Source of the DNA: a virus
Virus record (IMG/VR): IMGVR_UViG_3300027777_000031
Location: 1 to 64,000 of that record
Direction: 5' to 3' (one strand)
DNA: 64,000 nt
Shown here: positions 1-64,000 of the stretch, piece after piece
Layout: every line of letters begins with the position of its first letter
How positions within the stretch are numbered: the stretch's first letter is position 1
Notes under the pieces: generated by a model
The model's input: only the letters and a program-made list of their open reading frames with translations
Databases searched by the model: none
Told to the model about the DNA's origin: nothing
Position numbers and translations under genes: made by a program

Positions 1-1
1 A

Positions 2-139
2 AAAAATAAAATATTTTGCCCATCATTATGGTTTGGACCTTCCGGTGAAAATCCACACTTTAATATTTTTGAAAAAAAATGGGATATAATAAATGTAAAA
101 TATAATAACGGATTATTAATATATGATGAGAAAATTTAA
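2..139 (+). CDS. 3' end of an unidentified protein, cut by the window start
   Basis: The second reading frame is open from the window edge to a TAA at 137-139 and encodes about 45 residues, including the stretch SLWFGPSGENPHFNIF. The composition matches the glycan genes that follow. It overlaps the next gene by about 17 bases, as is common in this tightly packed cluster. No domain can be recognised from such a short tail; by position it is probably another glycan gene. Confidence 0.55.
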   Translation, partial: KNKIFCPSLWFGPSGENPHFNIFEKKWDIINVKYNNGLLIYDEKI

Positions 140-932
140 TATGATTTCAGGCGCGTTTGCCCACGACGTTGGGTGTACCGTAAATAAAAAACCAACTTTT
201 TGGGAATGGGATTTTAGTACACAAGATAGTGACATTAGTTTTTATTTGGATGGGGATATTCAAAGAGGGTTTAATGACGCGAATAATGGTAAGAAAAAAT
301 ATTTGTGGACATTAGAATCACCCCAATTTAATAGTGACGTATTTAACACAATTAAAAATAATTTAGATAAAACACTTTCAACTTTTGAAATGATTTTTAC
401 GTATAATGATGAGTTATTATCTTTAAACGAAAAATTTAAAAGAGTTCCTGCTATGGGGTCTTGGATAAAAGAACCAAAAATACACGAGAAATCTAAATTA
501 ATGTCAATGATTGTGTCAAACAAACAATGGTCTTCTCAACAATCTTTTAGATTTAACTTTGCCCAAGATAATAAAGATAAGTTTGATTTATTTGGTAGAG
601 GTATAAATGAAATACCTCAAAAAGAAGATGGGCTAGTAAACTATATGTTTTCAATCTGTTCTGAAAATGACACATTTGACACTTATTTTACAGAAAAAAT
701 CTTAGATTGTTTTGCCACAGGGACTATTCCAATTTATTTGGGGACAAAAAAAATTACAAATTTTTTTGATGAAAACGGAATACTATTTTTAGATGATATA
801 GATTTAAATACCATAAATGAGGAATTATATTACTCAAAAATAGAAAGCGTAAAAAACAACTTCAATTTAGTCCAACAATATTTGTGTCCTGAAGACTTCA
901 TTGCTAAAAACTATATTTCAGATATCATATGA
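123..932 (+). CDS. GT10 (alpha-1,3-fucosyltransferase-like) glycosyltransferase
   Basis: The protein has 269 residues. Its C-terminal half carries the donor-binding signature of glycosyltransferase family 10: a basic stretch with KSKLMSMIVSNK (residues 123-134), an FGRG turn near 157-160, then EN at 181-182 followed by YFTEK (188-192) and TIPIYLG (201-207). Family members transfer L-fucose from GDP-fucose to a glycan. The same cluster encodes the two enzymes that make GDP-L-fucose (gmd and fcl at 11.8-13.6 kb), which supports that donor. Two adjacent ATG codons (123 and 126) could start it; it overlaps the next gene by ATGA, so translation is probably coupled. The acceptor is unknown. Confidence 0.78.
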   Translation: MMRKFNMISGAFAHDVGCTVNKKPTFWEWDFSTQDSDISFYLDGDIQRGFNDANNGKKKYLWTLESPQFNSDVFNTIKNNLDKTLSTFEMIFTYNDELLSLNEKFKRVPAMGSWIKEPKIHEKSKLMSMIVSNKQWSSQQSFRFNFAQDNKDKFDLFGRGINEIPQKEDGLVNYMFSICSENDTFDTYFTEKILDCFATGTIPIYLGTKKITNFFDENGILFLDDIDLNTINEELYYSKIESVKNNFNLVQQYLCPEDFIAKNYISDII

Positions 933-2326
933 GAAAAGTAATATCATTTTCATTATTCGGAAATGACCCACTATATAATATTGGGATAATTAGAAATTCC
1001 GAATTAAAAAAAATTTTTTTCGTAGATTGGGAAATGTGGGTTTATTACGATAACACAGTACCAGAAAGTACAATAGAAACTTTAAAAAATAATGGTGTAA
1101 AATTGTTGTTATCTAATGGAATGTCATTTGAAAGGAGTATGTGGAGATTTCAACCGGCATCCGATAAAAATATTGACTATTTTATTTCTAGAGATGCGGA
1201 TTCTAGAATCTCAAAAAGAGATGAGGTGTCAGTAAATGAGTGGATTTTATCCGGAAAAGACTTTCACATTATTAGAGACCATCCGGTAGGTCATAATTGG
1301 TTTATGAATGCAGGTATGTGGGGATGTAAAGGTGGGTCCGTTACTGATATATTTTCTTTATACAAATCCTATATAAATAATTATAATGTTTATGACAAAT
1401 ATGTTGACCAACATTTTTTAAGAAATGTTATATACCCTATTTGTCAAAATTCATTATTTTCTCACGACGAATATTTTAACTACGAACCATTTGCCGAAAA
1501 AATTAAAAGAGATAGACAAATTGATAATTTCGCATTTATTGGTGAGTCTATAGATATTAATGATGAATCAAGATATACAAGTCAACCCGGTGACCAAAGA
1601 GTAACAATTATTGAAAGATATAATAAAAATCCAAATCATATGGATTTCACTTTTGGTATTATCACTGATGGGAATAGTTGTCAATTTGTTCAAAATCAAA
1701 TTGATAGTATTAAAAAACAAAATATTTTAAATTATGAAATTATTATTGTCGGAAATTGTGATATACCAACAGATAAAAATGTAACTATAATTAATTTTGA
1801 TGAAAATCAAAAAAATTCTTGGATTACTAAAAAGAAAAATTTAATAACCTATAATGCAAATTATGAAAATATTGTATTTTCTCACGACTATTTTGTATTT
1901 GAAGACGGTTGGTATGAAGGTCAACTTTTATCAGGTAATGATTTTGAAATTAGAATTGATAAAATTGTAAATTCTGACAATACTAGATATCGAGATTGGG
2001 TTTTATGGACAGGAGATAATGATGAACTTCATTCAATAGTTAAAGAAAATGCAATCCTCCCATATGATGTAAATTATATGTCAAAACACCAATATATTTC
2101 AGGTGGATATTGGATTTCAAAAAAACATATTATGGAAGAATTCCCATTAAATGAAACACTTTCTTGGGGTGAATCCGAAGATGTTGAATGGTCTAAAAGA
2201 GTTAGAGACAAATATAAATTTACTATGAATCAAAATTCTACAGTAAAATTATCAAAATATAAAAATAGGGTTTTTGAAATTATGAACGATTCTATTTTAT
2301 TAAACTTACAAAAAACATACTTATGA
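929..2326 (+). CDS. two-domain glycosyltransferase-like protein
   Basis: The protein has 465 residues. Residues 1 to about 235 resemble a phage and capsule-locus glycosyltransferase-like domain with an FISRDADSR metal-binding-like motif and a later IIRDHPVGH segment. From about 236 a second GT-A-like domain starts with FTFGIITDGNSC and contains IIVGNC and a late WGESEDVEW motif, where an acidic ExxD pair would sit in the GT2 acceptor region. A double glycosyltransferase could add two sugars in sequence. It overlaps both neighbours by four bases (ATGA). The sugar specificity cannot be read from sequence. Confidence 0.62.
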   Translation: MRKVISFSLFGNDPLYNIGIIRNSELKKIFFVDWEMWVYYDNTVPESTIETLKNNGVKLLLSNGMSFERSMWRFQPASDKNIDYFISRDADSRISKRDEVSVNEWILSGKDFHIIRDHPVGHNWFMNAGMWGCKGGSVTDIFSLYKSYINNYNVYDKYVDQHFLRNVIYPICQNSLFSHDEYFNYEPFAEKIKRDRQIDNFAFIGESIDINDESRYTSQPGDQRVTIIERYNKNPNHMDFTFGIITDGNSCQFVQNQIDSIKKQNILNYEIIIVGNCDIPTDKNVTIINFDENQKNSWITKKKNLITYNANYENIVFSHDYFVFEDGWYEGQLLSGNDFEIRIDKIVNSDNTRYRDWVLWTGDNDELHSIVKENAILPYDVNYMSKHQYISGGYWISKKHIMEEFPLNETLSWGESEDVEWSKRVRDKYKFTMNQNSTVKLSKYKNRVFEIMNDSILLNLQKTYL

Positions 2327-3681
2327 AACTTATAATTTTTGATTTAGATGGTGTTTTAATCGATACTAAAAATATTCATTACGAATCTTTAAACTTAGCA
2401 TTATTAGAGATTGACCAAAAATATAAAATAACGATTGACGAACATTTAAAAAAATATGATGGATTAAAAACAAACCAAAAATTAAATATGTTAACTCAAG
2501 AAAAAGGGTTACCTCAATCATTACATAAACAAATATGGAACCGTAAACAAGAACTAACTTTAACTATGTTAGAAGATATTCAAGTAAATGATGATATATT
2601 GAATTGTTTAAAAAGTTTATCAAAAAATTATAAATTAGTTTGTTGTTCAAACAGTATTAGAAAAACTATTTTTGTGATATTAAATAGATTGAAAATAATT
2701 GAGTATTTTGATTTAATAATATCTAACGAAGACGTTGTTAATAGTAAACCTCATCCTGAAATGTACTGGAAAGCTATGGCGTGTTTTGGTTTTACTCCGG
2801 AAGAAACTTTAATAATTGAAGATTCCCCACACGGGTTATTAGCGGCGAATAGAGCAAATACAAACATTTTAAGAGTTGATAATTCTAAACAAATAACACT
2901 TGAAAATATTACAAATAAACTTAATAAAATAACAAACAATAATATGAAAATACCTAAATGGAAAAACGAAAAATTAAATGTCTTAATACCAATGGCTGGT
3001 GCTGGAAGTAGGTTTGAATCAGCGGGTTATACATTTCCAAAACCATTAATAGATGTTAATGGTAAACCAATGATTCAGGTTGTTGTTGATAATTTAAATA
3101 TTGAAGCAAATTACATTTATGTGGTTCAAAAAAAACATAGAGAGAAATATAATTTGGACACATTATTAAATTTAATAACTCCAAATTGTAAAATTGTAGA
3201 GGTTGATGTTTTAACTGAGGGTGCTGCTTGTACCGCATTATTAGCGAAAGATTACATAAATAATGATTATCCATTATTCTTTGCTAATTCAGACCAATAT
3301 GTTGAATGGGACTCAAATGAGTTTATGTACAAAATGACCGAAAGTGAGTGTGATGGAGGTATAGTTACGTTTAAATCTATTCACCCTAAATGGTCTTTTG
3401 TTAAAACAGATATAAATGGTTTTGCAACATCTGTGGCAGAAAAAAATCCAATATCAGATGACGCAACTGTTGGGTATTATTATTGGAAAAATGGTTCTGA
3501 TTTTGTTAAATACGCAGAAAAAATGATTTCAGATAATAAAAGAGTTAATAATGAATTTTATGTTTGTCCGGTTTTTAATGAAGCAATATCTGACGGTAAA
3601 AAAATAAAAATTTTTGAATCAAAAAAAATGTGGGGATTAGGAACTCCTGAAGATTTAAAAACATATTTAGAAAATTTTTAA
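2323..3681 (+). CDS. HAD phosphatase fused to sugar-nucleotidyltransferase
   Basis: The protein has 452 residues and two catalytic domains. Residues 1-205 are a HAD-family hydrolase of the beta-phosphoglucomutase type: IIFDLDGVLIDT at 3-14 holds the catalytic Asp pair, and motif EDSPHG lies near residue 168. From about residue 217 an NTP-transferase domain begins with NVLIPMAGAGSRF followed by FPKPLIDVNGKPM, the nucleotide-binding loop and Lys motif of glucose-1-phosphate nucleotidyltransferase-like enzymes. The fusion could process a sugar phosphate and activate it to an NDP-sugar. An internal ATG sits just before the second domain, so separate translation is possible. Confidence 0.8.
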   Translation: MKLIIFDLDGVLIDTKNIHYESLNLALLEIDQKYKITIDEHLKKYDGLKTNQKLNMLTQEKGLPQSLHKQIWNRKQELTLTMLEDIQVNDDILNCLKSLSKNYKLVCCSNSIRKTIFVILNRLKIIEYFDLIISNEDVVNSKPHPEMYWKAMACFGFTPEETLIIEDSPHGLLAANRANTNILRVDNSKQITLENITNKLNKITNNNMKIPKWKNEKLNVLIPMAGAGSRFESAGYTFPKPLIDVNGKPMIQVVVDNLNIEANYIYVVQKKHREKYNLDTLLNLITPNCKIVEVDVLTEGAACTALLAKDYINNDYPLFFANSDQYVEWDSNEFMYKMTESECDGGIVTFKSIHPKWSFVKTDINGFATSVAEKNPISDDATVGYYYWKNGSDFVKYAEKMISDNKRVNNEFYVCPVFNEAISDGKKIKIFESKKMWGLGTPEDLKTYLENF

Positions 3682-3684
3682 AAA

Positions 3685-4464
3685 ATGATAGAAAATTATG
3701 AATTAAGACCGTTAAATTTTATAGAATTTGAACCTAAAATTAAATCTAATAAAAAATTTATCAATAATGTAACACAATCTGACTATTCTGCAGGAATATA
3801 TGGACATTATTGGACATTTGATTTTGTAAAAGTGATTTCAGATTTTATAGATTTTGAAGATATTAAAATAATTTTTGATGTGGGTAGTAGAGATTGTCTA
3901 CAAAGTCAAGAATTTTATAAATTTTTCCCTCAATCACACATATGGGCGTTTGAAGGTAACCCAAATTTATTTCCAATATGTGAATTAAACTCTCAGAATT
4001 ATCCTATTACATTTGTACCCAAAGCATTGACAAATTATAATGGGACGACTATTTTTAATGTTGTTGATGATGAAAATGTTGGAGCATCTTCTCTATTAAA
4101 AACAACGGATATTGGTAGGTCATCAGAATGGAAACAAAGAGAAGTAACGGTTGATTGTGTTAGATTAGACACTTTTATGGAAGATAATAATATACCACAT
4201 ATCGATTTACTTTGGGTTGATGTACAAGGAGCCGAAAAAATTGTTTTTGATGGGTTAGGAGATAAATTAAAAAATGTGAAAGCAATAAACACAGAAATAG
4301 GTTTACAACCATTATATCACAACTCAACAGAAGCTGAGGAATTTAATAACTATATGATTGAAAATGGGTTTATAAATTTAAAATCATATTATATGGATTC
4401 AGTTTTTGATAGAAATGATGAAATGGAGATAATTTATTTAAACAAAAAATATTTAAAAAAATAA
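3685..4464 (+). CDS. FkbM family methyltransferase
   Basis: The protein has 259 residues and a class I SAM-dependent methyltransferase fold of the FkbM type. The SAM-binding region is IIFDVGSRDC with the acidic AFEGNP loop about 30 residues later; the family's WVDVQGAE motif follows near residue 177. FkbM enzymes O-methylate sugars and natural products, so it probably caps or decorates the glycan built by this cluster. It starts three bases after the upstream stop and ends two bases before the next ATG. The acceptor is not known. Confidence 0.8.
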   Translation: MIENYELRPLNFIEFEPKIKSNKKFINNVTQSDYSAGIYGHYWTFDFVKVISDFIDFEDIKIIFDVGSRDCLQSQEFYKFFPQSHIWAFEGNPNLFPICELNSQNYPITFVPKALTNYNGTTIFNVVDDENVGASSLLKTTDIGRSSEWKQREVTVDCVRLDTFMEDNNIPHIDLLWVDVQGAEKIVFDGLGDKLKNVKAINTEIGLQPLYHNSTEAEEFNNYMIENGFINLKSYYMDSVFDRNDEMEIIYLNKKYLKK

Positions 4465-4466
4465 AA

Positions 4467-5111
4467 ATGATATACACTTTCGGAAATAGTCACGCTCATT
4501 TATTCACTGATTCAAAACCAGCAACATATGGTATTGGCGAAAATAAAAATAGTTCGTTTACAAGTATTTCACTCGGACCAACCATCGCATTCAATTTCTA
4601 TGAACATCATTTTAGTAGATTAAAAGAATACTTAAATAATTTACAATTTGATAAAGATAAAGATTTTATAATGTTAATAATTGGTGAAGTGGACTGTAGA
4701 TGGCATTTACCGTACCAATCAAGTATTCAAAATCAATCTAATGAGGAAATTGTTAAAGAATGTATTGATAGATTTTTTAGAGTGTACTTAGATTTAAAAA
4801 ACTTAGGGTATAATTTGATTGGGTGGGGAGGACACCCTTCAACAAGAAGAGGTCATAGTGATGATGCTTCCGAACCAATTTTTGGGGATTGTTTAACTAG
4901 AAACAAAATATCTTTAATGTGGAATAATCTTTTAAAATCAAAATGCGAAGAAGTCGGAATTCCCTTTATTAGTATTGTTGAAGAACTAATTGATGAGGAT
5001 GGATTAACATACGAAAAATATTTTTTAGATTATTGTCATTTAAATCATAATATGAGTAAAGATTTAATTAAAAATAAATTTAAAGAAATTAATATATCTG
5101 TTTATGAGTAA
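4467..5111 (+). CDS. SGNH-hydrolase-like protein
   Basis: The protein has 214 residues. It begins YTFGNSHAHLF, matching block I of SGNH/GDSL esterases with Ser in FGNSHA as candidate nucleophile; GEVDCR near residue 75 resembles the later oxyanion blocks, and DYCHLN near the C-terminus supplies the Asp/His pair (DxxH). Such proteins add or remove acyl groups on polysaccharides. It overlaps the next gene by eight bases. The fold call is moderately good; hydrolase versus acyltransferase cannot be decided. Confidence 0.55.
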   Translation: MIYTFGNSHAHLFTDSKPATYGIGENKNSSFTSISLGPTIAFNFYEHHFSRLKEYLNNLQFDKDKDFIMLIIGEVDCRWHLPYQSSIQNQSNEEIVKECIDRFFRVYLDLKNLGYNLIGWGGHPSTRRGHSDDASEPIFGDCLTRNKISLMWNNLLKSKCEEVGIPFISIVEELIDEDGLTYEKYFLDYCHLNHNMSKDLIKNKFKEINISVYE

Positions 5112-5796
5112 TAAAAAAGTTTTTATAAAACATCATTTGGGACTTGGGGACGCTATAGTACATAATGGGATGGTTAGAAAAATATTTGAAGAAAAAAATT
5201 GTGATATTTTTTTAGCGTCAAAATTTACTAACATAGATAATGTTAGGTTTATGTATAGAGACAATCCAAGAATAAATGTGGTAGGTGTAAACAATGACGA
5301 TGAAATGAATCAATTAATTAATAATAATCAATATGATGAGATTATATCGTCACATTTTGATACCGGTAGATTACGTTATGATTTAGATTTTGATGATTCT
5401 TTTTATAAAATTGTTGATATGGACCCAAATGTGAAAAAAGAATATTTTCACATAGAAAGGAATCAAAATAAAGAAAATGAAGTTTTTGATACATTAGTAA
5501 CTAAAAAAGATATTGACCGATATATTTTCTTACACGAAAAACCAACGGAAAACATTCTAATAGACAGAAATAAAATTAGAAATGATTTACCGATTATTTA
5601 CGCCGATAAACAATTTAAAACTTTTGATTTATTAAAAATTATTGAAAATGCTGAAGAATGTCACATAATTAGTAGTTCATTTTTATCTCTTTTTATGTGT
5701 AAAAAGTATAACAAAAATGTATTTGCTCATATGTACGCCGACAGAATAGAATTAAAAGATTACATTATAAAAAATAACATTCAAGTAATAATATAA
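5104..5796 (+). CDS. GT-B-like glycosyltransferase (heptosyltransferase-like)
   Basis: The protein has 230 residues. Its start, KHHLGLGDAIVHNGMVRKI, is the typical N-terminal loop of GT9/heptosyltransferase-like GT-B enzymes, and the C-terminal part has the ECHIISSSFLSLF segment that resembles their donor-binding motif, where the position and a Ser/Thr pair are conserved. It is shorter than bacterial heptosyltransferases (about 330 residues), so it is a compact variant. It lies inside the glycan operon. The substrate is unknown. Confidence 0.5.
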   Translation: MSNKKVFIKHHLGLGDAIVHNGMVRKIFEEKNCDIFLASKFTNIDNVRFMYRDNPRINVVGVNNDDEMNQLINNNQYDEIISSHFDTGRLRYDLDFDDSFYKIVDMDPNVKKEYFHIERNQNKENEVFDTLVTKKDIDRYIFLHEKPTENILIDRNKIRNDLPIIYADKQFKTFDLLKIIENAEECHIISSSFLSLFMCKKYNKNVFAHMYADRIELKDYIIKNNIQVII

Positions 5797-5802
5797 CTAA
5801 TT

Positions 5803-6672
5803 ATGATAATTAAATACCCCAATTTATTTCCTGACGACCCAGCGTTAAAATTAAACTTTGAAACACTTAACACATCGGACACTCCAAATATTGAATTTCA
5901 TATTGACCCTAGAAAAGATTTTGTAAGGGAACCTAATAAAAAATACATTTGTTTAAATTTAGAATTACCAAATTCTTTTGCCTTAGTTGAAGGTAGAAAC
6001 GACAATGTTTTCCATTATGAAAATTTATATGATAAAATTTTAACAATTTGTCCATATACTGTAAAAATAAGAAATAAAGTTTTAGGTAGAGAATTATATC
6101 AATATTGTTATTTTCCATCACCGTCATCCTGGAATAGAGAAAATGACAAAGAATTTGATATTATATATACAGGGTCCGGTTCAGAGTTTATAATCCCTAA
6201 TGGTTTTGAAAAATATAATTATAAAGTTATTAATCAAACTCAATGTAAGTATATTACTGATATGAATGTAGATTTTTCATCAAAGTTAGATTTAATTTCA
6301 AAATCAAAAATAACAATCGTTCATAATATCTTAAATTTAAATAGATGTGATTTAAATTTTGACACACATAATTATTTTGAATACCGAAGTGAAAAATTAG
6401 GTTTCCCGATTCAAACACAGCATAAATCAAGAGTTATTGAGGCGGCTAGATGTAAATCACTATTATTATGTAAAGAAGACGATTTTAATTTAATTGAAGA
6501 CCTTTTTGTTGAAAATGAAGATTTTATTTATTTCAATGATGAAAATTTCAATGAAAAAGTTGACCATATTTTAAATAACTATAATGATTACCAATTTATG
6601 ATTGAAAACTCATTCAATAAAGTTGAAACAAAATATAGTATAAAAAATTTTTATAACGATTTAATAAGATGA
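5803..6672 (+). CDS. CgeB-like / family 1-like glycosyltransferase
   Basis: The protein has 289 residues. The N-terminal domain ends with FDIIYTGSGSEF, a Rossmann-like start of the second GT-B domain. The C-terminal region contains HKSRVIEAARCKSLLLCKED followed by NYNDYQFMIENS, the pattern of the Glyco_trans_1_2 (CgeB-type) donor domain where E in RVIEAAxC contacts the nucleotide sugar. A second protein of this kind is encoded at 9348-10238. It overlaps the next gene by ATGA. The sugar and acceptor are unknown. Confidence 0.55.
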   Translation: MIIKYPNLFPDDPALKLNFETLNTSDTPNIEFHIDPRKDFVREPNKKYICLNLELPNSFALVEGRNDNVFHYENLYDKILTICPYTVKIRNKVLGRELYQYCYFPSPSSWNRENDKEFDIIYTGSGSEFIIPNGFEKYNYKVINQTQCKYITDMNVDFSSKLDLISKSKITIVHNILNLNRCDLNFDTHNYFEYRSEKLGFPIQTQHKSRVIEAARCKSLLLCKEDDFNLIEDLFVENEDFIYFNDENFNEKVDHILNNYNDYQFMIENSFNKVETKYSIKNFYNDLIR

Positions 6673-7604
6673 ATTTATTTGTAATTACAACAACAATTAA
6701 TGTTCCGACAAAAGCAACTTTAAAGTTTTGTGAACTATCGGAAAAAAAAGATTTTAAATTTATAATAATTGGTGATTTAAAAACCCCTCACGAATTATAC
6801 AGAAATTTAGAAAAAAAATATAATAATGTGACTTATTTATCTCCGGATGAACAAGAAAATTTATATCCTGAAATAAGTGAACTTATAGGATGGAAAACAA
6901 TACAAAGAAGAAATATTGGATTCATTTATTCTTATTTGAATGGTGCTGAAATTGTCGCAACCATTGATGATGATAATATACCTTATGATGAATGGGGAGA
7001 TAATATCTTAGTAGGTAAAGAAATTGAAGTCGATTTATTTGAAAACACAGCTTGTGATTACTTTGATGCTTTATCAGTAACAAACCATTCAAATCTTTGG
7101 CATAGAGGATATCCAATAGAATATCTTTCTAAAAAAAATGATGTAGAATATAAAGGTAAAACAACAATAACCCCACTAATTCAAGCAGAATTTTGGGATG
7201 GAGACCCGGATATTGACGCCATATGTAGACTAACATTGAAACCAATTGTTAAATTTAATAATTTTGAACCGTTTACAACAAACCAATTAACTCCGTTTAA
7301 TTCTCAAAATACATTTATACATAGAAAAGTATTAAAGGATTATTCAGTATTTCCAAATATAGGAAGAATGGATGATATTTGGGGGGCATATGTTTTACAA
7401 AATTATCATCCTAACTCAATAATTTTCACAAAAGCTTCAGTATATCAAGAAAGAAACCCCCAAGATTTAGTAAAAAATTTAGAAAACGAAGTCTTTGGGT
7501 ATAGAAATACATTAAAATTACTAGAAGATTTGGAAAACTATAAAAATTATTTACCAGAAAATACAAATAAGTATTTTGATGAATATAAACAATATTTTAA
7601 ATAA
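6669..7604 (+). CDS. GT-A type glycosyltransferase with DDDN motif
   Basis: The protein has 311 residues. It starts with a beta strand typical of GT-A folds (NLFVITTTINVP) and has the metal-binding motif ATIDDDNIPYDEW near residue 97; a later GRMDDIWGAYVLQ motif matches the catalytic region of STELLO/DUF288 and reversibly-glycosylated-polypeptide-like enzymes, which use nucleotide sugars. These motifs are clear, the exact family is not. It lies in the glycan operon, overlapping the upstream gene by four bases and separated from the epimerase by one base. Confidence 0.6.
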   Translation: MNLFVITTTINVPTKATLKFCELSEKKDFKFIIIGDLKTPHELYRNLEKKYNNVTYLSPDEQENLYPEISELIGWKTIQRRNIGFIYSYLNGAEIVATIDDDNIPYDEWGDNILVGKEIEVDLFENTACDYFDALSVTNHSNLWHRGYPIEYLSKKNDVEYKGKTTITPLIQAEFWDGDPDIDAICRLTLKPIVKFNNFEPFTTNQLTPFNSQNTFIHRKVLKDYSVFPNIGRMDDIWGAYVLQNYHPNSIIFTKASVYQERNPQDLVKNLENEVFGYRNTLKLLEDLENYKNYLPENTNKYFDEYKQYFK

Positions 7605-7605
7605 A

Positions 7606-8646
7606 ATGAAAAAAGCACTAATTTTAGGTGGAGGAGGCTTTATAGGTGGACATTTAGCCAAAAGATTAAAAGAAAACGGATATTACGTTAGAGTTTGTGA
7701 TATTAAAGAACACGAATATTTCACTAAAGATGAATTCTGTAATGAATTTATTTTAGGAGATTTAAGAGACCCTTTAATTGTTTCACAAGTTATGTTTGCT
7801 CCCGGACAAACATCCTTAGAAGATAAAGAAAATAGTTTTGATGAAGTATATCAATTGGCTGCCGATATGGGAGGTGCCGGATATATTTTTACCGGAGATA
7901 ACGATGCAAATGTTATGCACAACTCCGCGTTGATTAATTTAAATGTTGTTCATTTTGCATCTAAATTTAATGTGAAGAAAGTATTTTATTCATCATCAGC
8001 GTGTATGTATCCGGAACATAATCAATTAGACCCAAACAATCCAAATTGTGAAGAAAGTTCTGCATATCCAGCAAATCCTGATTCAGAATATGGTTGGGAA
8101 AAATTATTCAGTGAAAGACTATTTTTAGCATTTAATCGTAATTACGGTTTAGATGTAAGAATTGCAAGATTCCATAACGTGTTTGGACCTTATGGTACTT
8201 GGAATAACGGTAAAGAAAAAGCTCCTGCGGCTATGTGTAGAAAAGCCGCTGAAACCGCGGATGGTGGAGAATTTGAAGTTTGGGGTGATGGAACTCAAAC
8301 TCGTTCATTTTTATACATCGATGAATGTTTAGAAGCGGTCTCAAGATTTATGGAACAAGACTCATTTTTAGGTCCGGTTAACATTGGGTCTGAAGAAATG
8401 ATTAGTATTAATGATTTGGCAAAAATGGCGATTAATATATCTAAAAAATCAATTAAAGTCACTAATATATACGGAGACAAATTTTTTGAAAAATATGGAT
8501 ATAAATGTCCTGTAGGTGTTATGGGTAGAAAATCTGATAATAATCTATACAAAGAAAAAATAGGTTGGTCTGTTTCAGAACCATTAGAACTTGGAATTAA
8601 AAAAACTTTTGAATGGATTCAAACTCAAGTGGAATCAAAATTATAG
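7606..8646 (+). CDS. GDP-mannose 3,5-epimerase-like NAD-dependent epimerase
   Basis: The protein has 346 residues from the ATG at 7606, which directly follows the upstream stop; an upstream in-frame ATG inside the previous gene is less likely because the Rossmann motif (LGGGGFIGG) begins just after the chosen start. It is a short-chain dehydrogenase-type epimerase. The segments LAADMGGAGYIF, SSACMYPE, EYGWEKL (YxxxK catalytic pair) and RFHNVFGPYGTW plus GDGTQTRSFLYIDEC closely resemble GDP-mannose 3,5-epimerases, which make GDP-L-galactose or GDP-gulose. This would draw on the same GDP-mannose pool as the fucose branch. Confidence 0.75.
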   Translation: MKKALILGGGGFIGGHLAKRLKENGYYVRVCDIKEHEYFTKDEFCNEFILGDLRDPLIVSQVMFAPGQTSLEDKENSFDEVYQLAADMGGAGYIFTGDNDANVMHNSALINLNVVHFASKFNVKKVFYSSSACMYPEHNQLDPNNPNCEESSAYPANPDSEYGWEKLFSERLFLAFNRNYGLDVRIARFHNVFGPYGTWNNGKEKAPAAMCRKAAETADGGEFEVWGDGTQTRSFLYIDECLEAVSRFMEQDSFLGPVNIGSEEMISINDLAKMAINISKKSIKVTNIYGDKFFEKYGYKCPVGVMGRKSDNNLYKEKIGWSVSEPLELGIKKTFEWIQTQVESKL

Positions 8647-9026
8647 ATAACCCAACGACCTTTGAAGTTGACACTTTTCTAAAAGAAAACTTAGAAGGTC
8701 AAAAAAAATTTAGATATTTTGAAAAAAGAGAAACGTCAATCATAAACAATCACACAAAAAAAATTTTAATCTATATTGATGATACTATTGCAGGGTATGG
8801 TCATATTGAATTTGAAGACAAATTTTGGTTAGGTATTATGGTTGGTGATAATTTTACAGGTAAAGGTTTGGGTAACATTATAATGGACGAATTATTAAAA
8901 AATATTACTCACCCAGTTTTTTTAACTGTTGATATCGATAATATCCCGGCAATAAATTTATATACAAAAAAAGGATTTGTTTTTGTGGAAAAAATAAACT
9001 ATTATTATTTAATGAAAAAAAATTAA
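8613..9026 (+). CDS. GNAT-family N-acetyltransferase
   Basis: The protein has 137 residues and a GNAT fold: a central strand WLGIMVGDNFTGKGLGNIIM holds the acetyl-CoA pyrophosphate-binding loop (here TGKGLG, close to the Q/RxxGxG/A consensus), followed by LTVDIDNIPAINLYTKKGF, the typical C-terminal strand-helix with Asn and Tyr. It overlaps the epimerase end by 34 bases in another frame. In this cluster it may acetylate an amino sugar made by the DegT aminotransferase at 10235. The substrate is inferred only from context. Confidence 0.72.
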   Translation: MDSNSSGIKIIDNPTTFEVDTFLKENLEGQKKFRYFEKRETSIINNHTKKILIYIDDTIAGYGHIEFEDKFWLGIMVGDNFTGKGLGNIIMDELLKNITHPVFLTVDIDNIPAINLYTKKGFVFVEKINYYYLMKKN

Positions 9027-9029
9027 AAT

Positions 9030-9338
9030 ATGGCAGATACATTAGGAACTTTAATTGATAAATTAACCACAGTAGATTTAAAAATGTGGAATAATCAAGA
9101 ATTACTTTATAAGATAAGAAAAATGAACTTTGAAGAATATAAAGAAAAATATTTTTCATCTGAAGACGGAGCTAAAGAATTATGGGAAACTTTAAAAAAA
9201 GCAACAGATTTAAATGTTCAACGAAATCAACTAATTAATGAGGTTGATGAAAAAATCATAGAAATGATTAATAACAAATTTGATGGGGGTGATTTAGATA
9301 ACGGTAAATTTTTACAAAGGTCACATAAAACATATTAA
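9030..9338 (+). CDS. small helical protein of the glycan cluster (DUF4254-like?)
   Basis: The protein has 102 residues, is predicted to be mostly helical and begins with TLGTLIDKLTTVDLKMWNNQ. Small proteins with a similar LIDKLxxVxxxxW start are found next to glycosyltransferases in bacterial and phage surface-glycan loci (DUF4254-like); the match is by eye only. No catalytic motif is visible. It sits four bases after the acetyltransferase and is followed by a CgeB-like transferase, so it could be a partner subunit. Confidence 0.5.
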   Translation: MADTLGTLIDKLTTVDLKMWNNQELLYKIRKMNFEEYKEKYFSSEDGAKELWETLKKATDLNVQRNQLINEVDEKIIEMINNKFDGGDLDNGKFLQRSHKTY

Positions 9339-9347
9339 AAAAACATA

Positions 9348-10238
9348 ATGCAAAAAGATTTTTTATTTTTAAATTACTCTTGGGTATGGGGGTCAACAAC
9401 ATACTTTAATTACTTCAGAGAAAAAGGTCATACTATTGACATTTTTAATGAAACTAACTTACCGACTCATTTAGAACACACATATAAAAATGTTGTTCTT
9501 TATTTACACGAAGGGTCAACAATACCTATTACCAATCATTTATTAAACAATTATCTTAAAGATTCTTTTTTAATACAGCACGATGATACCGATGAAGAAC
9601 AAATACAAGTTTGGTCAAACAGAAAACCTGACTTATATATGCAAAGAGAATTAACTAAAGACACTATAATTAATTCAAATACTCCGGTAATACCTTTCCA
9701 TTTTCCAATGAAAAGTATTTTTGATGAAAAATTAAATGAAGAAAAAATATACGATGTTTCTTTTGTCGCAAATATGACCAATCAAAGACGATGGAAATTT
9801 GTTGACTATATTATTGAACTATCTAAGAATGAATTAAGTCATTTAAATTGGTATATCGATGTTAAAGGTGCGGATTATACACCGGGTCACGCAACTGAAA
9901 ATTTTAAATCAGTTACAAATAAATCTAAAATTGGTCTTCATTATTTTGGAAACTCATATGACTCAACAAGAATATGGGAAATATTATCGTGTAAAACTGC
10001 GTTATTAATGCCAAAAATGAGAAATTTATCAGTATCTGATGATTTTATGCCATTAAAAAATTACACAGTTTTTAACGATGATATGAGTGATTTAAAAGAT
10101 AAAATTTTAGAATTATTAGATTCTGACAATTATATTAAAAAAGCTGAAGAAGGTTTTAATGAATATAATTCATACCATAATGTTGAAAAATCTTGTGAAT
10201 ATTACTATAACCAAATTATGAAATATTGTAAAAAATGA
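9348..10238 (+). CDS. CgeB-like glycosyltransferase
   Basis: The protein has 296 residues. After an N-terminal GT-B-like domain, EKIYDVSFVANMTNQRRWKF marks the start of the donor domain, and STRIWEILSCKTALLMPKM gives the ExxxC donor-binding pattern of CgeB/Glyco_trans_1_2 proteins. It resembles the product of 5803-6672 in layout and may have arisen by duplication. It overlaps the aminotransferase gene by ATGA. Specificity is unknown. Confidence 0.6.
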   Translation: MQKDFLFLNYSWVWGSTTYFNYFREKGHTIDIFNETNLPTHLEHTYKNVVLYLHEGSTIPITNHLLNNYLKDSFLIQHDDTDEEQIQVWSNRKPDLYMQRELTKDTIINSNTPVIPFHFPMKSIFDEKLNEEKIYDVSFVANMTNQRRWKFVDYIIELSKNELSHLNWYIDVKGADYTPGHATENFKSVTNKSKIGLHYFGNSYDSTRIWEILSCKTALLMPKMRNLSVSDDFMPLKNYTVFNDDMSDLKDKILELLDSDNYIKKAEEGFNEYNSYHNVEKSCEYYYNQIMKYCKK

Positions 10239-11323
10239 TTCCAATATACAAACCATATTTAAATAAAAATATTACAAAATTTGCACATAACGCAATTGAT
10301 TCTACTTGGATATCTTCTCAAGGATATTTCTTAGATGCTGCTAAAGAAAAATTAAAAGAATTACTTGATGTTAAATACGTCATTTTAACTAATAACGGTA
10401 CAACAGCAACACATTTATTATCTAAATCAATTGAATATAAAAACAAAAATATCAAGAAAATTATTTGTCCAAATAACGTATATGTGGCGGCTTGGAATTC
10501 TTTTTTATATGATAAAAATTTAGAATTAATTCCATTAGATTGTAATTCAGATACTTGGAATGCGGATTTTACAAAAATTAATGAAGTACAGGATGATGAA
10601 GCTGTTTTAATTGTTCATAATTTAGGTAACATAATAAACGTACCTGAGTTAAAATTAAAATACCCAAATACGTTATTTGTTGAGGATAATTGTGAAGGGT
10701 TTCTTGGTAAATATAATGACAAATATTCCGGAACAGAAAGTCTTTGTTCTTCAGTTTCTTTTTTTGGTAATAAAACAATAACAAGTGGTGAAGGAGGGTG
10801 TTTTATAACTAATGATGATGACGTTTTTGATTATATCAATAATATTAGAAATCAAGGACAATCAGACGTAAAATTTATTCATAACAATTTAGGTTATAAC
10901 TATAGGATGACAAATATCCAAGCATCTTTATTATATGGTCAATTACTTTATATTGATGAAATAGTTGAAAAGAAAAAAATAATATTTGACAGATATTATT
11001 CAAATCTTAAAAATTTAGATAATGTCTTCTTTCAAAAACAAGAAGAAAATACGGAACATTCAAATTGGATGTTTTCAGTTGGTTTTAAAGATTTAACAGA
11101 AAATCAAAAAATAAAACTACAACATTTTTTATTTGATAAAAAAATTGAAACTAGAACTATGTTTTATGAAATAACAAAACATAATCATTTAAAAAATATT
11201 GAATGCGTTACAACTATTGCCGAAAAACTTAATAAAGAAGTTTTATTATTACCTAGCTACCCTGATTTAACTATAAATCAAGTTGACTATATTTGTGAAA
11301 GTGTAAAAAAATTTTTTAAATGA
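10235..11323 (+). CDS. DegT/DnrJ/EryC1/StrS sugar aminotransferase
   Basis: The protein has 362 residues, normal for this PLP-dependent family that transaminates keto sugars on nucleotide carriers. It shows the start IPIYKPYL, the LTNNGTTATHL cofactor-phosphate loop, VEDNCEGFLG with the PLP-binding Asp, and SFFGNKTITSGEGG with the Schiff-base lysine at residue 180. The GYNYRMTNIQASL segment is also diagnostic. GDP-4-keto-6-deoxymannose made by the gmd product could be its substrate, giving a perosamine-like sugar, but this is inference. It is coupled by ATGA overlaps to both neighbours. Confidence 0.85.
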   Translation: MIPIYKPYLNKNITKFAHNAIDSTWISSQGYFLDAAKEKLKELLDVKYVILTNNGTTATHLLSKSIEYKNKNIKKIICPNNVYVAAWNSFLYDKNLELIPLDCNSDTWNADFTKINEVQDDEAVLIVHNLGNIINVPELKLKYPNTLFVEDNCEGFLGKYNDKYSGTESLCSSVSFFGNKTITSGEGGCFITNDDDVFDYINNIRNQGQSDVKFIHNNLGYNYRMTNIQASLLYGQLLYIDEIVEKKKIIFDRYYSNLKNLDNVFFQKQEENTEHSNWMFSVGFKDLTENQKIKLQHFLFDKKIETRTMFYEITKHNHLKNIECVTTIAEKLNKEVLLLPSYPDLTINQVDYICESVKKFFK

Positions 11324-11763
11324 TACTAATATCTCACAGAGGAAATATAAATGGTAAAAATCCAACAAGAGAAAATTCACCGGATTATATTATGGAAACA
11401 ATATCTATGGGATATGATGTGGAAATAGATATATGGTTAATAGATAACGATTTATTTTTAGGACACGATAATCCACAATATAAAATTGATATTGATTGGT
11501 TAAAAAACAATTCAAATAAATTTTGGATTCATTGTAAAAATATAGAATCATTATTGTTTTTTAAAAAAAATAATTTTGATTTAAATTATTTTTGGCACGA
11601 AAATGATAAAGTAGTCTTAACATCTAAAAAAAATTTATGGGCATATCCTACAGAAAAATTTCATAGTGGAACAATAGCAGTATTACCTGAGTTATTAAAT
11701 TCTATTGTAGATGATTGTGAAGGAATTTGTTCAGATTTTATTATAAATTATAACAAAAAATAA
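11320..11763 (+). CDS. short glycerophosphodiesterase-like protein
   Basis: The protein has 147 residues. It begins ILISHRGNINGKNPTREN, the HRG motif of the glycerophosphodiester phosphodiesterase (PLC-like TIM barrel) family, with VEIDIW giving the ExD metal pair and GHDNPQY the second His. Full enzymes have about 250 residues, so this is a minimal or truncated barrel of a type also seen in capsule clusters. It could act on phosphodiester-linked glycans. The motifs are clear, the activity is not. Confidence 0.6.
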   Translation: MILISHRGNINGKNPTRENSPDYIMETISMGYDVEIDIWLIDNDLFLGHDNPQYKIDIDWLKNNSNKFWIHCKNIESLLFFKKNNFDLNYFWHENDKVVLTSKKNLWAYPTEKFHSGTIAVLPELLNSIVDDCEGICSDFIINYNKK

Positions 11764-11765
11764 TT

Positions 11766-12671
11766 ATGGAAAAAAAAATATTAGTAACCGGAGGTAATGG
11801 TTTAGTTGGGTCATCAATTAATTCTGATATTAAAATTGGAAAACAATATGATTTACGTAACACACAAGAAACAAATAAAATGTTTGACTATTATAAACCA
11901 ACTCACGTTATTCATTGTGCAGGTAAAGTAGGGGGCCTTAGTGCAAATATGAATTATAAAGGTGAATTCTTTTATGATAATATAATGATTAATACGAATG
12001 TCATTGAATCCGCAAGATTACATAATGTTAAAAAATTAGTATCATTTTTATCTACCTGTATATTTCCGGACAATATTGAATACCCTTTAACTGAAAAAAA
12101 AATTCATATAGGAGAACCTCATTTCTCTAATTACCCATACGCTTACGCTAAAAGAATGGCGGACATTCAAATCAGAGCTTATAGAGAACAATATGGGTTA
12201 GAATATGTTTCAGTTATACCAACTAACATTTACGGACCTAACGATAATTTTTCATTAGATAATGGTCACGTAATCCCTATGTTATTACATAAAATGTATA
12301 AAGCTCAAAGAGATAATACGGATTTTATTGTTTGGGGTAGTGGTAAACCTCTTAGAGAATTTATTTATTCTAAAGATGTTGGAAGATTATCTGAATGGGC
12401 TTTAGATAACTACAATGAATCAGAACCAATAATTTTTAGTAATTCAGAAGAAATTAGTATTGAAGACTTAGTTGACTTATTAGTAAAAGAATTTAACTTT
12501 AAAGGAAATGTAATATTTGATAAAACAAAACCTGATGGTCAATTTAGAAAACCATCTGATAATTCAAAGTTAAAATCATACTTACCTAATTTTGAATTCA
12601 CCCCGATAGAACAAGGATTAAAAGAAACGATTAATTGGTTTATAGAAAATTATGAAAACACAAGAAAATAA
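11766..12671 (+). CDS. fcl: GDP-L-fucose synthase
   Basis: The protein has 301 residues and is the epimerase/reductase that converts GDP-4-keto-6-deoxymannose to GDP-L-fucose with NADPH. It has the Rossmann loop TGGNGLVGS (8-16), HCAGKVGGLSAN (50-61), the SxC motif at STC (96-98) and the YxxxK pair at Y125 and K129. The NIYGPNDNF and GSGKPLREFIYSKD segments are typical of the family. It is adjacent to gmd with a 20-base overlap, the usual pair, and supplies the donor for the fucosyltransferase-like protein at 123-932. Confidence 0.88.
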   Translation: MEKKILVTGGNGLVGSSINSDIKIGKQYDLRNTQETNKMFDYYKPTHVIHCAGKVGGLSANMNYKGEFFYDNIMINTNVIESARLHNVKKLVSFLSTCIFPDNIEYPLTEKKIHIGEPHFSNYPYAYAKRMADIQIRAYREQYGLEYVSVIPTNIYGPNDNFSLDNGHVIPMLLHKMYKAQRDNTDFIVWGSGKPLREFIYSKDVGRLSEWALDNYNESEPIIFSNSEEISIEDLVDLLVKEFNFKGNVIFDKTKPDGQFRKPSDNSKLKSYLPNFEFTPIEQGLKETINWFIENYENTRK

Positions 12672-13641
12672 AATTGCATTAATTACTGGAATAAACGGAC
12701 AAGATGGGTCTTATCTTGCGGAATTTTTATTAGAAAAAGGTTATGAAGTTCACGGAACTTTAAAAAGAAATTCTGTCGCTGAAAATCAAACATCAAGATT
12801 AGATGATGTTTATACTAAAATTAAATTACATTATGCCGATTTAACTGATTTGTCATCATTGATAAATGTTATCCAAAAAGTTAACCCTGATGAGATATAT
12901 AATTTAGCTGCACAATCTCACGTTAGGATTTCATTTGACCAACCTCTTTACACAACAAACGTTACAGGTGTTGGGACTTTAAATCTATTGGAGGCGGTTA
13001 AATTAATAAAGCCAAATACTAAAATTTATCAAGCATCTTCTTCCGAAATGTTTGGTAATTCAATAGATGAAGATGGGTATCAAAGAGAAACTACACCAAT
13101 GAATCCGGTATCCCCATATGGATGTTCTAAAGTATTTAGTTACAACATTTGTCGTAACTATAGAAATTCTTATGGAATGTTTATCTCAAACGGTATTTTA
13201 TTTAATCACGAATCACCAAGAAGAGGTACTAATTTTGTCACCAACAAAGTATGTAAAGAAGCCGTTAAAATTAAACTTGGTTTATCAAATGAACTTAAAC
13301 TAGGTAACTTAGATGCGTCTCGAGATTGGGGTCACGCCAAAGATTATGTTAAGGCAATGTGGCAAATCCTACAATTAGAAACCTCTGACGATTTTGTTTG
13401 TTCTACAGGTATATCACATTCAGTACAAGATTTATGTGAATATGTATTTGGTAAGCTAGATTTAGATTGGAAATTATATGTCACACAAGATGAAAAATTT
13501 TTAAGACCGGAAGAATTACATAATTTAAAAGGTGATTCCTCAAAATTAATTAAAGCCACAGGTTGGTCTCACGACTATACCTTTGAAAGTATGTTAGACG
13601 AAATGATAGAACATTGGTTAAACTACTATAAACAACAATAA
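12652..13641 (+). CDS. gmd: GDP-mannose 4,6-dehydratase
   Basis: The protein has 329 residues and makes GDP-4-keto-6-deoxy-D-mannose from GDP-mannose, the first step towards GDP-L-fucose. Visible features are ITGINGQDGSYL (the NADP-binding loop), YNLAAQSHVRISF, SSSEMFG with the catalytic Ser and Glu, SPYGCSKVF (YxxxK) and the characteristic FNHESPRRG loop followed by RDWGHAKDYV. Length fits the family (about 340-370). It overlaps fcl and is followed eight bases later by the phoH-like gene. Confidence 0.9.
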   Translation: MKTQENKIALITGINGQDGSYLAEFLLEKGYEVHGTLKRNSVAENQTSRLDDVYTKIKLHYADLTDLSSLINVIQKVNPDEIYNLAAQSHVRISFDQPLYTTNVTGVGTLNLLEAVKLIKPNTKIYQASSSEMFGNSIDEDGYQRETTPMNPVSPYGCSKVFSYNICRNYRNSYGMFISNGILFNHESPRRGTNFVTNKVCKEAVKIKLGLSNELKLGNLDASRDWGHAKDYVKAMWQILQLETSDDFVCSTGISHSVQDLCEYVFGKLDLDWKLYVTQDEKFLRPEELHNLKGDSSKLIKATGWSHDYTFESMLDEMIEHWLNYYKQQ

Positions 13642-13648
13642 TTAAAAA

Positions 13649-14422
13649 ATGGCTGTAAGCAAAAGAAAACCAACCACAACACCAACTCCGGAAGTAACCG
13701 GTAAACCAATAAATAAAAAAGATTTAATTGGTCAAATAATAAAGAAAAAAACTAAGGAAAAGTTTTTAACTGCAAATCAAAAAAAGTATTACGATACTTT
13801 AATCGATAGTGAAATAACAGTTTGTTCAGGACCCGCAGGTGTTGGTAAAAGTTACATAACAATGAAAGCGGCAATTGACTTACTTTCAGATTCTACAACA
13901 CCTTACGAAAAAATAATAATTGTTAGACCAGCGGTTGAAGCTGAAGAAAAATTAGGTTCATTACCAGGTAATGTTGAAGAGAAGTTAGACCCATATATTT
14001 TCCCATCATATTATTTATTAAATAAAATAATTGGTAAAGAAGCTAGGGAAAAATTAAAAGAGATTGAAGTTATTGAAGTATTTGCATTAGCATTTATGAG
14101 AGGTATGAATATTGATAATTCAATATTAATTTTTGAAGAGGGTCAAAACGCAACCCCAAGTCAAATGAAATTACTTTTAACACGTATTGGGTTTAATAGT
14201 AAATTTTTCATCTCAGGTGACGTTGAGCAATCAGATAAATATAAAAACAAAACCCATAGTGGATTATGGGACGCAATTGAAAAATTTAGAGATAGTAACT
14301 ACATCTCAATATTTGAATTTAAAGACAAAAAGGATATTGTTAGAAACCCATTAATCAGTAAGATATTAAGTAAATACGATAACGTAGAAGATGACAAAGA
14401 TGAGGATAGCAATAGAAATTAA
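13649..14422 (+). CDS. PhoH-like ATPase
   Basis: The protein has 257 residues. A PhoH domain starts near residue 38 with FLTANQKKYYDTL; the Walker A loop is GPAGVGKS (61-68), Walker B is SILIFEEGQN near 168, and an SGDVEQSDK motif resembles the family sensor. PhoH-like NTPases are very common in phages and may act in RNA metabolism, but their role is not settled. The N-terminal 30 residues are basic and proline/threonine rich. It overlaps the next gene slightly and marks the shift from glycan genes to others. Confidence 0.85.
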   Translation: MAVSKRKPTTTPTPEVTGKPINKKDLIGQIIKKKTKEKFLTANQKKYYDTLIDSEITVCSGPAGVGKSYITMKAAIDLLSDSTTPYEKIIIVRPAVEAEEKLGSLPGNVEEKLDPYIFPSYYLLNKIIGKEAREKLKEIEVIEVFALAFMRGMNIDNSILIFEEGQNATPSQMKLLLTRIGFNSKFFISGDVEQSDKYKNKTHSGLWDAIEKFRDSNYISIFEFKDKKDIVRNPLISKILSKYDNVEDDKDEDSNRN

Positions 14423-14996
14423 TGGGGTATTAAGAAATACCTTAGATAAGATAGAACAAACCTATCAAAAATATATGATAGATAAAACAGACGGGTTAGA
14501 AGATGAAGAATCTTTTAAATATGAAATTACCCCACCCATCAATAGTTTAAATCTTAGGAATCATTTTAAATTTCAAAACGATGAAGAATTATATTCATTT
14601 TTATATGAAGAATTTCCGATGGAAATTTTTGGACATTCACAATCAACCGAATATTCAACCTTCAACGATTTAAATGAAATATATTTAAATTTAAGAGATA
14701 ATCACGATATATTAATAGTGTCTGACGAAATTGGAAAATCAAAACCGGCGTCTTTATTTTTCCTATCAAAGTTTGGATGTTTGATAGAAAAAGTAAAATT
14801 TTATAGTAATTCCACAATAAATTCGATGTGGGATGAAATTGATGTTTTACTTACGTCAAACCCTGCACTATTATTAGAACATCCGGATGATAAAATAATT
14901 ATAAAATATCAAACGGAATATAATAAACATATCGAATCAAATAATTCAATAACAACGATTAAAGAATTAGAATTTGAATTAACAAAATTTACATAA
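14400..14996 (+). CDS. HAD-like protein with altered active site
   Basis: The protein has 198 residues from the ATG at 14400 (an alternative ATG lies at 14391). It begins RIAIEINGVLRNT, which has the shape of motif I of small phage HAD or 5'-nucleotidase-like proteins, but the catalytic DxD is replaced by E-I-N, so it may not be an active phosphatase. A Lys in EIGKSKPASLFFLSKFG may be motif III. The gene overlaps the phoH-like gene and shares a TAATG junction with the next gene. Confidence 0.5.
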   Translation: MRIAIEINGVLRNTLDKIEQTYQKYMIDKTDGLEDEESFKYEITPPINSLNLRNHFKFQNDEELYSFLYEEFPMEIFGHSQSTEYSTFNDLNEIYLNLRDNHDILIVSDEIGKSKPASLFFLSKFGCLIEKVKFYSNSTINSMWDEIDVLLTSNPALLLEHPDDKIIIKYQTEYNKHIESNNSITTIKELEFELTKFT

Positions 14997-15274
14997 TGTT
15001 AAAAGTATTAGGAGAAAATTATTATTTGGATTTAGACAAAATAGACGATTATGTCCAAATTAAAGGTGAAAAAGTAGTTTCATCAGGTGTTACAGAATCA
15101 GCACATATCAGTATCATAAAATATGAAACAGTTAAATTAATGATGGAAATCATTATGGATGAACCGGAAGAAATTGATGAAACACTTGGGGCTAAAGGAA
15201 CAAATAACTTATCAATACCATTTAAAATTGCGTTTAATACGCTACTATATAAAAAATTACTAAACAAATTATAA
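14996..15274 (+). CDS. hypothetical protein
   Basis: The protein has 92 residues, is slightly acidic, and has no signal peptide or recognisable motif. The N-terminal half looks like a small beta domain (NYYLDLDKIDDYVQI) and the C-terminus is helical. Start and upstream stop overlap as TAATG, and the next gene begins one base after its stop, so it is part of the operon. I do not recognise the family. Confidence 0.6.
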   Translation: MLKVLGENYYLDLDKIDDYVQIKGEKVVSSGVTESAHISIIKYETVKLMMEIIMDEPEEIDETLGAKGTNNLSIPFKIAFNTLLYKKLLNKL

Positions 15275-15275
15275 T

Positions 15276-16337
15276 ATGAATCAAGAACAAATTTCAAAAT
15301 TAGAGTTGTCAATTGAGAATATGAAAAATAAGAAATCAAGAATTTATCTTATTGCTCAAGACACAAAAGGTAATGCCAAAGCATCAATTGCTTATATCTA
15401 TAGATTAGGATTGGCATTGTTAAACGCCGGTTATAACCCAATCATTTTACACGAAACCCCTGATTATGCAGGAGTATCTGAATGGTTAGGTGAAGAGTAT
15501 ATGACTCTTCCACATAAATCGATTGAAGGTCAAAACTTGGAAGTTTCTCCTGAAGATTTAATAATTATCCCTGAGTTATATGGGTTTATTATGTCGCAAA
15601 TAACAAATTTACCTTGTGGTAAAATTGTATTATGTCAATCATATGATTATATGTTAGAAACATTACAACCAGGTCAAACTTGGAGTGAATTAGGATTTTT
15701 TAAATGTATTACAACTTCAAACAAACAAAAAGAACAAATTGAAACGGTTATGAGAAATGTATCATTTGATATCTTAACACCTTATATTTCAGATAAATTT
15801 ATACCTCAAGTATTACCAGCAAACCCAATCATTACAGTACATTCAAGAGACCAACGAGATACCGCAAATTTAATTAAAACATTTTATATTAAATTTCCAC
15901 AATATAGATGGATAACTTTTAGAGATATGAGAAATTTAACTGAAAAAGAATTTGCAACAGGATTGCAAAATTCTTGTTTATCAGTATGGATTGATGATGT
16001 TAGTGGTTACGGAACATACCCTTTAGAATCTATGAAATGTGGTGTTCCTGTGATGGGATTAGTTCCTAATTTATTACCTGAATGGATGACTGAAGATAAT
16101 GGATTATGGATTAATAATAAAATACAACTAGTTGATTATATTGCCGATTATTTACAAAATTGGTTAGAGGACAATGTAAATGAAAATTTATTTGTTGAAA
16201 TGAAAAAAACAGTTGATTCATTACCAACTAAAGAAACTTTTGAAAAAGAATCTGTAAAATTGTTTGAAGGTTATTTAACCACTAGACAAAATTCATTTAC
16301 AGAACAATTATCTAAACTACAAACAATTGAAGAATAA
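15276..16337 (+). CDS. GT-B glycosyltransferase-like protein
   Basis: The protein has 353 residues. A Rossmann-like N-terminal domain (RIYLIAQDTKGNAKASIAYI) is followed by a second domain with IDDVSGYGTYPLESMKCGVPVMGL, which matches the GT4-type donor site (ExxxxGxP) where the Glu binds the nucleotide sugar. TVHSRDQRDTANL corresponds to the basic loop before it. It sits with a GT2-like partner immediately downstream. Acceptor and sugar are unknown; a virion protein is one possibility given the nearby structural genes. Confidence 0.65.
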   Translation: MNQEQISKLELSIENMKNKKSRIYLIAQDTKGNAKASIAYIYRLGLALLNAGYNPIILHETPDYAGVSEWLGEEYMTLPHKSIEGQNLEVSPEDLIIIPELYGFIMSQITNLPCGKIVLCQSYDYMLETLQPGQTWSELGFFKCITTSNKQKEQIETVMRNVSFDILTPYISDKFIPQVLPANPIITVHSRDQRDTANLIKTFYIKFPQYRWITFRDMRNLTEKEFATGLQNSCLSVWIDDVSGYGTYPLESMKCGVPVMGLVPNLLPEWMTEDNGLWINNKIQLVDYIADYLQNWLEDNVNENLFVEMKKTVDSLPTKETFEKESVKLFEGYLTTRQNSFTEQLSKLQTIEE

Positions 16338-16338
16338 T

Positions 16339-17151
16339 ATGGAAGAAATTAAAAAATTTGATGTATCGGTAATTTTACCAATTAAATCATCTAAAGTTAG
16401 AGATTTTGATGAATACTTTAAAAAATGTATTGAATCATTAAAAATACAAAAAACAGAGATAAACGAACTTGTAATTGTTCATACAAATGAAACTTCATTG
16501 GTTGAATACTTAAATGGTTTTGACTTTGGTGACTTACCTGTGGTTAAAATTGAATGGTCTAAAGAACCAAATTACGCAGCACAAATTAATTATGGCGTTA
16601 GAAGTGCCAAATCAACGTGGGTTTCTTTATTTGAATTTGATGATGAATATTCGTCAATTTGGTTTAAAAATGTTTTAAAATATTCTGAAATATATTCAGA
16701 TGTTCAAGCGTTCTTACCAATTGTGATTGATGTTGACAATAATGAAAAATTTGCAGGGTTTACGAATGAGGCAACATTCGCGGCAAACTTCACACCTGAA
16801 ATGGGTGTATTAACTAACGAAACTTTATTAGATTATCAAAATTTCCAATTATCCGGAATTGTAATTAAAAAAGAATCATTCATTGATTACGGATTATTAA
16901 AACCATCATTTAAATTAACATTTGGGTATGAGTTCTTTTTAAGAATGACCTATAATTCAATTAAAATTATGTCAATACCAAGAATCGGTTACAAACATAT
17001 GAATTTAAGAGAAGGTTCTATTTTTTGGAATTACAAAAACGGTGATGATGTTATTACACCAAATGAGGTTAAATTTTGGATTGAATCTGCAAAAAAAGAA
17101 TATCTTTTTATTAATGACAGAGCCATAAAATACGAACCACAAGAAGTTTAA
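16339..17151 (+). CDS. family 2-like (GT-A) glycosyltransferase
   Basis: The protein has 270 residues from the ATG at 16339, right after the upstream stop; an ATG 12 bases earlier lies inside the previous gene. The domain opens with DVSVILPIKSSKVRDFDEYF, has EPNYAAQINYGVRSAKSTW and then FEFDDEYSS in place of the usual DxD motif, so the metal site is recognisable but modified. FGYEFFLRM may be the acceptor-side ED-like motif. It ends with a TAATG overlap with the sigma factor gene. Confidence 0.62.
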   Translation: MEEIKKFDVSVILPIKSSKVRDFDEYFKKCIESLKIQKTEINELVIVHTNETSLVEYLNGFDFGDLPVVKIEWSKEPNYAAQINYGVRSAKSTWVSLFEFDDEYSSIWFKNVLKYSEIYSDVQAFLPIVIDVDNNEKFAGFTNEATFAANFTPEMGVLTNETLLDYQNFQLSGIVIKKESFIDYGLLKPSFKLTFGYEFFLRMTYNSIKIMSIPRIGYKHMNLREGSIFWNYKNGDDVITPNEVKFWIESAKKEYLFINDRAIKYEPQEV

Positions 17152-17900
17152 TGTCCGAACCAATTAATTTAACAGGAGATACCAGTGTTGAGTTAAAGAA
17201 GAAAGGTAGAAAACCCACCCAATTAAATTATTTTGATGTTCGTGAAGAAATGGCTGTTATCCGGTTTTTAGAAACGGATTCCCCTCACGAAAGAAATAAA
17301 ATTTATAATGAGTTTTTATTAAAACCTTTAGATAAGATGATATCTTCAATTATTAGAAGATACAAATTATATAGAAAAGATATGGACTTTAATGAAATCC
17401 ATACAGATACTCACTCATTCTTAATAACAAAAATAGATAAGTTCAAGCCTTCTAAAGAAAAGAAGGCTTACTCTTATTTTGGAACCATATGTAAAAATTA
17501 TCTTATGGGACAAATTATTAAGGACCAAAAAGAAACTAATAGAAAAATTTCATACGAAGACATTTCAACTAGTTTAGAAAACGATGAAGAATTTGCCTAT
17601 TACATTGAAAATGACGGTGTAGATTCCGAAAGAGTTATTCATCATTTTTTAATAAAATTAGATTTATTTATTAAAAATGAAAATCTAAGCGAAAATGAAA
17701 TTAAACTTGGTCAGGCGTTATATGACTTATTTGACAACTATGAAAATATTTTTGTCGGGAACGACAATAATAAGTTCAACAAAAATATAATATTACTCTC
17801 GTTAAGAGAAATGACTAACCTTTCTACCAAAGAAATTAGAGGGTCTATGAAGAAATACAAAAATATGTATTTTGAATTGATTCAAACAATTATTAAATAA
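17151..17900 (+). CDS. late-transcription sigma factor, T4 gp55-like
   Basis: The protein has 249 residues and a sigma70 region 2-like core. The stretch IDKFKPSKEKKAYSYFGTIC followed by KNYLMGQIIKDQKETNRK is the pattern by which phage gp55-type sigma factors are recognised (open-complex helix with aromatic and basic residues). Regions 3 and 4 appear reduced or absent, as in T4 gp55. It would direct host RNA polymerase to late promoters; the ATATTTAT motif found ahead of many structural genes here is a candidate target. It lies at the start of the structural region. Confidence 0.72.
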   Translation: MSEPINLTGDTSVELKKKGRKPTQLNYFDVREEMAVIRFLETDSPHERNKIYNEFLLKPLDKMISSIIRRYKLYRKDMDFNEIHTDTHSFLITKIDKFKPSKEKKAYSYFGTICKNYLMGQIIKDQKETNRKISYEDISTSLENDEEFAYYIENDGVDSERVIHHFLIKLDLFIKNENLSENEIKLGQALYDLFDNYENIFVGNDNNKFNKNIILLSLREMTNLSTKEIRGSMKKYKNMYFELIQTIIK

Positions 17901-17914
17901 AATCTAATGATAAA

Positions 17915-17921
17915 TATTTAT
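17915..17921 (+). promoter_or_regulatory. candidate late promoter motif (TATTTAT)
   Basis: TATTTAT, preceded by AA and followed by TG, lies four bases before the ATG at 17926. The same motif lies ahead of many structural genes on both strands. With this spacing the mRNA would have almost no leader, which bacteria that do not depend on Shine-Dalgarno pairing can tolerate. Confidence 0.45.
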
Positions 17922-17925
17922 TGTT

Positions 17926-18306
17926 ATGGGAAGACCGACAAAAAAAGAAATTAATCTAAGTAAAGAATCAATGTTATCATTGATGCAGGAAATCTATAAT
18001 GAACTTGTAGAACAAAGAAATACTGCAATCAGAATTCAAAATAAAATGTTAACAATGATGAAGGACCCCGAAGATATGACAATCATAGGTCCGGTTATTG
18101 AAAAACAACAAAAAATTATAAATGATTGTGTTGAAAAAAAATTAACATTATCCAAACTACAAGCCGGTATGTGGGAAAAATCTAATAACTCAACTAATTC
18201 AGGTGGGGGATTCTCAATTACCGATTTAGGAGATGATGAATTATTAAGAACGTTAATGGAGAAAGATATTTCAAAAGATAACGATTCTTATAAAATGAAA
18301 AAATAA
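17926..18306 (+). CDS. candidate terminase small subunit
   Basis: The protein has 126 residues. A short basic N-terminus (GRPTKKE) is followed by two long predicted helices (about 12-45 and 50-88) and a flexible Gly/Ser-rich tail ending in an acidic TDLGDDELLRTLMEKD segment. The helical hairpin layout is like the oligomerisation core of T4 gp16-type small terminases, but there is no sequence proof. It lies between the sigma factor and a large structural gene, far from the large terminase, so the call is tentative. Confidence 0.4.
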   Translation: MGRPTKKEINLSKESMLSLMQEIYNELVEQRNTAIRIQNKMLTMMKDPEDMTIIGPVIEKQQKIINDCVEKKLTLSKLQAGMWEKSNNSTNSGGGFSITDLGDDELLRTLMEKDISKDNDSYKMKK

Positions 18307-18312
18307 TATACT

Positions 18313-20211
18313 ATGCCATCATTAGACATAAATTTTGATTATAACAAAATTCAAAAAAAACTTAACGCGACTAAATCTTTTACAGATATTAAGTCGCAAT
18401 ATGATGAGGCAAATAAAAAGGCGGGAGAATCTTTTGAGAAGACAAAATCCCAAGTTTCCGAATCGTTAACAAGTGTTAAAAATCAAACTAAAAGATATCA
18501 AAAACAAGTTAAGAATCAGTTTGAACAACTTTTAGATTTAACCAATATGTCCGGAGGAAACGGTAGTGGTTCTCCAAAATATATTAAAAGACTTTTAATT
18601 AGAACAATTAAAAACGTTCAACCAAGATTACGAACAATAGTTATCAAAGATTGTTTAACCGCATTAGGTTGTGACCAGCAACAAACGTATACATCCTCCG
18701 GTCCTGTTTATGTGAGAGTTAGTTCTGTTGATTTATTTAATAGACTATTAATTGACCCTCAAGACGAAGTAGGCGCAATTATTTATGAGAAAAATTTACC
18801 TCAACCAGGTCAGATTCCATTCTCAATGAATAGACAATTACACGCATTAACAACACAAACTACAACTTATAATTACATCGGTAAATCAGGACAACCTTTA
18901 TTTGATATTTCATATACAAATTCAGGTCCAAATGGTTTGAATGGTGATTGGTTTAAAGTTGATTTGAGTGGAGCTAGAGCAAACCCTCTTAAAGTTGGTG
19001 AATTTATGGTGGATTATTATGATACCATAAGAATGTCTGAAGATACTGATATAATAGGTTCAATTATGGAATCTTTGTCCGGTGCAATATCTATGAAAAT
19101 TAATGCCGGAACATCACAAGTTCAAAACGCCAGTCAAGCCGAAGTAATATTAGCAAGAATATTAGGTCTTTGTTTTGATAGTGGTGGTAATGAAATAGAC
19201 ACTAGTGGTATTTCAAAACTTGCTGAATTAGATGGTATTGATGATTCATTTTTTGAGTTTACAGATATTGATTTAAGAAATATTGACATTAGAACCGCAA
19301 ACATTAAAAAAGGAGTTATTCAATTTGAAGATTGTGATAATATAGAACTACCTGTTAATTTTAACGAAATTGTTGGTGCATTAGGTCAATTGAATCATTA
19401 TGAAGGTTCTGAGTTTGAAAATGCAGCAAATAACGTAACTAATGTATTGGCTAATAATCCAGCTTGGGCTGGTATTGGTATAAACATTGACCCTCAAGTT
19501 GTTGTTGATACTAATTTTATAAAATTAATAACTAACGGAATGATTGGGGCATTAATCACTCCAAAAATGATATTACCAATAATTGTTATGTATAAAGCTT
19601 TAGGTAATATATTGGCGGATAATATAAAATCATTCACTGACTTCGCAAAAATATTTAAAAAATTCTTTATTAATTTAGTATCCAAAGTAGGTGCAATCTT
19701 TGTTGAGGAATTATATAAATTAATTAAAGAAGATATTTTAAAATTAGTTCAACAAGTTATCCAAGATATTGCTAAAGAAAAAATTGTTAAAAAATACGCA
19801 ATGATATTAAAATTATTGGCGTTATTATTGGCGATTATTGGATTAATAACTGATTATCGTAAATGTAAAAATTTAATTGACGATATTCTTGCATTATTAA
19901 ATTTATTAAATGTTCCGGGATTTGGTAGTGACATTCCATTACCAATATTATACGCAGCTCAATTATTGGATGGTTATTCAGAATCAAGAGCGTTTATTGG
20001 TGCTATTGAAGAAATGCAAAGTTTGGGTATCCCAACCGGAGCGATGCCAAGTGGTGCACCAAATTTTGATATATTAGGTAAATTTGGACAAATGAAAGCT
20101 ATGGCATTAGAAGAAGCCGAAAATAATAAACTTCAAGTCGCTGTTGGACCTTTAACGGTTACTCCCGCGTTTTTAACTGTTCCAACAAGTTCATACGGTA
20201 AAAAATTCTAA
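18313..20211 (+). CDS. large virion protein with hydrophobic helices
   Basis: The protein has 632 residues. The first 75 are a charged helical, probably coiled-coil segment; the middle is mixed alpha/beta; residues about 400-530 hold several strongly hydrophobic helices (for example ITPKMILPIIVMYKALGNIL and MILKLLALLLAIIGLI) separated by amphipathic lysine-rich helices. The C-terminus is Gly/Pro/Ala rich. It precedes the OB-fold baseplate protein and is probably a baseplate, tail or injected protein able to contact membranes. I do not recognise the family. Confidence 0.55.
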   Translation: MPSLDINFDYNKIQKKLNATKSFTDIKSQYDEANKKAGESFEKTKSQVSESLTSVKNQTKRYQKQVKNQFEQLLDLTNMSGGNGSGSPKYIKRLLIRTIKNVQPRLRTIVIKDCLTALGCDQQQTYTSSGPVYVRVSSVDLFNRLLIDPQDEVGAIIYEKNLPQPGQIPFSMNRQLHALTTQTTTYNYIGKSGQPLFDISYTNSGPNGLNGDWFKVDLSGARANPLKVGEFMVDYYDTIRMSEDTDIIGSIMESLSGAISMKINAGTSQVQNASQAEVILARILGLCFDSGGNEIDTSGISKLAELDGIDDSFFEFTDIDLRNIDIRTANIKKGVIQFEDCDNIELPVNFNEIVGALGQLNHYEGSEFENAANNVTNVLANNPAWAGIGINIDPQVVVDTNFIKLITNGMIGALITPKMILPIIVMYKALGNILADNIKSFTDFAKIFKKFFINLVSKVGAIFVEELYKLIKEDILKLVQQVIQDIAKEKIVKKYAMILKLLALLLAIIGLITDYRKCKNLIDDILALLNLLNVPGFGSDIPLPILYAAQLLDGYSESRAFIGAIEEMQSLGIPTGAMPSGAPNFDILGKFGQMKAMALEEAENNKLQVAVGPLTVTPAFLTVPTSSYGKKF

Positions 20212-20213
20212 TT

Positions 20214-20435
20214 ATGAATAAAAAAGAAAAATCTGAAAAAGTATTACAAATTATTAAAGAATATAAAACATCTTCAAATAAAGATTTAATGCTTGCTATG
20301 GATTGTATTCAAGAAGATTTTGAATACACTAAAAACTTAGTATTAAAATCAACAGAACAATTAGATAAGTTAGAATTAACTTACAATACGATATTAAAAG
20401 AATATAACAAAAGAGTGAAACCAAATGGAAATTAA
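20214..20435 (+). CDS. small coiled-coil protein
   Basis: The protein has 73 residues, is lysine and glutamate rich and is predicted to be entirely helical (two amphipathic helices). It starts two bases after the upstream stop and overlaps the next gene by 11 bases, so it is cotranslated with tail genes. It may be a chaperone or adaptor for one of them. No family is recognised. Confidence 0.6.
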
Positions 20436-21993
20436 TAATCAAAATATTCATCAAATAATATTTCCTGGTTATGTTTACGATAACCAAGACCCTATGATGT
20501 TAGGAAGACTTCGTGTTATTCCGGAAACAAAAAATTATAATGATATCATAGCGTCAGTAGCCAATTGGAATGAAGAAACAGATAAATGGACATCCAAAGA
20601 CCCGTTAATTTTTTTACCTTTATTACCGTTTTATATTAGCCAAACACCTAAAAAAGACGAATATGTTCATATTATTTATATGAACAAAAAATTCCCATTT
20701 CAAAACCAATTCTATATACAGGGTCCGTTTTCATCCCCAATGACAACACCTTTTGAAAATTTTCAAGGAGCTAAAAAATTCTTAGCCACAGGGGATAGAA
20801 TTAAACAAGGATTGAGTCTTAAAAATCAAGATGGAGAATATCGTGATGATAATAGTAAAGGTGTCTTCCCTGAACCGGGTGATAACGCTTTATTAGGTCG
20901 AGGAACTGCAGATGTTATTGTTAAAGAAAATGAAGTTTTAATTCGTGCAGGTAAAACAAAAGAATTGTCTAAAGATAAATTTCCAATAGGTAATCAAAAT
21001 AGAGCGTTTTTACAATTAACAAGGTTTACACAAACTAAACAAACGTTACCAACCGAAACAAATTATCGATTAGTTCAAGATATTCAATTAGTTAAGAAAA
21101 TGATTGTTTGGGATATATCAACTTTAAACTCAAGTGCCGACGCATTTACAGGTTCAGTTAAATTATATAATCTTAAACCAAGTGCTAAAATTAATACAGA
21201 AAATTTTAAATACGACACAATATTAAATTTAACTAGTGGTGAAGATTATGGTGTTGAATTAGAATCGGTATCATTTATGGGTAAAACTTTTACTGATTCC
21301 GTTAAAACTATCAACGATTTTATTTCTAAAGTATTTGACCCAAATGTAACATTTACAGGGATTACAATAAATAACCCACAAAATTTTGGTGGTCAATTCC
21401 CTTTTGTTGTAACACCGTCAAAACAAACATATGAAATTGGTAAAAAATTCGCACCAACATCCGCATTAGGTGAGATTCTTGAATATATTAATTACAAAAG
21501 ATTTTTTAATAATATTAAATTAAATAACTCAAAAGAAGATGGTTGGTTTTTGGTTTCTGATAATAAAGGGGGTAAACCATTATTTGGTCCTTTATCAAAT
21601 GTAAAAGAGGAATCTATTACTCCAACAACATTTAAAAGTGAGGATATCAGTTATGGTGTGTTAGGTGCTCAAAAAGTATTTTTATTATCTCAAAATTCTA
21701 CAAGTCCTAAAGGACAAATTAATATTGCGAATACATTATATGGTATACCACAAGATAAATTTGTTGGAGCGGGAGATACATTATTTGAAAAAACTTATTC
21801 AACCGTTAGAGGTGAAGAACTAATAAAACTAATTGAGAAAATAGTTGACTTCTTAAACAATCACGTTCACCCTCACGCCAATATGGTTCCGGATGAAGCA
21901 ACTCAAGGTTCTAAAACAACTAAGACCAGTATCAACCAATTATTATCCGATGTAAATAATACTGTCCTAAATCAAAATATTCGAATAAACTAA
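20425..21993 (+). CDS. baseplate protein with gp5-like OB-fold domain
   Basis: The protein has 522 residues. The N-terminus ([20 protein letters not shown] and then [20 protein letters not shown]) matches the OB-fold of baseplate hub proteins such as T4 gp5 and gpV-type spikes: a DP-x-GR-V strand, then a proline-rich turn and a Pro/Gly plus acidic strand. The C-terminus contains [14 protein letters not shown], a His-rich helix often found at the end of such proteins. The middle region has no lysozyme motif that I can see. It most likely forms part of the hub or tail tip. Confidence 0.62.
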
Positions 21994-22015
21994 ATATTTA
22001 TTGTTAAAAGATTTT

Positions 22016-23476
22016 ATGTCAATTAACAATTCATATTTCAGTAAGAACAACACACTCATATCTCATAGCTTAACAAACACAGGAAGAAATCCTGTGACTG
22101 AGCTATTTTATGGTTCGTTAGCAACATCACAATATCCAAACGGTTTTAGCCGATTTATCTTTGATTTAGACCTAACTCTATTACAAGAAAAAGTTTCTGA
22201 TGGAACTATTTCAACAACTTGTAATGATACTATGGTTCATACATTAAGAATGGTTAATACATCAACTTTTAATCTTGAAACATTAAATACAACAACATCT
22301 CAAGGTAGATTAAGAGCAACATCATTTGATTTAATATTATTTAGAATCCCTAACAACCAATTATGGGATGAAGGGGTTGGATACGACTTCGCAGATTTGA
22401 TATACGATTATAGTAATTCTGATAAAAATTTCTCAACAAGACCATCCAATTGGATTCAAACCACAACATTAAGTGGTTGGACTGAACCGGGTATCTATAA
22501 CAATATTAATTCAGGTTCAACACCATATAGTGCCATAACAATAGTTGATACTCAACACTTCCAATTTGGAAATGAAAATATTTCATTTGATATGACAAGT
22601 GAAATTAATAGTATTTTAACGGGGGGATTAACCGGAGTTACTGGTTGGGGTATTGCTTATCTACCTCAAATTGAAAATTTAACAGGGTTAACCGAAAACT
22701 ATGAAGTTCAATTTTTTACAAGACATACCCAAACATTCTACGAACCATTCTTAGAAACAAACTACGATGACATAATTGATGATGATAGAAATAACTTTTC
22801 ATTAGGTAAAGTAAATAAGTTATACCTATATCTATATGAAGACGGTAACCCAATTAATTTAGATTCATTACCCTCAGTATCAATTTCTGACGCAAGTGGA
22901 ACACCAATACTTGGATTATCAACACCTAATTTAAGTGTTTGCCAAAGAACAAAAGGGGTTTATGAAGTTATTATCCCACCATTATTAGGATACAAAACAC
23001 CTTGTTCATTTTATGATGTTTGGAGCGATTTATACATAAACGGATTTCAAGTAGATGATATAACAAATAGTTTCACATTATACCCATTTAAAAAATCAAT
23101 CCAAATTGGAACAACAACTCAAGACCCAAAAGTTTATGGTTTTGATTTTTACGGTATCAAACAAGATGAAAAAATATACAACACAGATATTAGAAAAGTC
23201 GGAGTGGTTATCAAACAAGCTTACACTACTCAAAAATTATTACCAAACGTTGACGCTTATTATAGAGTATATGTTCGTGAAGGTCAAACTGAAGTTCAAG
23301 TTCAAGATTGGACAAAAATAAATAAAACCCCAAATGAATACTATTTTATGTTTGATACTCGAGATAAAATACCTAACGAATATTACATTGATTTAAAGGT
23401 AACTAGTAGTGGGGAAATAAACACATATAAAAAACAAATCAAATTCCAAATAGTAAATCTAAAATATTTGGAATAA
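22016..23476 (+). CDS. virion structural protein, beta-rich
   Basis: The protein has 486 residues from the ATG at 22016; a TTG at 22001 in the same frame is possible, but an ATATTTAT motif at 21994-22001 would then overlap it. The sequence is Thr/Ser/Asn rich with alternating hydrophobic residues, typical of beta-sandwich tail or fibre proteins, and ends in an Ig-like segment (YYRVYVREGQTEVQVQDW). No signal peptide is seen. It follows the OB-fold baseplate gene and is probably a baseplate or whisker component. The family is not recognised. Confidence 0.5.
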   Translation: MSINNSYFSKNNTLISHSLTNTGRNPVTELFYGSLATSQYPNGFSRFIFDLDLTLLQEKVSDGTISTTCNDTMVHTLRMVNTSTFNLETLNTTTSQGRLRATSFDLILFRIPNNQLWDEGVGYDFADLIYDYSNSDKNFSTRPSNWIQTTTLSGWTEPGIYNNINSGSTPYSAITIVDTQHFQFGNENISFDMTSEINSILTGGLTGVTGWGIAYLPQIENLTGLTENYEVQFFTRHTQTFYEPFLETNYDDIIDDDRNNFSLGKVNKLYLYLYEDGNPINLDSLPSVSISDASGTPILGLSTPNLSVCQRTKGVYEVIIPPLLGYKTPCSFYDVWSDLYINGFQVDDITNSFTLYPFKKSIQIGTTTQDPKVYGFDFYGIKQDEKIYNTDIRKVGVVIKQAYTTQKLLPNVDAYYRVYVREGQTEVQVQDWTKINKTPNEYYFMFDTRDKIPNEYYIDLKVTSSGEINTYKKQIKFQIVNLKYLE

Positions 23477-23481
23477 TCAGA

Positions 23482-23488
23482 TATTTAT
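23482..23488 (+). promoter_or_regulatory. candidate late promoter motif (TATTTAT)
   Basis: The motif is preceded by GA and followed by AAATAAAAAA. It stands 12 bases before the ATG at 23501. Here it is palindromic (TATTTATAAATA), so the T4-like form TATAAATA is also present. Confidence 0.4.
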
Positions 23489-23500
23489 AAATAAAAAATT

Positions 23501-23884
23501 ATGGCAAATAGATATTTTACAGGAACAAGCTGTGGTGATAGTTCATATATAACATTCATTGCTGATGACACAATCCTTACAGCGAATACACTTAACAAAA
23601 TTTATCAATTAGGTAGTGGTCAGTGTATTACCTTAACGGCATCAGGTGCAACCACAAACAATTACGTTACCGCAGGTATCTTTTATGGTCCTTATACTTC
23701 TTGTACTCAATGTATAACACCGGCTAACTCAGCAGGAAACACATCAATAATATGTGCCACTTGTGATGGCTCAACTTTTACTGCAACAACAGTTTCTCAC
23801 GGAATATACACTAACGGACAAAATAGAGCAATTTCACAAAATAACACGGTTTCCATCGGAGGCTTTAACGGATTAAATAACTAA
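23501..23884 (+). CDS. small Cys/Thr-rich virion protein
   Basis: The protein has 127 residues, rich in Thr, Ser, Gly and Cys, with paired cysteines (CTQC, CATC). There is no signal peptide. The composition is that of a small beta-structured decoration or fibre-tip protein. It has its own late-type motif upstream and a strong terminator just downstream, so it can be made as a single-gene transcript in large amounts. The family is not recognised. Confidence 0.5.
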   Translation: MANRYFTGTSCGDSSYITFIADDTILTANTLNKIYQLGSGQCITLTASGATTNNYVTAGIFYGPYTSCTQCITPANSAGNTSIICATCDGSTFTATTVSHGIYTNGQNRAISQNNTVSIGGFNGLNN

Positions 23885-23889
23885 ATAAA

Positions 23890-23920
23890 AAAAGAGAAAT
23901 TAATTTTTCTCTTTTTTTTT
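23890..23920 (+). terminator. rho-independent terminator
   Basis: A stem AAAAGAGAAA / TTTCTCTTTT with a six-base loop is followed by a run of T. It directly follows the stop of the gene at 23501-23884 and closes the plus-strand structural block. Confidence 0.75.
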
Positions 23921-23986
23921 TACCATTTTATTTTTTATTGTCAAAAATATCCTTACATTTGTACCATAAATAAAATCAAGGACAAA

Positions 23987-24427
23987 ATGAAAAGAATATT
24001 TAAATTTTTTAAAAGATTAGCGATTAGACGTATTGCAAAGGCAAGAAATCAATTTGATTACCAAGACCCGGGATTATTGGGTGATGTTCATATCTGTAAA
24101 GCAATCTGTCGTAAACTTATTACAAGTGAAGGTTCTAAATTTTTAATCGCACCATTATCAGCACAAAGATATATTAAACATTCTGAACTTGGAATATTCG
24201 TTATCCTTGACGATAAAAAAATTAGTGTAATCAATCACGAATACTACTATAGTAATATCTTAATGTCAAATAGAGATTGGGATAAACTAACAAAGATGTA
24301 TGATACAAAAGTAGAACGCATCCGACAAGAATTAAAAAATGAAATGAAATCTCAAATCAAATACTCCTTAAAGAATATTTTAGATAGAGTGGACAAATCT
24401 AAAAAAACAAAAACTCCTACTGAGTAA
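23987..24427 (+). CDS. hypothetical basic protein
   Basis: The protein has 146 residues with a strongly basic N-terminus (MKRIFKFFKRLAIRRIAKAR) that is amphipathic and could bind membrane or nucleic acid, a central mixed domain and a lysine-rich coiled C-terminus. A TACATTTG sequence at 23954-23961 matches the flavobacterial -7 element, but no well-placed -33 element is seen. It converges with the minus-strand head module across a shared terminator. No family is recognised. Confidence 0.55.
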   Translation: MKRIFKFFKRLAIRRIAKARNQFDYQDPGLLGDVHICKAICRKLITSEGSKFLIAPLSAQRYIKHSELGIFVILDDKKISVINHEYYYSNILMSNRDWDKLTKMYDTKVERIRQELKNEMKSQIKYSLKNILDRVDKSKKTKTPTE

Positions 24428-24437
24428 GGGTTTTTTT
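24410..24437. terminator. bidirectional terminator between convergent genes
   Basis: The stem AAAACTC / GGGTTTT encloses a smaller TAC/GTA hairpin and has T-runs on both strands. It lies between the plus gene ending at 24427 and the minus gene ending at 24440, so it can serve both. Confidence 0.6.
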
Positions 24438-24439
24438 AT

Positions 24440-25432
24440 TTAAAACATATCTTCAAGTTTATCTAAATGTTTTTTAACAATCTCTAAGTCACCAATGTCG
24501 GTATAATCAAATCCTTTACTCTTTAAAGTCTGAACCTCAGTGTGTAAATGTAACATCATTTGTTTAATCATATTTGACATTGTAGGATACGATTCAATCA
24601 TTTTATCCAAATGATAAGATTCTTTTGGTAATTTTAAAACATCCCCAATTTTCTTAACCCAATCCTTACCATAATTGTCCGCATCCATTTCCATCTCCCA
24701 ATAGATTTTAAAGAACTCTTCAAAATCCTCAATATCCCCCATATATGAATCCTTCATATCAAAATCCTTCATTTGTTGTTCGTGTTTTAATTCGTGGAAT
24801 AACACATAAACAAACGAGGCAAAATTGGAAAACATCTCAGGTGAACATATTATAATCATATTACTTGTTCTCACACCTTTAAAACCAGTGTTACAAGAAT
24901 TTAATACTTTTATCACATACCCTCTATCCTGAATAAAATCTTTTATCTTTTCAGCAATTAAATTAAAATGATTAATTTTATCCTCAGGAATATCTTTTCT
25001 AAATTTATCAATAACTCTATCGTAATTTGAACTTGTTTTTAGACCATTTGGGACAATATCTTCCAAAATGGTATCATTGGTTATCTCAACCCATTCTGTT
25101 ACAATAGGGACTATTTTCTGACCTTTTTTGCCGGGCGTTTGATTAATGTTATCACCATCATCATCATTCATCATAGGGTGATTTTTAATTTTTTTAGAAA
25201 TTTTTAAGGCTTCCCTCTCCATTTTAACAATCTTATTCTTTGGAGTACTCATTTGACCATCATAACTATCATACGCCAACTCAGCATCATCATATTTTGA
25301 TGTCGCCACAGTGAAAGGTTGTAATTGTTCTTTATTAAAAAGTCTAACACCCGGACTCATTGGAATTCTAAATGAACCCGAACCACCAGTACCTGTCGCC
25401 TCTTTAATCTGTATTTTGTTATTTTTGTTCAT
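24440..25432 (-). CDS. putative zinc metallopeptidase with prohead-cleaved leader
   Basis: The protein has 330 residues. A conserved HELKH (HExxH) zinc site lies in VLFHELKHEQQ, followed about 30 residues later by the acidic EMEMDADNYG segment that could give the third ligand, as in small gluzincin-type domains. Residues 7-11 (IQIKE) followed by ATGTGGSGSF resemble the predicted mature start of the capsid protein (E-ATGEGSNGAF), which suggests cleavage after Glu11 by the prohead protease and location inside the head. It is the last gene of the head module. Confidence 0.55.
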   Translation of the reverse strand: MNKNNKIQIKEATGTGGSGSFRIPMSPGVRLFNKEQLQPFTVATSKYDDAELAYDSYDGQMSTPKNKIVKMEREALKISKKIKNHPMMNDDDGDNINQTPGKKGQKIVPIVTEWVEITNDTILEDIVPNGLKTSSNYDRVIDKFRKDIPEDKINHFNLIAEKIKDFIQDRGYVIKVLNSCNTGFKGVRTSNMIIICSPEMFSNFASFVYVLFHELKHEQQMKDFDMKDSYMGDIEDFEEFFKIYWEMEMDADNYGKDWVKKIGDVLKLPKESYHLDKMIESYPTMSNMIKQMMLHLHTEVQTLKSKGFDYTDIGDLEIVKKHLDKLEDMF

Positions 25433-25460
25433 ATACTTATAAATATACTAAAATTTAATT

Positions 25461-25685
25461 ATGGAACAACAACCTGAACTATTTGGAAAGTTATTTGAAT
25501 CAATCCCAATTCACACCGAAGAACACTTAGACGCAATCCTTGATACTATGACAAAGGAACACGCAATCTATTACCTAACACAAGCCGTAAAATACGCATA
25601 CCAAGCAGGAATATACTCAATAGGTGAATGTGAAGTAATCTCAAAATCAATTAGAATCACCAATAAAAAAGAAAAAGAGGACTAA
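25461..25685 (+). CDS. small hypothetical acidic protein
   Basis: The protein has 74 residues, is helical and acidic, and begins MEQQPELFGKLFESIP. It is a lone plus-strand gene between minus-strand genes, with a TATAAATA sequence about 20 bases upstream that it may share with the divergent metallopeptidase gene. Its stop codon is inside a terminator hairpin. No family is recognised. Confidence 0.55.
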   Translation: MEQQPELFGKLFESIPIHTEEHLDAILDTMTKEHAIYYLTQAVKYAYQAGIYSIGECEVISKSIRITNKKEKED

Positions 25686-25694
25686 TTGTCCTCT
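25676..25694. terminator. bidirectional terminator containing both stop codons
   Basis: AGAGGAC and GTCCTCT form a perfect 7-bp stem around TAATT. The stop codons of the convergent genes at 25461-25685 (plus) and 25682-26371 (minus) both lie within it. Confidence 0.65.
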
Positions 25695-26371
25695 AATATT
25701 TTATTCGACTTACGGATATTTTCCTCACCCCACATTGGTTGAAGATTATCCAAACACCAACACTTCATAAACTCCTCGTCTCCAATTTCCTGTATGTCAA
25801 ATGATGTAATAGGTAATTTATGGTCTACGTGCCATACCCCGTAATTTTCCCACGTCATATCATCCTTAAATTGGTTTTCTAAATGAACAATCAATTCCTC
25901 AGGACTATATTGTAGAACATCAAAGTAATGTCCGTTCTTCTCCACATTACTCTCCTTTAAAACCTGATATATCGCAGTTCTGAAATTAGAGATTAGTTTA
26001 TAGAGGGGGTCAGACGATTTACGATTTCTTTCGTAATCACGTTTTATTTGACGAATTTTATCTACATTATTTTCTCGGTACTCTTTAATATATTCATTCC
26101 ATTTATCTTTGTTATTTTCATACCAAATTTTATGTTTTTTAGATAATTTTTCTTTATTTTTTTCTCTGTATTTTTTATCAGCAACTTTTTTACCCCCAAT
26201 ATTTCTTCTACCGGATGGACCAAGAACAACACCATTATCTCTTAATGTATTTAGAACAATTGTTTTATGTATTTTTAATTTTTCACTAATAGTGGGGGAA
26301 CCTAATAAATCTTCAGTATAAAGTTTTATGATTTCACTGACCTGTGATTCTGTTAATTCTATTTTTCTCAT
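25682..26371 (-). CDS. HNH endonuclease with N-terminal HTH (free-standing homing type)
   Basis: The protein has 229 residues from the ATG at 26371; an upstream in-frame ATG at 26398 is unlikely because the ATATTTAT-like motif lies between them. Residues 1-55 form a helix-turn-helix (SQVSEIIKLY then SPTISEKLKIHKTIVLNTL). A lysine-rich linker leads to a C-terminal HNH nuclease: HVDHKLPITSF, then CLDNLQPMW and a terminal Asn. Such genes are typical free-standing homing endonucleases of T4-like phages. It sits immediately after the major capsid gene, a usual target neighbourhood. Confidence 0.78.
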   Translation of the reverse strand: MRKIELTESQVSEIIKLYTEDLLGSPTISEKLKIHKTIVLNTLRDNGVVLGPSGRRNIGGKKVADKKYREKNKEKLSKKHKIWYENNKDKWNEYIKEYRENNVDKIRQIKRDYERNRKSSDPLYKLISNFRTAIYQVLKESNVEKNGHYFDVLQYSPEELIVHLENQFKDDMTWENYGVWHVDHKLPITSFDIQEIGDEEFMKCWCLDNLQPMWGEENIRKSNKILEDN

Positions 26372-26429
26372 ATTAATAAATATAATATATTTGTCCAAAA
26401 AATCAACTATAACAAAATTAAAATAAAAA

Positions 26430-26450
26430 AAAGGGACATATAGTCCCTTT
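26430..26450 (-). terminator. terminator of the major capsid gene
   Basis: AAAGGGAC / GTCCCTTT form a perfect 8-bp stem with an ATATA loop, with A/T runs on both sides. It lies 25 bases beyond the capsid stop and isolates it from the endonuclease gene. Confidence 0.7.
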
Positions 26451-26474
26451 TTGTTAAATATTTTAAGATTTTGA

Positions 26475-28322
26475 TTATCTCAATTCTCTTAAATCGAATG
26501 TTCTAACACCATCAACAGTAATTCTTCCGTAAAAGCGATTGTTGACCATCTTCTTAGCGTAACGGGTCATAATACCTTTTATCGGTGTAAAGTTGAATGG
26601 GTTGTACATTGTTGGAGTTAATTGTAACGGTACATACGGTGCGTAGATGTATCCTGTGTCTAACAATGATGTTCCTTTGTGTCCTACTAACACTGTGTTA
26701 GCTGGGAAGTAAGGGTCACGGTAAACTTGGTAACGTCCTGCTAATGTTCCAACTCTCTCAATACCCATATTGTATTGGTCTTGCTCAGGAGACGCGTTAG
26801 ATACGTGGAAGTATTCTAAATCGTCAAAGATAGCAGAGATTTCAGAAGAAACCACAATCCAGTTAGCACCACCTCTTAAAGTAGATTTGTGGATTTGAGC
26901 TGATAATTGGTTAATCGCTGTGATTAACGTTTGGTTCCAGTCTTTTTGAGTGTAGTTTGTAGTTGCAGAAATTCTTCTCCATCCGTTGTAATCCCATCTT
27001 AAAGTCCAAGCTGCACCTTTACGTAAATCTCTTAAGATTTCACGGTCGATTTCAGCCGCAACTTGTTCAGATAATAAAGCTGTTAATTCAGCTTCAGCAT
27101 CGATGTTATGGAAAGCCGCAACGTCTTGAGCTAACTCAGGAGACCATTGTGCTCTTAATTTTCTTTCAGTTACAGAAACTGTTACAGAATCTAAGTCGAA
27201 AGAAACCTCACCGATTTTATCTTCGAATTCTAATTCTTCGTAACGTCTGAATACCGCTTTAATGTTAGTTTGACTCGCTGATACACCACTCCAAGTAGCT
27301 GCTAATAAAGTAGCTCCTGAGTATCCATCAGGTGTTGATTGACTACAAGATACACATACAGGTACTTGAGTATCAATTTCTAAGTAAATAGTACCTTGTG
27401 CAGAACAGATATTTTTGAATGAACCTCCATTACCATCTGATGCCCAAGAAGTTTGACTTGTACTACCATATTGAACAATTCCTTGACCATATTTTTGAGT
27501 AACAACTCTAAATAATAAGTTAGTAAATGTATTTGTTCCTAATTGAGCCGCAACTGCCGCGTTATCAGTATACAATTTAAGACCTGATAAGAATTCTTCA
27601 GTATCCATTTCTTGACCCATAGGACCAATTAATTTTCCATCACCTGTGTTAGAGAAACCTGACATAGCGATTAAGATTTTTCTAAATTCAGTGTTTGCTG
27701 TTGTAGTATATGCTGCAGGAATTAACGCTCCATTAGACCATTGTACTGTAGTACAAGATGCTGTAATAGCTGACCATCTACCTTTAGAATAATCAAATAA
27801 ACCTTCAGGGTCTAAACCTGGTTCAGTTCCTTCGTAGAATAAATCATAAAGGTTTTTTTGGTAAGCACCTGTGTCAGTACCATAACCAGCACCCGGATTA
27901 CCAGGATAGTTACCCGGAGAACCTACCGGTGCGTAGTGTTGACCTGAATTAGCCTCAATACCATTTGCAGAAGTCGCTCCTGTATATCCTTGAATTTTAG
28001 GTACAAAGAAGAATAATTTACCGATTGGTAAATTCATTGCTTGTACAGATACGATTTCATTCGCTAATAATTTAGAGAATACTCTTCTTACGATAGGGAA
28101 AACAACAGTTTCAAAAGCTCCGTTAGAACCTTCACCTGTAGCTTCGTTTATCAAGAAAGACGCTTGGTTCTCATATAACTGAGCTACGTTTTCTCTCATA
28201 TGTCCTTTAAGACCTTCTAGGAATCCTAATTTATCCCATTTGTTGATTGTGTCTTCTTTAATAACTTTAAGGTGTTTTAACCCAATGTTACCTACAAGAC
28301 CTGATTCTAATAATGCTCCCAT
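26475..28322 (-). CDS. major capsid protein, T4 gp23-like
   Basis: The protein has 615 residues. After a helical leader, FLINE (56-60) is followed by ATGEGSNGAFETVVFPIVRR, matching the position and form of the T4 gp23 maturation site (cleavage after an (I/L)xE motif near residue 65). The segment after it, VRRVFSKLLANEIVSVQAMN then PIGKLFFF, is the conserved start of the HK97-fold shell in this family. It ends with RITVDGVRTFDLRELR. Its position after the scaffold and protease genes reproduces the T4 order 21-22-23. It has its own terminator, as expected for the most abundant product. Confidence 0.88.
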   Translation of the reverse strand: MGALLESGLVGNIGLKHLKVIKEDTINKWDKLGFLEGLKGHMRENVAQLYENQASFLINEATGEGSNGAFETVVFPIVRRVFSKLLANEIVSVQAMNLPIGKLFFFVPKIQGYTGATSANGIEANSGQHYAPVGSPGNYPGNPGAGYGTDTGAYQKNLYDLFYEGTEPGLDPEGLFDYSKGRWSAITASCTTVQWSNGALIPAAYTTTANTEFRKILIAMSGFSNTGDGKLIGPMGQEMDTEEFLSGLKLYTDNAAVAAQLGTNTFTNLLFRVVTQKYGQGIVQYGSTSQTSWASDGNGGSFKNICSAQGTIYLEIDTQVPVCVSCSQSTPDGYSGATLLAATWSGVSASQTNIKAVFRRYEELEFEDKIGEVSFDLDSVTVSVTERKLRAQWSPELAQDVAAFHNIDAEAELTALLSEQVAAEIDREILRDLRKGAAWTLRWDYNGWRRISATTNYTQKDWNQTLITAINQLSAQIHKSTLRGGANWIVVSSEISAIFDDLEYFHVSNASPEQDQYNMGIERVGTLAGRYQVYRDPYFPANTVLVGHKGTSLLDTGYIYAPYVPLQLTPTMYNPFNFTPIKGIMTRYAKKMVNNRFYGRITVDGVRTFDLRELR

Positions 28323-28357
28323 TTTTTTGGTTTTTATTAATTTTAATTTATTTATTT

Positions 28358-29914
28358 TTATTTTATTTTTGTCATTAAATCTTTCATTCTTAAGAACTGT
28401 GGATTCTCATATGTTTTAGATTCAATTAAGTTAACTGCTCCTGTAGAAGGTGATTTTGCAATTGTTCTCTCGATTGACTCATTCATAGATTGAGTTTTAG
28501 TTCCTGCAGATAATTCGTTTTTAACAACTTGATATAAATTTTTAGATTCTTTAATAGTTTCAACACTATCAAATCTTCTTAAAATGTTAATTTTTTCTTG
28601 TTTTGATGTTGAGTGTTCAGTGAACAAACGTGTAGCGTAAGCTAAGTTTGAGTTGAATACCGCAACCTCGTTTAATTTACTTCTAAAAACATTAAGTGCT
28701 TTTCTGTATTCTTCATTTTTTTCTCTAAGAATTTGTAATTCTTTGTTTGAAGAACTTTCTTTAATATTCGCATTAAAACTTGAATGAGCAAATGGTTTAG
28801 GTAAACCACCTTTTCTGAAATTAGACCCCATACCTAAAGTACGAACTCCTTCTTTAGTTTCAGATTTTTTCACAATAGGTTTTTTTGTTACTTCTTCTTT
28901 AGACTCAACTTTTTTAACCATTTTGTTTTTACCTAATTTATTACCAGCGTTTTCACCTTCTTTATATTCAAATTTAGGTTTTCCGGTAAATCTTGTAGGT
29001 TTAGCGTGGTCAGCGTGTTTCAACTTTGTTGGAGTTGCAAAACCATCACCTAAACTTGGATTTTTGTCGTATTTGAATTTAGATGGATTTCCAATGTTTT
29101 TACCAACAGGTTTTACAGACATTTTTTTAGATTCAGATTCGTAGATAGATTCATCCATCTCTTCTTCATCCTCTTCATCATCCATTTCGATTTCATAAAC
29201 GATTTCATCGTCCATATCATCTTCTTCATCCATTTCAAAATCTTTGTAGTGTCCATCACGTCTTTTAAAATCGTGGTCATTTCCACCCCATTCTTCGTCT
29301 TCGTCGTCCATATCTTCATCATCAGAACTAAACATTCTTTCAACAATACTTTCGATAGTTTCACCATCCATATCGTCTTCATCCATATCGTCTTCATCCA
29401 TTTCTTCCCAAGACTCGTCCATTTCTTCTTCTTCACCTTCACCAACAATCATATACTCTTTACCGGTTCCCTCATCTTTTAAGTGAGTGTTTCCTTTGTC
29501 GTCTTTTGTAACAACAATGTTATCATCCGGTCCCATAAGTTGAAATACTCTAAGTACTTCTTCATCGTCAGCATCAGTTAAGTCGATAGTGTCTTCGTCG
29601 TCCATATCTTCTTCGTCGTCACCGTCTTCATCTGAGTCGTCAGTATCATCAGTATCAATTTCGTCACCGTCATCTTCTGCATCATCACCAAATTTAATAT
29701 CGGCGATATCCTCAGAACCTTCAGGTCCTTCCATTTCAACGTCATCAGTTTCAACCTCATCATCTGCTTGTTCAGTTAGAGATTCTTTTACTAGGTCTTT
29801 GATTTCTTGTTTCATAGTAGAAGCAAGTATTCCTTTTGCGTTTTCAGCTACCGCTTCTTCCAAATTTTTCATTTGGATGATAGCCTCTTCAACTAAAGAT
29901 TTTTCTTTTGCCAT
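28358..29914 (-). CDS. prohead scaffold protein (gp22-like position), very acidic
   Basis: The protein has 518 residues. The N-terminus is helical (EKSLVEEAIIQMKNLEEAV); residues about 50-265 are extremely rich in Asp and Glu with repeated DDEDMDD-like runs; the middle is basic (KPTRFTGKPKFEYKEG); the C-terminus is coiled coil (SSNKELQILREKNEEYRKAL). It contains several (I/L)xE sites that the prohead protease could cut. Its place between protease and capsid genes and its composition fit a core scaffold like T4 gp22, though it is much longer (gp22 has about 270 residues). Confidence 0.6.
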   Translation of the reverse strand: MAKEKSLVEEAIIQMKNLEEAVAENAKGILASTMKQEIKDLVKESLTEQADDEVETDDVEMEGPEGSEDIADIKFGDDAEDDGDEIDTDDTDDSDEDGDDEEDMDDEDTIDLTDADDEEVLRVFQLMGPDDNIVVTKDDKGNTHLKDEGTGKEYMIVGEGEEEEMDESWEEMDEDDMDEDDMDGETIESIVERMFSSDDEDMDDEDEEWGGNDHDFKRRDGHYKDFEMDEEDDMDDEIVYEIEMDDEEDEEEMDESIYESESKKMSVKPVGKNIGNPSKFKYDKNPSLGDGFATPTKLKHADHAKPTRFTGKPKFEYKEGENAGNKLGKNKMVKKVESKEEVTKKPIVKKSETKEGVRTLGMGSNFRKGGLPKPFAHSSFNANIKESSSNKELQILREKNEEYRKALNVFRSKLNEVAVFNSNLAYATRLFTEHSTSKQEKINILRRFDSVETIKESKNLYQVVKNELSAGTKTQSMNESIERTIAKSPSTGAVNLIESKTYENPQFLRMKDLMTKIK

Positions 29915-30035
29915 TGTTTTTATATAGTTTTTAATATATAAATATCTCCCAATATGAAAAAAGTTTAAATTAAACTTAAATCACATTAGGTTTTTTATAC
30001 ATTGATAAATATCACCATAAAATAAAAAGCATAAA

Positions 30036-30060
30036 AAAAGAGGACATATAGTCCTCTTTT
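30036..30060 (-). terminator. terminator after the DUF4494-like gene
   Basis: AAAAGAGGAC / GTCCTCTTTT pair perfectly over 10 bp around an ATATA loop. It is the same design as the capsid-gene terminator at 26430, with the same loop. Confidence 0.7.
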
Positions 30061-30081
30061 ATTTAATAATTAAGATTTTAA

Positions 30082-30291
30082 TTACTCAATAACTTCGTCG
30101 ATTTTACTTTCAACAATTGATGTGATTCTCCACTCCATTGTGTAATGTTCAAAAACTTTAGTAACTTTAGCCTCTACATCAGTAGGGTTGTAACCACTTA
30201 CTAATTTTTCTTCTCTCATTTTTTTAATCTTTCCTGATTCGTTATCAACTGAATCTAAGGTAACTTTTGCGATAAAATACTTTTCTTCCAT
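30082..30291 (-). CDS. small DUF4494-like protein
   Basis: The protein has 69 residues: a beta-rich start (EEKYFIAKVTLDSVDNESGK), the segment KMREEKLVSGYNPTDVEAKV, and an ITSIVESKIDEVI end. This strand-helix-strand pattern resembles DUF4494, a small domain frequent in Bacteroidota and their phages. No catalytic residues are apparent. It lies 14 bases after the protease gene and before a terminator, so the two are probably cotranscribed. Confidence 0.5.
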   Translation of the reverse strand: MEEKYFIAKVTLDSVDNESGKIKKMREEKLVSGYNPTDVEAKVTKVFEHYTMEWRITSIVESKIDEVIE

Positions 30292-30305
30292 TTTTTGTTA
30301 TTTAT

Positions 30306-31031
30306 TTAGTATCCCAAATAATCGTTTAATTTTTTCATTAAGTCAAGCGATTTGTTTCCGGAATCTCCAACGTGTCTTTCAACACTCATTTTTTTCTCTT
30401 CTTCTAAGTTCTCATCGTATAGATGTTTGTCATCTTTATTTAAGAATAGATATGCTCCCGGAGTTGAAGGTGACGATACTAAGTCAAAACAGATTAATTC
30501 AAAATCATCCTGTACTTCATTTTGTTCCCCAATTTTTTTAAGTGACCCTACACCTCTTGAAGAGATACCTAACGTAACTCCTTGTCTAAGGTAGTTAGCG
30601 GCTAAGTCACCTTTGGTTGACACAATCCCTCTTTCGTGGAATCCCGGTGAAGTAAGTAATTTAATCTTACCCATTAGGACATTACCTTCCCACCATACTT
30701 CAGTGATTGCGTGAGATACTCTATCTAAATCGATTAGAGATGATTCAGGGTGATTTAACTCAGATAGAGCAGTTCCCTTCTTAATCATTTTTTTATAGTT
30801 CTCAGCCTCTCTTTTTAATATACGTTCAGGATATGTTCTACCATTTCTATTTGGGGTGTCATATTTTTGTAATACGGCATAAAATTCAAATGGTTTTGAG
30901 TGGTCTAACATTTCGTTAGATTCTCTAATTAAAGTTTCATTACGAGTATCATTTGGGTTAACATACCCTGCATCGTATTCAACTAATATACCTTTTCCTG
31001 ATTCGTTCGGTTGTAATATTCTTAAACTCAT
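30306..31031 (-). CDS. prohead core protease, T4 gp21-like
   Basis: The protein has 241 residues and the herpesvirus-assemblin-like serine protease fold of phage prohead proteases. Key segments are NRNGRTYPERIL, ALSELNHPESS with the catalytic His, and GVTLGISSRGVGSLK with the nucleophilic Ser, followed by CFDLVSSPSTPGA, where the Asp-x-Val-SxP motif is diagnostic. It matures the prohead by cutting after (I/L)xE in capsid, scaffold and internal proteins. Candidate targets here include the capsid protein (FLINE) and the leader-bearing proteins at 46-54 kb. Confidence 0.85.
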   Translation of the reverse strand: MSLRILQPNESGKGILVEYDAGYVNPNDTRNETLIRESNEMLDHSKPFEFYAVLQKYDTPNRNGRTYPERILKREAENYKKMIKKGTALSELNHPESSLIDLDRVSHAITEVWWEGNVLMGKIKLLTSPGFHERGIVSTKGDLAANYLRQGVTLGISSRGVGSLKKIGEQNEVQDDFELICFDLVSSPSTPGAYLFLNKDDKHLYDENLEEEKKMSVERHVGDSGNKSLDLMKKLNDYLGY

Positions 31032-31054
31032 TTCAAATGTTTTATTTATAAATA

Positions 31055-31525
31055 TTAAACATTCTCGGTTTGTAACGATTCTTCTATTAATTTGCTCTTT
31101 TTGGTTAGATAAAAATTAAAATTTTCATTGTTTAAAAAATTATCTTTAAAAATTTGATGTGTAATTTGTTGTAACGATTCTTTGATTTCATTTCCTTTAA
31201 AATCCATATCTTCTTGGATTAGGTAAAAATTTATTTCAAGATTCATAAATGATTTTTTATTTACATTTAGTCCGCTGGACCTTAAATCTAAATCTACTAT
31301 AAATTTTTCATCAAAAATTTTTTTGTTTATTGTCTCGTAAATTGAGTGTTTGATACTTCTACTTAGGTTAAGGACTGTTCTTGTCCAATTATCACATTCA
31401 TAAATTGGTTCGACCCAAGTTTGTATGTTTAAGTAGAGAGATTTGAGTTGGATTGAATCTACCGTTCCATATACAATTTTAGCTGTTTTGAATCCGTGTA
31501 GTAGAGAAGTTTTTCCCTTTTTCAT
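31055..31525 (-). CDS. hypothetical protein of the head module
   Basis: The protein has 156 residues, begins with a basic MKKGKTSLLHGFKTAKIVYG and continues as an alternating alpha/beta domain, including FIVDLDLRSSGLNV and LEINFYLIQ strands. It lies 23 bases upstream of the prohead protease in the same transcription unit. No motif or family is recognised; a minor head or neck component is possible from position only. Confidence 0.5.
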   Translation of the reverse strand: MKKGKTSLLHGFKTAKIVYGTVDSIQLKSLYLNIQTWVEPIYECDNWTRTVLNLSRSIKHSIYETINKKIFDEKFIVDLDLRSSGLNVNKKSFMNLEINFYLIQEDMDFKGNEIKESLQQITHQIFKDNFLNNENFNFYLTKKSKLIEESLQTENV

Positions 31526-31597
31526 TAAATTTCATATTTTCCCGTTTATTTTTTAAAATAATAGGGATTTTTATGTGTAATGTCAAAACTTTTTTGT

Positions 31598-31603
31598 AGG
31601 AGG
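31598..31603 (+). promoter_or_regulatory. strong Shine-Dalgarno of the bS21 gene
   Basis: AGGAGG, preceded by T and followed by A, stands seven bases before the ATG at 31611. It is fully complementary to the 16S anti-Shine-Dalgarno sequence. It is the only perfect, correctly spaced example I noticed ahead of a gene in this window, where other starts lack one. Confidence 0.75.
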
Positions 31604-31610
31604 AAGATAT

Positions 31611-31814
31611 ATGTATTATATGATAATAGTAAAACTAAATAACAACGTAACGATTGAAAAGGCTTTAAAACTTTATAAAAGTAAAGTTATTAAGACTCGT
31701 CAAAGTGGGGAACTTTTTAAAAGAAAGGAATTTGTTAAGAAGTCTGTTATTAAGAGAAATGAACTTTCTAAGGCTAAGTATGTCCAAAAAAAGTTCAATT
31801 CTGATAATGATTAA
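31611..31814 (+). CDS. rpsU: ribosomal protein bS21
   Basis: The protein has 67 residues, the normal length for bS21. The signature runs MIIVKLNNNVTIEKALKLY, then SKVIKTRQSGELFKRKEF, KKSVIKRNELSKAKYVQKK. bS21 sits on the small ribosomal subunit near the anti-Shine-Dalgarno. The start at 31611 fits the Shine-Dalgarno at 31598-31603; an ATG at 31620 is too far from it. The gene is a lone plus-strand insertion in the minus-strand head module and overlaps the next minus gene end by four bases. bS21 is among the ribosomal proteins most often found in phages. Confidence 0.85.
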   Translation: MYYMIIVKLNNNVTIEKALKLYKSKVIKTRQSGELFKRKEFVKKSVIKRNELSKAKYVQKKFNSDND

Positions 31815-32530
31815 AGATTCTCTTTAAGATTCTTAAGTTTGAAGTACGTAAGTTTATCGTATTTTTCAGAAATCACTTTTGAAATAGTTTCATCAATTCT
31901 TGTTTGCATTGATTTATCAGTGCTAGCATCTTTCATTTCCGTTAGTTTCGTAACCACGCTTTCTTTGATTGTATTATATTTTTCATTCAATGTTGAATCG
32001 TCTTCTGATAACAAATCAATTAATTCTTTTTTATCCGATTCATTTAAACCATCAATATAACTTTTGATAGTTTTGTTTGCAACACTTACCATAGTTGATA
32101 ATGGTAGGTCAATTCCTTCAGTTTTTGTGATTGGTAATTTTTTAAGAGATTCTGAAATAACTTTTCTACTTTTGATTTTAGATTCAATAGTTAAAACATC
32201 GTTAGAGAATAACGTATCAATATCTGTATAGTTATTTTCAACATTTTTATTTCCAACCCAAGCAACGATTTTGTTGATATCCGATTGTTTTATTTTGTTT
32301 ACAGTATTCTCGTAAAGTTTAATACTCTCATTGATATAATCGTTACAGTAAGATTCACTTAATGATTTTGGAGAACCCAATTCATCGTATAAGTAAAACA
32401 ACTTGCAAATGTTTTTATTTTCAATAACAAGTTTCTTAAATGTTTTTAATTCGTTTTTGAATGTGTCGTTAGCGTATGATTCTAATAACACATTTTCTAT
32501 TCTTGATTTTAGTAATCCAAAATTTTTCAT
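31811..32530 (-). CDS. hypothetical helical protein, possible prohead core protein
   Basis: The protein has 239 residues, almost entirely predicted helix, rich in Lys, Glu, Ser and Asn. Its N-terminus, MKNFGLLKSRIENVLLESYA, is a short amphipathic helix with an LLE-S site of the form cut by gp21-type proteases. It lies directly after the portal gene, where T4 carries the small core proteins gp67 and gp68. This placement and composition suggest an internal or core protein; there is no sequence-level match that I can claim. Confidence 0.45.
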   Translation of the reverse strand: MKNFGLLKSRIENVLLESYANDTFKNELKTFKKLVIENKNICKLFYLYDELGSPKSLSESYCNDYINESIKLYENTVNKIKQSDINKIVAWVGNKNVENNYTDIDTLFSNDVLTIESKIKSRKVISESLKKLPITKTEGIDLPLSTMVSVANKTIKSYIDGLNESDKKELIDLLSEDDSTLNEKYNTIKESVVTKLTEMKDASTDKSMQTRIDETISKVISEKYDKLTYFKLKNLKENL

Positions 32531-32544
32531 ATCTAATTTTTATT

Positions 32545-32551
32545 ATAAATA
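32545..32551 (-). promoter_or_regulatory. candidate late promoter motif (minus strand TATTTAT)
   Basis: On the minus strand the sequence reads GATATTTATAATAAAAA and stands 14 bases before the ATG of the gene at 31811-32530. It is one of the clearest examples of the motif repeated ahead of head and accessory genes. Confidence 0.45.
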
Positions 32552-32552
32552 T

Positions 32553-34433
32553 CTAATCTTTTAGAAGTTTACCTAATTGTTCTTCAATATCTCCTAAAGA
32601 ATTTTTTCCTTTGGATAAATCAATGTATGATTCATCTTCGGTTAATGATGCACTCTCAACTAAAATTTTTAAATTATCTCTCTTAAATGACTCAGGAGTT
32701 ACTTCACCACCCGGTGCTGGTGCCGGAGCTTCAGGTGCCGGAGCTTCAGGTGCTCCTGCTTCAGGTGCTCCACCCGGTTCAGGTCCACCTAAACTTTCCA
32801 TTCCTCCTCCGAAGCCTCCTCCTCCACCAGGAGGTGGTGGTGGGGATGACGGTGCCGCTCCACCTGCAGTTGTACCTGAAGGAGCGTTACCGTATAATTT
32901 ATCAATATTATCAAAGATTCCCGTATGAGTAATAATAGTTGCGGTGTTTGCTAATTCAGCTCCTACAGCCATCTCAATTCTTTGTTGTTGTAAATCAAGT
33001 TTAATTTCCTCATCTGAGAATCCTAAAATATGTTTCTTAGCCCACGATACAGATACCGGAGCGATTCCCGCAATTGCTGCAACACCTTGTTGGTATAACG
33101 CAATTTTTTCTTTCCAAAGTTCAATTTTTAATAAATCGGCTTGTGATGATGGATTTGTTAACGCTAGTGTAAAGTTTGATAATTCATCTTCAAAACCTAA
33201 TAGAAATAAATGAATGATTGCAATTTTATTTAATTCAGCAATCATAGATTTTTGAATTTTATTAATTGTTCTTGCAAAACGAATATCCATTAAAGATAAA
33301 TTTTTACCATCACCAGCAGTTTCCTCAAAACCTAAGAACGCTTTTGGAACACGAAGTGCTGTTAATAATTTCTTTTGGATATATTCGATATCGGCAATTT
33401 CAGATAAGTTTGTTGCTCCCGGTAATGTATCAATTGGTGATGCGGCCGCTGGGTCTCTAACAGGAATAAAGTAATCTTGGTCAACGGCCATTTGATTAAA
33501 TCTCATATCCACATTACCTGTTTTAGAATCCACAACTTGGTCTCTTTTAAATTTGTTCGCCACACGTTGTACATACGCTTCAACATCTTTATCATCCATA
33601 TTCCCAACGAATACTTTGAATACACGTCTTTCAGGGGCTCTTGATGTTCTATAGATTAACATCGCGTCTTCAGACAACAATAATTGTTTCCAAATACGTC
33701 TTGCTTTTTCTAACATAGATGTTCCGTATGGGAGTTTTCTGTCATCACCTAATAATCTAAAGTGAGCAATCTCCCAAGAGTTGAACTCCATATCTTTGGC
33801 TTTCCATTTAAATCTTAGTCCTTTATTTTCCGCAGGTTCTTCAATATTTGCAGATTTGGCCGCCATACCTCTTTCCAAACGCTCAATTTCAATGTTTGGT
33901 AATTGCATACAACCAACAATACCTTTATCAGAATCCAATTTTAAATAAACAAAGTTATCACCATATTTACAAGTATTTCTTGTCCACATAGTTAAGTTTG
34001 TATTGATATCTAATACATTGTTAAATAAATCGGCTAGTATGGATTTTATTCTTTTTGATTCGGAATAAATTTGTAACATATAACCATTCTCATCAACAGT
34101 TGTTGATTCTTCACCATAAATGTCTAACGCCGCTGATATTTCAGGGGTATATTCCATTGACTCGTAATCATAGAATGAAGCTAAACGAGTTGGTTCATAA
34201 TAAACGGCTTGAGTATATAAGTTACTTTCAATTTTAGTCCATTGATTAGATAAATAAAAAGTTTGTTGAGCTTGTAATTTTTCTCTTTCATATTCGGCTT
34301 GAGAAGTAGTTTTTAATAACTCTTTTTTGTCAAGCTTATATGTTGGGTAGTCTTGATTTAATAGGGAATTTGGACCAAAGGCTCTTGATAACCTCTGCCA
34401 AACCGTTAAATCGTTATTTTGATTATTTTCCAT
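32553..34433 (-). CDS. portal protein, T4 gp20-like
   Basis: The protein has 626 residues. The region ASFYDYESMEYTPEISAALD followed by IYGEES matches the conserved portal motif of T4-like phages (Y-x-x-M-x-x-xPE-xxxA-D). Further portal features are WTRNTCKYGDNFVYLK, YGTSMLEKARRIWKQLLLSE with DAMLIYR, and PERRVFKVFVGN. The last 120 residues are a Pro/Gly/Ala-rich flexible tail (GGGGGFGG, repeated APEAPAP) not present in T4 gp20. It forms the 12-fold ring at the packaging vertex. Position next to the terminase gene agrees. Confidence 0.88.
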   Translation of the reverse strand: MENNQNNDLTVWQRLSRAFGPNSLLNQDYPTYKLDKKELLKTTSQAEYEREKLQAQQTFYLSNQWTKIESNLYTQAVYYEPTRLASFYDYESMEYTPEISAALDIYGEESTTVDENGYMLQIYSESKRIKSILADLFNNVLDINTNLTMWTRNTCKYGDNFVYLKLDSDKGIVGCMQLPNIEIERLERGMAAKSANIEEPAENKGLRFKWKAKDMEFNSWEIAHFRLLGDDRKLPYGTSMLEKARRIWKQLLLSEDAMLIYRTSRAPERRVFKVFVGNMDDKDVEAYVQRVANKFKRDQVVDSKTGNVDMRFNQMAVDQDYFIPVRDPAAASPIDTLPGATNLSEIADIEYIQKKLLTALRVPKAFLGFEETAGDGKNLSLMDIRFARTINKIQKSMIAELNKIAIIHLFLLGFEDELSNFTLALTNPSSQADLLKIELWKEKIALYQQGVAAIAGIAPVSVSWAKKHILGFSDEEIKLDLQQQRIEMAVGAELANTATIITHTGIFDNIDKLYGNAPSGTTAGGAAPSSPPPPPGGGGGFGGGMESLGGPEPGGAPEAGAPEAPAPEAPAPAPGGEVTPESFKRDNLKILVESASLTEDESYIDLSKGKNSLGDIEEQLGKLLKD

Positions 34434-34545
34434 ATTATAAATTTAATTATATTTTTTCTTATATAAATACTTGATAATTCTACATTCCACTTCCGTCATA
34501 ATTATCGGTTGTTAATATTTCTAAAATTGTTCCGTTATAAAAAAG

Positions 34546-36204
34546 TTAATCTTTTATTAATCTCACTGAGAGTCCATTAGCTTTACTAATTACACTACTA
34601 TTGATATTAGTACTATTATAAGCAATATATCGGTAATAAGCGAATGTTAATATAAAGTCTGTTGAACTCCACCATAATCCCTGATTATTAATAAGGTTAA
34701 AGGATGTTGTACGTATTCCTCCACCAAACGCTGAAAATCCGCTAGAATTAGTTGCCTGATTAGGTGTTAACCAATGACAACCACCCGTTTCTTTCATTGC
34801 TCCACCAGCAGGACTTATTCCTCCTAAATAATTTACAAGAGTTGTCCATTCGGTATCAGAAGGAATGTGATAACCGGTTGGGGCCAACCCTCTTGGGTCA
34901 GTTACCGCATACCAATTGTATAATTTTCCGTAAGTTGTTCCTGTAACCGAATCATTGTTATAGTAACACCAAGCACCTGTGGTTAAATTATTCCAAGTTG
35001 TTTGGTCAGTAACTTGAGGAATTACATCACCGTTACGATAAGTTGTTACATCTAAATTACATTTTGACCACGTTTGAGTCCCAATTGTTATATCCTGTAC
35101 CGTACAATTTGGGCACGGATTTAATGTCGGTGTAGGTGTAGGTGTTTTAGTAAGTGTAGGTGTAGGTGTTTGAGTCGGAGTTAAAGTATTCGTTGGTGTA
35201 AGTGTTGGCGTAGGTGTAGGTGTTGGTGTGTTTGTATTTGTAGGTGTCATTGTAGGTGTCATTGTAGGTGTAGTACTTGGTGTTGGTGTGTTAGTACTTG
35301 TTTGAGTAGGCGTTGGTGTTTGAGTCGGAGTTAAAGTATTCGTTGGTGTAAGTGTTGGCGTAACCGTAGGAGTAACCGTAGGAGTTGGCGTAGTAGTTGG
35401 TGTAGAAGTAATCGTAGGTGTTGGTGTTGGTGTTAATGTAGGTGTTATTGTTGGAGTAGGTGTTGGGGTAGGGCAAATAAACGTACCACAAGCAGGAATA
35501 TCGTCAAAATTTGTTATTATTGTTATTATACCATCCACAACTGTTACGACATAAAGAGGTGGTGTATATATATCCGGATTTGAGGGGTATGAATTAGGTC
35601 CATACACATAATTACCTGTGAATATTTCCGGAATCCCAAATGAATTGTAAAATTGTGTTCCAACATTAAAACCAATCTTTGAATAATAATAAAACTCAGA
35701 CCCATTTACTTGGACTAAAGGATTAAAGGCTTTAGTAAAGTAACATTTTACATCACCAACCCCTAACGAACTAAAATTCCAATTTAGTACCCCGCAAATC
35801 GTAGCACTATACGATAAAATCACAATTGAGTATGTAGGTATAAATGTTGGTGTAATACTTGGTGTTGGTGTTATAGTTTGAGTTGGAGTAAGTGTTGGAG
35901 TAAGTGTTGGCGTAATAGTTGGTGTAGGTGTTGGAGTCGGAGGATTACCTTCACTTATAGAACTAGGTTTAGGAAAATGTTTTGTAATGTTAAGGTTATC
36001 TCCATTTTTAACATTAAAAATCCCTTGACCATTCACATTAAGTTTTGAGCCCGCAATAATATTACCTGATTTTTTTCTACTAACAAAATCACCCCCCTTA
36101 AAATTGTTTTGAACAATTACTTGGTTTGGTTTTGTTTCTTGTGTTAAATCTAGATTTATACTAACTGGAACTTCAATACTTCTCTTTCTATCTGAGATAC
36201 CCAT
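34546..36204 (-). CDS. threonine-proline stalk protein with C-terminal FISUMP domain
   Basis: The protein has 552 residues. A short N-terminal domain (1-85) contains [20 protein letters not shown]; a first Thr-Pro repeat lies at about 86-120, a globular beta domain at 121-243, a long Thr-Pro repeat at 244-360, and a C-terminal domain from 366 starting [20 protein letters not shown]. The last has the marks of the Fibrobacter succinogenes major paralogous (FISUMP) domain: [23 protein letters not shown] and SVRLIKD. Such domains occur on Bacteroidota surface proteins. Between portal and terminase genes, it may be a head-attached adhesive fibre. No signal peptide is seen. Confidence 0.72.
35110..35475 (-). 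repeat. low-complexity Thr-Pro coding repeat
   Basis: The array encodes about 120 residues of TPTP with interspersed L, N, Q, M, V and I. A second shorter block lies at about 35850-35950. At DNA level it is a degenerate GGTGTA/GTTGGT hexamer-like repeat and is likely to vary in length between relatives. It encodes an extended rod between two globular domains. Confidence 0.75.
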
Positions 36205-36227
36205 TTATTCTTTTTAAATAAATATTA

Positions 36228-37994
36228 TCACATACCAAATAACCAACCATATTTTTGATAATCTTCACGACTAACTTGTTGGCTACCAAATTGATTAATT
36301 CTATCTTGGTAATGTGGAATAACAGGGTCAAAATTAATATTCTCTTTAATTGCTTCATTATTACTCACAGACCAAGAATCAATCATTGCTTTGGTTTGTT
36401 CGGTAACCTTACTTAATTTACTAAAAGAAGATTCTGCGACGTAAGTTGCCATCGCAATTGACATAATTAAGTCATCGTGATGTCCTTTTTGGTGGTCAGG
36501 ACGACCATTGATATAAACAAAGGTATTCATCTCGTTGTATAAACGAGCACTATAAATTCTAAATTTATGTCTCATCACTTCTTCAAATGACGCAATAATT
36601 TGAACCCTTTTATTGTTAAAATTTATTCCAGGAATTTTATCCATTGCTTTTGGGTCATATTTCCATTTGTTTGATAAATCAAGACCATCAACATATAAAT
36701 CCCGATAATTCATTTCTTGTAGTTTTCTGGCGGTTGAAACACCCATTCCACCGGTGATATCAATAACCACAAAACAAGAATATATTGTCGCCCATTTATG
36801 ACAAATTTCCGCCATTGTATCAGGAGGTAATTTTCCCACATATTCCGCAACTTGTTCCTGAGTATCAAAATCTATAATTTGAAATGAACTAAAATCTTCA
36901 GAATCCCCACGGGAAACATCGACACCCATAATATATTTGTGACCAACAACCGGTTCTTTCCAAATCCAAAGAGCGTTACCCATCATTTTACTAATAGGTT
37001 CAAGAACCATATTTTCACGAATATTTTGCATCATAAGAGAATCAAATACATTATCTCCGGAACCTAAGAAGTTACATTCCAACTCCTGAGATACTTTACG
37101 TTTATCGTATTTTAATTTCTTTACCATCGCCTCAAACCAAGATGAACAGGGTTTGTATCCGTCAGCCATTAGTAATTTAACATCATCAAAGTTTCTTGCA
37201 TCATATGATTTACTACCCCAATCAATAAAATCATTAGGGTTATATTCTTCTTTGTTTAATAAATAATGGATTATGTTTTCCGTTTTAACAAAATATAAAT
37301 CTTTTGTATATCTAGGGTCTCTATACCAAAACATCTCCGTAATTTTGAAGTCATTCATATTACGTAACGCTTGGTCATATATTTCATAGTAAATTGGGTC
37401 ATATCCGTTAGGTGTTGAAACCACAATTACTTTACCCCCCGTAGATAGGGATGCCATACAGGCAGACCAGAAATCACTATCGGCTTCAATAAACGCAGCC
37501 TCGTCAAATACAAGTATGGTAGGTGTAAATCCACGTAACGCATCCTTAGATGTTGCAACGGCTTTAACCTCACACCCGTTTGTTAATTTATAGTGTCTTT
37601 GGGAATTTTTTGATTTATCAAAATCTACACCGGTCCAAGATGGCCATTGACCAACAAAGGATTTAATTTTGTTTGCCATCTCCAATGAAGTATCCAACTT
37701 ATTGGCGATAATCAATATTTTCTCGGGAGTTTCTTTTCTTGCAAATACTAGTTTTTTAGACATCCAAGCCGCGGTAACGGTTGATACCCCGGCCTGTCTG
37801 TATTTTAATGCAATGTTTTCGTTGTAGTTTTCGTAATCATCTAATAGAGTAATTTGGTCAGGGAAAAGTTCCAATGGAACATATTTTTTCACCGTGTTAT
37901 CATAAGTTTCTAAATACGTTCTTAATGCGTATTCAGTATCTCTATTACATTTTACGTACTCTATTAGTACTTGTTCTCTTGTTAAATTCGACAT
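36228..37994 (-). CDS. terminase large subunit, T4 gp17-like
   Basis: The protein has 588 residues and both motor and nuclease domains. The Walker A variant is YRQAGVST (65-72), Walker B with catalytic Glu is LVFDEAAF (161-168), and the coupling motif is VVSTPNGYD near 195. The nuclease domain starts about residue 355 with IMGVDVSRGDSEDF (first Asp) and ends with HDDLIMSIAMA (last Asp). It packages DNA through the portal and cuts the concatemer. Length and order agree with T4 gp17 (610 residues). Confidence 0.92.
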   Translation of the reverse strand: MSNLTREQVLIEYVKCNRDTEYALRTYLETYDNTVKKYVPLELFPDQITLLDDYENYNENIALKYRQAGVSTVTAAWMSKKLVFARKETPEKILIIANKLDTSLEMANKIKSFVGQWPSWTGVDFDKSKNSQRHYKLTNGCEVKAVATSKDALRGFTPTILVFDEAAFIEADSDFWSACMASLSTGGKVIVVSTPNGYDPIYYEIYDQALRNMNDFKITEMFWYRDPRYTKDLYFVKTENIIHYLLNKEEYNPNDFIDWGSKSYDARNFDDVKLLMADGYKPCSSWFEAMVKKLKYDKRKVSQELECNFLGSGDNVFDSLMMQNIRENMVLEPISKMMGNALWIWKEPVVGHKYIMGVDVSRGDSEDFSSFQIIDFDTQEQVAEYVGKLPPDTMAEICHKWATIYSCFVVIDITGGMGVSTARKLQEMNYRDLYVDGLDLSNKWKYDPKAMDKIPGINFNNKRVQIIASFEEVMRHKFRIYSARLYNEMNTFVYINGRPDHQKGHHDDLIMSIAMATYVAESSFSKLSKVTEQTKAMIDSWSVSNNEAIKENINFDPVIPHYQDRINQFGSQQVSREDYQKYGWLFGM

Positions 37995-38015
37995 ACATAA
38001 TGTTGTCGGTAATTT

Positions 38016-39404
38016 TTAGAATCCTAACGAAGATAAATCAATATCGTCTAAGTCATCTAAGTCATCAAATCCGTAATCTCCATAATTTTCACTATCATCC
38101 TCATCATCTTCGTCATCGGACATTTTTGTTTCGTATTCGTGTTTTTTAAGGATTTCAACGATTTCGTTAACCATTCTATTTATTACCTCTTTTGCTTCTG
38201 GTTTATCGGCTATAATAGCTTTTGCTAATACCATAAAATCTTTTGCCTCTAATTGAGACAATTTCATAAATAAATATTGTTGAAGGTGTCTTTGGTCGTC
38301 TTCATATAATTTGTCAGGCCAAGCCTCTCTAAATTTTTCCCAAAATATTGGTCCTAATCTTGAATCCCATATTTCTGCCGGTAACGTATCTTCAGCACCA
38401 ACAACCATACTTCTTTGAACTGGGTCGTTTGGTAAGCCTTGGTCACCATATAATGAATAAATACCTTTAACTATTTCGTGAACTAATAACGGAAATGTAA
38501 ATGCCTTTGCTTTAATTGTTGGTGGGTCAGTTTCAGGGTCAGATTCTGATTGTCCCATTTGACCACCACCTGAACCAGCCATACCTTCCATATCAGGGTA
38601 TAACCAATATAAGTGTTCCATTAGTGATTGTGTTACACCATATAAATTTAATAAGTTTGGACTTAATCTATTTATTTCATCACTAACTAAAGTATACATA
38701 TGACCACCTTTAAATGCCGCTCCTTGAACTAATGAATTAATCAATCTTCTTTTTGCTTTTTCTAAATTGAATTTTTCCATAGAATCCATAAAGTCTTCCA
38801 TTTCTTCTTGGTGTTCTTCACTTTCTTTGAAAGCTTCTTCCACATCTTCTTCATCCGGTTGTTCTGGTTGGGTTTGCATTCCTTCAGACGCCCCCATTGG
38901 TCCATTAACCAATTCTACATCAAATTGTAATTGTCCTTCAGGAATACCTAATTCTTTTTTAACTAAATCAACCGCTAAGTTTTCAAGATATTCTTTATTC
39001 TGAACTTCAACTCTTTTAATTTGTTGTAAACTATTCATTACAGAACTCATTAATCCCATCATAGGATTATTCCCCTGAATTGGTGTAGTATCACCTAAAA
39101 ATCTTCTTACTTTATCAACAGAGTCTTTAAATCTTTGAGAAGACATCATTTCAACAAAATCTCTATCCCCTTCTTGAGGTAATGCAGGATGTTCTGCGTA
39201 TGGAGTTCTTTTTTGATTGATTTGATTTTCAATTCCCGGTTCCATTCTTTCAGGTCCTTCATAACTAACAGGTGCCTCATTTAAACGACGATTAATTTCG
39301 TTTAACATAGTTTGTTGGTTATTAGTTAAACCTTCGTTAACTAATTTTTTATCTAAGTCACTTTTGACTTTCAATATTTTATCCATTTTTAAATTTGCAC
39401 TCAT
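38016..39404 (-). CDS. hypothetical structural protein with acidic C-terminus
   Basis: The protein has 462 residues. The N-terminal 90 are polar and disordered, the middle is helical (KAKRRLINSLVQGAAFKGGH and LVHEIVKGIYSLYG), and the C-terminus is an Asp-rich tail (SDDEDDEDDSENYG onward). An acidic Glu cluster also lies at about 185-215. It sits immediately ahead of the terminase gene in transcript order and behind two other acidic proteins. I do not recognise the family; it may be a core, neck or packaging-associated protein. Confidence 0.5.
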   Translation of the reverse strand: MSANLKMDKILKVKSDLDKKLVNEGLTNNQQTMLNEINRRLNEAPVSYEGPERMEPGIENQINQKRTPYAEHPALPQEGDRDFVEMMSSQRFKDSVDKVRRFLGDTTPIQGNNPMMGLMSSVMNSLQQIKRVEVQNKEYLENLAVDLVKKELGIPEGQLQFDVELVNGPMGASEGMQTQPEQPDEEDVEEAFKESEEHQEEMEDFMDSMEKFNLEKAKRRLINSLVQGAAFKGGHMYTLVSDEINRLSPNLLNLYGVTQSLMEHLYWLYPDMEGMAGSGGGQMGQSESDPETDPPTIKAKAFTFPLLVHEIVKGIYSLYGDQGLPNDPVQRSMVVGAEDTLPAEIWDSRLGPIFWEKFREAWPDKLYEDDQRHLQQYLFMKLSQLEAKDFMVLAKAIIADKPEAKEVINRMVNEIVEILKKHEYETKMSDDEDDEDDSENYGDYGFDDLDDLDDIDLSSLGF

Positions 39405-39406
39405 AA

Positions 39407-40405
39407 TTATTTTTGATTAAGACCTAACGAATTAAATTTTAAAAAACTTGGTAATTCTCTTTTAATTGCCTTTGGAGCCCCTTGTTTACTTGGGTCCGGA
39501 GCAAAAGGATGTTTTGGAGTTGTATTTGGTCTAACCTTTGGTTTTGCCGGAGCAACTTCAGTATTTTCACCCATTTCTTTTTTCATAGCCTTTGGTGCAC
39601 CTTTTTTTTCCGGGTCCGGTTGGAACGGGTGTTTTGGTTTTGTTCCTGGACTAACCTTTGGTTTTGCCGGAGCTGTTTTTGTGTCACCTTCTAAAAGATT
39701 TTGAAAATCTTTTTTAGACATTTTTGGTGTGATGTGTTTTTCTACAAGTCTCATAATTTCTTTCTCAATTTTACTTTCTCCCATAGTAAGACCTGGTTTC
39801 ATTTGAGTCAGTTTAGCTTTACCAAGTTTAGTTAAAGCTCCCCCAACCATATCCATATAACTTTCTTTTGTCTCTTTTTTCTTTTCAGGAAGTTTGGCAA
39901 AGTTAGTCTTTTCTGCGAACTCATCAGCCATTTTACACCATTTTTTTTGTTCTTTTGTTTTTCCGTCACCACATTTAGCAAAGAAATATTTTTGTTGTTT
40001 TTTTGACTCAAATTTTTCGTCAATTTCTTTTTCCTCCATCATACCTGAACCGTCTTGATAATTTTCAAACCCATCATCAGTGCTTGGACCTTTTTGAATT
40101 GGGTCTTGAGTAGTTCCCCCTTTAGATTCATCATCTTTATCAAGTTCAATATCAGTTTGTTCATTAGGCATAGCCATAAAAGTCCCATCAGGATTTTTCT
40201 TTACATTATATCCTTTAGGTGTTGCAGGTAAATTACCACCTTTTTCTCCGACTTTATACGCTGTTTTAGCCGGTTCTGTTACGGGAGTGATTTGTTCTTG
40301 TAATTTACTAAATAATAAATCAACCTGACTATCAGTCATTTTATTTAGAGTTGAGGCTTTGATACCTTCTTTCACTAGTTTCAATTTTTTTTGATTAGTG
40401 TTCAT
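39407..40405 (-). CDS. hypothetical lysine-rich protein with PHPF-type repeats
   Basis: The protein has 332 residues from the ATG at 40405, chosen because the frame upstream lies inside the next gene. It is Lys/Pro rich and has two copies of a segment like KPKVSPGTKPKHPFQPDPEK near the C-terminus (about 25 residues each). A small domain in the middle (KQQKYFFAKCGDGKTKEQKK) has two Cys and resembles a short zinc- or DNA-binding stretch, without certainty. It is mostly disordered, as expected for a core or internal protein. Confidence 0.5.
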   Translation of the reverse strand: MNTNQKKLKLVKEGIKASTLNKMTDSQVDLLFSKLQEQITPVTEPAKTAYKVGEKGGNLPATPKGYNVKKNPDGTFMAMPNEQTDIELDKDDESKGGTTQDPIQKGPSTDDGFENYQDGSGMMEEKEIDEKFESKKQQKYFFAKCGDGKTKEQKKWCKMADEFAEKTNFAKLPEKKKETKESYMDMVGGALTKLGKAKLTQMKPGLTMGESKIEKEIMRLVEKHITPKMSKKDFQNLLEGDTKTAPAKPKVSPGTKPKHPFQPDPEKKGAPKAMKKEMGENTEVAPAKPKVRPNTTPKHPFAPDPSKQGAPKAIKRELPSFLKFNSLGLNQK

Positions 40406-40805
40406 ATTCAATTGTTTTTTCAAATTCCAATACGATATCTCTTTCGTATAATTTATCTTTGACTGATTGTTCTGTTTCACCAAACTTGAAAACCAATCTT
40501 TTTTGACGAGTGAAATCAACATCTTCACTTTCGTTTTCCCAACATAATGCGATTATATCATCCATTGAATCTATCATCGAAAAATAGTCAGAGTTTTGAA
40601 TTACTGACATTGTGATTTGGTCATTCTTCAAAACTCCTACTTTTTTAATATGTTCTATGTCCGGTGGAAGTGGATAACCATTTGATGGTTTTGACTCCCA
40701 AGCTTCACCCCAAACATCTTCAGAACTATCCGAGAAAATAAATTCATATATGTTATCACCCTTATAGTTAGGACCTAATTCATTAACATATATTAAATAA
40801 CTCAT
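40395..40805 (-). CDS. hypothetical protein
   Basis: The protein has 136 residues and is acidic. It starts MSYLIYVNELGPNYKGDNIY and has a beta-rich N-terminal half followed by a helical end (ETEQSVKDKLYERDIVLEFE). It overlaps the downstream gene by 11 bases and abuts the upstream one by one base, so it belongs to the head operon. The family is not recognised; a minor virion or assembly role is possible. Confidence 0.55.
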   Translation of the reverse strand: MSYLIYVNELGPNYKGDNIYEFIFSDSSEDVWGEAWESKPSNGYPLPPDIEHIKKVGVLKNDQITMSVIQNSDYFSMIDSMDDIIALCWENESEDVDFTRQKRLVFKFGETEQSVKDKLYERDIVLEFEKTIEYEH

Positions 40806-42166
40806 TAGATTATCTGACCTTTTGTATTAACTCTTAATTGTTCGTCATTCATTTCAAATACCAAGTTTTGTTTGTTTGTTTTCCCAACCAATTTAGCGTT
40901 TGGATATTTTTCCATTAATTTTCTTGCACCAACTTCTTGAGAAATACTTTCAGATAATTGTTTGATTTTATTAATTTTAGCTTTTTTACTTTCAGTAACT
41001 AATTTAGCTTGTCTTTTTTTAGATTCTAATAATTTTTTTTCTTTATTATCTATTTTAAAGTAACCTTCGATAATTTTATCAACCTTAGATTCTGAAAAAA
41101 TTCCTTCAATCATATCTTCAATATGACCTGCGTGATGAGGTTCAATATGTGGATGGTGTAAACTTCTATGTTTTGGGTGTCTTGGTTTAGAATCACCATT
41201 ATCCCATTTTGTTTTATATGATGGCATATCATCAGGAATACCTAAACCGTCGTATTCATCTTCATCAAAATCGTCAAAATCACCAAATCCTTGAGGCATT
41301 TCACCTTCAGGTTCCATACCTAATTCATCGTCACTAATACCTTCTTCTCCGGTTGGTTCTTCACCACCTTCTTCATCAGGGTTAAAATCACCCATACCTT
41401 CTTCTTCAGCCCCTTCAATTTTGTCAACAATCTCTTCTTTATCATCTTCGTCCATAGATTCTAAATCTAACGCCGATAAAATTGAGTTGATAACGTATTT
41501 TGAATCTTTAGAAGTCATTTCATCTTTACCTTCTTCAGTTTCTTGGAACGCTCTTAATTTTTGAGCTAACTTACCTGTTAATTTTTGAATAGATTTTAAA
41601 GTAACTTCTTCATTATCATCATCTTCAACATCTACATCTACATCAACATCTTCAGGAGCCGGAGCCGGTTCTTGTTCAGGTGCTGGTGCAGGTGCCGGAG
41701 ATGGTGCAGGTGCCGGAGCAGGTGCAGGTGCCGGAGCTGGCGCCGCTTGTTCTGATGTTTCACCACCATTCATTTTTAAAATATACTTAGTAGCCTCTTG
41801 AGGACTTTCGTAAAATAAATTAACATTCTTTTCGTTACCTTCATTAACATTAACTTCTTTAGCAACTAAATTAAGTCTTTTTAATGCTTGAGAATATGAT
41901 GAATAGTATTTTCTATTTTTCATAGGCTCCATATAATCAAACTCATTAGTTGATTCAGTTAAACTACACTTAAGTACATATCCACTTTTTTCTTTATCAA
42001 TTTTATAAGTTTTACCATTAGCTAAAACTTTAGTATATTCAGTAGATTTATCCTCATTAATTGGCGTAGGTATATTTTCTTTGTATCTAGCGATTTCCAT
42101 AATACGTTGGATTTTATCCATTCCTTGTAGTTTTTCGCTACCAACCGGTCTTAAATTGTTTCCCAT
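40805..42166 (-). CDS. acidic protein with Pro-Ala repeat, probable head core protein
   Basis: The protein has 453 residues. The N-terminal 130 form a small alpha/beta domain; residues about 142-170 are a (PA)n stretch; residues 172-330 are very acidic (VDVDVDVEDDDNEEV, EEGGEEPTGEEG); a His-rich patch (HRSLHHPHIEPHHAGH) follows, then a Lys-rich helical C-terminus with IKQLSESISQEVG. Composition resembles the scaffold at 28358-29914. It is likely cut by the prohead protease at (I/L)xE sites. No enzymatic motif is visible. Confidence 0.5.
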   Translation of the reverse strand: MGNNLRPVGSEKLQGMDKIQRIMEIARYKENIPTPINEDKSTEYTKVLANGKTYKIDKEKSGYVLKCSLTESTNEFDYMEPMKNRKYYSSYSQALKRLNLVAKEVNVNEGNEKNVNLFYESPQEATKYILKMNGGETSEQAAPAPAPAPAPAPAPSPAPAPAPEQEPAPAPEDVDVDVDVEDDDNEEVTLKSIQKLTGKLAQKLRAFQETEEGKDEMTSKDSKYVINSILSALDLESMDEDDKEEIVDKIEGAEEEGMGDFNPDEEGGEEPTGEEGISDDELGMEPEGEMPQGFGDFDDFDEDEYDGLGIPDDMPSYKTKWDNGDSKPRHPKHRSLHHPHIEPHHAGHIEDMIEGIFSESKVDKIIEGYFKIDNKEKKLLESKKRQAKLVTESKKAKINKIKQLSESISQEVGARKLMEKYPNAKLVGKTNKQNLVFEMNDEQLRVNTKGQII

Positions 42167-42250
42167 TTTATATGTTTTTGTTTGGAATTATTTTATATAT
42201 AAATATGTTCAGAATTAAAAATGTTATAATTCTGAATGGTTTATTGTTAA

Positions 42251-42988
42251 TTATATTGATTTTTCCTTTAAAGAAAGTTTTTTATCTTGATACTCATTTT
42301 GAAAATCAAATAGTTTTTGAATATAACCATTTCTTCTCAAAACTTTAAATACCAAATTTTCATCAGACATTTCCCCACCATCTTCAAGACCAGCAGTTCT
42401 ATATTTTTTTAATTTATCTTTAACTTTATTAATACTATCCATACCGGATTCTATTGATTTGTCATCTGAATCCTCAATTACCTCATCAATAATTTTCATC
42501 CAATGTTTAGATTTATTTTGAATAAGTTCCGTATCAATTTCAACGTCTTCTTTTTTAGGTTTGGTTTTCCACTCATCAAATAAAACAGAATACTCACCAC
42601 TACTAAAATGTGCCTCAACATCATTTTGAACATAAAGTTCCACATCATAACCATAGATTTTGATATTGTGTTTGTCGTTAAATAAAGCTTTTTTTAATTT
42701 GAAAAGTTCTTCATATAATGGAAGTTCTTTTTCTGAGAATTGGTCAAAGTCCGCAATTAAGTGTAAATCAACATCGGAATATTGTGACCAATTGTAATTG
42801 GCTAACGAACCTGTCATAACAACATCTGATATTACAACATCAACACCTAAAAATTCAATGAACTCGTATGCGATTTGTAATAGACGTTCTCTAACCTTAG
42901 AAGACATTTTATCAGACGATTCCCAAATCTTTGGATTTAGTTCGTCCTGTAAATGAAAACTAGATAATATACTTTTTAGATTACTCAT
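42251..42988 (-). CDS. nucleotidyltransferase-fold protein
   Basis: The protein has 245 residues. The motif VMTGSLANYNWSQYSDVDLHLI is the hG[G/S]xxxxxxxSDxDL pattern of the DNA polymerase beta-type nucleotidyltransferase superfamily, with the two metal-binding Asp in SDVDLH; a later IYGYDVELYVQ strand supplies the third acidic residue. Related phage and bacterial proteins act on nucleic acids, tRNA or proteins. No fused partner domain is evident. It lies at the upstream end of the head operon; its target is unknown. Confidence 0.68.
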   Translation of the reverse strand: MSNLKSILSSFHLQDELNPKIWESSDKMSSKVRERLLQIAYEFIEFLGVDVVISDVVMTGSLANYNWSQYSDVDLHLIADFDQFSEKELPLYEELFKLKKALFNDKHNIKIYGYDVELYVQNDVEAHFSSGEYSVLFDEWKTKPKKEDVEIDTELIQNKSKHWMKIIDEVIEDSDDKSIESGMDSINKVKDKLKKYRTAGLEDGGEMSDENLVFKVLRRNGYIQKLFDFQNEYQDKKLSLKEKSI

Positions 42989-43018
42989 TAACTATAAATA
43001 CTTAAATATCTATAATTG

Positions 43019-43261
43019 TTAGATTTTTTTGTGTTTGTAAGTTTTAACTATTTTTGACGAAAAGAATTTCCCTTGAGATTCCGCCATTCTGAATTGAGTA
43101 TATACTTGGTGTGGAACTTCATCATATTCATATAATGAACCATTATTGAATTCTACGACTAACTTTTTAGTTTCGGTGTCGTATTCTGTTTTCTTAACAT
43201 TTGACGATTGGATTTCATTAATAATCTTCGTCCCTTGAATTGTTTCTTTTAATATTGCCAT
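43019..43261 (-). CDS. KTSC domain protein
   Basis: The protein has 80 residues. From about residue 19 the pattern SSNVKKTEYDTETKKLVVEF, GSLYEYDEVP and FFSSKIVKTYKHKKI matches the small KTSC domain, named for its C-terminal Lys-Thr/Ser-Cys-like end and found in phages and next to lysyl-tRNA synthetases and nucleases. The function is unknown. It overlaps the upstream gene by 44 bases in another frame. Confidence 0.7.
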   Translation of the reverse strand: MAILKETIQGTKIINEIQSSNVKKTEYDTETKKLVVEFNNGSLYEYDEVPHQVYTQFRMAESQGKFFSSKIVKTYKHKKI

Positions 43262-43559
43262 CTTTTAAAGGTATTTCTAAATCTATTTGTTTTAATTTAC
43301 TCATAATATAATTAGTAAGCTCTTCATTGTCAATATTCCCAAAATAAGATATTAATTCACTTTTTAAATCATTAATTAAATTTCCCAGTTTATGGTATCC
43401 ATTCATAATATCCTGTGGATAATATGGTGGTTTCTTCAAATCTTCTTCACCCCAACCCTCTCTATTAAATGCGTGACGAAGTTTTCTATAAAGATTAGCC
43501 AATTCAGATTCCGGATGAATCGTGTCCATATATTTTTTCCAAGCAGCTTTCTTTTCCAT
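43218..43559 (-). CDS. hypothetical protein
   Basis: The protein has 113 residues, helical, starting MEKKAAWKKYMDTIHPESEL. It contains YRKLRHAFNREGWGEEDLKK and a second helical pair. It is the first gene of the minus-strand head operon, with ATATTTAT and AAAT directly before its ATG. The long overlap with the KTSC gene suggests coupled expression. No family is recognised. Confidence 0.55.
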   Translation of the reverse strand: MEKKAAWKKYMDTIHPESELANLYRKLRHAFNREGWGEEDLKKPPYYPQDIMNGYHKLGNLINDLKSELISYFGNIDNEELTNYIMSKLKQIDLEIPLKDGNIKRNNSRDEDY

Positions 43560-43584
43560 ATTTATAAATATAATTTAAATTTGT

Positions 43585-43615
43585 TTTGTCCATCCAAATA
43601 TTTGTATTACTTTTG
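43585..43615 (+). promoter_or_regulatory. host-type (flavobacterial) promoter of the clp gene
   Basis: TTTG at 43585-43588, then exactly 19 bases, then TACTTTTG at 43608-43615. This matches the Bacteroidota primary sigma consensus TTTG-N19-TAnnTTTG. The leader to the ATG at 43671 would be about 48 bases. Confidence 0.75.
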
Positions 43616-43670
43616 TCGAACCATTTGAAATAATGGAATTAACCCTTATACTTAAATAAAACAATTAATT

Positions 43671-45716
43671 ATGATAGAATCTATGGATGGTGGAAGTAAT
43701 AGTGGAAATAAAGCAGTTAAGACTGACTCATCAACACCCGTATTAGACAATTTTAGTAGAGATTTAATTAAACTTGCCGAAGAGGGTAAACTTGACCCTG
43801 TAATTGGTAGAGAAAGAGAAATCACACGAATCGCCCAAATCCTTTCACGTAGAAAAAAAAATAACCCAATTATCATTGGAGAACCTGGTTGTGGTAAAAC
43901 CGCAATCGTTGAAGGTCTTGCCATTATGATTTATAATGGGGAATGTCCAAGAAACTTAATGGACAAACGTATCGTATCATTAGATATGACATCAATTGTT
44001 GCCGGAACCAAATATCGTGGACAATTCGAAGAAAGAATGAAAGTTATTATTGAAGAACTTCAGAACGCACCGAACATCATTGTATTCATTGATGAAATCC
44101 ACACAATCGTAGGTGCAGGAAATTCGTCAGGTTCAATGGACGCATCAAACATCTTTAAACCGGCACTTGCCCGTGGCGAGATTCAATGTGTTGGAGCAAC
44201 AACCTTAGATGAATACCGAAAAAACTTTGAGAAAGATGGAGCGTTAGAGAGACGTTTCCAAAAAGTTGTGGTGGATTCGGCGACCAAAGAAGAAACTTTG
44301 GAAATCCTTAAAAACGTAAAAGATAAATACGAGAACTTCCATAAGGTAACTTATACGGATGAAGTATTGTCAGTATGTGTTGATTTAGCGGACCGTTACA
44401 TCACCGATAGAGAATTTCCGGATAAAGGGTTTGACATCATTGATGAGGTTGGAGCAAGAAGTCAAGTTGAAATTAAAATGCCAGAATCAATTGAGAAGTT
44501 AAAACAACAAGCCGCAGACATCAAACAAGAAAAAGTGGATGTTGTAAAACAACAACGATATGAGGAGGCAGCAAATCTTCGTGATAAAGAAAAACGCATC
44601 TTAACCAAACTTGAAGTTGAAAAGAAAAAGTTTGAGGAAGAACTTCTTTCACACAAAAAAGAAATCAGTTTGGATTTAGTTTATGAGGTGGTTTCCAATA
44701 TGACCAAAATTCCGGTAACCAAATTAAACGCAGACGAAACCAAATTATTATCTGATATGGAGACAAACCTATCCGATAAAGTTATTGGACAATCTGAAGC
44801 CGTTTCAAAAATTGCAAAATCAATTCGTAGAAACAGAATCGGAATCAAGGACCCAAACAAACCAATCGGTTCATTCATCTTCTTAGGGTCAACAGGTGTT
44901 GGTAAAACATACTTGGCAAAACAACTAGCGAAACAAATGTTCGGTAGCGAAGATAATATGATTCGTGTGGATATGTCCGAGTATCAAGAAAAACACACCA
45001 TTTCAAGATTAATTGGAGCACCTCCGGGATACGTTGGATACGATGAAGGTGGACAATTAACCGAACAAGTGAAAAACAAACCTTATTCTGTAATTCTATT
45101 TGATGAGATTGAGAAAGCCAATAAAGATATTTTTGGAACTCTTCTTCAAGTATTAGACGATGGTCACCTTACCGATGGTATGGGGAGAAAGATTAACTTC
45201 AAAAATTGTGTCATCATTATGACATCAAACGTGGGTGTTAAAAAATTACAGGATTTTGGTTCAGGTGTTGGTTTCAAAACTGGTAATAGTTCTTACGCTG
45301 AAGAAGAGTACAAACGTGAGGTTCTTAAAAAAGAACTTAAAAAATTCTTTACACCTGAATTCTTAAACAGAATTGATGAGGTCGTTATCTTCAACTCTTT
45401 GGTTAAAGAAGATGTTAAGAAAATTGTGACTTTGGAGTTGGATAAATTATCTAAAAGATTGGTTGGATTAAAATATAACATCACATTTGATGAAACTATT
45501 TTAGAATTAATTTCTGAAGTTGGATTTGACGAAACCTATGGGGCTCGACCAATCAAAAGAGCAATCCAAGATAAGATTGAGGATTTTGTATCCGAAGAGA
45601 TTATCAAAGGAAATATGGTGGAGGGTGTTCCATACACCCTTATAACCGTAGATAAAGAAGTGGTGGTTAAATCAGAACCTGTTAAAAAAACAAGAAAGAA
45701 AAAAGAGGATAATTAG
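43671..45716 (+). CDS. ClpC-like AAA+ unfoldase lacking the N domain
   Basis: The protein has 681 residues and two AAA+ modules: Walker A GEPGCGKT (70-77) and Walker B VFIDEIH (138-144) in the first, GSTGVGKT (406-413) and LFDEIE (476-481) in the second. Between them [14 protein letters not shown] (296-309) is a UVR motif, which marks ClpC rather than ClpB or ClpA. VGF at 533-535 lies where ClpC carries its ClpP-binding loop, so it could feed host ClpP. The usual 150-residue N-terminal adaptor domain is missing. It may unfold tagged or host proteins. It has its own host-type promoter and a terminator. Confidence 0.85.
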
Positions 45717-45725
45717 TCCTCTTTT
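45701..45725 (+). terminator. terminator of the clp gene
   Basis: AAAAGAGGA / TCCTCTTTT form a 9-bp stem around TAATTAG, which contains the stop codon, and a T-run follows. Confidence 0.7.
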
Positions 45726-45752
45726 TTTTGTTCTAAAAATATAAGAAAAAAA

Positions 45753-45770
45753 AAGAGACCGAAGTCTCTT
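45753..45770 (-). terminator. terminator of the archaemetzincin gene
   Basis: AAGAGAC / GTCTCTT pair around a CGAA tetraloop with A/T tracts on both sides. The same 18-base hairpin is found again at 49178-49195. Confidence 0.65.
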
Positions 45771-46347
45771 AATATTTTATTTTTTTTCTACAATCATTAC
45801 AAATCCACAATAATTCATTTTTTACTTGGGAACCTTTTCCTTTAGCATCATTCATTAAACATTTAATATTTGTTTCACAATGAGGTATTCCTAAAGTATG
45901 TCCAATTTCGTGAACCACAACTTTAACCATTTCATCAGAATGATTTTTACCTAATCTTTTAACTGATACAACACAAGGTTTACCACTCATAAGACCTAAA
46001 CCAAAAATACCCCAATTATGATATAATTTACCGTTTAGTTCTCTATCGGTAGAAATATCAACATCTGTTAAACCTAATACTTTACCATCACAATTTGAAT
46101 ACTTTGACTCTAAATAATTAAGTATTTGGTCTGCGTTATATTTTTTTAGACCATTAACTTTTGTTGATTTAGGAACCTTAATACGGTTTAATACTACAAC
46201 ATTAAAAGAATAAAATTTGTTTAATTCTTTTGAGCTCAATTCAACATCATCATTTGAGATGTTTCCCATAGGGACCAAATATATTGTTGGTTTACGTGTG
46301 GTAAATCCAAACAATAAAAATACGGATATTAATAATATTTTTTTCAT
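45769..46347 (-). CDS. secreted archaemetzincin-like metallopeptidase (M54)
   Basis: The protein has 192 residues. The N-terminus KKILLISVFLLFGFTTRKP is a signal peptide without a lipobox Cys. The zinc site VVHEIGHTLGIPHCETNIKC followed by LMNDA is the archaemetzincin pattern HExxHxxGxxHCx4CxM, and two further Cys (CNDC) near the end complete the usual zinc-stabilised tail. It would act outside the cytoplasm on an unknown protein. A TATCTTTG box ends eight bases before the ATG, so it can be expressed from a host promoter, nearly leaderless. Confidence 0.8.
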   Translation of the reverse strand: MKKILLISVFLLFGFTTRKPTIYLVPMGNISNDDVELSSKELNKFYSFNVVVLNRIKVPKSTKVNGLKKYNADQILNYLESKYSNCDGKVLGLTDVDISTDRELNGKLYHNWGIFGLGLMSGKPCVVSVKRLGKNHSDEMVKVVVHEIGHTLGIPHCETNIKCLMNDAKGKGSQVKNELLWICNDCRKKIKY

Positions 46348-46351
46348 ATCA

Positions 46352-46378
46352 CAAAGATACGAAAAAAAAATTAAGCAA
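46352..46378 (-). promoter_or_regulatory. probable host-type promoter, archaemetzincin
   Basis: On the minus strand TTG (46376-46378) is followed after 16 bases by TATCTTTG (46352-46359). The -7 box is perfect; spacing is shorter than the 19 bases seen elsewhere. Confidence 0.5.
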
Positions 46379-47606
46379 CCTCTTCTATTTTAGGTAACAT
46401 TTGACCTAAAGATTCAAGATTAGGACATTGTTGTGAATCTTCACCCATTGCTTTGAAGAATTTATCATTTTGAACTAAATAATTATTTTGAGTTTCACCA
46501 ATAATAAAAACTAACGCACCGACTGCATATGGTCTTGCAATTTTTAAAAAGTCTTCAGGAAGATTAATACAACCATATGATTTGTTAAATTTAGAAGTAC
46601 CTAAATATTGTTCAACAGTTTTTATAAATGAATCCGGAATACTTTCAGATTTTGGTGATGCACTACTACCCATAGCTTTTTTAAGTTCTCGCATTGCTTT
46701 TACTCTTGGAGCTTCATTATAAAATCCGTGAATAGCGTTTGCTAAACTTTCGCCGTCTAAAGTTGTTACATTAAAGATATTATTATCACCACCAACATAA
46801 TCCTCATCAGTTTTTAACGCATTAATAGAATAAATTCCTTTAGGAAAAAATCTTGATTTATTTTTATTTATATAATCGTAAATTAATTCCTTATCATATT
46901 TTTTACCACCACCAGTTTTATCTTTATATTCTTGTGATTTCACATCATATTTAAAACCCGCAGCATTGGCATATTCGTCCCAAGACCATAATGCTTTAGC
47001 TATTGATTTAGCGTCTTGAGATTGAGCATTTAACCCATCTATCGTATATGATTTAGCAACAAAATCGCCTTTTTTGTTAAACAAATAAATGTTATTATCT
47101 CTTGTATCAATAACGAAAAAATTTCTATTACTAAATTTAGGTCGTATACCAACATATGAAATTTCACAAGCACTTCTTACAGGAACACCATTAGAAATTA
47201 ATTCTCCACCAACTTTTTGATATTGACTCATTTTTGTCAAATCAACCCCTTTAGTACTAGGTATTGAAGGACAAAAATTTTGAGATGTTTTATCATCTTT
47301 TTTAATTGGTGTTTCAGGTTTTTTAATTTGCATAGTCTTATCACCAATAACTTGTTTAATACTAGTTATTGATTTATGATTTTTAGCCTCTTTCCAATTA
47401 GGGTACTTGTCACCATATTTTGTATTTTCTTTACCTTTAAAATAATATTTACCATTTTCAAATTTATAATCATACGCATTATCGTGGTCAGTAACTATAA
47501 TTGGAGACACACCTTGTTCACTTAAATAGTGACGTTTAGTTGCACTTTCGTGAAGATTTAATATTCTATTTTTTTCTTCTTCGTTAATTATAAATAAATT
47601 TTTCAT
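46371..47606 (-). CDS. L,D-transpeptidase-like protein with conserved N-terminal leader
   Basis: The protein has 411 residues from the ATG at 47606; the longer frame upstream lies inside the next gene. Residues 1-30 form a leader (EEEKNRILNLHES at 9-21, then YLSE at 27-30) shared with other proteins nearby and ending in a predicted prohead-protease site after Glu30. The C-terminal region has KSYGCINLPEDF, the SxGCINxxxxD active-site motif of YkuD-type L,D-transpeptidases, with Cys as nucleophile. The middle contains FFVIDTRDNNIYLFNKKGDF, the typical strand start of that fold. It may modify or cut peptidoglycan on entry. Confidence 0.7.
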   Translation of the reverse strand: MKNLFIINEEEKNRILNLHESATKRHYLSEQGVSPIIVTDHDNAYDYKFENGKYYFKGKENTKYGDKYPNWKEAKNHKSITSIKQVIGDKTMQIKKPETPIKKDDKTSQNFCPSIPSTKGVDLTKMSQYQKVGGELISNGVPVRSACEISYVGIRPKFSNRNFFVIDTRDNNIYLFNKKGDFVAKSYTIDGLNAQSQDAKSIAKALWSWDEYANAAGFKYDVKSQEYKDKTGGGKKYDKELIYDYINKNKSRFFPKGIYSINALKTDEDYVGGDNNIFNVTTLDGESLANAIHGFYNEAPRVKAMRELKKAMGSSASPKSESIPDSFIKTVEQYLGTSKFNKSYGCINLPEDFLKIARPYAVGALVFIIGETQNNYLVQNDKFFKAMGEDSQQCPNLESLGQMLPKIEEVA

Positions 47607-47607
47607 A

Positions 47608-48426
47608 TTATTTCGGAGTTGTTGGGGTATAACCCTTAAATTCAGGGAATGATTTAGCTTTGAACTGTGAACCCGCAGCTGTCGGTGCTCCCGCAGTTGG
47701 TGGATTAGTTCCAGCACCCGGTTGCCCTATTAAATCATTGATATCGATTTCAGAATATCCTGAACCTCCACCAGCAGCTACACCACTATTTTCTGTACCG
47801 GTTTTTTGACCTCCGGTATTAGCACCTGTAGTTTGAGCACCTGTTGATGCACCTTGAACACCAGTTTCAGCGGTTTTCTTAATTGCTGCCGATGACGCGT
47901 CGGTAGTATTGTTGGTTGGTTGAGTTGTAGTAGTTGTTGTGGTTGCGTTTGTATCTGTTTTTGGTAAATTTTGTAATGACGATAAAATACTTGCAGATGT
48001 TTTAGGTCCATATTTACCATCCGGAGTTAATCCGGCTTGAGATTTTGTATTTAATAAAGTTTGTAATTCAACAATTGAAGGGTATTTAACCCCTATTTTA
48101 ATAGGTGTCACTGGTGGTGGTGGTGTTGTTGCTGCCGGTGGAGTAGTTCCTGCAGCTGTTGGTGGAGTAGTTCCTGCTGCTGTTGGTGGAGTAGTTCCTG
48201 TGTTAGCACCTGTAACACCACCAATTTCTACACCAGGTTTAGACCCACCAATCGTATTTAGAGATTGTTTAATAGCATCAACCACTTTTGGGTCTAAATT
48301 TCCATAATTCCCTGAGTCAATGTTTCCAGCAATAGTTTTAACATCCTGTTCAGAAATAACAATACCTCTTTTATACCCCAAAAGGTATTTCATATTTTCA
48401 ATTTCTTTTAATATATTTTTTTTCAT
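47608..48426 (-). CDS. peptidoglycan-binding-domain protein with leader
   Basis: The protein has 272 residues. Its leader, MKYLLGYKRGIVISEQ at about 12-27, ends with a possible prohead-protease site ISE (24-26). Residues about 110-155 contain VELQTLLNTKSQAGLTPDGK and YGPKTSASI, a classic PG_binding_1 domain. Flanking regions are low complexity, rich in Thr, Ala, Pro and Gly, including three tandem PPTAAGTT units. It lies one base from the transpeptidase-like gene and overlaps the next, so the three form one unit, probably virion-borne cell-wall proteins. Confidence 0.6.
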   Translation of the reverse strand: MKKNILKEIENMKYLLGYKRGIVISEQDVKTIAGNIDSGNYGNLDPKVVDAIKQSLNTIGGSKPGVEIGGVTGANTGTTPPTAAGTTPPTAAGTTPPAATTPPPPVTPIKIGVKYPSIVELQTLLNTKSQAGLTPDGKYGPKTSASILSSLQNLPKTDTNATTTTTTTQPTNNTTDASSAAIKKTAETGVQGASTGAQTTGANTGGQKTGTENSGVAAGGGSGYSEIDINDLIGQPGAGTNPPTAGAPTAAGSQFKAKSFPEFKGYTPTTPK

Positions 48427-49142
48427 TATCTTGGTCTATTTGCGTTTGCTTGTAATTGTTTTATTGCATCATTAAGTTGGTCTGAAGTCATACCAACTTG
48501 TTGTTGTGCTTGAGCGATACCTCCAGCGGGTGTTCCTGTTGTTGGAGTTGTTGTCCCAGCAGCAGCTGCTGGTGGTGTTGTAACCTCTGATTTAGGAGTA
48601 TCTTGTGGTTTACCATTTAATTTTTCATTAATTTTTTGTAACAAACCGGAATCCATAATACCTGTTTCAGGTAAACCTAAGAATTTTTGAATAGCCTTAG
48701 TATTTTCAGTTGTTTTAGCAACAATTTGTTGTTTATATTGTTGTAATTTTTTTGCCTTGTCATCAGTTGTTACCGCAGTTTTAAATTCAGGGTCATTACA
48801 AGAATATTTTTCAGATTTATTATTGGCAACAGGTTGTTTACGTTTATAACCATTATTATAATACACATAACCTTTTATTATATATGCTGTCGACCCGTCT
48901 GATAATTTAGTTGGTTTAACCCCTTGACTAGGGACACACGAATATATTCCTTCCCAATTTTTTTCTCTAGCAAGACCATCTTTCTTACCAGCACCTGCTT
49001 GAGCATTAAATCCAAGTGGATTATTTGGTATTGCTCCAAATGGTGAAGTTTGTTCATTCAAATATTGACGTTTTGTTGCACTCTCGTGAATATTTAAAAT
49101 TCTATTTTTTTCTTCTTCGTCTAAGAAATATAATTTTTTCAT
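48426..49142 (-). CDS. leader-bearing protein with PG-binding-like segment
   Basis: The protein has 238 residues. The leader EEEKNRILNIHESATKRQYL ends with LNE at 28-30, almost identical to that of the gene at 46371-47606. A central domain (GIYSCVPSQGVKPTKLSDGS) has two Cys, and IQKFLGLPETGIMDSGLLQK resembles half of a peptidoglycan-binding domain. The end is Thr/Ala/Gly rich. It starts the three-gene unit and has an ATATTTATAAATA motif upstream. A virion or injected location is inferred from the leader. Confidence 0.55.
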   Translation of the reverse strand: MKKLYFLDEEEKNRILNIHESATKRQYLNEQTSPFGAIPNNPLGFNAQAGAGKKDGLAREKNWEGIYSCVPSQGVKPTKLSDGSTAYIIKGYVYYNNGYKRKQPVANNKSEKYSCNDPEFKTAVTTDDKAKKLQQYKQQIVAKTTENTKAIQKFLGLPETGIMDSGLLQKINEKLNGKPQDTPKSEVTTPPAAAAGTTTPTTGTPAGGIAQAQQQVGMTSDQLNDAIKQLQANANRPR

Positions 49143-49177
49143 AAAATATTTTATTTATAAATATCATATAAAAAAAA

Positions 49178-49195
49178 AAGAGACCGAAGTCTCTT
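49178..49195 (-). terminator. terminator of the M20 peptidase gene
   Basis: AAGAGAC / GTCTCTT with a CGAA loop; identical to the hairpin at 45753-45770. The stop codon of the gene overlaps it. Confidence 0.65.
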
Positions 49196-50015
49196 AGAAT
49201 AAATTTTTAAATTTTGGTTCTGATTTATATTGGTATTTCTGATATCCCAATCCTTCAATCATTTTTTTACCAGTTTCAATTCCATTATAAACATCCTCAA
49301 CTACAACATATTCATTTCTTGTGTGATAGTCGTAATAACCTATTGCAAAATTGATACAGGCAAAATCAAAAGTATTCTTTAATGCGTAAACATCGGTATA
49401 AGGGTTTGAGAAGTATTCTTGTTCCCCATTGAAACTCTCGTTTAACACATTATTACAAGTCTCAAAGAACTCACTATCTCTTTCAAATAATCTTGTTCCC
49501 ATACAAACTTCAGTAACCATTCTATTACCCGGAGCGTCAAACTGAATCCCATAACCAACATTCATAAAGAAGTTTGGGTCGGCTTTTTTAGACCCGTGAC
49601 ATCCGGTTTCTTCTGATACGAAAAATGCTGCTTTCAGATTTGGTAATTCTTTTAATAATTCCAAACACGCATAAACACCACATTTATCATCACCACCAAT
49701 TCCGGTTGGTTCATCAAAATCGTTATAAGCCTTTAAAGCCGGTTTAATTTCATACTGACTATTCTGTAACATTTCCTCACGAATATTGATTGAGTCAATA
49801 CTATGAACTGTATCAGTGTGAGCTATTACGCAAGGGAAGTAATCGACAAATTCATCCGTTTGTTTAACAGCGTAAATATTGTAATGTTCATCCACATTGA
49901 AGGGAATCCCATTTTCTTCTAACCAATTGGTTATAAATTCAACCATAAGGTCTTCTTGATAAGTTTTTGTCGGAATTGACAAAACCTCTTTTAATAATTC
50001 GTAATTTCTTTCCAT
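49194..50015 (-). CDS. M20-family metallopeptidase
   Basis: The protein has 273 residues. It has the M20 zinc pattern: IAHTDTVH (first His and Asp), TGIGGDDKCGVYA (bridging Asp) and FFVSEETGCHGS (catalytic Glu-Glu), the layout of peptidase T-like aminopeptidases. The dimerisation insert present in most M20 enzymes appears reduced, so the protein is short. It is cytoplasmic, with no signal. It could recycle peptides released by proteolysis during infection. A TATATTTG box lies just upstream. Confidence 0.75.
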   Translation of the reverse strand: MERNYELLKEVLSIPTKTYQEDLMVEFITNWLEENGIPFNVDEHYNIYAVKQTDEFVDYFPCVIAHTDTVHSIDSINIREEMLQNSQYEIKPALKAYNDFDEPTGIGGDDKCGVYACLELLKELPNLKAAFFVSEETGCHGSKKADPNFFMNVGYGIQFDAPGNRMVTEVCMGTRLFERDSEFFETCNNVLNESFNGEQEYFSNPYTDVYALKNTFDFACINFAIGYYDYHTRNEYVVVEDVYNGIETGKKMIEGLGYQKYQYKSEPKFKNLF

Positions 50016-50057
50016 AGAGCAAATATAGGAAAAATAATTTGAATATTAACTATTATT

Positions 50058-51419
50058 TTAATTTATTCTAATAAACCCTTCAAATAACTCAGGTGAAACT
50101 AAAAAATTATTAAATTCTTCTTCAGTATAACTTCTATCTTCTATTCCCACACTACCGTCTTTTTTAAACACCTGAACAAGTATTCTATTATTTTTTGGGT
50201 TAATTCCTCTATAGAAAAATTCTCTTCCGGATTTAGTTGTATATCTGTTATTAATTTTAAATTTAGAATCAAGTCGTTTATATAATTCACCATACTCGTA
50301 GATATCGACATATTGAGATTCGTCCTCAAGTTTATCAATAATTTTATCCAAGTATCTTGAACATTCGGAATCAAAATATTCTTGGTCAAAATCCACAGCA
50401 TCTATTTCATAAATATAATCACCCCATCCAGTAATCTCCATATCTGAACCAATTCTAAACAATAATTCACTTATAGTTAATGTTTTATCTCCCATTGTAT
50501 CGTATAGAGATAATAACATCCCAACACTTGTAAAATATTCTCTAAAACAATGTTTTGTAAAAATTCCGTAATTGTAGAATGGGTTACAAAAATCGTCTTT
50601 TATCATTTGGTTAAACCCTCTGGTTTTAGATTCATTTGTTTGTGAAGTATACTCGTAAATCATTGACTCTACCTCATTCCCAAACATATTAAGTAATTTT
50701 TGACCTGCTTCCGATTTTTGGTCATCAGTATCTAATGGAACTGACTGTGGAGAAATGATTGAAAGAATTTGTTTTACCTTTGTAAGGTTTTCTTCATTAA
50801 ATTGATTAAAAAAATATCCATCCTTAAAATCTTGGGTTGCCTGATAATCATCTTCCCACTCATAGGTATCGTAGTTCCCGGTAATAGCGTTGTAATACCA
50901 CATATCATCATCACTAGGATTGAATAACTTAATATAGTCATCCTCGTCAAAACTTAAATCTATTTTACTTTTGAACGGAGCTTTTGGTGTGTATTTAAAA
51001 TCGTAAATAGCATCGTCAGCATTCTCTAACTCACGACTACTAACTTGTTCACCCTTGGCAATTTTAGTTAATAACTTATACGTTTCACCAACACCAATAA
51101 TATCATCAACAACTGATTTAACCTCATCGGGAAAATTATACAGAATATCATTTTTTGGACGAGCAGTACCATAGGTATTATAATATTCAATCTTACCATC
51201 CTCTTTATGAATCGTATAAGTAACCAAACCATTATTTAATTGGAGATTTTTATCTATAATAAAGTAAGTATCCCCCTCTCTAAATTGATTCCAACTACCT
51301 TTAAATTTTTCCGGAGCGTAATACACAAAGGCATCATAGTCCAATGGGTCTACAACCAACCAATCGTCATTGTCTAATAATATGTTTTTCATTCCGTGAA
51401 AGCTCTTTGTATCAGGCAT
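50058..51419 (-). CDS. hypothetical protein
   Basis: The protein has 453 residues, acidic and rich in Tyr, Phe and Asp. The N-terminal third (DDWLVVDPLDYDAFVYYAPE and FREGDTYFIIDKNLQLNNGL) looks like a small beta domain of a kind present in phage-encoded ADP-ribosylation or structural proteins, but I cannot assign it. The C-terminus contains TTKSGREFFYRGINPKNNRI. It lies next to the tmRNA gene on the opposite strand. The function is unknown. Confidence 0.5.
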   Translation of the reverse strand: MPDTKSFHGMKNILLDNDDWLVVDPLDYDAFVYYAPEKFKGSWNQFREGDTYFIIDKNLQLNNGLVTYTIHKEDGKIEYYNTYGTARPKNDILYNFPDEVKSVVDDIIGVGETYKLLTKIAKGEQVSSRELENADDAIYDFKYTPKAPFKSKIDLSFDEDDYIKLFNPSDDDMWYYNAITGNYDTYEWEDDYQATQDFKDGYFFNQFNEENLTKVKQILSIISPQSVPLDTDDQKSEAGQKLLNMFGNEVESMIYEYTSQTNESKTRGFNQMIKDDFCNPFYNYGIFTKHCFREYFTSVGMLLSLYDTMGDKTLTISELLFRIGSDMEITGWGDYIYEIDAVDFDQEYFDSECSRYLDKIIDKLEDESQYVDIYEYGELYKRLDSKFKINNRYTTKSGREFFYRGINPKNNRILVQVFKKDGSVGIEDRSYTEEEFNNFLVSPELFEGFIRIN

Positions 51420-51451
51420 TGATATTTATTTTAATAATAAATATAATTTTA

Positions 51452-51482
51452 TTTGGATTTATCCAAAAATGTATTATCTTTG
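51452..51482 (+). promoter_or_regulatory. host-type promoter of the tmRNA gene
   Basis: TTTG at 51452-51455, 19 bases, then TATCTTTG at 51475-51482. This is a perfect flavobacterial housekeeping promoter. The predicted start falls about 7-14 bases before the mature tmRNA end at 51497. Confidence 0.8.
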
Positions 51483-51496
51483 TGGTATCAAAATAT

Positions 51497-51890
51497 GGGA
51501 GCGACACGGAATTGATTATTAGTAATAGTTATTCGGGGCACGTAGTGAGATGTTCTCTATCACTTAAATCTATGGGTACAACAATTTAGACGGAAACGTT
51601 TTAAACAAAATGGCTCTAGTAGGTCTTGTACGTCAAGACGAGCTTGTGAACGTAGCGTAAGCAAACTCACATTGGGGTCGGTGGACATATAACCCAGCAA
51701 CAGGAGTCCCTACAAAGGTGTGGTACCTATCCGAAAAGGTACAAGTGGAGGATTAGTTCTCAGTAAACCAAACCACTCTAAAAATAAGGGAATTGTGAAA
51801 TTTTGGATTGTTAGCTTAAACAATATCCTAAACGTGTAGTCCTTAATAGGTAGTACAAATAAGACCGGAGTTCGAGTCTCCGCGCTTCCA
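51497..51890 (+). ncRNA. ssrA: transfer-messenger RNA (tmRNA)
   Basis: The gene gives an RNA of 394 bases that rescues stalled ribosomes with SmpB. The 5' end GGGAGCG pairs over 7 bp with CGCTTCC (51883-51889), followed by discriminator A; CCA is not encoded. The T arm is CGGAG-TTCGAGT-CTCCG. The 3' third carries the characteristic string GTGTAGTCCTTAATAGGTAG, similar to E. coli tmRNA. A tag reading frame opens at GGA (51592) after TTAGAC and ends at TAA (51658-51660), giving 22 residues ending LVNVA. The stop lies next to a helix GTGA/TCAC, as in other tmRNAs. It has its own promoter and terminator. Confidence 0.92.
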
Positions 51891-51926
51891 CTTCCACCGG
51901 AGAGTCCCGACACCTCCATCAAAAGA

Positions 51927-51950
51927 AAAACCCATCATATGATGGGTTTT
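51927..51950 (+). terminator. tmRNA terminator
   Basis: AAAACCCATCA and TGATGGGTTTT are a near-perfect 11-bp stem around TA, followed by TTT. It works in both directions and could also end the minus-strand transcript from 51978-52343. Confidence 0.8.
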
Positions 51951-51977
51951 TTTGTTATCAGTTCAAATGTTTATTTT

Positions 51978-52343
51978 TTAATCTTGTAGTAAATCCTTTG
52001 ATACCGGAGTTACATTTAATTTATTTATTAATTTATCAAATCTTGAATCCATAATTCTATATACTTCATCAAAACCTTTATGTGTTTCGTCAGCTCTAGC
52101 ATTAATATACCTATTTGTTTCCGTATATAATTCGTCTGTTCGTTTAATCTCACCATCTATACGACGATGTAGTTCCTCACTTACTCTGTTTATATCATTA
52201 AAGATAAGTCCTTGTACTTGTTCCAATTGGGAACATTTTGATTTTAATCTTTTAATTTGAATGTACATCATAACCACAACTCCAACTCCCAGTATCCCGA
52301 GAACCAAACCTATACCCATAATGAACGATGTTAAATCTACCAT
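51978..52343 (-). CDS. membrane-anchored coiled-coil protein
   Basis: The protein has 121 residues. Residues 6-30 (SFIMGIGLVLGILGVGVVVM) form one transmembrane helix, and the remainder is a long charged coiled coil (INRVSEELHRRIDGEIKRTD). N-out/C-in topology is suggested by the basic residues after the helix. It resembles small phage spanin-like or membrane tether proteins in form only. It lies between the tmRNA gene and a leader-bearing gene. Confidence 0.6.
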   Translation of the reverse strand: MVDLTSFIMGIGLVLGILGVGVVVMMYIQIKRLKSKCSQLEQVQGLIFNDINRVSEELHRRIDGEIKRTDELYTETNRYINARADETHKGFDEVYRIMDSRFDKLINKLNVTPVSKDLLQD

Positions 52344-52396
52344 AATTTCTTTTTTTTATTTGTTTATTATTGAACTGATAATTAAGTATAATAAAA

Positions 52397-52420
52397 AAAG
52401 GGACTATTTCAAGTCCCTTT
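52397..52420 (-). terminator. terminator of the gene at 52442
   Basis: AAAGGGACT / AGTCCCTTT form a perfect 9-bp stem around ATTTCA with A/T runs on both sides. Confidence 0.7.
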
Positions 52421-52441
52421 ATTATATAGTATTTTTATATT

Positions 52442-52903
52442 TTAATTTTCGTCATCATCAAACATTCCCATTTCATCACCCCAAGATTGTAAAAAATCTT
52501 GTTCTTCTTCGTGGCTAGGTTCCTCATCATCTTTAGTATATTCCCAAGCTTGAACTTCATTCTTAAATTTATTAAATGAAAAATTAATTTCGTCTAAATC
52601 AAAACCTAATTTATAATCATTAAAAACATTTTTCATATCATCTTTAATGTTATGTTTCATATATCCAACCATAACTTTGAAATACTTACGTAAATGATTT
52701 TCATTAAATGGTTCTCCAATAACTTCATCTAAAACGTGTTGGAAATGAGCGTCTATATAAAACTCCCAAGCTTTAGATAATGTTAAAACTTTTTTGTTTG
52801 AACCTAAACTATCATCTTCTTTAATCACATTTTTTTTACCTGAGTGCATCTCAAGGATTCTATTTTTCTCTTCTTGAGAAATGTTATTTAACAAATTTTT
52901 CAT
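52442..52903 (-). CDS. small acidic protein with conserved leader
   Basis: The protein has 153 residues. The leader ISQEEKNRILEMHSGKKNVI ends with IKE at 27-29, a good prohead-protease site, and the mature part begins DDSLGSNKKV. The rest is helical with a Glu/Asp-rich C-terminus (EEPSHEEEQDFLQS and FDDDEN). The leader is almost the same as that of the gene at 53479-53886. It probably is packaged in the head. The function of the mature part is unknown. An ATATATTTAT motif precedes it. Confidence 0.55.
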   Translation of the reverse strand: MKNLLNNISQEEKNRILEMHSGKKNVIKEDDSLGSNKKVLTLSKAWEFYIDAHFQHVLDEVIGEPFNENHLRKYFKVMVGYMKHNIKDDMKNVFNDYKLGFDLDEINFSFNKFKNEVQAWEYTKDDEEPSHEEEQDFLQSWGDEMGMFDDDEN

Positions 52904-52946
52904 ATTATTAGTTTTTTATTATAAATATATTAAAATTAAAAAAAAA

Positions 52947-53384
52947 TCATTTCAAGTCTCTTTTCATATCTCTATCAATGTCCCGAGATTTTATACTATC
53001 TCGTTTATCGTGGAGTTTTTTCCCTTTGGCAAGAGCAATCTCCATCTTAACTAATCCGGTGTCATTTATGAAGACACGATAAGGAATGATGGTTGTCCCG
53101 TTGATTAACTCACTCTCCAACTTATTCAGTTCTTTTCTCTTGGCTAATAGTTTTCTATCCTTAACGGTCTCGTGGAATGACCCAAACCCATAATCTGAGA
53201 TGTTCATTCCTTTAACAAATAACTCATTATTATTGAAATAACAATAACTTTCCGAGATGGAGACCTTTCCCTGACGGATGGATTTCACTTCTGAACCAAC
53301 TAGTTTGATTCCCACAATTAAAGTTTCCAAGAAGGAATATTCAAACTTGGCTTTCTTATTGACTATGTTAATTGATTTTTTCAT
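52947..53384 (-). CDS. smpB: SmpB, tmRNA-binding protein
   Basis: The protein has 145 residues from the ATG at 53384; the in-frame ATG at 53432 is not used because the promoter lies between them. SmpB marks are NKKAKFEYSFLETLIVGIKL, VGSEVKSIRQGKVSISESY, the conserved GMNISDYGFG loop, and the C-terminal ALAKGKKLHDKRDSIKSRD then RDMKRDLK. It brings tmRNA to stalled ribosomes and its tail reads the empty mRNA channel. The tmRNA gene lies 1.1 kb away. Length is normal (about 150). Confidence 0.92.
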   Translation of the reverse strand: MKKSINIVNKKAKFEYSFLETLIVGIKLVGSEVKSIRQGKVSISESYCYFNNNELFVKGMNISDYGFGSFHETVKDRKLLAKRKELNKLESELINGTTIIPYRVFINDTGLVKMEIALAKGKKLHDKRDSIKSRDIDRDMKRDLK

Positions 53385-53388
53385 ATGA

Positions 53389-53419
53389 CAAAGATAATAT
53401 AAAAATTGATATAAACAAA
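53389..53419 (-). promoter_or_regulatory. host-type promoter of smpB
   Basis: On the minus strand TTTG (53416-53419) precedes TATCTTTG (53389-53396) by exactly 19 bases. The transcript would start at or next to the ATG at 53384, so smpB mRNA is nearly leaderless. Confidence 0.78.
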
Positions 53420-53449
53420 AAACCCCAACCAATTAAATGGTGGGGTTTT
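53419..53449 (-). terminator. terminator of the gene at 53479
   Basis: AAAACCCC / GGGGTTTT with an inner ACC/GGT pair. It overlaps the -33 region of the smpB promoter, so the two transcripts meet with almost no gap. Confidence 0.65.
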
Positions 53450-53478
53450 TATAATTTTATTTTTTTTAATAAAATATA

Positions 53479-53886
53479 CTATCTAGGTCCTAAATCATAT
53501 TCATTATCATCTTCATCTTCATCATCATTACTATCTTCAACAGGAGTCACACTTAGTATGTTAAATCTTTTAGAAAATTTAGGAATTTTTGTTACATTAA
53601 TTATAGATGAACTACTTCCAAATTCTGTTGAGTATCTTACTATCACTTTCTCATCATTACTATCTTCAACAGGATTTACACTTCGTATATTAAATCTTTT
53701 AGAAAATTTAGGAATTTCTTTTACATCAATTATAGATGAACTACTTCCAAATTCTGTTGAGTATCTTACTATTACTTCCACACTTTCATTTATTGTTTCT
53801 TTAGTAATAATACTCTTTTTATTTGAGTGCATCTCAAGTATTCTATTTTTTTCACCTTGTGATATATCATTAAATAAATTTTTCAT
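53479..53886 (-). CDS. leader-bearing protein made of two tandem 43-residue repeats
   Basis: The protein has 135 residues. The leader ISQGEKNRILEMHSNKKSII matches that of the gene at 52442 and leads to INE at 32-34, a possible prohead-protease site. The mature part is two nearly identical repeats with VIVRYSTEFGSSSSII and IPKFSKRFNI, then an acidic end (DSNDDEDEDD). The repeat has no known family; its strand-rich pattern suggests a small beta domain. It probably is an internal head protein. Confidence 0.6.
   Translation of the reverse strand: MKNLFNDISQGEKNRILEMHSNKKSIITKETINESVEVIVRYSTEFGSSSSIIDVKEIPKFSKRFNIRSVNPVEDSNDEKVIVRYSTEFGSSSSIINVTKIPKFSKRFNILSVTPVEDSNDDEDEDDNEYDLGPR
53522..53779 (-). 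repeat. tandem duplication, 129 bp x 2
   Basis: The units 53522-53650 and 53651-53779 are direct repeats, in frame (43 codons), with only a few differences. They duplicate the whole mature domain of the gene at 53479-53886, indicating a recent event. Confidence 0.85.
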
Positions 53887-53919
53887 AATATTCTTTTAAT
53901 ATAAATATATGATATAAAC

Positions 53920-53953
53920 AAAAAAGGTGATACAAATTAATGTACCACCTTTT
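53920..53953 (-). terminator. terminator of the large RNA
   Basis: On the minus strand AAAAGGTG-GTACA and TGTAT-CACCTTTT pair around TTAATT and are followed by a run of T. It marks the 3' end of the RNA. Confidence 0.78.
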
Positions 53954-54834
53954 GGCTTAATACGATGAGAATACTCGTCTTATTGAGAATCTTCGGAAGC
54001 ATTATTTTTTCGCTTCTTTTCCACCATCTTTTGAATGGTAATCCTCATTGCCGATTGGTTAGACCAATCACTCCTTGAGATATCATCTACTCTCTCATTA
54101 TTCAACTCTCTTCAATCTTGCGAACTGACTCCGGATTCGACTCCGTAGAGGTTTTTGGCGAGAATACATTCAGACTTGCGGTCATCCTGTGCAACGAACG
54201 GCTCGTTACTATGTAGGCAACTTGTCGACGATACCTGACAGACACTTTTGCTCTTTTCTGTTTAGTTTTTCACCATATTGAAAATAGTTAACGTGTTGTG
54301 GATGTGTCCAAGTAGAGGTCTGTCTTAGGCTTCATCATCTTTTGGACGAAGAAATACCAACCTACTCGGTAGAGTGTCCCCACTCTCATATTTTAAGAAT
54401 TCTTCAAATCAAAATCTTGGTAGATGTTTGATAAGGATAATGACAGCACCACCTGTTACTTATCTTGTCTTTCGACTTTAAGATTTCTCTCATATTGGAA
54501 CCCGCAATAATTAAGTTGGATAACCTAACTTCTTACTTGATTCCTATCACTTATTCCTGTTGGAGTTCCCCCCTCAACCGAAAGACCCACATCTCCCGGT
54601 CACCCAACCACTTTCTCTAAAGCGTCGCCCTCAATACTGAAGGTCAGATGGTATGTGACTTGTATACTCGAGTCCCATTTCTGAGACCGCAAACCTGTTA
54701 ACACAACAGATTCACTTTAGCCCGGTTTCCCGGTTTATTTAAGGATGATATACCACCCATTATCGTTTTTATAATACCTAAGTACTATATGGATAATCTA
54801 AAATGTTTAAGAACGTTTTGAGGTTTCCCTCATT
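53920..54834 (-). ncRNA. large structured noncoding RNA (about 0.9 kb)
   Basis: No credible reading frame spans this 915-base stretch, while a host-type promoter lies just upstream and a terminator at its end, both for the minus strand. The RNA would begin with the hairpin TGAGGGAAACCTCA (a GNRA-type loop). Many local hairpins are visible, such as GATTGGT/ACCAATC, CTAC/GTAG, AGAGT/ACTCT, GAAGC/GCTTC and CTGTT/AACAG. GC content is higher than in the flanks. Size, phage setting and proximity to tRNA-like genes fit the GOLLD or ROOL class of giant RNAs, but I cannot confirm the class. It is not RNase P RNA. Confidence 0.75.
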
Positions 54835-54841
54835 TGTTTTA

Positions 54842-54872
54842 CAAAGGTAAGTGATTTTTTTGAGAAGTCAAA
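54842..54872 (-). promoter_or_regulatory. host-type promoter of the large RNA
   Basis: On the minus strand TTTG (54869-54872), 19 bases, TACCTTTG (54842-54849): a perfect match to the flavobacterial consensus. It defines the 5' end of the RNA near 54834. Confidence 0.8.
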
Positions 54873-54892
54873 CACTTTTGTATTTTTTTTTA

Positions 54893-55090
54893 TTATTTAA
54901 TATTTTGTAGTTCCCAATCAAAATTTTTTCCCCTCATAACATCATCTGTCATTAACTTACTTTTATGTAAATCCCAAATAACCTCAATCTTTAAAAATGG
55001 GTTAAAACCACTAATTAATAAAAGATATTGTTCATTATTGTTTGTTTTATTAGTTATAATATAATAACCACTTTCAAGTTTTGTGTCCAT
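54893..55090 (-). CDS. small hypothetical protein
   Basis: The protein has 65 residues and starts MDTKLESGYYIITNKTNNNE; it looks like a small beta sheet with one terminal helix. It follows the tRNA-like cluster and a structured element on the same strand, after a 40-base A-rich leader, so it may be expressed from the same transcript. No family is recognised. The protein-like amino-acid pattern and the plausible leader support it, but it is short. Confidence 0.45.
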   Translation of the reverse strand: MDTKLESGYYIITNKTNNNEQYLLLISGFNPFLKIEVIWDLHKSKLMTDDVMRGKNFDWELQNIK

Positions 55091-55127
55091 TTTTTTTATT
55101 TTTTTTATTTTTTTTATTTTTTTTTAA

Positions 55128-55246
55128 TCTGTGATAAGACCTTAAGATTTACAAATTCGTAGGTCACCCATTCTTTACTACCTAAAACTCGCACTCCCGG
55201 CAGGGATAGTCTGCTGTAATAGGTCTATCTGCTATCTTATCACAGA
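55128..55246 (-). ncRNA. candidate structured RNA closed by a 12-bp stem
   Basis: The perfect inverted repeat TCTGTGATAAGA (55128-55139) and TCTTATCACAGA (55235-55246) encloses 95 bases with further hairpins: GATAG/CTATC, CCC-TGCC-GGG and TAGGT/ACCTA. It has no T-arm consensus and no 5S rRNA match, so it is neither. It lies between the tRNA-like cluster and a small gene. It could be processed from the tRNA transcript or regulate the next gene. The strand is inferred from its neighbours. Confidence 0.5.
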
Positions 55247-55253
55247 ATAAATT

Positions 55254-55341
55254 ATGTGTGTGTACGCTCTACCATTATAGCTAAACCTTGGTCATCACGA
55301 TTACGGTTGTTGGAATCGAACCAACGACTTTACACTACACA
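55254..55341 (-). tRNA. tRNA-like RNA with permuted halves (unit 3)
   Basis: On the minus strand the 3' half comes first: GTGTA (55331-55335), variable AAGTC, T arm GTTGG-TTCGATT-CCAAC (55309-55325), AACCGTA. After an 11-base linker the 5' half follows: CAAGGTT, TA, D arm GCTATAATGGTAGAGC (55266-55281), G, TACAC. TACAC pairs with GTGTA over all five positions of the anticodon stem, and the helix continues with ACACA/TGTGT. The acceptor stem is weak (five of seven pairs). No anticodon loop with U33 can be formed as it stands. It could be a permuted tRNA gene or a tRNA-derived RNA. Confidence 0.55.
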
Positions 55342-55346
55342 TTTTG

Positions 55347-55438
55347 TGGTATCGGCAGGGTTCGAACCTACGGCACAGAGTCTTTCGTTACTCCTGCTCT
55401 ACCAAAGGAAGACGAATCCCCCACTGAGCTACAATACC
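55347..55438 (-). tRNA. tRNA-like RNA with 19-base D-loop insertion (unit 2)
   Basis: The order is normal and the acceptor stem perfect (GGTATTG / CGATACC, discriminator A). The D stem is GCTC/GAGC, but the loop has 26 bases, about 19 more than normal, between AGT and GGTA. The anticodon stem GGAGT/ACTCT holds an 8-base loop AACGAAAG without U33, so the anticodon cannot be assigned (GAA or CGA are possible). The T arm is GTAGG-TTCGAAC-CCTGC. It is 92 bases long; CCA is not encoded. Confidence 0.65.
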
Positions 55439-55449
55439 ATTATAAGTTA

Positions 55450-55524
55450 GTGGACGTATGCTCTACCATCTGAGCTACAGCTTTTAATCACCGGAGGGAT
55501 TTGAATCCTCGACACAACGTCCAC
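55450..55524 (-). tRNA. tRNA-like RNA with permuted halves (unit 1)
   Basis: On the minus strand the order is GTGGACGT (55517-55524), variable bases, T arm with ATTCAAAT loop (55494-55511), CGGTGATT, then AAAAGCTG, TA, D arm GCTCAGATGGTAGAGC (55460-55475), A, and finally ACGTCCAC (55450-55457). The 8-bp match between the ends closes what would be the anticodon stem; the acceptor ends are joined by a short loop and pair over only about four positions. The upstream promoter is only about 40 bases away, so there is no room for another 5' half. A decoding function is doubtful. Confidence 0.55.
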
Positions 55525-55562
55525 CTATATTTTCAATAATTTTAAGAACTTTATTTCTTCTA

Positions 55563-55594
55563 CAAAGATAATACTTTTATTTTAATATATCAAA
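55563..55594 (-). promoter_or_regulatory. host-type promoter of the tRNA-like cluster
   Basis: On the minus strand TTTG (55591-55594), 20 bases, TATCTTTG (55563-55570). The transcript would start near 55556, about 30 bases before unit 1. Confidence 0.7.
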
Positions 55595-55753
55595 TTATTT
55601 TAAAAATAATTTTATTAATTGAGTTAATCCTCCCATACAACATATTCCCGCACAAAAATAACTAAATCCGGGATTTCTACCATTCTCTTTTTGTGTTTTT
55701 GCGGAGAATAGGTTTAATCCCATCAATCCGAATTGTAATAATACTATTTCCAT
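55595..55753 (-). CDS. small hypothetical protein with hydrophobic segments
   Basis: The frame encodes 52 residues, starting MEIVLLQFGLMGLNLFSAKT and ending with a hydrophobic, Cys-containing stretch YFCAGICCMGGLTQLIKLFL. It may be a small membrane-associated peptide. Its 3' end touches the -33 element of the tRNA-like cluster promoter. The start has no Shine-Dalgarno, normal here. No family is recognised. Confidence 0.45.
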   Translation of the reverse strand: MEIVLLQFGLMGLNLFSAKTQKENGRNPGFSYFCAGICCMGGLTQLIKLFLK

Positions 55754-55775
55754 AATTTTTATAATTTAATGTTTG

Positions 55776-55848
55776 TAGTCAGGACAGGACTCGAACCTGT
55801 AACTTTATTCCACTACACGGTTTGCGTCTACCATTCCGCCACCTGACT
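55776..55848 (-). tRNA. tRNA-like RNA with Leu-type D arm and unpaired anticodon arm (unit 4)
   Basis: The RNA is 73 bases. The acceptor stem AGTCAGG/CCTGACT is perfect with discriminator A, the T arm is ACAGG-TTCGAGT-CCTGT, and the D arm GCG-GAATGGTAGA-CGC is like that of tRNA-Leu. Positions 27-31 (AACCG) and 39-43 (GAATA) do not pair, and there is no long variable arm as a Leu tRNA would need. An alternative register with CC/GG gives a GTA triplet in the loop, but most of the stem is mismatched. The isotype cannot be assigned. Confidence 0.6.
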
Positions 55849-56000
55849 ATGTTTCGTTAATGTTAAAAACTGATTCAATCCTCCTAAAAAACACTAACTT
55901 GCTACTTACTGATATTGGCTCGCCCATCCATTTCTCATATTGATTTACCTGAAACTTCTTCGGGTTGTTGATTGACCACTCCCGCTTACTCAAGTAGTTT
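55849..56000 (-). other. intergenic stretch, possible TTG-start frame
   Basis: The minus strand has an open frame of about 50 codons from a TTG near 55985 to a TAG at 55847-55849, reading SKREWSINNPKKF near the start. It has no ATG and overlaps the first base or two of tRNA-like unit 4. An AGGAGG on the minus strand near 55880 is not followed by a start codon. I list it as unproven. Confidence 0.25.
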
Positions 56001-56255
56001 TTACATACTCATCATCCAACCCATTCGGTTTTGTTCTTGATACTGAGAATAAGTACATTTTCTCATTGACTTATAATCCGGTCTCAACTTAGTGTGAGTT
56101 GGGTATTTCTTCTCGTGTTCTTTCTGTTCTCTCATAACACGAGCATACGCCTCTCTTTTACTTGGTGCCCACACATCATTAAATCCACCACCAATCCAAT
56201 TAAACAAATATAGGTATTCACCATTAACACTTCTATACAATTTCTCTTTAGCCAT
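56001..56255 (-). CDS. small hypothetical basic protein
   Basis: The protein has 84 residues, rich in Lys, Arg, Tyr and Trp (KEKLYRSVNGEYLYLFNWIG, then KREAYARVMREQKEHEKKYP). The N-terminal part is beta-like and the rest helical and basic, which might suit nucleic-acid binding. A host-type promoter lies directly upstream, so it is probably expressed early, together with tRNA-like unit 4. No family is recognised. Confidence 0.55.
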   Translation of the reverse strand: MAKEKLYRSVNGEYLYLFNWIGGGFNDVWAPSKREAYARVMREQKEHEKKYPTHTKLRPDYKSMRKCTYSQYQEQNRMGWMMSM

Positions 56256-56276
56256 AATTTATCCGTTTTGTGAGTA

Positions 56277-56307
56277 CAAAGATAAGCATTAAATTCAAAC
56301 TACCAAA
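56277..56307 (-). promoter_or_regulatory. host-type promoter
   Basis: On the minus strand TTTG (56304-56307), 19 bases, TATCTTTG (56277-56284), a perfect consensus ahead of the gene at 56001-56255 with a leader of about 15 bases. Confidence 0.75.
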
Positions 56308-56438
56308 CTTTTTTTAATTTTTTTTTATTTTTTTTACTACAACGATTCCGTAAATTTTTGTGGCATAGAACTTGATATAGTGGGTGTAATAAACTATAAT
56401 TTTAACGAACTTAAAATTAACATTAAAAACAAATTATT

Positions 56439-56600
56439 ATGAAAAAAGTATTTTTAGCCCTTGCAGTAGTAGCGACGTTATCTTTAACATCTTGCAAACA
56501 CGAAGCAAAAACTTCTGAAACTGAAGTTGTTGCCGATTCAACATCTGTAGATTCTACATCAGTTGATACCACTCAAGTAGACACTACTGAAGTGAAGTAA
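56439..56600 (+). CDS. small lipoprotein
   Basis: The frame encodes 53 residues. The signal KKVFLALAVVATLSLTSCKH has a lipobox (LTSC), so the mature protein would be a lipid-anchored chain of about 34 residues, rich in Thr, Ser, Val and Asp with a repeated VDST/VDTT pattern. Such short acidic lipoproteins may block surface receptors or exclude superinfection, but this is only an idea. It is flanked by genes on the other strand and ends at a strong terminator. Confidence 0.7.
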   Translation: MKKVFLALAVVATLSLTSCKHEAKTSETEVVADSTSVDSTSVDTTQVDTTEVK

Positions 56601-56607
56601 AACAAAC

Positions 56608-56634
56608 AACCCCTCTTCGGAGGGGTTTTTTTAT
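56608..56634. terminator. strong bidirectional terminator
   Basis: AACCCCTC-TTCG-GAGGGGTT followed by T6: an 8-bp stem with a stable UUCG loop. It serves the lipoprotein gene and, in reverse, the peptidase gene ending at 56631. Confidence 0.85.
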
Positions 56635-57266
56635 TTTAATAATTGTTTGATTCTATCTATATCGTTAATTATTCGTTTTTGTTTACTTTCGTTTAAACCA
56701 AACATTGGTTTAGCTACTTTGGAAATCATATCTATCATAAAATTTTGACCGAATTTTTTAGCTCCTTCCTCACTATCCGCCTCATCTCCACTTGAACTAC
56801 CATCATTTGATGAACTACCAACATTATTAGAAACGTGAATATGGTTTTCGTGTTTTCCATCACTAAATCCAAAATATAAAACAGCCTTATCATTTCCTGA
56901 TTCACGATTAATCGTATAACTATAACCATTGGACAATTTATTTACAAATGCTATAATACTATCATAGATTCCATTTTTTTTGGCGTCCGCCACAGAACTC
57001 CATCCTTTACCATTAATTCTATTAATATCAATAGCCTCACCTGTTTTATGTCTACTTTGATTACCTGACGATGTTGTATCTCTATGTCCGGAATTTGCGG
57101 TCCCAATAGTCACTGTTATACCAACAGCATCAGCAGCATTATCAATATCTTCAAGTAATGATGAGTTTATTTCATCTGATGCTGCACTACCCTCCCATTT
57201 TATATTTGGATAATCCGATGTGTTAACAGCACTAACATCTTCCATTAAATTGATTAACTTTTTCAT
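56631..57266 (-). CDS. M15-like peptidase, candidate endolysin
   Basis: The protein has 211 residues. The region NSGHRDTTSSGNQSRHKTGE then AIDINRING, and KHENHIHVS about 60 residues later, reproduce the zinc site of M15/LD-carboxypeptidases (His-x6-Asp plus HxH), with a likely catalytic Glu nearby. Such enzymes cut peptidoglycan stem peptides. The N-terminus (MKKLINLMEDV) and C-terminus (FGLNESKQKRIINDIDRIKQ) contain LME and LNE sites like those of the leader-bearing proteins. It may be a lysin or a virion-borne wall enzyme. Confidence 0.68.
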   Translation of the reverse strand: MKKLINLMEDVSAVNTSDYPNIKWEGSAASDEINSSLLEDIDNAADAVGITVTIGTANSGHRDTTSSGNQSRHKTGEAIDINRINGKGWSSVADAKKNGIYDSIIAFVNKLSNGYSYTINRESGNDKAVLYFGFSDGKHENHIHVSNNVGSSSNDGSSSGDEADSEEGAKKFGQNFMIDMISKVAKPMFGLNESKQKRIINDIDRIKQLLK

Positions 57267-57267
57267 A

Positions 57268-57873
57268 TTATTGTTCTAAATGGTTCATTAATACACCACC
57301 AATAGATGTTGAATAAACCAATAAATGATTTACCGATTCTTCATTTAATTTTGTTTTTTTCTTGGTATAATCAATACCTAACATACCAATAAATCGACCT
57401 TCAATACATTTTATCGCAAAAAGATAACCTGATTTACATCCAGTATCTTCAGCAATATATTTTAACCCAAAAGTTGCTATAGTTTCATCTTTAAAGTCAG
57501 ATATTTCAATTTTATCGTGTTCTAATAATTGATTAATTGAACGGCTAAATAAATTAACAGGTATATTGTGAAAATTCCCCTGTATTGAAGATACTGATGG
57601 TGCCACAGATTCATATATAATACTGAATTTTGCCATCGATTTCCCGGTTGGGTAAAAATTACCTCCATTATGAAATTGTGCAACCCAAACTCTATCTCCT
57701 TTTAATTCTTCTTTAATATGGTCTAATTTTGTCATTACAAGTTCACTGACTTTTAACGTTTCCAACACCATATCCGGTTTTTCTTCTTTTTTCTCTAATT
57801 TATTCTTGATGAATAATAATAGAACGGGACCTAATACCCCCGTAATAAACGCTACTATTATAGATGCACTCAT
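57268..57873 (-). CDS. membrane-anchored GAF-like protein
   Basis: The protein has 201 residues. Residues 3-24 (ASIIVAFITGVLGPVLLLFI) are a transmembrane helix, followed by a charged linker and, from about 55, a GAF-like sensor domain (DRVWVAQFHNGGNFYPTGKS and CKSGYLFAIKCIEGRFIGML). The AQFHNGG motif is typical of a phage and plasmid-borne GAF-like family of unknown function. It starts the group of three genes next to the fibre genes and is one base away from the M15-like gene. Confidence 0.6.
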   Translation of the reverse strand: MSASIIVAFITGVLGPVLLLFIKNKLEKKEEKPDMVLETLKVSELVMTKLDHIKEELKGDRVWVAQFHNGGNFYPTGKSMAKFSIIYESVAPSVSSIQGNFHNIPVNLFSRSINQLLEHDKIEISDFKDETIATFGLKYIAEDTGCKSGYLFAIKCIEGRFIGMLGIDYTKKKTKLNEESVNHLLVYSTSIGGVLMNHLEQ

Positions 57874-57878
57874 AAATT

Positions 57879-58430
57879 TTATCTTAAATTACCAAAGTTT
57901 TTTAAGAATTGTTCCTTAGTAATTTGTAATTTTTGACCACTTTTAGTTCTAACCACCATCATTTCAGGTTTTTTAGGTGTGGATTCAACAATTTTTTTCT
58001 TTGGAACTTCAAAAACTTTAGGTTTATGGTTTTCAACCACTTTAACTTTTGGTTCTTCAATAATAGGTTCTTCCTGTTGGAAAACCTCAACAGTTAATCT
58101 TGGTTTTTCTTCTTGTTCTTGTTCAGAAACAACCACATTAACTTTTTTGTTTGTTTTTACACCAAAGTCAGAACTCCAAGGCTCAAAATAGACATCGTCG
58201 GCAATGACCTCTAATCTCATATTACCTTTTGTTCCTTCAGGTAAAAAATGTTTAGTTTTTGGGATATTTACTTCACACACTCCTGTATTTTCAATAGCAC
58301 CATTAAACATATAAGACATTTCATCTGTCTCAATTACTAATCTTACTTTAGATTTCGCTAAAGAAGTTCCTTCAATTTGTATATTACAATTGAATTTATT
58401 CGGTTTGTCTGTATATAAAAAGTAACTCAT
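57879..58430 (-). CDS. hypothetical protein with Ig-like N-terminal domain
   Basis: The protein has 183 residues. The first 100 look like a beta sandwich (SKVRLVIETDEMSYMFNGAI and TKGNMRLEVIADDVYFEPW), then a Pro/Glu/Lys-rich linker with KVKVVENHKPKVFEVPKKK, and a small basic C-terminus (TKSGQKLQITKEQFLKNFGN). It is probably a virion protein attached by its tail. An ATATTTATT motif lies five bases before the ATG. No family is recognised. Confidence 0.5.
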   Translation of the reverse strand: MSYFLYTDKPNKFNCNIQIEGTSLAKSKVRLVIETDEMSYMFNGAIENTGVCEVNIPKTKHFLPEGTKGNMRLEVIADDVYFEPWSSDFGVKTNKKVNVVVSEQEQEEKPRLTVEVFQQEEPIIEEPKVKVVENHKPKVFEVPKKKIVESTPKKPEMMVVRTKSGQKLQITKEQFLKNFGNLR

Positions 58431-58444
58431 AGCTAATAAATATC

Positions 58445-58771
58445 TTAATCTTTTATAATTGTCACATCAACTTTAATATTTTTCTGTTCTTTCATCAATA
58501 CTTCCACATCTTTTAACTTTACTGTGACTTTATTGTTCTTAGTTTTATTAACTCTTGTCTCAAATTCAATCTCATCAACATCTAATCTTACAAATAATCC
58601 AATTAAGGTTGCGACTTCGTCTTGCCTTAATTCTTTCATTTTTTTACGGATTCTTGGTCCAATACCTCCTGCACCAACAATTTTCTGAATTACGCAAGCC
58701 TCTTTCCACGTAAATGGTGTCTCCATCCACGCGAAAGGTGTATCATCCCAAGAATAACAAATGCTTCCCAT
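58445..58771 (-). CDS. hypothetical protein
   Basis: The protein has 108 residues. It begins MGSICYSWDDTPFAWMETPF with repeated W/F pairs and continues with a helical part (GAGGIGPRIRKKMKELRQDE) and a beta tail. It shares a palindromic promoter-like motif with the divergent fibre gene. A structural or tail role is possible. The family is not recognised. Confidence 0.5.
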   Translation of the reverse strand: MGSICYSWDDTPFAWMETPFTWKEACVIQKIVGAGGIGPRIRKKMKELRQDEVATLIGLFVRLDVDEIEFETRVNKTKNNKVTVKLKDVEVLMKEQKNIKVDVTIIKD

Positions 58772-58773
58772 AC

Positions 58774-58785
58774 TATTTATAAATA
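58774..58785. promoter_or_regulatory. divergent late promoter-like motif
   Basis: TATTTATAAATA is palindromic and lies between the minus gene starting at 58771 and the fibre gene starting at 58810, so each strand carries TATTTAT towards its gene. Confidence 0.45.
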
Positions 58786-58809
58786 ACTAAAAATTTGTAA
58801 AATTGTAGT

Positions 58810-61800
58810 ATGTCTGATATTTCTAATCAATTAATTAAGGATTCATATAATTATGTCCTACAATCTGACCTATCAACCGGTAATATTTACCGTATTGGTG
58901 GGGGTATTCCCGTTAATCCAATATTTTTATCCGGATTAACAATTATCTCAAGTTTTAAATTTTCAAATGGTTCTGAAAGAGCAGGATATGTTTTAACATC
59001 AGATGGTTCAGGTAATGCAACTTGGAGTCCTGTTTCAAATCAAAAAATAATATTAAAAAAAATTGATTTAGGCACTAGATTAATTAATGGATTGGGTAAT
59101 GTTGTAGTTAATTTAGTTAATGTTTGGGATAGGTTAACTAATTCTATTATTGGTAAACAACTTTACTATTCCGGAGTTAAAGTTGATTATTATTTTACTT
59201 ACAATAATCCAAATAATGGTATTAGAACTAAAGAATTATGGACAACTCAAACATTTAATGTAAATCTCAATACATCATTTGCGTTTAGTGGTATTTGCAA
59301 TTATATTAGTCAAAATTATGAAACAACATTAGTGAATTTTTATTGTGAAATTTATTTAAATTTAAATCAAAATTATTTATCTCCAACACAAGTTAGATTA
59401 ACCAATCCACTATTTAATTCATTAAATCCGTACAAATATAGTAGAGGTAAAAATTATACAGGTGAGGCTGAGTTTGTACGAAGTAATAATAACTTACCAA
59501 AATCATTGAATTCTATTGAAAATAATTTTATAAATGGCTGGCAATATTATTACGACGTTGGAGCTTCAAAAGATATTGTGAAAAAAGTATATGATATAAT
59601 TTCAACACCTGAATTTTATGGTCCATTCTCGGCAGAGTCACAGTCAATATTAATTTTTGACACTCCATATTCAAATGAAAGTAGAGAGGTTATTAAAAAT
59701 AGTGTCTATGTTGAAACTTTAACCGGATTTTATTCAAAATTTAAAATACCGGTAAATCAACACGGATTTTTCGAATCTTGTGTAAAATTATTTAATAATT
59801 TTTATGGTAATTTATTGTATGATATTGTTAGTGGCTCTACACCTACAATTAATAGTCACGCATCAATAGATGGGTATAATTCATCATCATTCTATCAAAT
59901 GATTGACACTTATCGTATTTACCCCAAAGGAACACCAGGAATAATTTATTACACGGTTAATTTTAAATTAAATGATTTACTTTTTTCAATGGGAATAGAT
60001 AAACATCTAAAATATATTGGAAAATTTAGACAAAAGTCATATGTTCAAGTATTGCCGTATTATCAAAACGTTTATATATTAAAAATAAGTGTTAATGGGG
60101 ATAATAATCCACTATTATTTATTAATAATTTAATTAATAATTATCTTCAAATTAATGACTCGTCACTAAAAAGTAAAATCATCGATAACACCCCTAATCC
60201 TTATTGGACTAACGGGAATTATGGTTATATGGCTAATGAAAATTATTTTTATAATTATAACCCTTATGGTCCGTATTTGGTAATTCAATCAACGGATGAA
60301 AAGATGTATCAACTATCTCAAAACCCAATTTATACTGCGAGTAGTGTGGATACCATTTATATTGGGGGTGGTTTTACTAATTATAATCACAACGGAGCAA
60401 ATTATATTATTAACTTAAATACGGATGGCTCAGTTAATTCCACATATAATTCAGGATTTGATAGTTATGTTCAGGTAATTGTAATACAATCAGACAATAA
60501 ACTATTAGTTGGCGGTAATTTTTATAGTTATAACGGAACCGGAGCAAGTAGAATTATTAGATTAAACTCAGATGGTTCAGTTGATTCATCATTTGTTTAT
60601 GGTTCGGGATTCAATGGTAAAACAACTGTTCAAACAATTGCAATACAATCAGATAATAAAATATTGGTTGGCGGTGGTTTTAATAATTATAACGGAACCG
60701 GAGCAAATTATATCATTAGATTAAATTCAGACGGTTCGGTTGATTCATCATTTGTTTATGGTGATGGATTTGATGACCTTGTTAATATAATTACAATACA
60801 ATCAGATAATAAAATATTGGTTGGCGGTGGTTTTAATAATTATAACGGAACCGGAGCAAATAGAATTATTAGATTAAACTCAGACGGTTCGGTTGATTCA
60901 TCATTTGTTTATGATGATGGATTTGATAGTGATGTTCAAACAATTGTAATACAATCAGATGGAAAAATATTGGTTGGAGGTTATTTTAGGAATTATAACG
61001 GAACCGGAGCAAATAGAATTATTAGATTAAACTCAGACGGTTCGGTTGATTCATCATTTGTTTATGGTTCGGGATTTGATAACCTTGTTAATATAATTAC
61101 AACACAATCAGACAATAAAATATTGGTTGGTGGTTATTTTAATAGTTATAACGGAACCGGAGCAAATTATATCATTAGATTAAACTCAGATGGTTCAATT
61201 GATTCATCATTTGTTTATGGTTCGGGATTTGATAACCTTGTTAATATAATTACAACACAATCAGACAATAAAATATTGGTTGGTGGTTATTTTAATAGTT
61301 ATAACGGAACCGGAGCAAATTATATCATTAGATTAAACTCAGACGGTTCGGTTGATTCATCATTTGTTTATGGTGATGGATTTAATACGTTTGTTCAAAC
61401 AATTGCAACTAAAGTAATAACAAATTCAATTAATGTTGACGCAATTTATAAAGGAACATCATTTAAACCATTTATTTATCCATTAAATTTAAATCAATTA
61501 ACTTTAGAAGTTCCGGTAACAGATGATAATAATCAGTTTTTTATGGATGGAACCAAAGAATTAAGATTTATAATAAAATATATTAAATTACAACAATATG
61601 ATGTTTCAACGGCACAAATAAAAGTAACAACTATTAGAAATGAAACTTCTGATAATAAATTTTTTACATTAACCCTATCTACGAATGACTCATTTGAAAG
61701 CACTGTTTTAGGTGAAATAAGTCATACTAATCGAAAACAATTTAGACCTGGAAATGTTGAAATATATTTATCATTTTTTGATACCAATACTAATGAAACA

Positions 61801-61893
61801 AGTTTAATACCGAATTATAAAATAATCATTGCAAAATATGGTGATAATGAGGTATTTAAATTAATAAAGGGTCCAAACGTTATCAATATTTAA
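58810..61893 (+). CDS. tail fibre / adhesin with seven-blade propeller repeats
   Basis: The protein has 1027 residues. The first 80 resemble a fibre attachment segment (GGGIPVNPIFLSGLTIISSF, then SDGSGNATW). A long Asn/Tyr-rich region follows to about 510. Residues about 516-865 contain seven repeats of roughly 51 residues with LVGGYFNSYNGTGAN and IIRLNSDGSVDSSFV, which match the delta-60 type repeat of Bacteroidota surface proteins and would form a beta propeller. The C-terminal 160 form a beta domain. No signal peptide is present. It is probably a receptor-binding fibre. Confidence 0.7.
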   Translation: MSDISNQLIKDSYNYVLQSDLSTGNIYRIGGGIPVNPIFLSGLTIISSFKFSNGSERAGYVLTSDGSGNATWSPVSNQKIILKKIDLGTRLINGLGNVVVNLVNVWDRLTNSIIGKQLYYSGVKVDYYFTYNNPNNGIRTKELWTTQTFNVNLNTSFAFSGICNYISQNYETTLVNFYCEIYLNLNQNYLSPTQVRLTNPLFNSLNPYKYSRGKNYTGEAEFVRSNNNLPKSLNSIENNFINGWQYYYDVGASKDIVKKVYDIISTPEFYGPFSAESQSILIFDTPYSNESREVIKNSVYVETLTGFYSKFKIPVNQHGFFESCVKLFNNFYGNLLYDIVSGSTPTINSHASIDGYNSSSFYQMIDTYRIYPKGTPGIIYYTVNFKLNDLLFSMGIDKHLKYIGKFRQKSYVQVLPYYQNVYILKISVNGDNNPLLFINNLINNYLQINDSSLKSKIIDNTPNPYWTNGNYGYMANENYFYNYNPYGPYLVIQSTDEKMYQLSQNPIYTASSVDTIYIGGGFTNYNHNGANYIINLNTDGSVNSTYNSGFDSYVQVIVIQSDNKLLVGGNFYSYNGTGASRIIRLNSDGSVDSSFVYGSGFNGKTTVQTIAIQSDNKILVGGGFNNYNGTGANYIIRLNSDGSVDSSFVYGDGFDDLVNIITIQSDNKILVGGGFNNYNGTGANRIIRLNSDGSVDSSFVYDDGFDSDVQTIVIQSDGKILVGGYFRNYNGTGANRIIRLNSDGSVDSSFVYGSGFDNLVNIITTQSDNKILVGGYFNSYNGTGANYIIRLNSDGSIDSSFVYGSGFDNLVNIITTQSDNKILVGGYFNSYNGTGANYIIRLNSDGSVDSSFVYGDGFNTFVQTIATKVITNSINVDAIYKGTSFKPFIYPLNLNQLTLEVPVTDDNNQFFMDGTKELRFIIKYIKLQQYDVSTAQIKVTTIRNETSDNKFFTLTLSTNDSFESTVLGEISHTNRKQFRPGNVEIYLSFFDTNTNETSLIPNYKIIIAKYGDNEVFKLIKGPNVINI
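60355..61400 (+). repeat. seven in-frame 153-bp repeats
   Basis: Seven copies of about 51 codons, the first two divergent and the last two almost identical at DNA level (only scattered changes over 150 bases). They encode the propeller blades of the fibre protein and indicate recent duplication or gene conversion. Confidence 0.85.
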
Positions 61894-61992
61894 GACCCAT
61901 AATGAGGTGATGTCCGTTAAGGATAATGAGTTACCGTAAAAAGGGGGTAGTTGTTATTAATATTCTATCCCCATATTTTTAAAAAAAAATTA

Positions 61993-64000
61993 ATGAGATA
62001 TAATATTAAACTAAATTGGGGTTACTCAACCGATGTTAAACCAATAACATCACAAATTGGTGATAGATTTTTAGAAATCGATACTCAATTAGAATATGTA
62101 TTTTTAGATTACAATCAGTGGAGTTTAATAGGTTCAAATACAAACACATTCTCCGGTGGAACCGTTTCAGGTGCAACCAATTTTACAAACGGTTTAAGTG
62201 CTAACACAATATCGGCAACAACTTATTATAATTTACCACAAGATATTTATGTTACCGGAGGTACCTATTCATCAGGAACAGCGATATTTACTAACAATAC
62301 CGGAGGAACATTTAATGTTACAGGTTTTAAAACAAATGATGTTTTTGTAACAGGAGGTACATATTCAGCAGGAACAGCAATATTTACTAACAATACCGGA
62401 GGAACATTTAATGTTACAGGTTTTAAAACAAATGATGTTTTTGTAACAGGAGGTACATATTCTAATAACAAATTTACCTACACTAATAATACAGGTGGAA
62501 CTTTTAGCGTATTATTCAATACGGTTACGGGATTAACAATCAATGGTGATTTAACTGTTACCGGAAATACATCACTACAATCGTTAAGTGCAAGAACAAT
62601 ATCCGCAACAACTTATTATAATATTCCAATTAAATATTATGCAGAATATTCGGGTTCACCAACGACATCACCAATTGTTTTATCAACCAATAGTATTGCT
62701 ATTGGAGATGGTGCTCAAGCAAATAGTTCTTCTATGTTTGTTGTGGGTTTAAATGTCGGTTATCAATCAACGGGTGTTACAGGCTCAAACTTTATTGGTC
62801 AAAATGCCGGTCAACAAGCATCAAATTCAAGTAATTCAAATTTCTTTGGTGTAAATTCCGGTTATCAAGCGTCAAATTCAAACGATTCAAACTTTATTGG
62901 TAGACAATCAGGTTATCAATCAACAGGTACAACTTACTCAAACTTTATAGGTTATTCTGCCGGTCAACAAGCATCAAATTCAAGTTATTCAAATTTTATT
63001 GGTCAAAATTCCGGTTATCAAGCAACAAGTTCAATTTATTCAAACTTTATTGGTATACAATCAGGTTATCAATCAACAGGTGTTACATCCTCAAACTTTA
63101 TTGGTTTTAATGCCGGTTATGTAGCGTCAAATTCAAGTTATTCGAATTTCTTTGGATATCAATCGGGTCAACAAGCATCAAATTCAACTTATTCAAATTT
63201 CTTTGGTCAAAATTCCGGTTATCAAGCGTCAAATTCAACTTTTTCAAATTTTATTGGTCAAAATTCCGGTTATCAATCAACAGGTACAACTAACTCAAAC
63301 TTTATTGGTCAAAATGCCGGTTATGTAGCGTCAAATTCAACTTTTTCAAATTTTATTGGATTTCAATCGGGTCAACAAGCATCAAATTCAAGTTATTCAA
63401 ATTTCTTTGGTGTAAATTCCGGTTATCAAGCGTCAAATTCAAACGATTCAAACTTTATTGGTAGACAATCAGGTTATCAATCAACAGGTACAACTTACTC
63501 AAACTTTATAGGTTATTCTGCCGGTCAAGGAGCAACAGTTTCAAGTAATTCAAATTTTATTGGTCAAAATGCCGGTTATCAAGCAACAGGTGTAACTAAC
63601 TCAAATTTCTTTGGTTTTCAATCAGGTCAAGGAGCAACAGTTTCAAGTTATTCAAACTTCTTTGGTCAAAAATCAGGTTTCTTGGCTACAGGGGTAACTT
63701 ATTCAAACTTCTTTGGTTACCAAGTTGGTTCAGGTATGACGGGTACTAATAATATTATAATTGGGACAAATATTTCATTACCAATCAATACAAATAACTC
63801 TATTAACATAGGTGGTGTTTTATTTGGTACCGGTGCATATAGTACAACATCAGGTAATCCATTTACTGGTGCAACAAGTACAGGTAAAATTGGTATTAAT
63901 GTTGTCACACCATCAGAGGCCTTACACGTATCAGGAAATACATTAGTTCAAGGTTCTTTAACCGCAAATACAATATCAGCAACAACATATCAAAACTTAC
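61993..64000 (+). CDS. tail fibre protein with 17-residue repeats, cut by window end
   Basis: The frame is open from the ATG at 61993 to the end (669 codons). It starts RYNIKLNWGYSTDVKPITSQ, followed by three tandem 32-residue units (VTGGTYSSGTAIFTNNTGGT). From about residue 250 come some 20 repeats of 17 residues of the form SNFIGQNSGYQASNSTY, giving a probable left-handed beta-helix or collagen-free fibre shaft. Near the end IGINVVTPSEALHVSGNTL is the hinge found before C-terminal intramolecular chaperone domains in fibres. The tip lies outside the window. Confidence 0.72.
   Translation, partial: MRYNIKLNWGYSTDVKPITSQIGDRFLEIDTQLEYVFLDYNQWSLIGSNTNTFSGGTVSGATNFTNGLSANTISATTYYNLPQDIYVTGGTYSSGTAIFTNNTGGTFNVTGFKTNDVFVTGGTYSAGTAIFTNNTGGTFNVTGFKTNDVFVTGGTYSNNKFTYTNNTGGTFSVLFNTVTGLTINGDLTVTGNTSLQSLSARTISATTYYNIPIKYYAEYSGSPTTSPIVLSTNSIAIGDGAQANSSSMFVVGLNVGYQSTGVTGSNFIGQNAGQQASNSSNSNFFGVNSGYQASNSNDSNFIGRQSGYQSTGTTYSNFIGYSAGQQASNSSYSNFIGQNSGYQATSSIYSNFIGIQSGYQSTGVTSSNFIGFNAGYVASNSSYSNFFGYQSGQQASNSTYSNFFGQNSGYQASNSTFSNFIGQNSGYQSTGTTNSNFIGQNAGYVASNSTFSNFIGFQSGQQASNSSYSNFFGVNSGYQASNSNDSNFIGRQSGYQSTGTTYSNFIGYSAGQGATVSSNSNFIGQNAGYQATGVTNSNFFGFQSGQGATVSSYSNFFGQKSGFLATGVTYSNFFGYQVGSGMTGTNNIIIGTNISLPINTNNSINIGGVLFGTGAYSTTSGNPFTGATSTGKIGINVVTPSEALHVSGNTLVQGSLTANTISATTYQNL
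62251..62538 (+). repeat. three tandem 96-bp repeats
   Basis: Copies start at 62251, 62347 and 62443, each encoding 32 residues. The first two are nearly identical, the third diverges in its second half. They lie at the base of the fibre shaft. Confidence 0.8.
62740..63740 (+). repeat. about twenty 51-bp in-frame repeats
   Basis: Each unit encodes 17 residues with conserved SNF(I/F)G and a G(Y/Q) pair. A block of several units starting at 62848 recurs at 63409, exactly 561 bp (11 units) later, which shows segmental duplication within the shaft. Confidence 0.85.

Follow-up and report, generated by a model that had tools for sequence, protein, structure and literature searches.

The phage DNA studied here likely encodes (probability of about 0.7) an intact trans-translation system with a tag of its own, which probably feeds a phage ClpCP protease, and the GOLLD RNA lies in the same gene cluster. 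The genes, their promoters, the charging pair, the selection acting on the tag and the linkage are shown by the analyses presented below. Activity, timing, the ClpCP destination and the role of GOLLD are inferred; this reading rests on sequence, with no expression or biochemical data.

The window, i.e., the whole stretch of DNA that was analysed, comprises bases 1 to 64,000 of an IMG/VR virus record of 89,863 bp. It is phage DNA, as shown by the virus record itself and by a T4-like set of virion genes that includes the gp23 capsid, the gp20 portal, a terminase and an S77 prohead protease. The virus is a large phage of Bacteroidota bacteria, and the record is likely incomplete, the whole genome being assumed to measure about 310 kb. 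The features considered are the following.

30306-31031: S77 (gp21-like) prohead protease
43671-45716, + strand: ClpC-type double-AAA+ unfoldase of 681 aa without N domain (Pfam, PDB match)
49194-50015, - strand: M20/M42-type peptidase, conserved between clpC and tmRNA
51452-51482, + strand: Bacteroidota-type promoter of the tmRNA (-33 TTTG, N19, -7 TATCTTTG)
51497-51893, + strand: one-piece tmRNA (ssrA), Rfam RF00023
51592-51660, + strand: tag-coding frame within the tmRNA, GNVLNKMALVGLVRQDELVNVA followed by a stop, with resume codon GGA after UAGAC
51926-51951, strand not given: terminator hairpin 3' of the tmRNA
52947-53384, - strand: smpB, 145 aa, SsrA-binding protein, PF01668
53389-53419, - strand: Bacteroidota-type promoter of smpB, whose -7 box is separated from the ATG by 4 nt
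53922-54836, - strand: predicted full GOLLD transcript of about 915 nt, from promoter and terminator
53962-54369, - strand: GOLLD RNA, Rfam RF02032 region, full model 1-416
54842-54872, - strand: GOLLD promoter, TTTG-N19-TACCTTTG (variant)

tmRNA, tag peptide and SmpB

The tmRNA matches the full RF00023 model (positions 1-374) at E 2.9e-27, its score of 74.9 bits exceeding the gathering score of 47. When 24 diverse relatives were compared, two-sided compensatory changes were found in 22 of the 35 predicted pairs; the tRNA-like part and PK1 both covary, and the T-arm is intact. PK1 lies directly 5' of the tag/resume codon, with stem 1 formed by AGUGA/UCACU (GGAGA/UCUCC in a divergent clade) and a covarying stem 2 (e.g., UGUAUU/AAUACA and UGAAUU/GAUUCA). 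The alanine identity pair G3-U70 is G-U in 24 of 24 tmRNAs (column 4-495), among which G1, G2 and the discriminator A73 (A394) are invariant. In the window the discriminator A is at 51890, and the CCA is not encoded here, while some relatives do encode it. Judging by its sequence, the tmRNA looks intact and alanine-chargeable; charging and tagging in cells are inferred.

ARAGORN was rejected as a detector for these tmRNAs, since it makes no call for the one in the window nor for any GOLLD-neighbouring phage tmRNA scanned. Because of this, ARAGORN-based surveys of phages undercount such tmRNAs, including the one in which tmRNA was reported in about 2% of 18,146 phage genomes (PMC9004378). A BLAST search of the window tmRNA against INPHARED returned no match.

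The tag has 22 residues (GNVLNKMALVGLVRQDELVNVA) and ends in ...DELVNVA. Its frame presents a pN/pS of 0.49, while the shifted frames give 0.91 and 1.21, so the frame is real and under purifying selection. The tag family follows G-x-[VIT]-[LI]-x-K-[ML]-x-x-[VIL]-G-L-[VIL]-R...A, seen in tmRNAs down to 50% identity, and the last residue A is retained across all tags; those of relatives include GNVLDKMSAVGLIRAEEVVVA, GETIAKLSAVGLIRSEEVVTA and GDVLSKMETLGLLRESEVTVA. A search for the motif across the rest of the window found it in the tmRNA alone. The Bacteroidota genomes with the nearest SmpBs carry 9-residue tags, e.g., GENNYALAA and GESNYAMAA. Given the phage tag ends in NVA, not LAA, degradation of tagged proteins by any Clp machine is unproven.

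Long tmRNA tags also occur in other huge phages, namely at L431 (LR756504; candidate DNVNSFEQSILNELFAPVEMAVAA) and L090 (G047), and these two cases leave room for the idea that long tags are a wider feature of huge-phage tmRNAs.

The smpB coding sequence spans 52950-53384 (- strand), with a probable start ATG at 53384 and the stop codon at 52947-52949. Its product is full-length, matching PF01668 over profile positions 2-142 of 143 (161 bits, E 2.2e-47), and PDB SmpB chains match it with E down to 8.7e-33. In the alignment, the conserved residues N9, E32, K34, GKK 121-123 and H125-DKR are retained, and the residues that contact tmRNA and the ribosome are present, including the basic C-terminal tail, with no binding data. 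The protein is of the Bacteroidota type, the nearest bacterial SmpBs being 57-60% identical. In the tree, 19 phage SmpBs form one phage-only group within Bacteroidota sequences (support 93/84), with other phage SmpBs placed elsewhere.

The phage SmpB belongs to PHROG phrog_6791 (129 bits), which is labelled 'unknown function' and can be named as SmpB. Two apparent phage smpB genes in INPHARED were not counted: the one of Acinetobacter is surrounded by ordinary bacterial chromosome genes, and the one of Staphylococcus sits at the end of its record.

The Bacteroidota promoter consensus consists of a -33 TTTG and a -7 TAnnTTTG. Four perfect copies, TTTG-N17-21-TATCTTTG, are present in the 64 kb, against 0.23 expected, and none of 100 shuffles reached four. 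All four are inside 51.4-56.3 kb, before the tmRNA, smpB, a tRNA-Thr unit and ORF 56001. The sigma-70 consensus, in contrast, presented no excess in the scan (17 found against 23.9 expected). The tmRNA promoter is kept upstream of the tmRNA in relatives, and in nearly all close relatives just 4 nt separate the -7 box of smpB from its start codon; from this promoter geometry, the smpB mRNA is predicted to be leaderless.

A sequence-only reading of the window had claimed a complete tmRNA with a tag frame and a full-length SmpB, less than 2 kb apart on opposite strands and each behind a perfect host-type promoter. All of this held, considering the RF00023 and PF01668 matches, the actual distance of 1,053 nt, the promoter scan and the pN/pS values. 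Loss of the charging determinants, which that reading had named as refuting, was not observed. Its span of 51497-53384 is right for both genes and leaves out GOLLD (53962-54369, - strand) and the ClpC gene; the GOLLD, ClpC and ClpP context was missed. The linkage it proposed to look for in related contigs was found, as described next.

GOLLD RNA and its linkage to smpB and tmRNA

Directly upstream of smpB lies GOLLD, which scores 298.8 bits against a cut-off of 150 (RF02032). A strong terminator hairpin is located at 53953-53922, and the predicted transcript of about 915 nt has a fold z-score of -6.6. Many GOLLD members are longer than 800 nt. In about 20 other, distinct phage GOLLDs, a promoter of the same type precedes the conserved core by about 795-900 nt.

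A scan of viral contigs yielded 63 loci with a related SmpB, for which 49 records were searched whole. The tmRNA exceeded the cut-off in 35 of these records and GOLLD in 37, and the order GOLLD>smpB<tmRNA is present in 30. GOLLD is upstream of smpB and co-directional with it in every one of the 37 records having both. The gap between the two measures 73-80 nt in 16 of the 37; in most of these 16, the T-run of the GOLLD terminator enters the -33 box of smpB. In L042-44 and L064, sister phages that lack GOLLD, no other Rfam RNA was found in the region upstream of smpB.

A separate scan for GOLLD by DNA pattern added 74 further records. The tmRNA exceeded the cut-off in 31 of them, in 30 of which it faces GOLLD at 0.2-1.3 kb. 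GOLLD and tmRNA thus face each other in 60 phage records in total, of which 30 do not belong to the smpB set, and relatives without a detected smpB still have GOLLD beside the tmRNA. The GOLLD-linked tmRNAs range down to 50% identity and form about nine clusters at 80%. A permuted tmRNA with GOLLD (G162) was not counted, as the tmRNA was not found in the 12 kb around GOLLD.

These counts do not represent many independent events. The phages examined have a syntenic block in common with the window (clpC, the peptidase and the 50061 protein), and because the neighbours tested share this one block, the tmRNA-GOLLD linkage mostly reflects one deep lineage. In a reverse control, GOLLD was found in just 1-2 of 50 phage contigs retrieved by the canonical tmRNA pattern, by which a general tmRNA-GOLLD association across phages was rejected. 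Many GOLLD records, isolate prophages included, show no tmRNA. Both results indicate GOLLD is not a constant companion of phage tmRNA.

The GOLLD-smpB pair is also found away from the tmRNA, in G019-G023; in G021, the tmRNA is in the clpC block, and GOLLD and smpB are together 194 kb away. In L413, which has no other window gene in common, GOLLD ends 105 nt upstream of smpB. In L414, which carries a distinct SmpB lineage, GOLLD precedes smpB by 1.7 kb in the same orientation, and the smpB promoter is of the same type. In LR756502 (642 kb) and LR745206 (635 kb), clpC comes after GOLLD at 5.4 and 1.9 kb, respectively.

GOLLD has been described as a phage-borne RNA found near tRNA islands, which forms a 14-mer RNA nanocage; its binding to ribosomes, seen in pull-down, has been reported as well (PMC12286853). 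The RNA in the window agrees with that description in its full-model match to RF02032, its phage genome and the tRNAs nearby; cage assembly is inferred for it. It differs in context, since tRNA islands were the earlier setting, whereas here there is a conserved smpB/tmRNA/clpC neighbourhood. No report of GOLLD linked to phage tmRNA, SmpB or such a neighbourhood was found in the open-access literature searched.

As to the tRNAs themselves, their genes number 22 and account for nearly every amino acid (window 55346-55848 and record 64001-83000); 20 of them form one - strand array at 71.1-80.2 kb of the record.

ClpC, ClpP, other genes of the window and known systems

The unfoldase contains the Pfam domains AAA, AAA_lid_9, AAA_2 and ClpB_D2-small, and its best PDB match is ClpC (E 1.5e-225). 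Its gene is about 6 kb from the tmRNA. By alignment, GVGF occupies the position of the ClpP-binding loop ([IVL]GF), with no binding data. Of 23 related records, 12 encode ClpP. Eight records larger than 280 kb were tested, and ClpP is present in seven, all but G063; the catalytic Ser/His/Asp of the relatives' ClpP are apparently in place. ClpP was not found in the window's own 89.9-kb record, a presumed genome fragment. It is possible that ClpC handles tagged proteins, which is inferred, and the M20/M42-type peptidase can be only tentatively included in the module, by position alone. Compared with the ClpCP protease, the window protein matches ClpC best and relatives encode ClpP, yet the phage version lacks the N-terminal adaptor domain, is phage-borne and is not known to accept the GNVLNKMALVGLVRQDELVNVA tag.

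The ClpC-type unfoldase is among the best conserved genes of the block, with 72-86% identity in relatives, and at L410 and L411 clpC is just downstream of GOLLD, in two phages of 635-642 kb.

Other genes of the window were observed as well. Sugar-nucleotide and glycosyltransferase-like genes lie in a row at positions 1-13641, with epimerases, an aminotransferase and a nucleotidyltransferase among them, as read from the ORF list only. Two long repetitive proteins with units 'DGSVDSSFVYGDGF' and 'SNFIGQNSGYQ' are at 58810-63999; on the basis of the ORF list only, these are likely tail fibre or adhesin genes. Four otherwise unlike proteins (46371-47603, 48426-49142, 52442-52903 and 53479-53886, all on the - strand) have a common N-terminal 'EEKNRILxxH' followed by an [LI]xE site, and the motif has 49 occurrences across 27 retrieved loci. 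Given the S77 protease, this resembles a cleaved capsid-targeting peptide, and the four may be internal head proteins.

The tmRNA-SmpB pair alone is not new, because pairs in huge phages have already been published (PMC7162821). Both partners occur in Lak and other huge phages, and the sequence-only claim that a phage carrying both is uncommon must be qualified to that extent. What is new relative to the known pairs is the divergent selected tag, the linked GOLLD and the phage ClpC/ClpP. The huge and Lak phages are alike in encoding both partners (PMC7162821), but in Lak-C1 and LR756504 tmRNA and smpB are hundreds of kb apart and GOLLD was not found, whereas the two genes here are closely clustered with GOLLD in a conserved arrangement. 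Mycobacteriophages and phage G likewise carry a tmRNA (PMC4131195); unlike here, only ssrA is described in the sections of that paper bearing on these phages, and the phage G tag, AKLNITNNELQVA, differs from that of the window. In comparison with bacterial trans-translation, the one-piece tmRNA with G3-U70, TLD, PK1 and a tag ORF, and the SmpB of Bacteroidota type, are shared features. The differences are the phage genome, genes about 1 kb apart, a tag of 22 residues instead of 9 with no LAA end, a phage smpB predicted to be leaderless, and the adjoining GOLLD.

Proposed mechanism and rival explanations

Under the main reading, the phage would make its own alanine-chargeable tmRNA and SmpB during infection, from host-type promoters, and their complex would free ribosomes stalled on broken mRNAs. 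The latter adopts, as an inferred proposal, the sequence-only suggestion that the pair keeps ribosomes free. The 22-residue phage tag would be added instead of the host 9-residue LAA/MAA tag; redirected tagging, also suggested before, is supported by a distinct, selected tag as against the host 9-mers, with tagging itself inferred. Tagged fragments would probably be destroyed by the phage ClpC-type unfoldase, with phage ClpP in the jumbo relatives. GOLLD might act on stalled or surplus ribosomes, or store the rescue complex.

The first rival, which remains possible, is that the tag does not serve for degradation: in competition with the host tmRNA, the phage tmRNA would give unfinished proteins a neutral or targeting tag, with phage proteins shielded from host ClpXP or Lon, or tagged chains delivered elsewhere. 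In its favour, the tag lacks the host LAA/MAA end, and its inner conserved K[ML]xx[VIL]GL[VIL]R is not needed by a simple C-terminal degron. Against it, a ClpC-type unfoldase is kept nearby, ClpP is present in large records, and the terminal A is kept in all tags.

The second rival holds that GOLLD beside smpB and tmRNA is inherited synteny or an RNA-gene island (tRNAs, tmRNA, GOLLD) without any functional link. It is supported by the known location of GOLLD near phage tRNA genes (PMC12286853), by the single syntenic block common to the tmRNA-GOLLD phages and by the low reverse control. The balance tips slightly against it, however, given that GOLLD and smpB are paired apart from the tmRNA in G019-G023 (194 kb apart in G021), that GOLLD precedes smpB in the otherwise unrelated context of L413 and the distinct SmpB lineage of L414, that it stays beside the tmRNA in relatives without a detected smpB, and that it is followed by clpC in the two phages of 635-642 kb.

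A third rival, in which the phage acquired these genes recently from its host or uses them as decoys, with no role in trans-translation (e.g., a tRNA-like domain titrating host SmpB), is very unlikely: although mycobacteriophage DS6A does carry a tmRNA made up of the TLD alone (PMC4131195), here there is a full tmRNA with a selected tag frame, covarying helices and PK1, and SmpB and tmRNA are kept over deep divergence, each with its own promoter.

A bolder version of the main reading can be put forward only as a possibility: the GOLLD nanocage would be a working part of phage ribosome rescue, capturing or sheltering ribosomes or tmRNA-SmpB, while the phage tag routes stalled products to phage ClpCP. 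If true, this would constitute a self-contained, orthogonal protein quality-control pathway. What GOLLD does is an open question: the cage of this giant RNA is larger than a ribosome, and the RNA is reported to be recovered with ribosomes in pull-downs (PMC12286853). That it remains linked to smpB, tmRNA and clpC in many phages offers a testable hypothesis on its function. The long selected tag and the phage ClpC/ClpP, in turn, suggest phages can run orthogonal trans-translation.

What the first reader, a model, noticed from the sequence alone, without database searches (positions are those of the whole stretch)
55254..55524. Two tRNA-like genes with circularly permuted halves in a phage
On the minus strand, units 55450-55524 and 55254-55341 each encode the T-arm half before the D-arm half. 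In both, the outer ends pair as the anticodon stem (8 bp in the first; five perfect pairs plus an extension in the second), which is hard to explain as leftover pieces of different tRNAs. A host-type promoter about 40 bases upstream leaves no space for another 5' half. Permuted tRNA genes are known from red algae, green algae and some archaea; I know of no phage example. Because the acceptor stems are weak and no U33-containing anticodon loop is evident, they may instead be tRNA-shaped decoys, for example against anticodon nucleases, or processed circular RNAs.
Basis: partly seen in the sequence, partly recalled or inferred. Interest (0 to 1): 0.9.

Follow-up and report, generated by a model that had tools for sequence, protein, structure and literature searches.

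The report
Orphan YrlA-type tRNA mimics in phage
Two small phage RNA genes whose tRNA-like halves are in swapped order are not scrambled tRNA genes but belong with a known class of tRNA look-alikes (bacterial YrlA "Y RNAs"), here unusual because the phage shows no sign of the Ro60 protein that normally holds such RNAs.

Summary
On the minus strand, 55524-55450 and 55341-55254 encode a T arm, a capped acceptor-like hairpin and then a D arm, with the outer ends paired. In relatives the outer helix of unit 1 covaries (GTGGACGT/ACGTCCAC to GTGGGTGT/ACACCCAC).

The reading as circularly permuted tRNA genes fails. The acceptor-like arm of unit 1 is a 3-4 bp hairpin of 12-16 nt in all, too short for two 7-nt strands plus N73. 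There is no BHB motif and no anticodon loop. Both units match Rfam YrlA (34.6 and 25.3 bits), a tRNA mimic with this same permuted order. Tandem intact tRNAs in related phages reach 26.2 bits, so unit 1 is clear by score; unit 2 rests on its paired, conserved ends.

A pattern scan of IMG/VR found many such units; 31 of 45 carrier records encode Ro60 (TROVE). None of about 60 relatives searched does, including 308-, 318- and 322-kb records, and the conserved 5' motif of Ro60-phage units is missing. These are orphan mimics. They flank an odd cloverleaf without a normal anticodon loop, in phages that carry an Rnl1-type RNA ligase. Function is inferred: elbow-presenting decoy or scaffold.

The parts
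55563..55594 (-). Bacteroidota-type promoter: TTTG (55594-55591), 20-nt spacer, TAnnTTTG (TATCTTTG, 55570-55563)
   Evidence: sequence; also seen upstream of unit 1 in most relatives
55449..55525 (-). Unit 1: YrlA-type permuted tRNA mimic (outer stem, T arm, capped acceptor hairpin, D arm, outer stem)
   Evidence: Rfam RF02553 34.6 bits, E 7.4e-6; covariation; 27 IMG/VR stretches
55494..55510 (-). T arm of unit 1 (GAGG-ATTCAAATC-CCTC, 4 bp)
55478..55493 (-). Capped acceptor-like hairpin of unit 1 (CGGT-GATTAAAA-GCTG); 12-16 nt in relatives
55460..55475 (-). D arm of unit 1 (GCTCAGATGGTAGAGC)
55346..55438 (-). Cloverleaf tRNA-like gene between the units, with a 6-bp hairpin inserted in the D loop and an 8-nt loop AACGAAAG at the anticodon position; no standard 7-nt anticodon loop in any of 17 variants
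   Evidence: RF00005 39 bits; helix covariation in 17 sequences; arm folds
55254..55341 (-). Unit 2: YrlA-type permuted tRNA mimic; outer stem 10 bp with one bulge; extended capped acceptor-like arm
   Evidence: RF02553 25.3 bits, E 0.0038; conserved in 8 IMG/VR stretches; weaker by score than unit 1

Best explanation
Both units encode YrlA-type tRNA mimics: RNAs in which the T arm, a hairpin-capped acceptor-like arm and the D arm follow one another in permuted order and rebuild the tRNA elbow, while the paired 5' and 3' ends take the place of the anticodon stem. They are not tRNA genes. They are probably transcribed together with a cloverleaf tRNA-like gene lying 11 nt after unit 1 and 4 nt before unit 2. 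That gene probably acts as a processing signal: cleavage by host RNase P and RNase Z at its ends would trim the 3' end of unit 1 and the 5' end of unit 2 (inferred). No Ro60 gene was found in any kin phage searched, and the conserved 5' motif of Ro60-linked units is missing, so the usual Ro60-tether role is unlikely. The mechanism I commit to is that they present a tRNA elbow without an anticodon loop and occupy a tRNA-elbow-binding protein during infection, as decoy or scaffold; candidates are the host exoribonuclease PNPase or a tRNA-targeting nuclease. Shown: anatomy, conservation, covariation of unit 1, absence of detectable Ro60. Inferred: expression, processing, binding partner and effect. 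I put about 0.85 on identity as YrlA-type mimics and about 0.4 on the decoy or scaffold role.
For: Rfam RF02553 is the only family besides tRNA to match these stretches with significance, and its consensus shows the same order: T arm, capped hairpin, D arm, outer pairing. Unit 1 scores 30-41.5 bits across kin, while tandem intact tRNA pairs in 50 phage records reach at most 26.2 bits. Covariation of the outer stem. Independent scan: 43 of 81 sites with T arm, short insert and D arm overlap no intact tRNA; 31 of 45 carrier records encode TROVE, and in 30 distinct cores the insert is a covarying 7-bp capped hairpin, so permuted units in phages are generally Y RNAs. TROVE is absent in 50 relatives and in 19 records centred on unit carriers. 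The 5' motif (UUAC, ACUAC or UUAUC type) is present in 28 of 30 Ro60-phage units and absent in both window units. Rnl1-type RNA ligase in all 6 kin records tested.
Against: Both units are below the Rfam gathering score of 69, although none of 8 pattern-found phage loci with such units (6 of them from records with TROVE over its cut-off) reaches it either. Unit 2 scores within the tandem-tRNA range and its outer stem does not vary enough to covary. A core-only model cannot separate the units from tandem tRNAs, which score up to 52.9 bits. No expression data. Most records are fragments, and a very divergent Ro60 could be missed. The decoy role has no direct evidence.
Confidence: 0.68

Rival explanations
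1. True circularly permuted tRNA genes, spliced at the paired ends, circularised and cut at the acceptor to give mature tRNAs, as in red and green algae and Thermofilum.
For: Permuted order and paired ends; the phage has an RNA ligase.
Against: The capped acceptor of unit 1 is 12-16 nt in all and cannot supply 7 + 7 + 1 nt; no BHB motif, the ends form one continuous helix; no anticodon loop; algal and archaeal permuted tRNAs depend on BHB processing (PMC3978253), and bacteria lack that endonuclease (established knowledge).
Confidence: 0.03
2. Genuine Y RNAs that bind a Ro60 supplied by the host or by an undetected part of the phage, tethering it to PNPase as in Deinococcus.
For: Same tRNA-mimic module as YrlA; other phages with permuted units mostly encode Ro60.
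Against: No TROVE in about 60 kin records, three of them above 300 kb; TROVE in only 2 of 38 Bacteroidota genomes; conserved 5' motif absent.
Confidence: 0.17
3. Chance remnants of a tandem tRNA array: the 3' half of one tRNA followed by the 5' half of the next.
For: Tight tandem tRNAs have the same arm order and score well on core models.
Against: No intact tRNA overlaps; outer stems pair and in unit 1 covary; both units are kept in order across several phages; spacing in unit 1 too short for two acceptors.
Confidence: 0.03
4. The units are cut out and sealed into stable circular RNAs by the phage's T4 Rnl1-type ligase, using the paired ends as a splint.
For: Paired termini; Rnl1-type ligase (340 aa, RNA_lig_T4_1 67.8 bits, phrog_562 E 1.7e-67) and a kinase-like protein nearby.
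Against: No processing sites known; the ligase is more simply explained by repair of cleaved tRNAs.
Confidence: 0.07

Closest known systems
YrlA RNA (Rfam RF02553; bacterial Y RNA, Salmonella structure PDB 6CU1 as cited in PMC8394870)
   Same: T arm, capped acceptor-like hairpin and D arm in this order; outer stem formed by the RNA ends next to the D and T arms; no anticodon arm in the Rfam consensus.
   Different: Below gathering score; acceptor hairpin of unit 1 shorter (3-4 bp); no Ro60 gene found; no conserved 5' CUA/UAC motif; two units in one array around a cloverleaf.
Y RNA-like units of Ro60-encoding phages (found here)
   Same: Permuted T arm, capped acceptor, D arm; paired ends.
   Different: Those have a 7-bp capped acceptor, usually about 20-30 nt between basal stem and T arm (often an anticodon-arm-like hairpin), the UUAC-type motif and a TROVE gene.
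Circularly permuted tRNA genes (Cyanidioschyzon, green algae, Thermofilum; PMC3978253)
   Same: 3' half encoded before 5' half; ends pair.
   Different: Those have BHB motifs, a full acceptor stem with intervening sequence and an anticodon; absent here.

Membership tests
YrlA / bacterial Y RNA | tRNA-mimic module in permuted order: T arm, capped acceptor-like hairpin, D arm | tested here: met
YrlA / bacterial Y RNA | 5' and 3' ends pair to a stem | tested here: met
   covariation only for unit 1
YrlA / bacterial Y RNA | Rfam gathering score 69 bits | tested here: not met
   34.6 and 25.3 bits; also not reached in 8 pattern-found phage loci with such units, 6 from records with TROVE over its cut-off
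YrlA / bacterial Y RNA | Conserved 5' motif (UUAC/ACUAC/UUAUC type) beside the basal stem | tested here: not met
   28 of 30 Ro60-phage units have it, window units do not
YrlA / bacterial Y RNA | Ro60 (TROVE) partner encoded in the same genome | tested here: not met
   0 of 50 and 0 of 19 records, against 31 of 45 for pattern-found units; most records are fragments
YrlA / bacterial Y RNA | Binds Ro60 and tethers PNPase; carries tRNA-type modifications | not testable with these tools
   needs biochemistry
Circularly permuted tRNA gene | Two full acceptor strands (7 + 7 + N73) recoverable from between the halves | tested here: not met
   12-16 nt in unit 1 variants; unit 2 has 25 nt but only a 4-bp AACC/GGTT helix with irregular pairing beyond it
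Circularly permuted tRNA gene | BHB motif at the termini | tested here: not met
   continuous 9-bp helix in unit 1, 10 bp with a 1-nt bulge in unit 2
Circularly permuted tRNA gene | Anticodon loop formed by the joined ends | tested here: not met
   no loop between the paired ends

The most novel reading that the evidence does not exclude
A Ro60-independent class of phage-encoded, permuted, anticodon-less tRNA mimics that work in an array with an anticodon-defective cloverleaf as decoys or scaffolds for a host tRNA-elbow-binding protein, alongside the phage's tRNA-repair ligase.
Probability: 0.3. Interest if true: 0.75.

Novelty: new variant of a known kind. Interest (0 to 1): 0.5.

Why it matters
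Bacterial Y RNAs are defined by Ro60. A conserved phage lineage that keeps the tRNA-mimic half and apparently drops the Ro60 half would separate the two functions and could show what the mimic does alone, for instance whether it blocks a tRNA-targeting nuclease, a role suggested but untested for YrlA (PMC7790460). The pattern scan also suggests permuted tRNA-like units are common in Ro60-encoding phages, largely below the Rfam cut-off, so annotation misses them.

Tried and rejected
blastn against annotated phages and plasmids: no match. A covariance model of T-acceptor-D cores from Ro60 phages finds both units (38.3 and 29.7 bits), but tandem tRNAs score up to 52.9, so it is not evidence. The gapless outer helix of unit 2 alone is not significant (266 of 3000 shuffles). 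Pairing of the D-loop insert with the anticodon loop of the cloverleaf: not supported, the insert forms its own hairpin instead. ARAGORN's Thr(GGT) call for the cloverleaf was rejected because that GGT lies in the D loop. RtcB partner: absent in 22 records. The primary YrlA papers (Chen 2014; Sim 2018, 2020) are not held; what I say about them rests on reviews and citing papers.

Full report
What was checked. The finding lies in an 89.9-kb IMG/VR fragment of a phage with T4-type capsid and terminase genes, a Bacteroidota-type promoter consensus and a tRNA set of about 20 genes just beyond the window. Kin records reach 308-322 kb. The best fold of unit 1 recovers all four helices; the best fold of unit 2 recovers the outer stem and T arm but not the D arm. 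Against shuffled flanks the outer helices are unlikely by chance (15 of 3000; 1 of 1500 with one bulge).

Conservation and covariation. A protein 1.7 kb upstream (57268-57873) pulled out 68 related loci, and pattern scans added more. Twelve distinct unit 1 sequences keep the outer helix at 100% pairing, with double changes at three pairs: A-U to G-C, C-G to U-A, and G-U to U-A. The changed state is shared by few lineages, so it counts as one or a few events. Unit 2 has five distinct sequences; the only double change is in its D stem (G-C to A-U). In at least six kin records (L010, L019, L117, L123, L124, L125) the order unit 1, cloverleaf, unit 2 is kept; L017 and L018 have one more RNA between unit 1 and the cloverleaf; in others unit 2 is replaced by other structured-looking RNAs.

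Why these are not permuted tRNA genes. Such genes need two acceptor strands between the halves, a bulge-helix-bulge motif at the termini and an anticodon (PMC3978253). Unit 1 has 16 nt between T stem and U8 in the window and only 12 nt (CGGATTTATCCG) in relatives, which folds as a closed hairpin. The ends form an uninterrupted helix with no loop and no BHB motif. No anticodon exists.

What they are. Rfam's YrlA model (RF02553) aligns end to end with both units (34.6 bits, E 7.4e-6; 25.3 bits, E 0.0038), and its consensus has exactly this permuted layout. Because YrlA resembles two adjacent tRNAs, I measured the false-positive level: in 50 kin records the other hits, up to 26.2 bits, coincide with pairs of intact tRNAs wherever checked. 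Unit 1 (30-41.5 bits across kin) stands above this; unit 2 does not, so its identity rests on its paired ends, its conservation and its place beside unit 1. YrlA is described as a tRNA mimic with D, T and acceptor arms on a stem formed by the RNA ends, modified by tRNA enzymes (PMC8394870), and phage YrlA and Ro60 are mentioned in the literature (PMC7765460, PMC7824862).

The Ro60 question. Of 45 records carrying such or partly overlapping sites, 31 encode a TROVE (Ro60) domain, and their inserts are covarying 7-bp capped hairpins. By contrast no TROVE was found in 50 kin records of the window phage or in 19 records centred on carriers of the units, including 308-, 318- and 322-kb ones, even at E 10. 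Only 2 of 38 Bacteroidota genomes have it, so a host-supplied Ro60 is possible but not likely. The motif that sits beside the basal stem in 28 of 30 Ro60-phage units is missing here. This is why I call the units orphan YrlA-type mimics rather than Y RNAs proper.

The cloverleaf between them. The gene at 55438-55346 keeps acceptor, D, anticodon-position and T helices with covariation in 17 sequences, but has a 5-6-bp hairpin inserted in the D loop and a non-standard anticodon loop (8 nt, often closing further to 4-6 nt). It is unlikely to decode. Tight spacing on both sides suggests it serves as a cutting signal for RNase P and RNase Z; this is inference.

How it may work. The phage carries an Rnl1-type RNA ligase and a kinase-like protein just outside the window, the kind of pair used against anticodon nucleases (established knowledge for T4). 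For Salmonella YrlA it was proposed, not shown, that the tRNA-like domain may act as a competitive inhibitor of a tRNA nuclease (PMC7790460). All three RNAs of this array present a tRNA elbow and lack a normal anticodon loop. The simplest reading is that they occupy an elbow-binding protein, as decoy or scaffold. I rate this at about 0.4, and identity as YrlA-type mimics at about 0.85.

Limits. No expression data; fragmentary records; unit 2 weak by score; E-values of RNA searches depend on the length searched; the primary YrlA papers could not be read here.

Noticed in passing
window 55124-55246 (-): Another conserved RNA directly after unit 2, closed by a 13-bp stem (TCTGTGATAAGAT...GTCTTATCACAGA; fold z -3.4). 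In relatives (L014, L015, L109) an internal hairpin is replaced by a much larger domain. No Rfam match.
   Followed up: partly
L012 (after the cloverleaf), L109, L015 (between unit 1 and the cloverleaf), L353: Interchangeable structured-looking RNAs at array positions in relatives (for example ATAAACCATAATTTGGCGGAGGATGG...GGGTTTAT), suggesting a cassette of swappable small RNAs.
   Followed up: no
L134, L157, L190 and other loci: Phages with Ro60 carry permuted tRNA-like units that often include an anticodon-arm-like hairpin between the basal stem and the T arm, i.e. a four-arm tRNA mimic opened between D arm and anticodon arm; none of 8 loci scanned reaches the Rfam YrlA cut-off.
   Followed up: partly
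window 53962-54369 (-), 51497-51893 (+), 52947-53387 (-): GOLLD RNA (298.8 bits), tmRNA (74.9 bits) and an smpB gene (Pfam 161 bits) next to the array; the phage may bring its own trans-translation pair.
   Followed up: no
record 65181-66206 and 66571-66975 (-), beyond the window: Rnl1-type RNA ligase and a small AAA_33 (polynucleotide-kinase-like) protein; the ligase is present in all 6 kin records tested.
   Followed up: partly
window 46371-47717, 48426-49142, 52442-52903, 53479-53886 (-): Several otherwise different proteins share a short N-terminal motif (EEKNRIL..H.S), possibly a targeting or packaging tag.
   Followed up: no
L157 101-374 (-): A Ro60-encoding phage record also carries a permuted tmRNA (RF04321, 110.4 bits).
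   Followed up: no
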